Assembly: GCA_003245695.1 (NCBI GenBank)
Contig: QKCK01000072.1
Coordinates: forward strand, 1-35,120
From: Bacteroidota bacterium
GTDB lineage: Bacteria > Bacteroidota > Bacteroidia > Bacteroidales > VadinHA17
Length of the DNA: 35,120 nt
Direction of reading: 5' to 3'
The notes beneath the pieces were generated by a model. The model made no database searches, was not told the DNA's origin, and saw only the letters and a list, made by a program, of their open reading frames with translations. A program made the translations under genes and the position numbers. The stretch's first letter is position 1. Each line of letters opens with the position of its first letter. Positions 1 through 35,120 of the stretch are shown piece by piece.

Positions 1-1376
1 ATTTCGTTGGCTCCTCAATTGCCTGGGGTGCATTCTATCTGTTCCGTAAAGTATTTATTGAATACAACATCTATGGTGATTCATTTCATATTGAGTTAGG
101 GAATAAATTCTATTACGGGATTATCCTTATTCCGGCGTTCTGGATTATTCTTTTTGGCATGACAGGCTTCTATACTGATTCACTTCGCCGCTCCCGCCTT
201 CATGAGTTCGGCAAATCACTTTTAATTACCATCACAGGCAACGTAATTCTTTTCTTTTCACTCCTGTTAAATGATGTAATAAAAGACTACTCATCATATT
301 ATATCCTGTTCATGGTACTGATGGGACTTGAATTCTGCCTTACATGGATCCCAAGGTTTATCATAACTTCATGGGTGACAAACAGAATTCACAAAGGAAT
401 AATAGGATTCAATACTATTATTATCGGGAGTAATGGCAAGGCTGTGGAAATAAGCAGGAGCATCAGGTCTGAAAAAAAGTCAGCAGGGAATATTCTTACC
501 GGATATATTAATGTCACAGGGAAGGAGAATGAGGAAATAAGCAAATTACTGCCATACCTCGGATCACTTGAAAACCTTGAAGAGATAGTAGCCACGAATA
601 AAGTAGAGGAGGTAATAATAGCACTTGAAGACATTGAATACGAAATACTCAACGATGTAGTCAACAGGCTATGTCACCGTAATATCATTATTAAAGCTGC
701 ACCTTCAATGTACGATATCCTCTCCGGACATATTGAGACAGCATCTATATATGCCACTCCCCTGATCAGGGTTTCAAGGCGTATCATGCCCTACTGGCAA
801 TATTCTATTAAAGAGGTCTCTGACTATGCCTGTTCCTTTTTTGCACTTGTTATACTATCACCGGTTATGATGCTGTTGGCCCTTTTCATCAAAGCTGAAG
901 ATCGCGGACCTGTTTTTTTCAAGCAGGAGAGAATCGGAAAACATGGAAAGCCCTTTATGATATACAAATTCAGATCTATGGCAGTTGGTGCAGAGAATGG
1001 CACTCCTCTTCTTGCCAGGGAAGGGGATAAACGTGTGACACGTATTGGCAAGTTTATGCGTAAACACCGACTCGATGAGATACCCAATTTCCTTAATGTA
1101 CTCAAGGGTGATATGTCACTTGTAGGCCCTAGACCGGAACGAAGGCATTTTATAAACCTTATCACACAGAAGGCGCCATACTACAACCGTGTATTGACGA
1201 TAAAACCTGGCATCACCTGCTGGGGACAGGTAAAACTAGGATATGCCAATGACATTGATCAGATGCTCCGTCGGCTGGAGTATGACCTTGCATATCTTGA
1301 GAATATCTCAGTCTACCTCGACGTTAAGATACTCTTCTACACCCTGGGGACAATAGTAAAAGGTAAAGGTTTATAA
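1..1376 (+). CDS. Polyprenyl-phosphate sugar-1-phosphate transferase, 5'-truncated
   Basis: The reading frame is open from base 3 with no stop before the first ATG at 159, and the residues there continue a hydrophobic membrane protein, so the gene begins outside the window. The visible part (about 457 codons) has N-terminal membrane segments, a middle nucleotide-sugar-type domain (around IIIGSNGKAVEISRSIR), a further membrane helix, and the C-terminal bacterial sugar transferase domain of the WcaJ/WbaP type. Signatures of that domain are FFKQERIGKHGKPF, YKFRSM, LDEIPNFLNVLKGDMSLVGP and PGITCWGQV. The family transfers a hexose-1-phosphate from a nucleotide sugar to undecaprenyl phosphate at the inner membrane, starting capsule, exopolysaccharide or O-antigen units. 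The sugar cannot be told from the sequence. It converges on the next gene with only 4 bp between stop codons. Confidence 0.9.
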   Translation, partial: FVGSSIAWGAFYLFRKVFIEYNIYGDSFHIELGNKFYYGIILIPAFWIILFGMTGFYTDSLRRSRLHEFGKSLLITITGNVILFFSLLLNDVIKDYSSYYILFMVLMGLEFCLTWIPRFIITSWVTNRIHKGIIGFNTIIIGSNGKAVEISRSIRSEKKSAGNILTGYINVTGKENEEISKLLPYLGSLENLEEIVATNKVEEVIIALEDIEYEILNDVVNRLCHRNIIIKAAPSMYDILSGHIETASIYATPLIRVSRRIMPYWQYSIKEVSDYACSFFALVILSPVMMLLALFIKAEDRGPVFFKQERIGKHGKPFMIYKFRSMAVGAENGTPLLAREGDKRVTRIGKFMRKHRLDEIPNFLNVLKGDMSLVGPRPERRHFINLITQKAPYYNRVLTIKPGITCWGQVKLGYANDIDQMLRRLEYDLAYLENISVYLDVKILFYTLGTIVKGKGL

Positions 1377-1380
1377 GATA

Positions 1381-2085
1381 TTAAAGGCTGTTATAATAGT
1401 CAACCACTTTTTTAAGATCCTTTATATCCTTAGTTTTGATCTTATTTCTGGAAATAAATTCGTTTATCTGACTCTCTCTATCAGACAATACTTCTAAAAG
1501 ATCCTTCTTGCTTTTTACAGGAATAGCAACCTCGTCACCAAGTTTAACATAGTAGGTATCTGGCAGAGGAATGAATTTAGCCGGTTTTGCATCCTGATAT
1601 GGTTTGGGCGCCTCGGGATCCTGAACACGGATATTTTTCTTTATAAGGAGCGAGCATTTACCCTCAGTGGCAACAACGAAATAGTATTCATCGTTTATCG
1701 TATCGACATTTTTACGGATCTTACTGTAGACAAATTTTGTCGTATCAATTAAAACGTATGCCATTTTCTCCGGATGAGATAATCCATACACCTGGTCGTT
1801 TTTCTTTACATGTATCTCGTCAGCATATATGTCATAACGTAACATAAGGTCGTATGATCCTCCATCAGTCAGCACAAATTTACCCTCATGAAAATCTGCA
1901 AACATAAAAGGGTCACCGATAATGCTGGAATACTGAATTGCATCAGGTCCGGAAACAATTCTGTTCAGTCTCAGCTTATCAAGTATTATTTCTGAAGCGG
2001 CAACAGGGATCTGTGATAAAGCAACTCCTGAGAGTGTAAAACTCAGAATCAGTGATAATAATATTGAGCGATTTGATTTCTTCAT
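1381..2085 (-). CDS. Secreted protein of unknown function
   Basis: I do not recognise this 234-residue protein. It starts with a signal peptide (MKKSNRSILLSLILSFTLSG, likely cut after the alanine-rich stretch near residue 30) and has no cysteine suggesting a lipobox. The body is mixed charged and beta-like; the last 50 residues are lysine-rich and probably helical (around SKKDLLEVLSDRESQINEF). A periplasmic or surface role is inferred from the signal peptide only. It lies downstream of the SusCD operon but is separated from it by a strong terminator hairpin (2110-2138), so it may be transcribed on its own or by readthrough. Its stop lies 4 bp from the stop of the convergent sugar transferase. 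Confidence 0.75.
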   Translation of the reverse strand: MKKSNRSILLSLILSFTLSGVALSQIPVAASEIILDKLRLNRIVSGPDAIQYSSIIGDPFMFADFHEGKFVLTDGGSYDLMLRYDIYADEIHVKKNDQVYGLSHPEKMAYVLIDTTKFVYSKIRKNVDTINDEYYFVVATEGKCSLLIKKNIRVQDPEAPKPYQDAKPAKFIPLPDTYYVKLGDEVAIPVKSKKDLLEVLSDRESQINEFISRNKIKTKDIKDLKKVVDYYNSL

Positions 2086-2109
2086 GGCTAAAATTTTTTT
2101 ATTAAATAG

Positions 2110-2138
2110 AATAAGGCTGCCACGAGGGCAGCCTTATT
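2110..2138 (-). terminator. Rho-independent terminator of the susCD operon
   Basis: A perfect 12-bp inverted repeat, AATAAGGCTGCC (2110-2121) and GGCAGCCTTATT (2127-2138), has a 5-nt loop. It lies 18 bp past the stop of the lipoprotein gene. On the minus strand the stem is followed by a T/A-rich run. It should end the susC-susD-lipoprotein transcript before the unknown secreted gene. Confidence 0.85.
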
Positions 2139-2156
2139 AAATATTTCACCAGGTTT

Positions 2157-2978
2157 TTATTTAGGAGTATAAACAACCCAGAAAATTCTGTTACCACCAG
2201 AACCAGGATAGAAGTAATAAAGTTTTATTACTCCAGTGGCTGGATCATATGAGCAAACCTTTGTAGCATCGTTTGGATCGCCTGTTCCAACGTCATCACG
2301 ATCTTCAAATGTAAGAGTAACTGAATTGTCAGGAAGGATCTGGATATATACATGGGTATTCTCCCAGGTACCGAACCAGTCAGAGCAAACATATGCGCTG
2401 ATAGCGACAAGGTTTACATCCTCAACATATGCACTGTAAGGATCGTCAGGATAAGAACCTCCGGCAGTCGGATGGAAGTATTTCATATCCTTTGAATACT
2501 TACCTGCAAAGAAGTTAGCAACCGAAACCAATGTTTTTGATGAAACATCAACCTTTCTGCCATCTTCCATTACTGAAACATAGCTCAGAGTCCATGCATC
2601 ACCGATATTAAGTTCAGCTTCATCAGCAGGCATGTCAAGACCCACTATCAAATCTTCATAAGTATAGGTAACTGTCTTTGACAATTCGCCATCAGCATTA
2701 GCTGAAGCAATATTTATTGTCTGGTCAAGAACCTTAACTGTTTTGTCAGTGTAGGTCCTGTAGATTTCAACTGACTCAATACCAGGGCCTTTAGGAATAT
2801 CTAAAGTAACATCGAAGCTCTCTGTTCCTCCCAGTTTGTAAGGTATCACATCGGTAGGAACGAGTATGCCTCCTGTCTTTACATTGGCAGTCATAAGGTC
2901 GTCATAGGTATTATCGCATGCTGTAAATGCGAACACCGAAAGGACGAGGCTTAAGGTAGCAAATATTATTTTTTTCAT
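2157..2978 (-). CDS. SusCD-associated surface lipoprotein
   Basis: The 273-residue protein has a lipoprotein signal ending in FAFTAC (Cys21) followed by DN, which fits an outer-membrane lipoprotein. Residues from about 35 to 165 look like an all-beta, Ig-like module; the C-terminal 100 residues are rich in aromatic residues and glycine (for example DWFGTW and PGSGGNRIFWVVY). It is the third gene of an operon after susC and susD, 17 bp behind susD, and a terminator follows. In such operons this position usually holds a SusE/F-like or other surface ligand-binding lipoprotein. I cannot assign a named family, so a ligand-binding role is inferred from context. Confidence 0.8.
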   Translation of the reverse strand: MKKIIFATLSLVLSVFAFTACDNTYDDLMTANVKTGGILVPTDVIPYKLGGTESFDVTLDIPKGPGIESVEIYRTYTDKTVKVLDQTINIASANADGELSKTVTYTYEDLIVGLDMPADEAELNIGDAWTLSYVSVMEDGRKVDVSSKTLVSVANFFAGKYSKDMKYFHPTAGGSYPDDPYSAYVEDVNLVAISAYVCSDWFGTWENTHVYIQILPDNSVTLTFEDRDDVGTGDPNDATKVCSYDPATGVIKLYYFYPGSGGNRIFWVVYTPK

Positions 2979-2995
2979 ATCATTTCATTTATTCA

Positions 2996-4576
2996 TTAAA
3001 AATTATCCTGTGTATCCCACCATACTCTGGTATTGAGATCATCAGCGCCCTGACGGGTAATAGCAGCCGCAAGGTTCGTTGGATTCCTACCTGCTTCATC
3101 TGAAGGATAATATGCTCTTACAGGTATCTTACCGCCATTCTGTCCGGCGATAGCAGGAGTAAGTTCGGGATAACCGGTACGTCTCCATTCGAAAGCAGCC
3201 TGTGCACCCTGGTCAAACATTGCAACCCATTTCTGTGTAGCAATGGATTCAAGGGCTCTGTCAGGATAATAATCGTAGGTTCCACCCCAATCGACAAAGT
3301 CCTGCCATGCATATTCATAGATATCAGCAACAGGTCCATTGTTCCAAGTCGGGCTTTCAAAGGTACTTCTCCATACTTCAAGAGACTCAGCGAAACTGCC
3401 ATCAGCATTATACTGATCCCATGAAGCACGTATAGCGGCATGATATGCCTCTTCTGCAGTGACATCACCACCTGCGATAAAGCCACGTTTTGCAGCTTCA
3501 GCCTTGATAAAGAGAAGCTCAGAGTAACTCATAAGCATGCCAGGAGCTGTTGCTTTTGAGAAATAATCACCAATCTTTGAGGTATTTGCCAGACCGTTAC
3601 CGTTATATGCAGCAGCATCAGCGGTAAGCATTCCGTTAGGAAGTCCTACCCAGTCACCAACACCAGTTGCAAGATTTGCATATACTACGACTCTGTAGTC
3701 TGGACTTGGAGCTTCAGCATAGAGGTAATCGACTATAGTCTTACTAACCCTATGGTCATCTCTGGTCTTTCTGTTCTCATTGATAGGATTGTTATTAGGA
3801 GCTGATCCGAGATACTGCAGAGCAGCATTATCACTGTTTGATTCAAAGACAGGATATGTGTCAGGATCACCAAACATGGTTGTCATCTCTGAAGTAGGAT
3901 CAACACGGTCTGATCTGCGCATCAGAAGACGTAGCTTCAATGAGTTTGCAAATTTCTGCCACAGTTCCAGATCATTGCCATAAAGGATGTCTCCTTCAAT
4001 AGATGATGTTGTGGTGGCAAGAATCTCATTGGCAGTAGTCAGATTTGCAATGAGAGCAGCATAGATTGACTCCTGAGTATCATATACAGGTGAAAGTATA
4101 GGAGTTGCAGCACTACCCTGCCATGCTTCTGAATAAGGACAATCGCCGAACTCATCAGTTATAACAGATGTAATGTAGCTTTTGAGGATCAGGGCAACAG
4201 CCTGGTAAGCTTCATTATTTGTTGCTACAGCTATGTTGTAGATACTCTGAACATCGTATCCTGAAGCAGCATAGAAACTATTCCATGTATTGTTAATAAC
4301 ACTGATACGAGGAACGTACTTATCTTCATCAGTATACTGAACCTTAGCCATGTGCTGAACCCAGCATGATCCCATTTCGTGTCCGAAGAAAATCTCATGA
4401 ACACGGTCGGTCATAGATTCTATTGCATTTGTGAGGAGCATACTTGGTGATGCTTCTGCAATGCCAGGACTGTTAGGATTTGTGTTTATTTCCTCAAAAT
4501 CCTTGGTACAGCTTGATATACCGAAAGTAAAGATCGTTATCAGAGCTGCAAAGTAAATTATAGATTTTCTTTTCAT
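2996..4576 (-). CDS. SusD/RagB-family outer-membrane lipoprotein
   Basis: This 526-residue protein has a lipoprotein signal (lipobox Cys23, ISSC) directly followed by TKDFEEINTNPNSP, a start typical of the SusD-like_2 branch of the SusD/RagB family. The helical TPR-like body is visible in segments such as AYQAVALILKSYITSVITDEFGDCPYSEA and LLFIKAEAAKRG. The family forms the lid on a SusC barrel and captures oligosaccharides or peptides at the cell surface. It lies 22 bp downstream of susC, as expected for a co-transcribed pair. The length is normal for the family. The ligand is unknown: no glycoside hydrolase, peptidase or regulator lies in this operon. Confidence 0.93.
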   Translation of the reverse strand: MKRKSIIYFAALITIFTFGISSCTKDFEEINTNPNSPGIAEASPSMLLTNAIESMTDRVHEIFFGHEMGSCWVQHMAKVQYTDEDKYVPRISVINNTWNSFYAASGYDVQSIYNIAVATNNEAYQAVALILKSYITSVITDEFGDCPYSEAWQGSAATPILSPVYDTQESIYAALIANLTTANEILATTTSSIEGDILYGNDLELWQKFANSLKLRLLMRRSDRVDPTSEMTTMFGDPDTYPVFESNSDNAALQYLGSAPNNNPINENRKTRDDHRVSKTIVDYLYAEAPSPDYRVVVYANLATGVGDWVGLPNGMLTADAAAYNGNGLANTSKIGDYFSKATAPGMLMSYSELLFIKAEAAKRGFIAGGDVTAEEAYHAAIRASWDQYNADGSFAESLEVWRSTFESPTWNNGPVADIYEYAWQDFVDWGGTYDYYPDRALESIATQKWVAMFDQGAQAAFEWRRTGYPELTPAIAGQNGGKIPVRAYYPSDEAGRNPTNLAAAITRQGADDLNTRVWWDTQDNF

Positions 4577-4598
4577 TTCTCTAAGTTTTAAAGGTTAA

Positions 4599-7500
4599 TT
4601 AGAATTTGCAGCTTATGCTGAATCCAATGCTCCTTGCTGATGGCAGCTGGCCAAATTCCAAACCTTGAACGTTACCACTGCTGAAAGCAGTTTCAGGGTC
4701 AATGTGAGGTACATTAGTACTCAGGATAGCAAGGTTACGTCCTACAGCCGAGATATTGAACTCTTTTAAAGGAAGGTTTCCAAACTTCTTGAATGTGTAT
4801 CCTATTTTTACTTCACGTAGTTTAATAAATGAAGCATCAAATATACTTGAGTATGCTATATCACTTACATAAGCAGCCTTATTGAAAGCTTCACAGTCAG
4901 CAACAACAGTGTTTGTTACATAACCTCCTTCACCGTCAGGCATAACACCTTCGCCAACGATACCACCTTCACGTCCGATGAGTGTCTCTTCAAGAGCACC
5001 AGCATAACGTCCCCAGGTTGTAGTCATTGAATAAAGATCGCCGCCTTTCTTCATATCAATAAGGAAGCTTGCATTAAGACCTTTCCAACTGAATTCATTC
5101 AGCATACCGCCGATCCAGTCAGGAGTTACATTACCCAGCACTTTGAGGTCACCCTGAGCAGGAACACCGTCATAGAAAATGACATTCCCGTCATCGTCTC
5201 TCTCAAAGTCATAGCCATAGAGAACACCATAAGACTGATTTGGAACAGCCAGGTTCTGGAGGCTCCAGTATGAACCGAGGAGATATTGTTCAATACCTTC
5301 GGCCAGCTCAATAACCTTATTCTCGTTCTTTGAGAAGTTGAAAGTCATTTTCCACTCGAAGTCTTTCATCTTAACAGGTATCACTGAGAGTAAAATCTCA
5401 ACACCTTTGTTGTCAATCCTACCTGCGTTAACCATCTTATTCAGGTAACCTGATGCAGCTGACACTGCAATAGAAACAATCTGGTCAATTGACTTCTGGT
5501 TATAGTAAGTAACATCAAGTCCAACCCTGTCCATAAAGAAACGCATATCAGCACCGACCTCAATAGAGGTATTCTTCTGTGGTCTCAGTGCAGCATTAGG
5601 CAGTTCATTCGGAACAAAGAGGTTAAGGAGCTTTGTACTTGCATTCCACCCGTCACCGAATGATACTGTTGGAAGGAGGTTGTAAGGATCTGTGTCGCCC
5701 CCTACCTGTGCCCAGCTACCACGTACCTTTGCAAACGAGAGTATGTCTGAGTTAATATGGAAGAGGTCTGTTAATACGGCACTTAATGATATAGCAGGAT
5801 AGATATAACGGCAGTTGTCTATTGGGAGTGTGCTTGACCAGTCAGCACGTACTGAGTAATCAAGGAATATTGCATTTTTATAACCTAACTGACCGAAAGC
5901 ATAGAGTGAGTTGATTCTCTTTGTTGAATGATAGTTTGAAACAACAGGTGTAACTGATGAGTTAGCCAGGTTGTAGATACCAGGAATTGCGAGTTCAGGA
6001 GCCTCACCGGTATTTCTCTGTGTCCATCTGTCCATTCTGTTTCCCCCTACATTCAATGAGGCATTGAAATCAGCTCCAAAGGTCTTCTCGGCTGCAATGA
6101 GGAAGTCAGTGTTTATCTCTCTGAAGAGCCTGACGTCTTCATAATAGTTACCGTTAGGGAAGTCCATGTCGCCAACAAACTTTCTTTCAGAAGCGAAGTT
6201 TGAATAGATATCACCACCAGTTCTCACATAAGCGCTTAACCATGGAAGGAACTGATATTTAACCATTGCATTACCAATAAACCTGTCACGGTCGAGTGTA
6301 CTAAGGTTTTCATAAAGGGTCATGTATGGGTTGTTGTGATAGTTATGGTTCCAGTTGTATATTGAACCATCATCATTATACTGTCTGGCTTTCAGGAGTT
6401 TATAGTCAACCTGACGGCCTGTCCAGAGGAACTGCTGCATAACGTTGTTTGCTGCATAGCCATAACCAGGCTGGTTGTCACTCTTTGCATTGATATAGCT
6501 ACCTGATGCTGTAAATGTAAGCTTGTCAGTCGGGTTTGATGATGCGCTGAACGAAAGAGTCTTCTTTCCGAAGTCAGTGTTTGGAACCATACCTTTCTGC
6601 TGCAAGTTGGTGAAGGAGAGCCTGAAGCTTGATTTTTCACTACCGCCGGTGAGAGATACGTTTGTTGAAACAGTATGACCTAATTCAAAGAAGTCTTTAA
6701 TATTATCAGGATGTGACACCCATGGTGCCGGCTGAGCCACGCCGCTCTCATCAGCTGAGAAGAACTGCGGGATCATCAGACCTATGTCTAGCTGTGGACC
6801 CCAGCTCTCATCAACACCGTCATTGATACCACCTCCCTTACCGTCAACATAAGAGAAGGCTCCTCCGTTACCCTGTCCATAATCATTCTGGAAATCAGGG
6901 AGACGTAACGGCGATTCAAACGTGGTTGTGTTACTGATGTTTACAGAGAGTTTTTCACCTTTCTTGCCTTTTTTGGTGGTAATAACAATCACACCGGCAG
7001 AAGCTCTTGAACCATAAAGAGCGGAAGCATTTGCTCCTTTAAGAATGGTAAGAGTCTCAATATCATCAGAGTTTATATCAGCAGCACCACTACCTTTGTT
7101 TATACCATCAGTACCAGTACTACCGAAGTTAGAGTTGTCAATTGGAATACCATCAATCACAAAAAGTGGCTGGTTATTACCACTAAGAGATGAGATACCG
7201 CGGATTACAATACGTGAAGATGCACCAACAGCACCAGATGTTGCTGTGATCTGAGCTCCGGAGACACGACCCTGAAGTGAGTTGATGATGTTAGTCTCTT
7301 TTGCCCTGGCTATTTCGTCCCCGGTAACATCCTGGACTGAGTATCCAAGTGCTTTCTTTTCGCGTGAGATACCTAATGCTGTCACAACAACTTCTTCGAG
7401 ACCAAGCATATCAGATTGCATTACAACATCGATAGTTGTCCTGCCACCGATAACTTCCTCGATAGCCTTCATACCAACAAAATTGAAGTTAAGTGAAGTT

Positions 7501-7706
7501 GCACCGGCAGGTACGTTGATAGAGTACTTGCCATCAGCATCGGTAAGGGTACCTAATGTAGTACCTTTAACTGTTACTGCAACACTCGGGATGGGAAGCC
7601 CATCATCGGCTGAAGTAACAGTACCCTTAATTGTCACCGTCTGTGCCATCAAAGCTGAGAAGCTCGTAAACACAAACAGCGCCAAAAACAGTTTTAGTCT
7701 GTTCAT
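4599..7706 (-). CDS. SusC/RagA-family TonB-dependent outer-membrane transporter
   Basis: The 1,035-residue protein has a signal peptide (to about residue 21, ALMAQ), then a carboxypeptidase-regulatory-like beta domain (about 22-100; KGTVTSADDGLPIPSVAVTVKG), a TonB-box-like stretch (EEVVVTALG), the plug domain (about 115-240, with GRVSGAQIT and LFVIDGIPIDN), and a beta barrel ending in phenylalanine (SIGFSISCKF). These are hallmarks of SusC/RagA importers, which pair with the SusD protein next door and use TonB energy to move a ligand into the periplasm. No N-terminal STN domain precedes the regulatory-like domain, so anti-sigma signalling through it is unlikely. It is the first gene of a three-gene operon. 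Confidence 0.96.
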   Translation of the reverse strand: MNRLKLFLALFVFTSFSALMAQTVTIKGTVTSADDGLPIPSVAVTVKGTTLGTLTDADGKYSINVPAGATSLNFNFVGMKAIEEVIGGRTTIDVVMQSDMLGLEEVVVTALGISREKKALGYSVQDVTGDEIARAKETNIINSLQGRVSGAQITATSGAVGASSRIVIRGISSLSGNNQPLFVIDGIPIDNSNFGSTGTDGINKGSGAADINSDDIETLTILKGANASALYGSRASAGVIVITTKKGKKGEKLSVNISNTTTFESPLRLPDFQNDYGQGNGGAFSYVDGKGGGINDGVDESWGPQLDIGLMIPQFFSADESGVAQPAPWVSHPDNIKDFFELGHTVSTNVSLTGGSEKSSFRLSFTNLQQKGMVPNTDFGKKTLSFSASSNPTDKLTFTASGSYINAKSDNQPGYGYAANNVMQQFLWTGRQVDYKLLKARQYNDDGSIYNWNHNYHNNPYMTLYENLSTLDRDRFIGNAMVKYQFLPWLSAYVRTGGDIYSNFASERKFVGDMDFPNGNYYEDVRLFREINTDFLIAAEKTFGADFNASLNVGGNRMDRWTQRNTGEAPELAIPGIYNLANSSVTPVVSNYHSTKRINSLYAFGQLGYKNAIFLDYSVRADWSSTLPIDNCRYIYPAISLSAVLTDLFHINSDILSFAKVRGSWAQVGGDTDPYNLLPTVSFGDGWNASTKLLNLFVPNELPNAALRPQKNTSIEVGADMRFFMDRVGLDVTYYNQKSIDQIVSIAVSAASGYLNKMVNAGRIDNKGVEILLSVIPVKMKDFEWKMTFNFSKNENKVIELAEGIEQYLLGSYWSLQNLAVPNQSYGVLYGYDFERDDDGNVIFYDGVPAQGDLKVLGNVTPDWIGGMLNEFSWKGLNASFLIDMKKGGDLYSMTTTWGRYAGALEETLIGREGGIVGEGVMPDGEGGYVTNTVVADCEAFNKAAYVSDIAYSSIFDASFIKLREVKIGYTFKKFGNLPLKEFNISAVGRNLAILSTNVPHIDPETAFSSGNVQGLEFGQLPSARSIGFSISCKF

Positions 7707-7811
7707 AGATCAGAGTTTTAGTTTAACATTTAAAAAGGTTAGAGTTACACAAAAGCAAAACATGCCTGAAAAAGTGCGTTGGGTCACACTTTTCTCACAT
7801 ACCTTGCTATA

Positions 7812-7819
7812 CAAAAATA
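7812..7819 (-). promoter_or_regulatory. Candidate Bacteroidota -7 element upstream of susC
   Basis: On the minus strand this reads TATTTTTG, an exact match to the Bacteroidota -7 consensus TAnnTTTG, about 105 bp before the susC start. No clear TTG-type -33 element sits 19-21 bp upstream, so the call is tentative. The 262-bp gap 7707-7968 that holds it is otherwise AT-rich with no obvious gene. Confidence 0.35.
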
Positions 7820-7968
7820 ATTAAAAAAAAATCTGAGATACTTTTTAGACCATGTTTTTTATAAAAATTGTTAAAAAACATATAAATACAACCACACGTA
7901 AAACCTTATTCTTCTGTTTAAGAGGAGCCTAAATGGACAGGCGAGCGGTGAATCAGCTAAAAGAATTT

Positions 7969-8577
7969 TTATAATCTACCTGCCTCTATTTCCATAATTA
8001 TCTGTTCAATCAGATAATCATCACCTAAAGGATCATACCGGCTCTTGAGGTTAGTTCCGAAGATTCTAGCTATCCCCTGCCAGAATGAAGCAGAGAATTT
8101 GCCTCTGTACTCAGTAATCAGATCATATGATGTATCCTGTGTCTCCCTGTCAATTAACTTAATAAGTATTTTAGCCTGCGTAATGGAGAGTTTGCTCAGA
8201 TCATCTTCATACTGCTTAAAGAGATCCTTTTCATAGGTCCGCAGGAACTCCCTGCGCTCTTTATCTGTACGCATTGATGCCAGAAGGCCATCTACTCTTA
8301 TCATCTCCTTCCTTACAATAATAGCATAGGGATATACCCTTTTCACATTGTAAACTAACCTTCGGTATTTCCTGTAATCGAAACTGTTCCGGTGTTTGCC
8401 CCTGGCATATACCTTTATCTCCCTCATCTCTACCTGGGGGTAAGTCTGCCCGTCATAGGTTGCAGTCTTCAAGACAATGGCACGCCTGGGAAGTGTATCA
8501 GGAATGGTCAAATCACTCTGTGCCCACAGGGACAATGACGACATGAATAACAACCATATTAAAAGAAAACCCTTCAT
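7969..8577 (-). CDS. DUF4294-family exported protein
   Basis: The 202-residue protein has a signal peptide (MKGFLLIWLLFMSSLSLWAQ) and a basic, helical body. Recognisable segments are FDYRKYRRLVYNVKRVYPYA, ITQAKILIKLIDRE and the aromatic FSASFWQGIARIFG, which match the DUF4294 family as I recall it in Bacteroidota. No function is established for the family and I see no catalytic motif. It is transcribed away from the DUF3267 gene, with 107 bp between the two starts, so the spacer 8578-8684 probably carries both promoters. It ends 262 bp before susC and is unlikely to share its regulation. Confidence 0.85.
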   Translation of the reverse strand: MKGFLLIWLLFMSSLSLWAQSDLTIPDTLPRRAIVLKTATYDGQTYPQVEMREIKVYARGKHRNSFDYRKYRRLVYNVKRVYPYAIIVRKEMIRVDGLLASMRTDKERREFLRTYEKDLFKQYEDDLSKLSITQAKILIKLIDRETQDTSYDLITEYRGKFSASFWQGIARIFGTNLKSRYDPLGDDYLIEQIIMEIEAGRL

Positions 8578-8684
8578 TTCTGGCGGCTAAATTAATCAGA
8601 TTGCAACTAAAAGTGTGCCATGACTGTAAAAAATTGGTAATAACAATGTTTGCATCTCATTTTCTGCTATTTTTGAAGTGCAAG

Positions 8685-9314
8685 ATGAAAACTCCGACAA
8701 TCTCTGAATTGGATAATTCACCTGAATACAGGAAGGTGATGACACTAAGATATGACGACATAGCTCCTTTTATTGTCAGCAGGTTTTTCTCCAGGAACTA
8801 TACGGTTATCTCATTCTGGGCTTTAGTTTTTGTCACAATCATTGTCAACGTGTTACTCTGGATCAGGATGAGAGCTCTTGGGTCTCATCCATCCACTATG
8901 GTTGGCTTTATCGCAGGTTATATTCTCATACCAATAACTCTGGCCCCACTCCATGAATTAATACACTGGGTGGCTCTGAAGATGACCGGTGCGAAAGACA
9001 TACGTATTGGCATGAATCTCAGCCAGGGGATAATCTATATCTCGCCACACTATCATGTTATGGCGCGCAAACCATTCTCTCTGGTAGCTGCTTCTCCTTT
9101 TATTATTATCACCACCATTTGTGTAATACTAATATGCCTTTCCCCATCTGCCTGGATGAGATGGCTTGTATCATCAGTCCTTTTTGTCCATACAACAATG
9201 TGTATCGGTGATATTGTGCTCACCGGGTATATGTTTGATATCTCGCATAAAGACTCTTTTACATGGGATGATGTTGAATCAAAAGAATCATATTTCTACG
9301 CCCTGACCGAATAA
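8685..9314 (+). CDS. DUF3267-family membrane zinc protease-like protein
   Basis: I choose the ATG at 8685 (209 residues, MKTPTISELD); the same frame can extend to an ATG at 8646 or a TTG at 8601, but those additions look non-native. The protein has a first membrane helix at about 41-60, a second at about 75-95 that runs into the zincin motif HELIH (H90, E91, H94), and two more helices toward the C-terminus (about 125-175). DUF3267 proteins are putative zinc-dependent membrane metallopeptidases; no substrate is known. It leads a + strand run with the MFS gene (54 bp) and the PHP gene, so these three may be co-transcribed. The metal site is intact as far as can be seen; peptidase activity is inferred. 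Confidence 0.85.
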   Translation: MKTPTISELDNSPEYRKVMTLRYDDIAPFIVSRFFSRNYTVISFWALVFVTIIVNVLLWIRMRALGSHPSTMVGFIAGYILIPITLAPLHELIHWVALKMTGAKDIRIGMNLSQGIIYISPHYHVMARKPFSLVAASPFIIITTICVILICLSPSAWMRWLVSSVLFVHTTMCIGDIVLTGYMFDISHKDSFTWDDVESKESYFYALTE

Positions 9315-9368
9315 AAGCCCCACTTTTTTCAAAGATTTCATTACATTGCCAGGCAATTTGTTACGAAT

Positions 9369-10811
9369 ATGAGCAGCTTTATTAAAGTAGTGAAAAAATT
9401 CCCCAGAGTATTCTGGATATCAAACATACTTGAACTTTTTGAAAGATGGGGATGGTATGGTTTTTATAACGGCTTCTTTGCCCTTTATCTTACATCAGCA
9501 AAAGAAGATGGAGCCCTGGGTTTCTCCAATTTTGAAAAGGGTGCTATTATGGGCACAGGATCTATGATTCTGTACTTCCTGCCTGTAATAACAGGTGCTA
9601 TTGCAGACAGGGTGGGCTATAAAAAAGTTCTCATCCTCTCATTCACAGCATATATCATTTCATTCTTCATGCTCAGTCAGTTTGAATCATTCAGCCTGAT
9701 TTTTACTGCATTTATATGCCTTGCTGTTGCCGGAGCACTATTCAAACCTATCATTTCAGGAACTGTTGCCAGAGTCACAACAGATGAAACATCATCATTA
9801 GGGTTTGGCATCTTCTATATGATTGTAAATATCGGTGGATTCATCGGTCCGTTTATATCAAGCCTGGTATACAAACACAGCTGGGATAATGTTTTTTACA
9901 TCTCTATTGCAACGATGGCAATAAACTACCTCCTTGTACTATTCATTTACAGGGAGCCTTCAGTAGAAAAGACTTCGAAAACATTCATTCAGAATATTGG
10001 AATAGCATTTAAAAACATAGGTATTACACTTATTGACTGGAGATATCTTTTATTTCTACTTATAATTGGCATATTCTGGTCTGCCTACAATCAATTTTAT
10101 TACTCCTTCCCTGTCTTTCTTGATCAATGGGTTGATGTAGGCAGAATTGCAGCCACATTGAATCTTCCGCCTGACAAGGTCACCACTGTCACTATTACAA
10201 GCCTGGCATCTTTCTACATAATACTCTTTCAGTTAATTATATCTTCATATACTGCGAAACTAAAACCGCTGAACTCAATCATGGCAGGCATCTCTGTTCT
10301 GGCAATCGGATTGGCTATGATGTTTATCAGCACCAACCCCTGGATCCCTGTTTTAGGAATCCTGATTTTTGCTATCGGAGAGATGGCTTCTTCACCAAAA
10401 ACCCAGGAATATATTGGCAGAATTGCACCCCCTGACAGAAAAGCACTTTATATGGGAACATCATTCCTACCTATTGCTTTTGGCCATTTTATTGCAGGAA
10501 TAATATCCGGAAAACCCTATGAAATACTGGCAGATAAGCAACATCTGCTTGAAAAGGCTGTTGCACAGAGAGGCTTTACCATACAACCTGTTTCTGATAC
10601 CTTCACACAAAGTGATTATTACAGTCAGGCACAACAACTGTTCGGAATGGATTCAGGTCAGCTCAATGAATATCTGTGGTCAGAGTTCCATCCTTCAAAA
10701 GTATGGATTCTCTTTGCCGGAATGGCGTTAAGTGCATCTATCCTTCTCTACCTGTATAACAGATTTGTACTGAATGGCAGAGAGATAAACGGAGGTGGCA
10801 AAAACATTTAA
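9369..10811 (+). CDS. MFS transporter, proton-dependent oligopeptide (POT)-like
   Basis: The 480-residue polytopic protein has about 12 or more hydrophobic segments. The N-terminal FWISNILELFERWGWYGFY resembles the POT/PTR helix-1 motif (ExxERFxYYG). The motif GAIADRVGYKK is the MFS loop 2-3 signature, and GFGIFYMIVNIGGFIGP matches the POT FYxxINxG motif in helix 5. The family symports protons with di- or tripeptides or other small solutes across the inner membrane. The first glutamate motif departs from the consensus (ELFERWGWYG), so the substrate may not be a peptide. A 13-bp palindrome (9345-9357) lies 11 bp before the start. The PHP gene follows after 27 bp and is likely co-transcribed. 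Confidence 0.88.
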   Translation: MSSFIKVVKKFPRVFWISNILELFERWGWYGFYNGFFALYLTSAKEDGALGFSNFEKGAIMGTGSMILYFLPVITGAIADRVGYKKVLILSFTAYIISFFMLSQFESFSLIFTAFICLAVAGALFKPIISGTVARVTTDETSSLGFGIFYMIVNIGGFIGPFISSLVYKHSWDNVFYISIATMAINYLLVLFIYREPSVEKTSKTFIQNIGIAFKNIGITLIDWRYLLFLLIIGIFWSAYNQFYYSFPVFLDQWVDVGRIAATLNLPPDKVTTVTITSLASFYIILFQLIISSYTAKLKPLNSIMAGISVLAIGLAMMFISTNPWIPVLGILIFAIGEMASSPKTQEYIGRIAPPDRKALYMGTSFLPIAFGHFIAGIISGKPYEILADKQHLLEKAVAQRGFTIQPVSDTFTQSDYYSQAQQLFGMDSGQLNEYLWSEFHPSKVWILFAGMALSASILLYLYNRFVLNGREINGGGKNI

Positions 10812-10838
10812 TCCTGAGACTATTATCAAATAACATAA

Positions 10839-15787
<4,949 letters not shown>

Positions 15788-15810
15788 TACAGAATGAGGA
15801 TAGTATTTAA

Positions 15811-17481
15811 TTAAAAGAGGCCACTTATTTTTCCATCATTATCGATGTCAATACGTTCCGCCGAAGGTAATGCCGGCAGTCCGGGCATACGCATCATCGT
15901 GCCTGCAATGGGCACCACAAAACCAGCTCCGGAAGAGAGTTCGACTTTACGTATTCTGATTGTGAAATCGCGGGGCCGGTTACGCTGTGACTGATCATCT
16001 GAGAGAGACTTCTGTGTCTTTGCAATACATACAGTAAGGTTTTCAAACCCGAGCTCAGTAATTTTCCGCAGCTGTTCCCGGGCTTCCAGGGTATACTCAA
16101 CGTTTTTTGCGCCATACATTAATCTGGCTATTGTCTCTATTTTCTTCTCCAGGCTCCACTCCAATGGATAAAGAGGCCTGAAACAATCCAGACATGTCTC
16201 AATCGATTCTATCACTGCCTCAGCCAGGTCAAGGGCCCCTTTACCGCCTTCGGCCCATGCATCATTGACAGCAACATTTACGTTATTTGTTTTGCAGTGT
16301 CTTCGCACCATTTCTATCTCCTCATCGCTGTCTGTTGAAAAACGGTTTATTGCAACAATAGGTCTGAAGCCATAATGTTGCATGTTTTCAATATGTTTAT
16401 CAAGGTTTTCAAATCCAAGAGCAAGAGCATCATTATTGCTGCCAGAGAGCTCTGCAAGCTTCATTCCGCCATGATATTTCAATGCTCTGATAGTTGCGAC
16501 AATTACAACAGCATTAGCCTGAAGATTTCCAACCCTGGACTTGATATCAAAGAACTTTTCTGCTCCCAGTTCACTTGCGAAACCCGCTTCTGTCACCACA
16601 TAATCGCTCAGTGAGAGCCCCATTTTTGTAGCAATTATTGAGTTCGTCCCCTGCGCAATATTTGCAAAGGGGCCACCATGAATAATCGCAGGAGTACCCT
16701 CAAGTGTCTGCACCAGATTTGGTTTTATAGCATCCTTCAGCAGGGCAGCCATCGCGCCGTGTGCTTTCAGATCACGGGCAAAGACAGGCTTGCCGGAATG
16801 TGTATAACCAATAAAGATATTACCCAATCGCTCTTTCAGATCATTTATGCTTTCTGAAAGGCACAGGATAGCCATTACTTCAGAGGCTGCAGCAATATCA
16901 AAGCCTGTCTCCCTGGGTACGCCCTGGGTTGTACCACCCAAACCTATGACAATGTCACGCAACGACCTGTCGTTCATGTCCATTACCCTCTTCCAGGCAA
17001 TAGTACGCGGATCTAATCCAAGGCCTCCATCAGCAAGCTGTATATTATTATCTATCATTGCAGCCAGCAGGTTATGAGCCTTCTCAACAGCTGCCAGATC
17101 GCCTGTAAAGTGCAGGTTAATATCCTCCATTGGTATAACCTGTGAAAAACCACCACCGGCAGCACCACCTTTGACACCGAATACAGGCCCAAGTGATGGT
17201 TCTCTCAATACTACAGTGGTTTTAGCTCCCAGGATATTCATAGCCTGGGCCAGACCGATAGAGGTAGTGGTTTTGCCCTCTCCGGCCGGAGTAGGTGTTA
17301 TTGCTGTAACAAGGATCAGCTTTGAGCTCTTAGTCTTTTCAGCATCGATAAGTTTTAGCGGCAGTTTTGCCTTATACTTTCCATAGAGTTCAAGATCATC
17401 ATGGCTGATTCCCATTTTCACGGCTATTTCAGTAATAGGCTGAATTGTAGCAGCCTGAGCAATCTCAATGTCGCTTTTCAT
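15811..17481 (-). CDS. fhs: Formate-tetrahydrofolate ligase
   Basis: This is formyltetrahydrofolate synthetase: ATP + formate + THF to 10-formyl-THF, in the cytoplasm. The start at 17481 gives 556 residues, the usual length, beginning MKSDIEIAQAATIQPI; an upstream in-frame ATG (17523) would add 14 residues inside the xylulokinase gene and is unlikely. The P-loop TPAGEGKT sits at residues 64-71, followed by NLHFTGDLAAVEKAHN, FARDLKAHGAMAALLK, the GGPFANIAQGTN loop and the C-terminal AGTMMRMPGLPALPSAERI. Its ATG overlaps the xylulokinase stop as TAATG, a junction that suggests translational coupling. The next gene, mobA, follows after 23 bp. Confidence 0.96.
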   Translation of the reverse strand: MKSDIEIAQAATIQPITEIAVKMGISHDDLELYGKYKAKLPLKLIDAEKTKSSKLILVTAITPTPAGEGKTTTSIGLAQAMNILGAKTTVVLREPSLGPVFGVKGGAAGGGFSQVIPMEDINLHFTGDLAAVEKAHNLLAAMIDNNIQLADGGLGLDPRTIAWKRVMDMNDRSLRDIVIGLGGTTQGVPRETGFDIAAASEVMAILCLSESINDLKERLGNIFIGYTHSGKPVFARDLKAHGAMAALLKDAIKPNLVQTLEGTPAIIHGGPFANIAQGTNSIIATKMGLSLSDYVVTEAGFASELGAEKFFDIKSRVGNLQANAVVIVATIRALKYHGGMKLAELSGSNNDALALGFENLDKHIENMQHYGFRPIVAINRFSTDSDEEIEMVRRHCKTNNVNVAVNDAWAEGGKGALDLAEAVIESIETCLDCFRPLYPLEWSLEKKIETIARLMYGAKNVEYTLEAREQLRKITELGFENLTVCIAKTQKSLSDDQSQRNRPRDFTIRIRKVELSSGAGFVVPIAGTMMRMPGLPALPSAERIDIDNDGKISGLF

Positions 17482-18974
17482 TAACTGGTCTGTTTTAAGT
17501 GCTGATGAAGTCTCTCTTTCCACATTCCATATAACTCCTCATACATCTCAATATCCTCTTTCTCAGGATCAACTATTTCTGTTATTTCCAGCCCGGAAAA
17601 GGCCTCAGCAGATGATGTATACAATCTGCAACCCGTTCCTGCACCCCTTGCTGCGCCAAGGGCTCCATCTGCATTCTGTATCAGAAGACGCTCAGATGTT
17701 ACTGAGGCAAAAATAGATCTGAAAACAGGACTGCAAAACATATTTGACAATCCAGCCCTTATTGTTCCATATTCGATCCCTGTCTGCTCCATAATCTCAA
17801 GTCCATACATGAATGAATAGACTATCCCCTCAAAAACAGAACGAAATACATGGCCACGAGTGTGTCTGTTGAAGTCTATTTCAGAGAGGTACGCTCCGGT
17901 AAAACGGTTACCCAGTATTCTTTCTGCACCATTACCAAATGGATAGAAAGAGAGTCCATCACTACCCACAGGGACATCAGCGGTTAATGCATCGATATCT
18001 TTATAACTCATATCACCTCCTGCCAGATTCTTCACCCAAGCGTTTGCAATACCTACACCATTGATACATAAAAGCAGACCTACCCTGGAATTAGACAGAG
18101 TATGATTTACATGAGCAAAAGCATTGATTCTTGAACGCGGCTCTGAAACAGGAGTGCCTGACAGAGCATATATTACACCTGAGGTTCCGGCTGTTGCCGC
18201 CACCTCCCCCGGTTTCATGACATTGAGTGAATAAGCATTATTTGGCTGATCTCCGGCCCTGTAAGAGACGGGGATGCCAGGCTTAAGACCCAGATCAGCG
18301 GCAACGCTTTGAAGAAGAGCTCCCTGATTGGCAAATGTTGGAACTATAGAAGGGAAAATATCTGTACTGAAATCAAAGTAATTAAGTAATCTTTCCGAGA
18401 GTGTTCCTTTGGAAAAATCCCAGAAGACACCTTCTGACATACCACTTACTGTTGTATTTGTCTCGCCTGTTAATCGCATCGCGATGTAATCGCCAGGAAG
18501 AAGGAACTTATATATCTTTGAATAGTTCTCAGGTTCATTCTCTTTTATCCATGCCAGTTTCGCTGCAGTAAAGTTACCAGGCGAGTTTAACAGATGTCGC
18601 ATACAATAGTCTGTGCCAATGTTTTCAAAAGCCTTTTGCCCCAGAGCTACAGCTCGACTATCACACCAGATGATTGACGGTCTTATAACCTTCAGATCTT
18701 TGTCTACAATAACAAGACCGTGCATCTGATATGCGATTCCTATAGCTCCAACAGCCGAGGGGTCAACACCTTCAACTGAAAGTGCCATTTTGATGGCATC
18801 AGCAGTGTTTCGCCACCACATCTCCGGGTCCTGTTCTGCCCAGCCCGCACGAGGTGAGTTTATCGGCATCTCTTTACCGGGTGTTGTCGCTGTCGCAATA
18901 ACTTTGCCACTGCTCCCGTCAAGTATTGAAACCTTGACAAAAGAACTTCCTATATCAAGACCTAATAAAAGCAT
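17481..18974 (-). CDS. xylB: FGGY-family carbohydrate kinase, probably xylulokinase
   Basis: The 497-residue protein has the FGGY two-domain ATPase fold: N-terminal phosphate-binding GLDIGSSFVKV (residues 5-15), NSPRAGWAEQDPEMWW and IAYQMHGLV typical of xylulokinases, the catalytic aspartate D242 in AGDQPNNA, GTSGVIYA and the C-terminal RAGLSNMF and DGALGAARGAG. It would phosphorylate D-xylulose to D-xylulose 5-phosphate, the end product of the arabinose pathway encoded further along. No xylose isomerase lies in the window. The gene follows the rsmF-like gene after 17 bp and its stop overlaps the fhs start by one base. Another FGGY sugar specificity cannot be excluded. Confidence 0.88.
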   Translation of the reverse strand: MLLLGLDIGSSFVKVSILDGSSGKVIATATTPGKEMPINSPRAGWAEQDPEMWWRNTADAIKMALSVEGVDPSAVGAIGIAYQMHGLVIVDKDLKVIRPSIIWCDSRAVALGQKAFENIGTDYCMRHLLNSPGNFTAAKLAWIKENEPENYSKIYKFLLPGDYIAMRLTGETNTTVSGMSEGVFWDFSKGTLSERLLNYFDFSTDIFPSIVPTFANQGALLQSVAADLGLKPGIPVSYRAGDQPNNAYSLNVMKPGEVAATAGTSGVIYALSGTPVSEPRSRINAFAHVNHTLSNSRVGLLLCINGVGIANAWVKNLAGGDMSYKDIDALTADVPVGSDGLSFYPFGNGAERILGNRFTGAYLSEIDFNRHTRGHVFRSVFEGIVYSFMYGLEIMEQTGIEYGTIRAGLSNMFCSPVFRSIFASVTSERLLIQNADGALGAARGAGTGCRLYTSSAEAFSGLEITEIVDPEKEDIEMYEELYGMWKERLHQHLKQTS

Positions 18975-18991
18975 ATAATTCAGATTATTTA

Positions 18992-20356
18992 TTAGAGTAT
19001 ATCTTCAAAGATACCTCTTTTTTCCATTCTGACCCTCCATGCGGCAGGATAACCATTATTTGCTCTTTTTCCAAGATGGTTAATAAACCCAAGTGGTACT
19101 CCTCTGTAACACATTAGTAGTCGTCCCGGGTCAATACCGACAGGCAATACATCATCCATCCTGAGATATGCAAATGCTTCATCATAACTGGCATCATAGA
19201 CACCCCAATAATTCATGTTCATGGCTGCAGACATTGCAAGGTCATGAGAGGGGATAAGTTTGCCCCGGATGATTTCTCCCAGCAGTGTACCTGATTTTAT
19301 CACATTGACAGCTGATGATATTATTTCATGTTCTGACAGTTCACATGCAAGAGCCAGCGCTCTGTTGGCATTAAGCCATACATTAGTGCAGCCTGTTGAG
19401 ATAATCTCCTCTATCTGTTTAGGAGCAGCAACCCACCCTGCTTTATTTCCCTTTCTGATTTTTATCTTTCTCTGATCTGAATTATCCCTCTTTCGCAGCA
19501 CTGAAAGGAAGAAGCCGTCACCTCTTACTCTGCCCGGATAAAACGCATACGAGGTGGTATCCTTATAGTCAATCACTGCTATCTCAGGGTAACTTTTAAC
19601 GTTAAGAGCCACTGAAGACGCATCTGTGTTTTCACAAAACCATTTTACGTTTTCTTCATTTTCGGCCGGATTAAAGGTACAGGTGCTGTATATCAAACAG
19701 CCACCTTCCTTAAGAGAAGGCCATACATCCATTACTATCCTCCGCTGCCTGTCGCTGCACAGTCTGGCATTTGACGGAGACCACTCATTGATGGCAACAC
19801 TATCGCGAAACATACCCTCTCCTGAGCAGGGAGCATCAACCAAAATGATGTCAAAAAAGCCCGGCAGGGACGAGAAAGACGAAGGATCACCCTGGGTTAC
19901 CATGACATTACCGGTGCCCCATTTTGTGACATTCTCTGCAAGTACTGCAGCCCTTGCCTTTATTACCTCGTTCGCAACAAGAAAATCATTTTCTTTTAAG
20001 AGTGACGCCAGGTGAGTACTTTTTCCTCCGGGGGCTGCACATAAGTCCAGAACCTTCACCTGACTCATTCCCGATGCAATTTGCCTGAAGGCCTCACCTG
20101 CAAACATACTCGATGATTCCTGCGGATAATACACCCCGGCATGAAACAATGGATCAAGAGTATATACCGGTCTTTGGTCAAGATAGAATCCATCCTTTTC
20201 CCAGTGGACATTATCTGTCAAAGTCAGCTTGTTTTTCCATTTGCCTCTGTTTACCCTTATTGAAGCCGGGGCATGAGCTGCCAGTGCTGTAACAAGCTGG
20301 TCCGCATCAATAGCTGACTGTGTCCGTATTCTTTCAATAAATTCCGCTGGAAACAT
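18992..20356 (-). CDS. NOL1/NOP2/Sun (RsmF-like) rRNA m5C methyltransferase
   Basis: The 454-residue protein uses SAM to methylate a cytosine in rRNA. The SAM-binding motif LDLCAAPGGKSTHLA is at about 104-117, VDAPCSGEGMFR supplies the Pro-Cys motif (C177), and YSTCTFNPAENEENV gives the catalytic cysteine C226. The GEGMFR form and a C-terminal extension of about 170 residues (PUA-like, with a GYPAAWRVR stretch near the end) are closer to RsmF than to RsmB. It lies upstream of xylulokinase with 17 bp spacing, an unexpected metabolic neighbour. It is the first gene of this possible operon, behind a 246-bp gap (20357-20602). Confidence 0.92.
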   Translation of the reverse strand: MFPAEFIERIRTQSAIDADQLVTALAAHAPASIRVNRGKWKNKLTLTDNVHWEKDGFYLDQRPVYTLDPLFHAGVYYPQESSSMFAGEAFRQIASGMSQVKVLDLCAAPGGKSTHLASLLKENDFLVANEVIKARAAVLAENVTKWGTGNVMVTQGDPSSFSSLPGFFDIILVDAPCSGEGMFRDSVAINEWSPSNARLCSDRQRRIVMDVWPSLKEGGCLIYSTCTFNPAENEENVKWFCENTDASSVALNVKSYPEIAVIDYKDTTSYAFYPGRVRGDGFFLSVLRKRDNSDQRKIKIRKGNKAGWVAAPKQIEEIISTGCTNVWLNANRALALACELSEHEIISSAVNVIKSGTLLGEIIRGKLIPSHDLAMSAAMNMNYWGVYDASYDEAFAYLRMDDVLPVGIDPGRLLMCYRGVPLGFINHLGKRANNGYPAAWRVRMEKRGIFEDIL

Positions 20357-20385
20357 TGTGCTCTTTTAACAGTAAAGATAAAAAG

Positions 20386-20416
20386 AGAGCCTTAATAATT
20401 AAAGCTTCATCTATAC
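20386..20416 (-). terminator. Possible weak terminator in the GH3-rsmF gap
   Basis: On the minus strand AGCTTT and AAGGCT (20398-20416) can pair around a 7-nt loop, with one G-U pair, and a CTCTTTTT run follows. It could end the GH3 transcript, but it lies only about 30 bp before the rsmF-like start and the stem is short. The rest of the gap 20357-20602 holds no gene I can see. Confidence 0.3.
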
Positions 20417-20602
20417 TTTAGTCATGCCAGCACATAACTGACTATCATTCATTGGCTGGTCTATCATAATCTGTCTTACCACTATTACACTACCTATTCA
20501 AAACAAGGCTCTTGCTGATGTGATAGTATCTATTACATACTTTAGAATAGAGTTCTTCTCTGATAAAAGCTAAATATAACTGACTGAAAACCGATTTACA
20601 TA

Positions 20603-23227
20603 CTAATCAACCGAAGTAACCTTTCCTTTAAGCTTTAAGCGTATAAGCAAAGCATCGGTTGAAGGTGCATCATGATAGTCAGTGAATCCGGGTTGTTTTC
20701 CACCAACAGATATGGTAAACCACCCTGGCTCAATCACTCTTATACCCTCCTGGTTTATCATAGAGAACTGGTATGGAGTTAGCAGAAATTCAACAGTTTT
20801 GGATTCGCCAGCTTTTAGAAATATGCGTTTAAAACCCTCCAGCTGCCTTACAGGTCTTGGTGTAGATGCGTTTTCGTCAGTGAGATACAACTGTACTACT
20901 TCCTCTCCATCGCGTAACCCAGCATTGGTCACGACTACGCTCACCGACACTGAATCACCGGCAATTGCATATTTATCAGTTTTTAAACCTGAATATCTGA
21001 AGGAGGTATAGCTTAATCCATATCCGAATGGGTATAATGGTTTACCTTTAAAGTACCTGTAAGTCCTGCCCGACATGCTATAATCATCAAATTCCGGCAA
21101 CTGATCCACAGATGAATAGTATGTCACTGGCAACCGGCCAGCAGGATTATAATCTCCAAACAAAACATCTGCAATGGCTGATCCACCTTCAACTCCCGGA
21201 TATCCGGCAAGCAGAACTGCTGCAGCTTTTTCCTGAGCCTCAGCTGATGCCACCGGGCCGCCATTCATCAATACCACGATAACAGGCTTGCCGGATTCTA
21301 TCATTGCATGCAGAAGGGCCTCCTGGGTTGCAGGGAGATTCAGACTTGTGCGATCCCCTCCTTTAAATCCATCAGTCATAATCTTCATCTCTTCACCTTC
21401 GAGCCGTGAAGAAAGACCTAGTGCCACGATTACAACATCAGAAGCAGTTGCAGCCCTTATTGCTTCATCAAGAATTGTTTCTCTTGGTCTGGCCCACACC
21501 AGTTTTATATCTGCATCACCAATCCAGTTTCGGTATAGTATTTCTACCTTGTACATCCTCCCCTGTTCCAGATCGGCCTCAAACTCCTGATCAAGCGCAT
21601 GATGTTCGCCATGAAAACTCAGAACCTGTTCTCCTTCAAAGAACATTTTATAATCCGATGAGCCCCAGACTCCTAAATAATACTTTCCTGACTGAGGAGG
21701 GACTATGTATGTTTCCCAGTGTATCCCAAAGTCATTTACCGGCATTTCGGGTGATGGAGAATCATTCTCCCAGTAGAAGTCAATATTATCATCAACACGG
21801 GAGAAAAGAGGCTCCCCATTCATCTCCTTGCTTTTATAATAATCTCCTTTAGCTCCGTTTCTTCCATCTCCGGTAACCAGGTAGCAAGCTGGTATGACAG
21901 TAAGGTTATGTATACCCGGAGCAAGATCAGAGCCTTCTGCATAAATAACATTGACATCAGGCGACACTTTCTTTCTTATACCCTGAAGAAGAGTAACAGG
22001 GTTCCTGGGGATACCGTTATAATTGCCTATCAGGGCTTCCCAGTTATCTGCATTAGGCCCCACAACTGCCAGTGTACGTATTTTTCTTGTGAGAGGCAGT
22101 ACATCCTGACTGTTTTTGAGAAGGACAATTGATTCACAGGCTGCCTTTCTTGCGAGAGAACGGTTATAGTCAGAACAATTTGCAGAGAAAGGTATCTGTG
22201 AGTAGGGTACAATGGAATCGGGATCAAACATACCCAGTCTGAAACGGGCTGTCATGACTCTCCTTAAGGCCCTGTCAACATCTGACACGGTGATCAGCCC
22301 CCTGTCATATGCCTCTCTCAGGTGTTTGTAGTCTACTCCACATTCCAGATCTGTCCCTGCCTTAATAGCCATTGCTGCGGCCTCAGCTGGTCCTTCTGCA
22401 CTGTTCTGATACCTGTAGAAGTCAGATATTGCCCAACAATCTGATACTATATAACCCTTAAAATCCCATTTATCACGTAGTATACCATATAATTCAGTAT
22501 TGGCGCAGCAAGGCACCCCTTTGAACAGATTATAAGCTCCCATAACTGAATAGACCCCTCCATCCCTTACCAGAGATCTGAATGCGGGCAGATAGGTTTC
22601 ATACAGGTCAATATCACTTACCTCCGCGTTAAATTTATGTCTCAGAGGTTCAGGACCGGAATGAACAGCAAAATGCTTTGCTGTGGCCACTGTCTTCAGG
22701 TAATGATCATCGTCACCCTGCAAGCCATGAACAAAACATGTCCCAAGTCTTCCAGTCAGATAAGGATCTTCGCCATATGTCTCATGACCTCTGCCCCAAC
22801 GTGGGTCTCTGAAGATATTTATATTGGGAGACCAGAAGGTAATACCCTGGTATATGCCATGTTCATTACGGCGTAAAGCTTCATGATACTTTGCCCTGCC
22901 TTCATCGGAGATGGCATTGGCAACATTCAGAATAAGGTCTTCGTCCCATGAATTTGCAATAGTTATCGATTGCGGAAACACCGTGGCATAACCTGACCTG
23001 GCTACTCCGTGAAGAGCTTCATTCCACCAGTTATATTCTTTTATCCCCAATCGTTCAATAGCCGGTGCAGTGTAGAGAAGCTGTGCCATTTTCTCATCCA
23101 GTGTCATCCTTGAGAGAAGATCATCTACACGTACCTCAGTAGAGAGGGTGTAATCCTTATACGGCTCTGTCTGAGAGAAACAAAGAGTTGAGCCCAGAAA
23201 CATTAACAGTAAGCCAAAACGTCTCAT
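20603..23227 (-). CDS. GH3 glycoside hydrolase with PA14 insert
   Basis: The 874-residue protein has a signal peptide (MRRFGLLLMFLGSTLCFSQ) and no lipobox, so it is probably periplasmic. The GH3 N-terminal barrel shows YNWWNEALHGVAR, a motif of the xylosidase/arabinofuranosidase-type branch, and FRDPRWGRGHETYGEDP. The nucleophile is D263 in YIVSDCWA. A PA14 domain is inserted at about 455-590, then the second GH3 domain (LGLSSRLEGE) and a fibronectin-III-like C-terminus (GEEVVQLYL, LEGFKRIFLKAGES). Beta-xylosidase, alpha-L-arabinofuranosidase or beta-glucosidase activity are all possible; the arabinose neighbours favour the first two. A terminator separates it from the upstream epimerase gene, so it may have its own promoter in the 69-bp gap. 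Confidence 0.93.
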   Translation of the reverse strand: MRRFGLLLMFLGSTLCFSQTEPYKDYTLSTEVRVDDLLSRMTLDEKMAQLLYTAPAIERLGIKEYNWWNEALHGVARSGYATVFPQSITIANSWDEDLILNVANAISDEGRAKYHEALRRNEHGIYQGITFWSPNINIFRDPRWGRGHETYGEDPYLTGRLGTCFVHGLQGDDDHYLKTVATAKHFAVHSGPEPLRHKFNAEVSDIDLYETYLPAFRSLVRDGGVYSVMGAYNLFKGVPCCANTELYGILRDKWDFKGYIVSDCWAISDFYRYQNSAEGPAEAAAMAIKAGTDLECGVDYKHLREAYDRGLITVSDVDRALRRVMTARFRLGMFDPDSIVPYSQIPFSANCSDYNRSLARKAACESIVLLKNSQDVLPLTRKIRTLAVVGPNADNWEALIGNYNGIPRNPVTLLQGIRKKVSPDVNVIYAEGSDLAPGIHNLTVIPACYLVTGDGRNGAKGDYYKSKEMNGEPLFSRVDDNIDFYWENDSPSPEMPVNDFGIHWETYIVPPQSGKYYLGVWGSSDYKMFFEGEQVLSFHGEHHALDQEFEADLEQGRMYKVEILYRNWIGDADIKLVWARPRETILDEAIRAATASDVVIVALGLSSRLEGEEMKIMTDGFKGGDRTSLNLPATQEALLHAMIESGKPVIVVLMNGGPVASAEAQEKAAAVLLAGYPGVEGGSAIADVLFGDYNPAGRLPVTYYSSVDQLPEFDDYSMSGRTYRYFKGKPLYPFGYGLSYTSFRYSGLKTDKYAIAGDSVSVSVVVTNAGLRDGEEVVQLYLTDENASTPRPVRQLEGFKRIFLKAGESKTVEFLLTPYQFSMINQEGIRVIEPGWFTISVGGKQPGFTDYHDAPSTDALLIRLKLKGKVTSVD

Positions 23228-23246
23228 ACAATCAAATTTAAGAGTA

Positions 23247-23281
23247 TAAAAAAACCGGGCCTATCATTCTGACTTGCCCGG
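23247..23281 (-). terminator. Rho-independent terminator of the arabinose operon
   Basis: On the minus strand the stem CCGGGC/GCCCGG (23276-23281 with 23255-23260) has a 15-nt loop and is followed directly by seven T (complement of 23248-23254). It starts 15 bp past the epimerase stop, so it should end the transcript before GH3. Confidence 0.8.
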
Positions 23282-23296
23282 CTTAAATATTAAGTT

Positions 23297-24427
23297 TCAC
23301 TTTCTTACTGAAAAGCGGTATGTGGTGCTTGAAACAAATGGTTCATCAGGAGTCAGCAACACCGCAGGAAAATCAGCATGATTTGGTGTATCAGGGAAAT
23401 GTTGTGTCTCAAAACAGAGGCCTGAACGATAGTTATAGACTTTACCTCCTCGACCTTTCTGAGTGCCGTCAAGAAAGTTACCAGTGTAAAGCTGAATACC
23501 CGGCTGATCTGTTATAACCTCAAGAACCCTTCCTGTTGATGGATCGTAGGCCATGGCATCAACCTCCTCTGCCTCATCAAGAACAAAATTGTGATCATAT
23601 CCTCTCCCAAGAATAAGCTGTTCATCAGGTTGTTCAATCCGCTCTCCTATTGTATGCGGGGTCCTGAAGTCAAATGGTGTCCCCTCAACTTTGCGTACCT
23701 CACCCGTTGGAATAAGAGTCGAATCAACAGGGGTAAATGCAGAAGCCTTAATAATAACTTCATGATCAAGTATGTCTCCATTACCAACTCCATGAAGATT
23801 AAAATATGCATGATTGGTGACATTAATGACAGTGTTTTTATCGGTGGTTACCTTATAATCCATCACTATCTCGTCATCATCAGTCCAGGTATAAACCACT
23901 TCAACCTCAACATTCCCGGGATAACCCTCTTCCATATCCGGGCTGCTGTAACTGAATCTTATTGCCGGGAAGTCAGTGTTCTCCAGAATCTGGGCATTCC
24001 ATACCCTGCTGTGCCATCCGGTATTGCCACCATGCAATGTATTCACCCCGTCATTCAGGGAGAGAGAATACTCCTGCCCATCAAGTGTGAATTTCCCTTT
24101 TGCAATGCGGTTTGCATACCTGCCCACCACTTTCCCGAAATAGAGATCTCCCTTTAGGTAGTCCTCCATGCTGTCATACCCAAAGGTCACATTTTCCCTT
24201 TTTCCATTCCTGTCCGGAACGTCTATCTCTACAACAGATGCTCCATAATTGGTAAGCTTGATAACATCGCCCTTCTTATTTGTAAGAGTATATAAATAAA
24301 CATCTTTCCCACTGAAAGATCCGAACTTTTCACTTTTTACCATCACTTGTTTCTTTGAGCTGTTGCAGGCAACCATAACTGAAAAGATTGACAGAATAAT
24401 TGCCAGCGTTAATAATTTATTATTCAT
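23297..24427 (-). CDS. Aldose 1-epimerase (mutarotase) lipoprotein
   Basis: I start at 24427 (376 residues), where MNNKLLTLAIILSIFSVMVAC is a lipoprotein signal with Cys21; the frame extends 39 codons upstream but that part lacks a signal. It is a GalM-type epimerase: GRYANRIAKGKF near 103-114, NDGVNTLHGG, the catalytic histidine H206 in NHAYFNLHG, GYDHNFVL and the catalytic base E340 in CFETQHFPDTPNH. It interconverts alpha and beta anomers of free sugars, here most likely arabinose or galactose released outside the cytoplasm. It is last in the arabinose operon, 166 bp behind the GH127 gene, a larger gap than elsewhere in the run, and a terminator follows it. Confidence 0.93.
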   Translation of the reverse strand: MNNKLLTLAIILSIFSVMVACNSSKKQVMVKSEKFGSFSGKDVYLYTLTNKKGDVIKLTNYGASVVEIDVPDRNGKRENVTFGYDSMEDYLKGDLYFGKVVGRYANRIAKGKFTLDGQEYSLSLNDGVNTLHGGNTGWHSRVWNAQILENTDFPAIRFSYSSPDMEEGYPGNVEVEVVYTWTDDDEIVMDYKVTTDKNTVINVTNHAYFNLHGVGNGDILDHEVIIKASAFTPVDSTLIPTGEVRKVEGTPFDFRTPHTIGERIEQPDEQLILGRGYDHNFVLDEAEEVDAMAYDPSTGRVLEVITDQPGIQLYTGNFLDGTQKGRGGKVYNYRSGLCFETQHFPDTPNHADFPAVLLTPDEPFVSSTTYRFSVRK

Positions 24428-24593
24428 ATTATACACTTTATTGTCATTTATGCTAAAGTAAGATATTTTAAAATGAAAAGGAAGCAAATGGAGATCATTA
24501 AATAACAGCCTCTCCCCTTTATTAAGACTCTCCTCATTCAACAACCCATCATGAATTCAGGCCGAGAAGCCTTCCTGTAGCTTAACCCTGAGC

Positions 24594-26684
24594 CTATTCC
24601 CAGCAACCTTTCTGAGGCTCGTACTGATCCTTGACTGATGTGAGTGCATTCGTCTCCCTGCTTGAAGTAACATGACTAAGGAAGGCTATTGTTGGGGCCG
24701 GAACTGCCTTTGCAGCACTCTCCTTATATGGCAGCCACACTTTCATTTCACCTGCCCCCCTGTTATTCCATAAATGATAAGGAATAAGAATCAGATCATG
24801 ATAATCGCCAAGGATGACTGACCCATCAGTATTCATCCTCGCCTCTCTCCCTTTTGTCCTTATTACCTCAGTGCCATTCAGGAGATCCTGATCAAAACTT
24901 GTCTCAAATGTGGGGTTCTCATCAACCACAATACTAAGAGTGTTACCCTCATCATTATCCGGCCACTCAGCACAGAACATCAGTGGGCCGCGCTCCACTG
25001 CATACTTACCATCATCAGCCCTGACCCTGGCATCCGCCACGACAGTCCTGACAGGCATAGGAAGATATAGCTCAATAGTGTCTCCATCCTTCCATTTTCT
25101 CTTTATCAATGCATAGCCATTTACAATTTTGCATATTGTTTCTTTGCCATTGACCTTTATGCTATAACTCTCATCTGTGGCATTACCAAAGGCATAAAGA
25201 TTACCAGGTATAGCTTCATTCCTGGCCCATCCGGGTATTCTTATACGAATGTTAAATGCCCTTTCCCTGAGAGGTGTAAGTGTAATTTTTACCTTACCAC
25301 CCCATGGATATGATGTCTGCTGGTTTATCTGCACATCATTTTCACCGAATTGTATCAAGGCGCTGTTTGAAGCAAAAAGATTAACATAGAGATCATTGTC
25401 AGTAACAGAATAGATGTAACCAGGCAGGGCTGGCAGGAACCTCGCCACATTCGATGGACAGCAGGCACATCCAAACCATTGAGATCTGGCATGTTGACCG
25501 GCAGATTCAAGCGGGTTGGGATAAAAAAACCTGTCACCTTCAAGATTTACTCCTGAAAGAGCTCCGTTATACAAAGTACGTTCAAGGACATCATAATATT
25601 TACTTTCTCCATGCATTGAAAAAAGACGGTGGTTCATGAATATATTGCCTATTGAGGCACAGGTCTCACAATATGCTGACATATTTGGCAGATCATATGG
25701 GTCACTGAAACCTTCGTTTCCACGACTGGCTCCTATACCTCCGGTAATATATAGCTTCTTATACACTATATCCTCCCATATTCTGGTTATAGCATTCAGA
25801 TAGGCCTCATCGCCCAGTATTGCTGCAATATCAGCCATTGCCGAATACATATATGTAGCTCTCACTGAATGGCCTACCGCTTCTGTCTGATCAACAACCC
25901 TCATATGTGACTGTGAGTATTCCTCTCCATCATCTCTGGTTCCACGGGCATCAAGAAAGAACTTTGCCAGATCCAGGTAACGTTGTTCACCTGTAACCCG
26001 GTAGAGTTTTACAAGACCCATCTCAATGACCTGGTGCCCCGGGTATGTCACAAATGCATCCCATCCCATATCCCTGTCGACAAGGTCAGCTGACTTCAGG
26101 GAGATATCAAGCAGCTCTCTTTTGCCTGTGGCCAGATAATAAGCCACTGCAGCCTCATACAGATGTCCCAGATTATATAATTCATGACTGAGTATGTTAT
26201 CCATCTCCCATCGTTTATCTCCTGCCCATTCATGAGGCTTTTCACCTCGCCGTACTGCAATGGTTCTGTTAGTATAAAGGTAACCATCAGCTTCCTGGGC
26301 TGAACCAATCTTTCTTACCAGGGTATCAATATATGCCTCAAGGGCTGTATCGGGATACGTCTGCAATGAATATGCCGCCCCTTCAATTATTTTGTAGACA
26401 TCAGAATCGTCAAATGGGTAAAGTGTCTGAAATCTGCCGGTATCTTTTCCTGCCGCTATATCGAAATTCCTGATCCTTCCTGTTGATTCACAATAGCCAA
26501 AGGCAATAGGTATTGTTACTTCATGGTTTTTTCGTATTCGCGGGCCCCAGAAATTATCATTCATTTTCACTGTGGTGAAAGGCACCGGTCTGATAGGATA
26601 ATTATCAGCAATATCACCTCTGCCTGAACAAGAGGTCAGACAAATTACAAGCGATAAAGCAATAAGTGCGCCGATAGTTTTCAT
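24594..26684 (-). CDS. GH127 beta-L-arabinofuranosidase-like lipoprotein (first in gene order from the epimerase)
   Basis: The 696-residue protein has a lipoprotein signal (LVICLTSC, Cys19) and the (alpha/alpha)6 GH127 (old DUF1680) body. The active-site set of GH127 is complete: E340 and C342 in YCETCAS, and the adjacent C408-C409 in WFGCACCPSN, equivalent to E338, C340, C417 and C418 of HypBA1, where the cysteine nucleophile is held by zinc. Beta-sheet domains follow (SYPWGGKVKI; AVERGPLMFC). The family releases terminal beta-L-arabinofuranose from, for example, hydroxyproline-linked arabinans; substrates of individual members differ. It is 10 bp behind a paralogous gene, so both are made together and probably differ in linkage or aglycone. 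Confidence 0.93.
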   Translation of the reverse strand: MKTIGALIALSLVICLTSCSGRGDIADNYPIRPVPFTTVKMNDNFWGPRIRKNHEVTIPIAFGYCESTGRIRNFDIAAGKDTGRFQTLYPFDDSDVYKIIEGAAYSLQTYPDTALEAYIDTLVRKIGSAQEADGYLYTNRTIAVRRGEKPHEWAGDKRWEMDNILSHELYNLGHLYEAAVAYYLATGKRELLDISLKSADLVDRDMGWDAFVTYPGHQVIEMGLVKLYRVTGEQRYLDLAKFFLDARGTRDDGEEYSQSHMRVVDQTEAVGHSVRATYMYSAMADIAAILGDEAYLNAITRIWEDIVYKKLYITGGIGASRGNEGFSDPYDLPNMSAYCETCASIGNIFMNHRLFSMHGESKYYDVLERTLYNGALSGVNLEGDRFFYPNPLESAGQHARSQWFGCACCPSNVARFLPALPGYIYSVTDNDLYVNLFASNSALIQFGENDVQINQQTSYPWGGKVKITLTPLRERAFNIRIRIPGWARNEAIPGNLYAFGNATDESYSIKVNGKETICKIVNGYALIKRKWKDGDTIELYLPMPVRTVVADARVRADDGKYAVERGPLMFCAEWPDNDEGNTLSIVVDENPTFETSFDQDLLNGTEVIRTKGREARMNTDGSVILGDYHDLILIPYHLWNNRGAGEMKVWLPYKESAAKAVPAPTIAFLSHVTSSRETNALTSVKDQYEPQKGCWE

Positions 26685-26694
26685 TTGAAAGATT

Positions 26695-28662
26695 TTATTT
26701 GGTTTTCATCCATACAAGCATCTCCCCAACGCCTCTGTTTGCCCATGTAAAATAGGGCACAGCCCTCAGAGATATATTCCTGTTACTATTATCCAGAGCA
26801 TTGAAGTAAAGCACATTTATCCCTCCGGAAATTTCCGGATTAAAAACCATATCAACACTCTCAGTCTGGTCAACTAAAATATTCCTCACTCTTCCATTAT
26901 CAACCTCCTCAAGACAGTAAACCAGTGGCCCTAAACCAAGAGCTATCCTGTTGCTGTCAGCTTTCACCTCTCTGCGTGCGGTAATAAAACGCGGCTTCAG
27001 TGGAAGTATGTATTCAATCTGATCATCCTTATACCATGTTCTTTCAATGACAACAAATCCTTTAATAACAGAGTAATCCACCTCTTTTCCGTTGAGTTTA
27101 ATAATCACATTCCCGTTTTCCGGAGTAACATACCTATATAGATTACCTGCTATGGGGGCCTCTCCTGTCCAACCAGGAAGACGAATCATCAATTTGAACC
27201 TGACTGGTTTGTTTTCAGGGGTGAGATGAATTGTCACCTTACCATCCCATGGGTAATTAGTTTCCTGTCGGATTGAAATATCCCTCCCTGATATTTTCAG
27301 GGCAGCATCAGAGCTTATAAAAAGGTTTATCCTTAATGCGTCATCATCAGTGGCATAGATATACTGTGGTATTAAAGGCATAAAACGTGCTATGTTGCCA
27401 GGGCAGCAGGAGCATTCAAACCATTCTGACCTTCTGAAGCGGCCATCAGATTCAAGAGGGTTAGGATAAAAGAAGCTACATCCATCCTGACCTATGCCAG
27501 AAATAAGGCCGTTATAAAGTGTCCGCTCAAGCACATCGAGATAGGAGCCGTCACCAGTGGCACGGTATAAGCGGAAGTTCCAGAAGACATTTGCCACAGA
27601 GGCACAGGTCTCTGTATAGGCACTCATATTTGGCAATTCATAATCACCGCCAAATGCCTCTCCGAATTCTTTGGAGCCTATTCCGCCAGTTATATAAATC
27701 TTCTTTGAGACCACATCAGTCCAGATAGTCTGAGAGGCCTCAAGCCATCTGTTGTCTCCGGTTGCCTCAGCCAGATCAGCCATTGCACTGTACATATATG
27801 CTCCTCTCACGGCATGACCCACTGCACTCTTTTGTTCAAGCACAGGCAGATGCATCTGTAGGTAAACTGAATCATTATAAACTTCAAACCGTGTTCCCAC
27901 AGGGTGTCTGACATAATCACCCTGCCGTCCGCGCACCTCAAGGAAGAATTGTGCCAGATCAAGAAACCGCTTCTCTCCGGTCACCCTCCATAACTTTATA
28001 AGCCCTATCTCTATCTCCTGATGACCAGGTGCAATCTCTCTTTTCCCCCATCCGAATTCTTTTTCCACAAGATCGGCATTCTTCACTGCCACATCAAGGA
28101 ATGTTTTTCTGCCTGTAGCAAGGTAGTGAGCCACAGCTGCCTCGTACATATGACCTGCATTATACAGCTCATGGCTAACTCTTTCGTCAATCCATCTTTC
28201 ACGACCTGCGCCCGGAGCCATATTCACTGAGTCAATTGTGCGTGTGGTATAAAGGTATCCGTCATCCTCCTGTGATGAAGCAATAATATAAACAAGGCTG
28301 TCAACGTATGCTTCAAGTATGGCATCAGGATATTCAATCAGGGAATAACAAGCCCCTTCAATGATCTTGAAAAGGTCGGAGTCATTATATCTCTCACCCT
28401 TAAAGGACCCTTCCTTAAGCTTACCAGCAATGGCAAAATTGTCAATCCTGCCTGTCTCCTCGCATTTAGTAAAGGCATATGGAATAGTAACCATTCTGTT
28501 TCGCTCAATCTTTGGAGTCCAGAAGTTATCTGTCACGCTTACCTTATTCAGTTCAGGTGTCTCCAGCCATCGCTTTGCAGAGTCATTGCCATTTAGTGAG
28601 GAACAGGCTGAAAATAAAACAGCAAACAGAGCCAGCGTCGCTGACAGAATAACTCTTATCAT
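26695..28662 (-). CDS. GH127 beta-L-arabinofuranosidase-like lipoprotein (upstream paralogue)
   Basis: The 655-residue lipoprotein (VLFSAC, Cys20) is a second GH127 enzyme. E351 and C353 in YTETCAS and C419-C420 in [10 protein letters not shown] form the zinc/cysteine nucleophile site. It shares the overall plan with its neighbour (KNHEVTIP-like start here [55 protein letters not shown]) but the sequences have drifted widely, so this is an old duplication or two separately gained subfamilies. Its ATG overlaps the araB stop (ATGA, 4 nt), which argues for translational coupling of an extracytoplasmic hydrolase to a cytoplasmic kinase gene. The exact substrate cannot be read from the sequence. 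Confidence 0.93.
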
Positions 28663-30347
28663 GATCTGGCCTCCTTTTTTATCTCCTTCAGGTTTTTCAT
28701 TACACTATTTACACCCCGCCCGAAATAATCATGAAGTATCTTATACTCAGAATAAAGCTTCTGATATAAAAGAACATTTTCTGTCACGGGTTTAAAAGTC
28801 AATGGTTTCACTTTTGCCATTATCATTGCTGCCTCCTGTATAGTATCGAAGCCTCCTGCCTCCTTGCCGGCAGCCACTGCGCCAAACATTGCTGATCCCA
28901 GGGCTGGCGCCTGCGGGCTGCCCGAAATTTTTATTTCTCTTCCGGTGACATCAGCATATATCTGCATCACGAAGGGATTCTTCTCAGCGATACCCCCTGC
29001 AGCATAGAGCTCATCAACAGGGACTCCGTTTTCAGAGAATGTATCAACTATCATCCTTGTGCCAAAAGCAGTAGCCTCAACAAGAGCCCTGTATATCTCT
29101 TCAGGCCGGGTCGCCAGTGTAAGGCCTACTATCACACCGGTAAGGTCTACATCAACAAGAACAGACCTGTTTCCATTCCACCAGTCGAGTGCAATAAGAC
29201 CACTCTCTCCAGGCTTAAGTTTTTCTGCCTTTTCGGTTAGCAGGGCATGAATGTCAATATTCCTCGACTCTGCCTCCCTGACATATTCATCAGGAGTGCA
29301 GTTCTCAACAAACCATTGAAAATGGTCACCCACACAGCTTTGACCAGCCTCATACCCATAATAACCTGCAATAACGCCATCCTCAACTACTCCACACATG
29401 CCAGGCACCTCCTTCTCATTTTCCCCCAGGAGGATGTGACAAGTTGATGTTCCCATTATCATAAGCATTTTACCAGGTGATGTTATACCTACTGCAGGAG
29501 CAGAGACATGGGCATCGACATTTGCAATTGCCACTGCAGTACCCTGTTTCAAACCTGTCAGTTTGGCAGCTTCTTTGCATAAGCCTCCGGCATTCACCCC
29601 TACAGGAGAAATATCAAGAGAGAGTTTCTTACCCGGAAGGTCAGAAAAAAGTGGGTTAAGCTCTCTGAAGAAATCATTTGATGGGAAACCATCTTTCTTA
29701 TGCCATATGGCTTTATAACCTGCTGTACAGCTATTATGACTCTCCCTGCCTGTAAGTTGCCAGATAACCCAGTCTGCTGCTTCGACAAATCTGTCAGCGG
29801 CTTTATATATATCCGGCGACTCATCAGCTATCTGCATTATTTTTGGAATCATCCATTCGGAAGAAATTTTTCCTCCATACCGTTTGAGAAACTTCTCACC
29901 TCTGGTTTCTGCAACAGCATTTAATTTATTTGCCTCATTCTGTGCTGCATGATGTTTCCATAGTTTAACCCACGCATTGGGGTCACTGCTGAATTTATTA
30001 TCAAGACATAGTGGTGTGCCATCAGAATATACCGGCAGCATGGTACAGGCTGTAAAGTCAATGCCAATGCCAATTATCTCTTCAGGGTCCACACCTGCCG
30101 CTTTAAGTACAGCGGGGATTGTAGCCCTGAAGACCCCGATATAGTCAAGTGGATGCTGAAGGGCCCAATCCACTCCCAGTGACCTGCCATCAGGAAGCCT
30201 GTCATCCATCACTCCATGAGGGTACTCAAAAACAGAGACAGCAGCCTCATCACCATTCTCAACATTTACAAGAACAGTACGGCCCGAAAGAGTGCCAAAA
30301 TCAACACCAATGGAATATTTACTCATTGCTTTAAAGCTTGTTTTCAT
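28659..30347 (-). CDS. araB: Ribulokinase
   Basis: The 562-residue FGGY kinase phosphorylates L-ribulose to L-ribulose 5-phosphate in the cytoplasm, the second step of arabinose breakdown. AraB features are the N-terminal [57 protein letters not shown], the catalytic-region aspartate D278 in [20 protein letters not shown] and the C-terminal [19 protein letters not shown]. The start at 30347 has a purine-rich AAAGGTG 6 bases before it; the internal ATG at 30326 (MSKYSIG) is the alternative and matches other AraB starts slightly better. The gene lies 90 bp behind araD and overlaps the next GH127 gene by 4 nt. Confidence 0.96.
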
Positions 30348-30437
30348 TTGTTACACCTTTGTTCAATCAAAAGGCATATAAACCAGGCTAACGTGAAGAA
30401 TCACATTCTAAACCTTCTGAATCAAAGTTTAATAACT

Positions 30438-31127
30438 CTATTTTTTCTGGCCATAATAAGCTCCTTTGCCATGTTTGCGTAAAAAGTGTTTATCGAGCAG
30501 AGTGGTCTCAATTGTTCTCTCAGGGGCTATCGCAATAGTAATAGAGGCAATGCGGGCTACCTCCTCCAGTAAAACTGCGTTATGAACAGCTTTGCCAGCA
30601 TCCTCACCCCAGGCAAATGGTCCGTGTGATAAGACAAGGACAGCAGGGATTTTCAATGGATCTGTTTCAGCAAAGCACTCAGCAATTGCAAGACCAGTAT
30701 TATACTCATAGTCTGATGCTATCTCAGATTCTGAAAGTCTTCTGGTGACAGGTATTTCACCATAAAAATAGTCGGCATGTGTTGTCCCGAGACAGGGGAT
30801 AGGCTTCCCGGCCTGTGCCCATGCAGTGGCAAAAGAGGAATGTGTATGCACAACACCACCGACAGAAGGGAAAGACTTATACAGAGCTGCATGAGTCGGT
30901 GCATCCATGGATGGTCTCAACGTACCCTCAATAACCTTACAGTTAAGGTCAGTCACAACCATATCCTCAGGATGCATTTCAGAGTATGAGACGCCGGAGG
31001 GCTTTATAACCATTAATCCTGACTTCCGGTCATATGCACTTACATTGCCGAAGGTAAAAATTACCAATCCGTGCTCCACAAGATTCAGGTTCGCCCTATA
31101 TACTTCTTCCTTAAGTTTCTCAAGCAT
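30438..31127 (-). CDS. araD: L-ribulose-5-phosphate 4-epimerase
   Basis: The 229-residue class II aldolase-fold enzyme converts L-ribulose 5-phosphate to D-xylulose 5-phosphate. Zinc ligands H94 and H96 in [12 protein letters not shown] and H168 in LSHGPFAWG match H95, H97 and H171 of E. coli AraD; D119 in THADYFYG corresponds to the catalytic D120, and the tail tyrosine in KGAYYGQ to Y229. The FGNVSAYDR and IKPSGVSY motifs bind the phosphate and substrate. The length fits the family. It lies 33 bp behind the regulator gene and 90 bp before araB within the arabinose operon. Confidence 0.97.
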
Positions 31128-31160
31128 GGTGACCGGTTTTTGTTGAAAAAATAGAATATA

Positions 31161-31865
31161 TCAATTCACATCAAGGTTAAAGAAAAAGCCATTCCTTTTG
31201 AAGGCTTTGTATTTCTCCTCGTTGAATCTGTAATAATAAGCACCTTTTTTTGAGGTCTGTTTCTCCTTCTCATCGAGTTTCTCGAGTAGATTCATTGAAA
31301 GAATTTTCTTTCTGAAATTTCTCTTGTCAATCTTTCTCTGATATACTGCTTCATAAAGCTCCTGGAGTTGCACAAGAGTGAATTTCTCGGGCAGCAGTTC
31401 AAACCCTACCGGCTGTGTCTTGACTTTATGCAGTAATTCAGCAAGTGCAGCCTTAACCATTTTGTCATGGTCAAAAATGAGTGCAGGAATAGCAGAGATT
31501 GATCTCCAGTGAGCTCCATTCTGCTCCTGCTTCTCAGTATTAATTTCATGTATCCCGATTAGTGAATAATAAGCCACAGAAATAACACGTGCTCCCGGAT
31601 CACGATCAACAGAGCCATAAGTTCCCAGTTGCTCCATAAAAAGATCTGACAGGCCTGTGAGAGTACCAAGCACTCTTGTTGCTGCAGAATCAATATCCTC
31701 ATTCTCCTCCACAAAACCACCGGAGAGTGACCATTTACCCTTTGCCGGGTCAAAACTCCTTTTTATAAGAAGTAGTTTGAGCTCCTTATCAGTAATATCA
31801 TATCCAAATATGATACAGTCAACAGCTACATAATGCTTCGGACTCTCTGAGTATAGTTTTAACAT
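31161..31865 (-). CDS. araR: Nudix-like AraR/NrtR-family transcriptional regulator
   Basis: The 234-residue protein joins an N-terminal Nudix-fold domain (about 1-140) to a C-terminal winged-helix part (about 150-230; FTLVQLQELYEAVY, RNFRKKIL, YYYRFNEEKY). The Nudix box keeps G50, E56, R64 and G71 but the metal-binding glutamates are replaced (V65, T68, L69), so it should bind a ligand rather than hydrolyse a nucleotide. This is the architecture described for NrtR and for AraR of Bacteroides thetaiotaomicron, a repressor released by L-arabinose. Its position between araA (7-nt overlap, ATGTTAA) and araD supports that role and implies autoregulation. The gene symbol rests on context and architecture. 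Confidence 0.88.
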   Translation of the reverse strand: MLKLYSESPKHYVAVDCIIFGYDITDKELKLLLIKRSFDPAKGKWSLSGGFVEENEDIDSAATRVLGTLTGLSDLFMEQLGTYGSVDRDPGARVISVAYYSLIGIHEINTEKQEQNGAHWRSISAIPALIFDHDKMVKAALAELLHKVKTQPVGFELLPEKFTLVQLQELYEAVYQRKIDKRNFRKKILSMNLLEKLDEKEKQTSKKGAYYYRFNEEKYKAFKRNGFFFNLDVN

Positions 31866-33349
31866 ATTCCCTTATTTATATGATAGAACAGGTCGTTCCA
31901 CCGCAGTTCTTTTTTAAACTCCTCAATATTACACTTTTCATCAATGATCAGACATTCAACACCCATCATCTCTGAGAAGTCGACTATATGTTCTGGAAGA
32001 AGAGACTGGGAGAAAGAGGTATGGTGAGCACCTCCGGCATATATCCAGGCAGTGGCGGCTGTCTTAAGATCAGGTTTTGGCTGCCATAATACGCTTGCCA
32101 CAGGCAGTTTTGGCATTAAAGGAGCCTCAATCACTTCAACAGTATTCAGGATAATCCTGAATCTGGTACCAAGATCAACAAGTGAGGCATTCAATGCGCG
32201 GCCCGTTTTGGCACGGAAGACAAGTCTGGCCGGGTCGTTCTTGCCTCCAATGCCAAGCTTATGTATCTCAAGAGAAGGTTCTTCAGATGCAATTGAAGGA
32301 CACACCTCAAGCATATGAGCACCAAGACCGGCCATTGCGGCCGGATCAAGGTGATATGTATAATCTTCCATAAATGAGGTACCGCCATGGAGGCCTGAGG
32401 CCATCACTTTCATATTTCTTACCAGGGCAGCAGTCTTCCAATCCCCCTCAGCGCCAAAACCATAACCATCAGCCATCAGCCGCTGTACTGCCAGTCCTGG
32501 CAGTTGTGCCAGACCATGAAGATCCTCAAAAGTGGTTGTAAAAGCCTTGAAGTTCCCCTCCTCAAGAAAGCTTCTCATTCCTGCCTCAATCCTTGCTGCC
32601 TCCTTCAACGAAGCCGACTGAAGCAGGTCAGAGGCAACATGGTATTCATCACTGTATTTTTTTAGCAGCCCTGATATTTCATAATCAGGTATCTGATTCA
32701 CATGAGCCACCAGATCACCAACGCCAAAGCCATGAACCTCATAGGCCAGAGTAATCTGAGATGTGACCTTATTCCCCTCTGTCACTGCAACGTCACGCAT
32801 ATTATCACCAAAGCGGGCTACTCTTAAAGAGCGGGCATCAAGGGCCGCCACAGCTGCTCTTGCCCATACAGCAATTGAAGCTATTGCCTCACTATCGCTC
32901 CAATGGCCTGTTACTACCTTGCGCGACAGTCTCATCCTGGAACATATATACCCAAACTCCCTGTCGCCATGAGCTGATTGATTCAGGTTCATAAAATCCA
33001 TATCAATCGTTTCCCATGGAATATCACGATTATATTGGGTATGAAAGTGCAGGAAAGGCTTATTTAGCTTACTCAGCCCTGATATCCACATCTTGGCAGG
33101 AGAGAAAGTATGCATCCAGGTAATAATACCGGCACACCTGTTATCATTGTTAGCCTCCAGGCACAAAGATGTAATTGCTTCTGAGGTGGTAAGAACAGGC
33201 TTAAAAACAACACGCGTAATAATTGATTCATCATCGTCAAGTACCGCAGCGATTTTCTCTGAATCATCTGCCACATGCCTCAGGGTCTCTTCTCCATATA
33301 AGTGTTGACTGCCTGTAACAAACCACAGGTCAAAACCAGCATTCTTCAT
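31859..33349 (-). CDS. araA: L-arabinose isomerase
   Basis: The 496-residue enzyme isomerises L-arabinose to L-ribulose in the cytoplasm with a divalent metal, usually manganese. Metal and catalytic residues are all in place: E301 in FGAEGDWK, E328 in SFMEDYTYH and H345 in GAHMLEVCPSIA, a constant offset of 5 from E306, E333 and H350 of E. coli AraA, and the second histidine in GGAHHTSFSQ. WFVTGSQHLYG at the N-terminus and FHTQYNRDIPW are further family signatures. It follows the symporter gene after 26 bp and its last codons overlap the regulator start by 7 nt, so regulator output is probably tied to araA translation. Confidence 0.98.
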   Translation of the reverse strand: MKNAGFDLWFVTGSQHLYGEETLRHVADDSEKIAAVLDDDESIITRVVFKPVLTTSEAITSLCLEANNDNRCAGIITWMHTFSPAKMWISGLSKLNKPFLHFHTQYNRDIPWETIDMDFMNLNQSAHGDREFGYICSRMRLSRKVVTGHWSDSEAIASIAVWARAAVAALDARSLRVARFGDNMRDVAVTEGNKVTSQITLAYEVHGFGVGDLVAHVNQIPDYEISGLLKKYSDEYHVASDLLQSASLKEAARIEAGMRSFLEEGNFKAFTTTFEDLHGLAQLPGLAVQRLMADGYGFGAEGDWKTAALVRNMKVMASGLHGGTSFMEDYTYHLDPAAMAGLGAHMLEVCPSIASEEPSLEIHKLGIGGKNDPARLVFRAKTGRALNASLVDLGTRFRIILNTVEVIEAPLMPKLPVASVLWQPKPDLKTAATAWIYAGGAHHTSFSQSLLPEHIVDFSEMMGVECLIIDEKCNIEEFKKELRWNDLFYHINKGIC

Positions 33350-33375
33350 TTTTATAATTTTTTTTTAGCCTCTCC

Positions 33376-35028
33376 TTACCAGAAATATATGTAAAATGCA
33401 ATAATTACACTGATAATTATTGCTGTATGGACTAAATCCCAGACATTCCAGCTTGCCCTTGTAACTGCACGTTGTTCAGGGGTACCCGACCCGATATAAA
33501 GTCCTTTAATGGAGAGAGGATCAGGTTTCGTTGTAAAGAAGCTTACAACCACTATTATCAATATCACAAGGAAGAAGAGTGCAATTTCATAATGGAGCCA
33601 GTTTGGGGCCACGAAGACTTTATATATAATACTATCCGGATCAAGAGCTCCTGAGAAGATCTTAAGAACCAACCGTAACATGCCAAGAAAAAAACCTGAA
33701 ACAAGACCTGTAAGGCCTGCAGCAGAAGTGGTTCGCTTTGAGAGTATGCCAAGAGCAAAAACAGCAGCAATACCAGGGGCAAGAAGTGACTGAACATCCT
33801 GCAGATATGCATAGAGCACCTTGCCCAGATTTCGCATCACAGGTATCCAGAGAACACCCAGAATCACCACCACTACTGTAGCTATCCTGCCGACACGGAC
33901 CAGCTCTTTCTCTGGCGCATCAGGTTTGATTTTCTGATAAAAATCTATAGTGAACAGCGTAGCAGATGAGTTAAACAATGAGGCAAGTGAACTCATCAAC
34001 GCCGCCAGAAGGCCACCAACAACCAAACCCTTGAATCCTATCGGCAATAGCTCCTTAACCATTGTTGCAAAAGCTGCATCAGATGTTTCAAGTGATAAAA
34101 GTCCCTTTTGATTAAGTGCGAAGGCGATCATTCCCGGAATAAGGAAGATAAATACGGGCGTAAGTTTCAGATATGCTCCGAAAATTGCTCCCCTCCTGGA
34201 GTGTTTTTGATTCCGGCCTGAGAGAACACGCTGAACTATATACTGATCAGTACACCAGTACCAGAAACCAATAATTGCAGATCCAAGAATAACACCTGTC
34301 CACGGATATTCGGGATCATGAGGAGATCTTATCAGTGATGTCATTGAATCACCAAACTCATTTACAGGTACCGCGCGGCAAATATGCATCATTTCATCCC
34401 ATCCGCCTATCTTTATCAGCCCTGCAGCCAGAACGGCAATAGAGCCAATAAGCAAAACCGGAGCCTGTATTACTGAAGTCCAGAGTATTGCCTTCATGCC
34501 ACCCAGTGTAGTATATATACCTGTAAGAACAACCAGCCCTATGGCACTTATCCAGAAGAAATCAATACCCCATATCGTATCTATTCCAAAAACAGCTTTG
34601 AAGACTACCCCTCCTGCATATACCGTAACGGCAACCTTTGTCAGAACATAACTAACCAGTGAGATAACTGAAAGAAATGATCTCGATTGCTTATTATATC
34701 TTTTCTCAAGAAACTCAGGCATTGTAAATACACCTGCCCTTTCGTATAAGGGAACAAACAGCCAGCCTAGCATAAGGATCAGCCAGCCATGCATCTCCCA
34801 GTGAGCCATAGCCATTCCGGAAGAAGCACCAGCACCTGCAAGGCCAACAAGATGTTCCGATCCTATATTTGATGCAAAAATTGAGGCGCCTATGGCAAGC
34901 CATGTAGCATCACGCCCGGCAAGAAAATAGTCTGCTGAAGTGTTATCCTTTGAGCGCATTGCCCACAAAATAACGCCTATTAATGCAACGCAAAACAGGC
35001 CTAATACAATCCAGTCTAGTGGTAACAT
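33376..35028 (-). CDS. SSS-family Na+/sugar symporter
   Basis: The 550-residue inner-membrane protein has about 14 hydrophobic segments and clear SSS/SGLT signatures: DYFLAGRDATWLAIGASIFASN, GSEHLVGLAGAGASSG, TMPEFLEKRYN, YTTLGGMKAILWT and FWYWCTDQYIVQRVL, the last matching sugar-transporting members. It would bring L-arabinose, or a related free sugar, into the cytoplasm with sodium. It is the first gene of the arabinose operon, with araA 26 bp downstream. The start at 35028 (MLPLDWIVLG) leaves a 92-bp AT-rich upstream region to the window edge that carries a 16-bp palindrome. Substrate assignment rests on context. Confidence 0.93.
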   Translation of the reverse strand: MLPLDWIVLGLFCVALIGVILWAMRSKDNTSADYFLAGRDATWLAIGASIFASNIGSEHLVGLAGAGASSGMAMAHWEMHGWLILMLGWLFVPLYERAGVFTMPEFLEKRYNKQSRSFLSVISLVSYVLTKVAVTVYAGGVVFKAVFGIDTIWGIDFFWISAIGLVVLTGIYTTLGGMKAILWTSVIQAPVLLIGSIAVLAAGLIKIGGWDEMMHICRAVPVNEFGDSMTSLIRSPHDPEYPWTGVILGSAIIGFWYWCTDQYIVQRVLSGRNQKHSRRGAIFGAYLKLTPVFIFLIPGMIAFALNQKGLLSLETSDAAFATMVKELLPIGFKGLVVGGLLAALMSSLASLFNSSATLFTIDFYQKIKPDAPEKELVRVGRIATVVVVILGVLWIPVMRNLGKVLYAYLQDVQSLLAPGIAAVFALGILSKRTTSAAGLTGLVSGFFLGMLRLVLKIFSGALDPDSIIYKVFVAPNWLHYEIALFFLVILIIVVVSFFTTKPDPLSIKGLYIGSGTPEQRAVTRASWNVWDLVHTAIIISVIIAFYIYFW

Positions 35029-35052
35029 TTCTACTTAGTTTTTTGGGTTATG

Positions 35053-35068
35053 TATTTTAAGTAAAATA
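35053..35068. promoter_or_regulatory. Palindrome, candidate AraR operator
   Basis: TATTTTA-AG-TAAAATA is a 7-bp perfect inverted repeat around a 2-bp centre, 24 bp before the symporter start. On the minus strand it overlaps a TATATTTT sequence one base off the -7 consensus, so a bound repressor would block the promoter. The link to the Nudix-like regulator is inferred from position. Confidence 0.4.
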
Positions 35069-35120
35069 TAATTGTTTTTTCCTAATGATCTGAATTATAA
35101 AGCAAAATATGTTATCATAC

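Follow-up and report, generated by a model that had tools for sequence, protein, structure and literature searches.

Do two glycosidases of one family, strongly diverged but encoded side by side in a single operon, divide a task between them, or do they perform the same one twice? The question is raised by a pair of GH127 genes, here called A and B, in a 35,120-nucleotide stretch of a Bacteroidota genome of the VadinHA17 lineage (contig QKCK01000072.1). This whole stretch is referred to as the window.

26695..28662, minus strand: GH127 lipoprotein B, 655 aa, PGAG / long-segment type
24594..26684, minus strand: GH127 lipoprotein A, 696 aa, HxW / short-segment type, as BT3674

We think it rather probable that A and B are two periplasmic exo-beta-L-arabinofuranosidases that act on one donor sugar, probably prefer different aglycones or linkages, and feed one arabinose operon.

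The gene pair and its operon

Two tandem GH127 lipoproteins had been placed at exactly these coordinates by the original prediction, and the open reading frames bear this out. Both proteins match PF07944 (the catalytic domain) and PF20736 and PF20737 (the middle and C-terminal GH127 domains) above the curated cut-offs. Both begin with a hydrophobic stretch leading to a lipobox-like Cys, LTSC in A and FSAC in B. Such a Cys was present in all 18 A and all 18 B N-termini, those of the window included, as judged by a permissive lipobox pattern and inspection by eye, not by a signal-peptide program. B begins within the last 4 bp of araB, and a gap of 10 bp separates B from A downstream. NG86 dN/dS values were 0.03–0.16 for A and 0.05–0.14 for B, calculated for the eight most similar orthologue pairs of each (seven usable for A, the eighth having a saturated dS). 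These low values indicate purifying selection on both genes.

Neither gene had been thought to look decayed. This holds for the catalytic cores of both proteins, but not for the C-terminal accessory domain of A.

24548..24662, minus strand: remnant of A's C-terminal F5/8-type domain, with an in-frame stub (~24612–24662) and an out-of-frame shard (~24548–24610)

Among the 17 A orthologues compared, nine have an accessory domain of ~110 aa. In the window, it has been cut down to the short in-frame stub, with the out-of-frame shard downstream. The enzyme core of A is intact and its accessory domain is decayed.

The remaining genes of the operon are encoded on the same strand.

33376..35028, minus strand: sodium/solute symporter, AraP-like by position
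31859..33349, minus strand: araA, L-arabinose isomerase
31161..31865, minus strand: AraR-like Nudix/NrtR-family regulator, with NUDIX, NrtR_WHD and AraR_C over the Pfam cut-offs
30438..31127, minus strand: araD, L-ribulose-5-phosphate 4-epimerase
28659..30347, minus strand: araB, L-ribulokinase
23297..24544, minus strand: aldose 1-epimerase (galM / AraM-like)
20603..23227, minus strand: GH3, nearest NCBIfam model Xyl3A beta-xylosidase (922.7 bits, cut-off 1250)

The gene order is symporter–araA–AraR-like regulator–araD–araB–B–A–galM–GH3, and the genes are presumably co-transcribed. The components of an AraR-type ara operon (araA, araB, araD, an AraR-like Nudix regulator, and a transporter) thus occur in one run. 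The regulator scores 43.6 bits against AraR_C (cut-off 23.8) and 128.6 bits against the NCBIfam NtrR model, which is below the cut-off of 400. The window holds only 92 bp upstream of the symporter.

In Bacteroides, an AraR-controlled araMPRDAB operon often has a distal abf3, which is an alpha-L-arabinofuranosidase (PMC4666351). That operon shares its core genes with the window, and both have an AraR-like Nudix/NrtR-family regulator. The gene order differs, however, and two GH127 genes and one GH3 gene replace abf3 after the core. In the same genome, three GH43 were found; HypBA2 (extensin-type disaccharide route) gave no match, and a GH51 partner was not found by PF06964, both absences being soft because the genome is 94% complete. 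The third PF07944 match of this genome (L001, contig C289) looks GH146-like, a reading made by eye and solely on its TCC motif.

Active site and fold

HypBA1 (BLLJ_0211, PDB 3wkw/3wkx) is a GH127 enzyme of Bifidobacterium longum, and was used as the reference for the active site. Its zinc ligands are presumably numbered E338, C340, and C418, and H270, E366, and Y386 were also taken as catalytic or pocket positions. The full zinc and catalytic set (E322, E338, C340, C417, and C418) corresponds to E324, E340, C342, C408, and C409 in A, and to E335, E351, C353, C419, and C420 in B. The site is therefore complete in both proteins, as had been predicted. All 12 of the HypBA1 catalytic and sugar-pocket residues tested are identical in A, in B, and in two further GH127 enzymes, BT3674 and Geobacillus Ara127N. 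Roles for most of the 12 are given in PMC10850190 and PMC8106489.

The wider comparison drew on 162 GH127-like ORFs, 157 of them distinct, to which A, B, and three PDB chains were added as five rows. Left out of the 137-row tree were 11 rows (partial sequences, L138, and both A and B rows from L034, L035, and L036, so that three congener genomes are missing), together with 14 rows of seven congener loci (L115, L116, L118, L120, L121, L122, and L126), dropped to reduce near copies. The search of relatives took in 100 genomes and that of the family 98, with the genome of the window counted in both, while the named search covered 80 of 518 confirmed relatives, the sample to which taxon counts refer. 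In the 137-row alignment, the same 12 residues occur in all 129 rows that are not aceric acid hydrolases, including a clade with HVCPCC and no known function. Because of this invariance (129/137), pocket residues do not exclude all other sugars.

The original prediction had also read a difference in specificity from the letters preceding the Cys pair, GCACC in A and ECSCC in B, and from their aromatic context.

27400..27423, minus strand: WFECSCCP of B, with the Cys pair C419–C420 (Zn-ligand / nucleophile)
25455..25478, minus strand: WFGCACCP of A, with the Cys pair C408–C409 (Zn-ligand / nucleophile)

The letters do differ (WFGCACC versus WFECSCC), but not in an aromatic residue, and the W-F ahead of the motif is common to both. 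Across the 137 rows, the three positions preceding Cys-Cys take 28 letter combinations, with GCACC in 51 rows and ECSCC in three. Even the six congeneric B orthologues in the alignment read DCSCC (five) or QCSCC (one). Since these positions vary freely, GCACC/ECSCC is uninformative on specificity and was rejected as a marker.

Predicted models of B (pLDDT 91.8, pTM 0.91) and A (pLDDT 88.8, pTM 0.88) both resemble 6ex6 and 3wkw, with an (alpha/alpha)6 barrel and beta-sandwiches. The best structural match of both is BT3674 (PDB 6ex6), the GH127 beta-L-arabinofuranosidase of the B. thetaiotaomicron arabinogalactan system (B, Z 57.2, 1.5 Å over 609 residues; A, Z 57.6, 1.6 Å over 631 residues). 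BT3674 is also the best solved relative of both, at 766.9 bits for A and 625.3 bits for B. HypBA1 shares the fold (Z to 3wkw 48.3 for B and 46.3 for A), with 34–36% identity to A and B in structural alignments. One stretch compared with HypBA1 is seemingly much shorter in A and B, as seen by eye against Ara127N, the HypBA1 row beginning at residue 49. Ara127N itself (PDB 4qjy/4qk0) has a fold Z of 46–48 to A and B and 42–43% identity in structural alignments. Membership of GH146, the family of BT0349 and Bll3HypBA1, was rejected for either protein, as 5opj gives only 57.6 and 63.9 bits and the GH127 pocket residues are present. The pocket residues of GH146 have been described as completely different from those of GH127 (PMC10850190).

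Clades and the two segments

A and B are 46% identical (667 aligned positions), and in a 50-row tree A, B, and BT3674 fall into three separate clades, with support of 100/99, 98/85, and 100/100, respectively. BT3674 is therefore an orthologue of neither, and neither the A clade nor the B clade holds a characterised enzyme among those included. The strong divergence originally noted is thus upheld, and in the phylogeny that had been proposed as a check, A and B do not share a characterised clade. Since they occupy separate supported clades, a recent local tandem duplication is rejected; the divergence appears to be old.

Two segments, each leading in sequence into pocket residues, separate the proteins.

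26172..26297, minus strand: A segment 130–171 with HEW (H151, W153), up to pocket H167 and Y170
28159..28272, minus strand: B segment 131–168 with PGAG, up to pocket H164 and Y167
25893..25958, minus strand: A segment 243–264, 22 residues, ahead of pocket H272 and R275
27838..27945, minus strand: B segment 240–275, 36 residues, ahead of pocket H283 and R286

A combines HxW with 22 residues, as does BT3674, whereas B differs in both segments, combining PGAG with 36 residues. Each state is fixed in its own clade. Of the 21 rows whose segment has at least 36 residues, 19 contain a PGAG-type motif, against 1 of the 116 remaining rows. The association of HxW with the short segment is looser (36/59 short-segment rows against 5/78 others), and the 59 include the eight aceric acid hydrolases and six rows of the HVCPCC/HNCPCC clade. 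HypBA1 and Ara127N have long segments that lack the PGAG motif; in Ara127N, the 220–262 segment has 41 residues and neither HxW nor PGAG is present. An Aminicenantes locus (L041) carries two sister genes that differ in exactly both segments. Co-variation of motif and segment could be followed through four independent contrasts on supported branches, too few for significance. Three agree, none oppose, and one shows no difference in 184 of 200 pairings; in the other 16, two agree and two show no difference. PGAG-type rows sit in separated parts of the careful 50-row tree, where the deep forks are open, and may have had one origin with later losses.

Because the two segments lead into pocket residues, A and B probably accept different aglycones or linkages, with contact between segment and aglycone assumed from position along the chain. 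Two specificities thus remain plausible as a linkage or aglycone preference, now tied to these segments instead of the GCACC/ECSCC letters. More tentatively, B might represent an undescribed GH127 class, defined by PGAG and a segment of 36–37 residues and so far seen in Bacteroidales, Aminicenantes, and Phycisphaerae. Its linkage or aglycone preference would be unlike those of HypBA1 and BT3674, the arabinose operon would keep one enzyme per class, and the same segment combination would recur in separated parts of the tree.

Function of the pair

On the favoured reading, A and B would be lipid-anchored, probably periplasmic, exo-acting retaining GH127 beta-L-arabinofuranosidases. In both, the same -1 pocket would receive a beta-L-arabinofuranose at the chain terminus, with C408 of A and C419 of B as the attacking zinc-bound Cys and E324 and E335, respectively, as the acid/base Glu. 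The freed L-arabinose would pass to GalM, the symporter, and then AraA, AraB, and AraD. The two enzymes would take different aglycones or linkages, such as Araf-beta1,2-, 1,3-, 1,5-, or Hyp-linked Araf, and the pair would widen the range of oligosaccharides supplying one operon.

Enzymes with an identical pocket could also share identical activity. The two proteins might then be redundant paralogues, both acting as the same beta-L-arabinofuranosidase and kept for dosage or for slightly different conditions. Their identical -1 pocket residues and common operon fit this, as do single genes elsewhere: among 74 family genomes matching at E <= 1e-150, 56 show one match only, and an A-type gene stands alone in five ara operons of other genera (L136, L137, L141, L147, and L148, read by context). 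We nevertheless judge redundancy rather unlikely, given the 46% identity, the separate conservation of each clade, purifying selection on both genes, and the two segments fixed differently in each. Among congeners the pair is conserved. The order araB–B–A recurs in 15 of 15 congener stretches (L114–L128); the araB frame is short in L118, A is split in L123, and in L119 the contig ends within A. Across the 21 congeners searched, an A-type match adjoins B in all 17 whose B copy is 63% identical or more.

Alternatively, the substrate of one enzyme, B more likely than A, might be a different sugar, for instance the aceric acid of RG-II or 3,6-anhydro-D-galactose; this we regard as improbable. The only NCBIfam match of either protein is the aceric acid hydrolase model (BT1003 type, NF049879), GH127 includes 3,6-anhydro-D-galactosidases (PMC5698469), and pocket residues invariant in the 129 rows cannot separate such activities. 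Against this, the two proteins reach only 451.7 and 420.8 bits, below the cut-off of 950, and they lie in an arabinose operon. In the eight equivalogues aligned, of 10 above the cut-off in 295 genomes, HypBA1 positions 142 and 322 are occupied by Phe and Gln; A and B retain His and Glu there and match HypBA1 at 12/12. Assignment as aceric acid hydrolases was thus rejected, and activity on the aceric acid of RG-II is unlikely on these residues.

That B is a recruited gene on its way out, leaving A as the working enzyme of the operon, is very unlikely: ara operons of other genera carry the A type, and in four of the 21 congeners no B copy reaching 63% identity was seen (G011 and G014, with no adjacent pair; G017, with an A-type match at a contig edge; and G001, where a contig ends next to A and a 49% fragment), but the site of B is complete, its dN/dS is low, and it is kept beside A in the other 17.

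For the family, these results correct a motif-based inference, in that the letters preceding Cys-Cys do not report specificity. Few members of GH127 have seemingly been characterised. For the organism, the predicted arabinofuranosidases of this arabinose operon are of beta rather than alpha specificity, suggesting that it feeds on plant or algal glycans capped with beta-Araf. If the split between A and B is real, the pair would offer a natural contrast, within one operon, for what sets linkage choice in cysteine glycosidases.

Two GH127 genes in an arabinose gene run

Two GH127 genes, as originally predicted for 24594-28662, are confirmed on the minus strand, where exact reading-frame boundaries and Pfam domains agree with that prediction.

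26695-28662, minus strand: GH127 gene B, complete open reading frame, 655 aa
24594-26684, minus strand: GH127 gene A, complete open reading frame, 696 aa
24548-24662, minus strand: remnant of A's F5/8-type domain (in-frame stub and out-of-frame shard)

The catalytic, middle and C-terminal GH127 domains exceed Pfam cut-offs in A and B alike, and structure prediction gave confident models of both (B: pLDDT 91.8, pTM 0.91; A: pLDDT 88.8, pTM 0.88). The best match of both is 6ex6, the BT3674 structure (B: Z 57.2, 1.5 A, 609 aligned; A: Z 57.6, 1.6 A, 631 aligned), followed by GH146 structures (Z 30-36, about 3 A). Over the eight closest orthologue pairs shown for each gene, dN/dS (NG86) is 0.05-0.14 for B and 0.03-0.16 for A, for which seven pairs were usable and one was saturated. 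A lipobox-like cysteine follows a hydrophobic N-terminal stretch in A, in B and in 17 of 17 orthologue loci printed per gene (by a permissive pattern and by eye). In Bacteroidota, acidic residues immediately behind the lipoprotein cysteine are a surface signal; since A and B have none there, we infer a periplasmic rather than a surface location.

About 110 extra C-terminal residues are present in nine of the 17 A orthologues printed, while the other eight end before this domain, which is weakly of F5/8 type C (32.4 bits in locus L130, above the 28.2 cut-off; 23.5 in L125, below it). In the window, the in-frame stub ends at 24594, and a C-terminal piece is left as an out-of-frame shard near 24548-24610. 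The enzyme core of A is unaffected by this loss. The earlier impression that neither protein looks decayed therefore holds for the enzyme core and fails for the C-terminal domain of A.

The minus-strand order is sodium/solute symporter, L-arabinose isomerase, AraR-like Nudix/NrtR regulator, L-ribulose-5-phosphate 4-epimerase (araD), L-ribulokinase (araB), B, A, aldose epimerase and GH3. The regulator exceeds the Pfam cut-offs for NrtR_WHD, AraR_C and NUDIX and falls below that of the NCBIfam NtrR model. Because the end of araB overlaps the start of B by 4 bp and only 10 bp separate B from A, co-transcription of araB, B and A is likely. In Bacteroides, AraR (NrtR family) controls araMPRDAB operons, in which, in most species, the core is followed by a distal alpha-L-arabinofuranosidase gene, abf3 (PMC4666351); here, in contrast, two GH127 genes follow the core.

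Conservation of the pair in relatives

Matches to B at E <= 1e-30 occur in 52 of 100 genomes, the window's own included. A copy of B at 63% identity or more is present in 17 of 21 same-genus genomes, directly adjoined by an A-type match in all 17. Among the four congeners outside this set, G011 and G014 have no such pair and G017 has an A-type match at a contig edge; in G001, a 49% fragment adjoins A where the contig ends. The araB gene directly precedes B-A in 15 of 15 congener stretches read (L114 to L128), irregular copies among them being a short araB frame in L118, an A truncated where the contig ends in L119 and a split A in L123. In that last congener (L123/L036), A consists of two overlapping frames, through sequencing error or a real frameshift. 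In one congener (L034:1-4359), B lies directly 3' of a Nudix regulator fragment, with araB and araD absent between them. Five congener stretches have SusC-like reading frames 3' of A in the same orientation: L114 (a fragment at the contig edge), L120, L125, L126 and L127; the ara genes there may therefore run into an outer-membrane uptake locus.

In other genera of the family, G027 carries B (59-60%) with A, G035 and G049 pair A with another GH127 protein (48-50% to B), and five loci hold A-only operons (L136, L137, L141, L147, L148). In one such genus, the B slot of the ara operon is occupied by a GH127 lineage other than B's, which has VSCC and a segment of 36 residues (L131:8419-10455, minus strand; L132:6344-8305, plus strand). 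A strict search of 98 family genomes at least 80% complete (E 1e-150) found matches in 74, a single one in 56 of these.

Active site and the motif before the cysteine pair

The alignment comprised 137 GH127 proteins, including chains of 6ex6 (BT3674), 4qjy (Ara127N) and 3wkw (HypBA1), and eight of the ten aceric-acid hydrolases that scored above the NF049879 cut-off among 295 genomes. Numbered after HypBA1, 12 of 12 named positions held the expected residue. A and B are identical to HypBA1, Ara127N and BT3674 at all of them (H142, Y145, H194, H270, R273, E322, E338, C340, E366, Y386, C417 and C418), which bears out the complete active site proposed for both. Background knowledge of HypBA1 supplied the numbering of three of these residues (E338, C340, C418) and guided the selection of H270, E366 and Y386 as test positions. 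Published work assigns R273, H194, H142 and Y145 to the substrate site (PMC10850190), and names Cys417 as nucleophile and Glu322 as acid/base (PMC8106489).

In all eight aceric-acid hydrolases aligned, position 142 is F and 322 is Q. Judged by sequence, the 12 residues of A and B favour beta-L-arabinofuranoside chemistry and speak against the aceric-acid type. Because every one of the other 129 rows has them too, irrespective of role, they do not separate finer specificities.

Different specificities had also been read from the aromatic context of the nucleophile, GCACC in A versus ECSCC in B. The letters do differ, but W-F precedes the motif in both and no aromatic residue is involved in the difference. 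Positions 414-416, directly before the cysteine pair 417-418, show 28 letter combinations among the 137 rows (GCACC 51, DCSCC 18, ECSCC 3), and the first motif letter is D in five and Q in one of the six congeneric B orthologues aligned. For these reasons the motif is ruled out as a specificity marker.

Ancestry and probable roles of A and B

The strong divergence noted at the outset is evident in the 46% identity of A and B (667 positions) and in their ancestry. Both a 137-row tree and a mixture-model tree of 50 rows, built without the two segments described below, place A, B and BT3674 in separate clades, supported in the 50-row tree at 100/99 (A, 11 rows), 98/85 (B, 7 rows) and 100/100 (BT3674, 3 rows). 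The order among the deeper clades lacks resolution in that tree. Six GH127-like proteins with frames of about 900-960 aa and HVCPCC or HNCPCC form another clade (L140, L145, L150-L153); in L153, the sole member scanned with Pfam, the GH127 match starts at residue 393.

Before H142/Y145, A has KPHEWAGDKRW, BT3674 has HPHNWAGKERW, and B has 11 residues of the PGAG type. The stretch corresponding to HypBA1 220-262, before H270/R273, measures 19-22 residues across the 17 listed A-type rows, 22 in BT3674 and 36 in 12 of 12 B and B-like rows listed. BT3674 resembles A in its HxW-type stretch and 22-residue segment, and B differs from it in both. When 21 A rows were compared with 14 B rows, sixteen positions proved fixed (at least 90% per clade) for residues of different classes.

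At least 36 residues occur in this segment in 21 of 137 rows, 19 of them with a PGAG-type motif (the exceptions are HypBA1 and Ara127N), versus a motif in one of 116 rows without the long segment (L099). There were four independent contrasts on supported branches, too few for significance. In 184 of 200 pairings three of them agreed, one showed no difference and none opposed; the remaining 16 pairings gave two that agreed and two that showed no difference. HxW, found in 36 of 59 short-segment rows versus 5 of 78 others, is more weakly associated. The PGAG/long-segment rows fall in three separated parts of the 50-row tree, and a single origin with losses is possible.

Parts of the 50-row tree holding PGAG/long-segment rows, with support
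Part 1: B clade, 98/85
Part 2: Aminicenantes set, mixed with rows without the features, 93/92
Part 3: Phycisphaerae set with L049, L131 and L132, 92/86

In the Aminicenantes locus L041, two divergently oriented sister genes (100/99; 1-1995, minus strand, and 4231-6288, plus strand) comprise one with a 36-residue segment and PGAG and one with 25 residues and neither feature.

The window's own genome (94% complete) has three matches to PF07944 and three to GH43, and none to PF06964 or HypBA2. This set points to use of beta-Araf-capped oligosaccharides. The third PF07944 protein (L001, contig C289) directly follows a PHP-domain gene; its TCC motif, judged by eye, makes it GH146-like.

A literature search covering part of the journals yielded no description of a GH127 pair in an arabinose operon. 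The two specificities first proposed are partly supported, on the two segments instead of the motif: A and B separated long ago and share a predicted donor sugar, and what sets them apart is probably the aglycone or the linkage.
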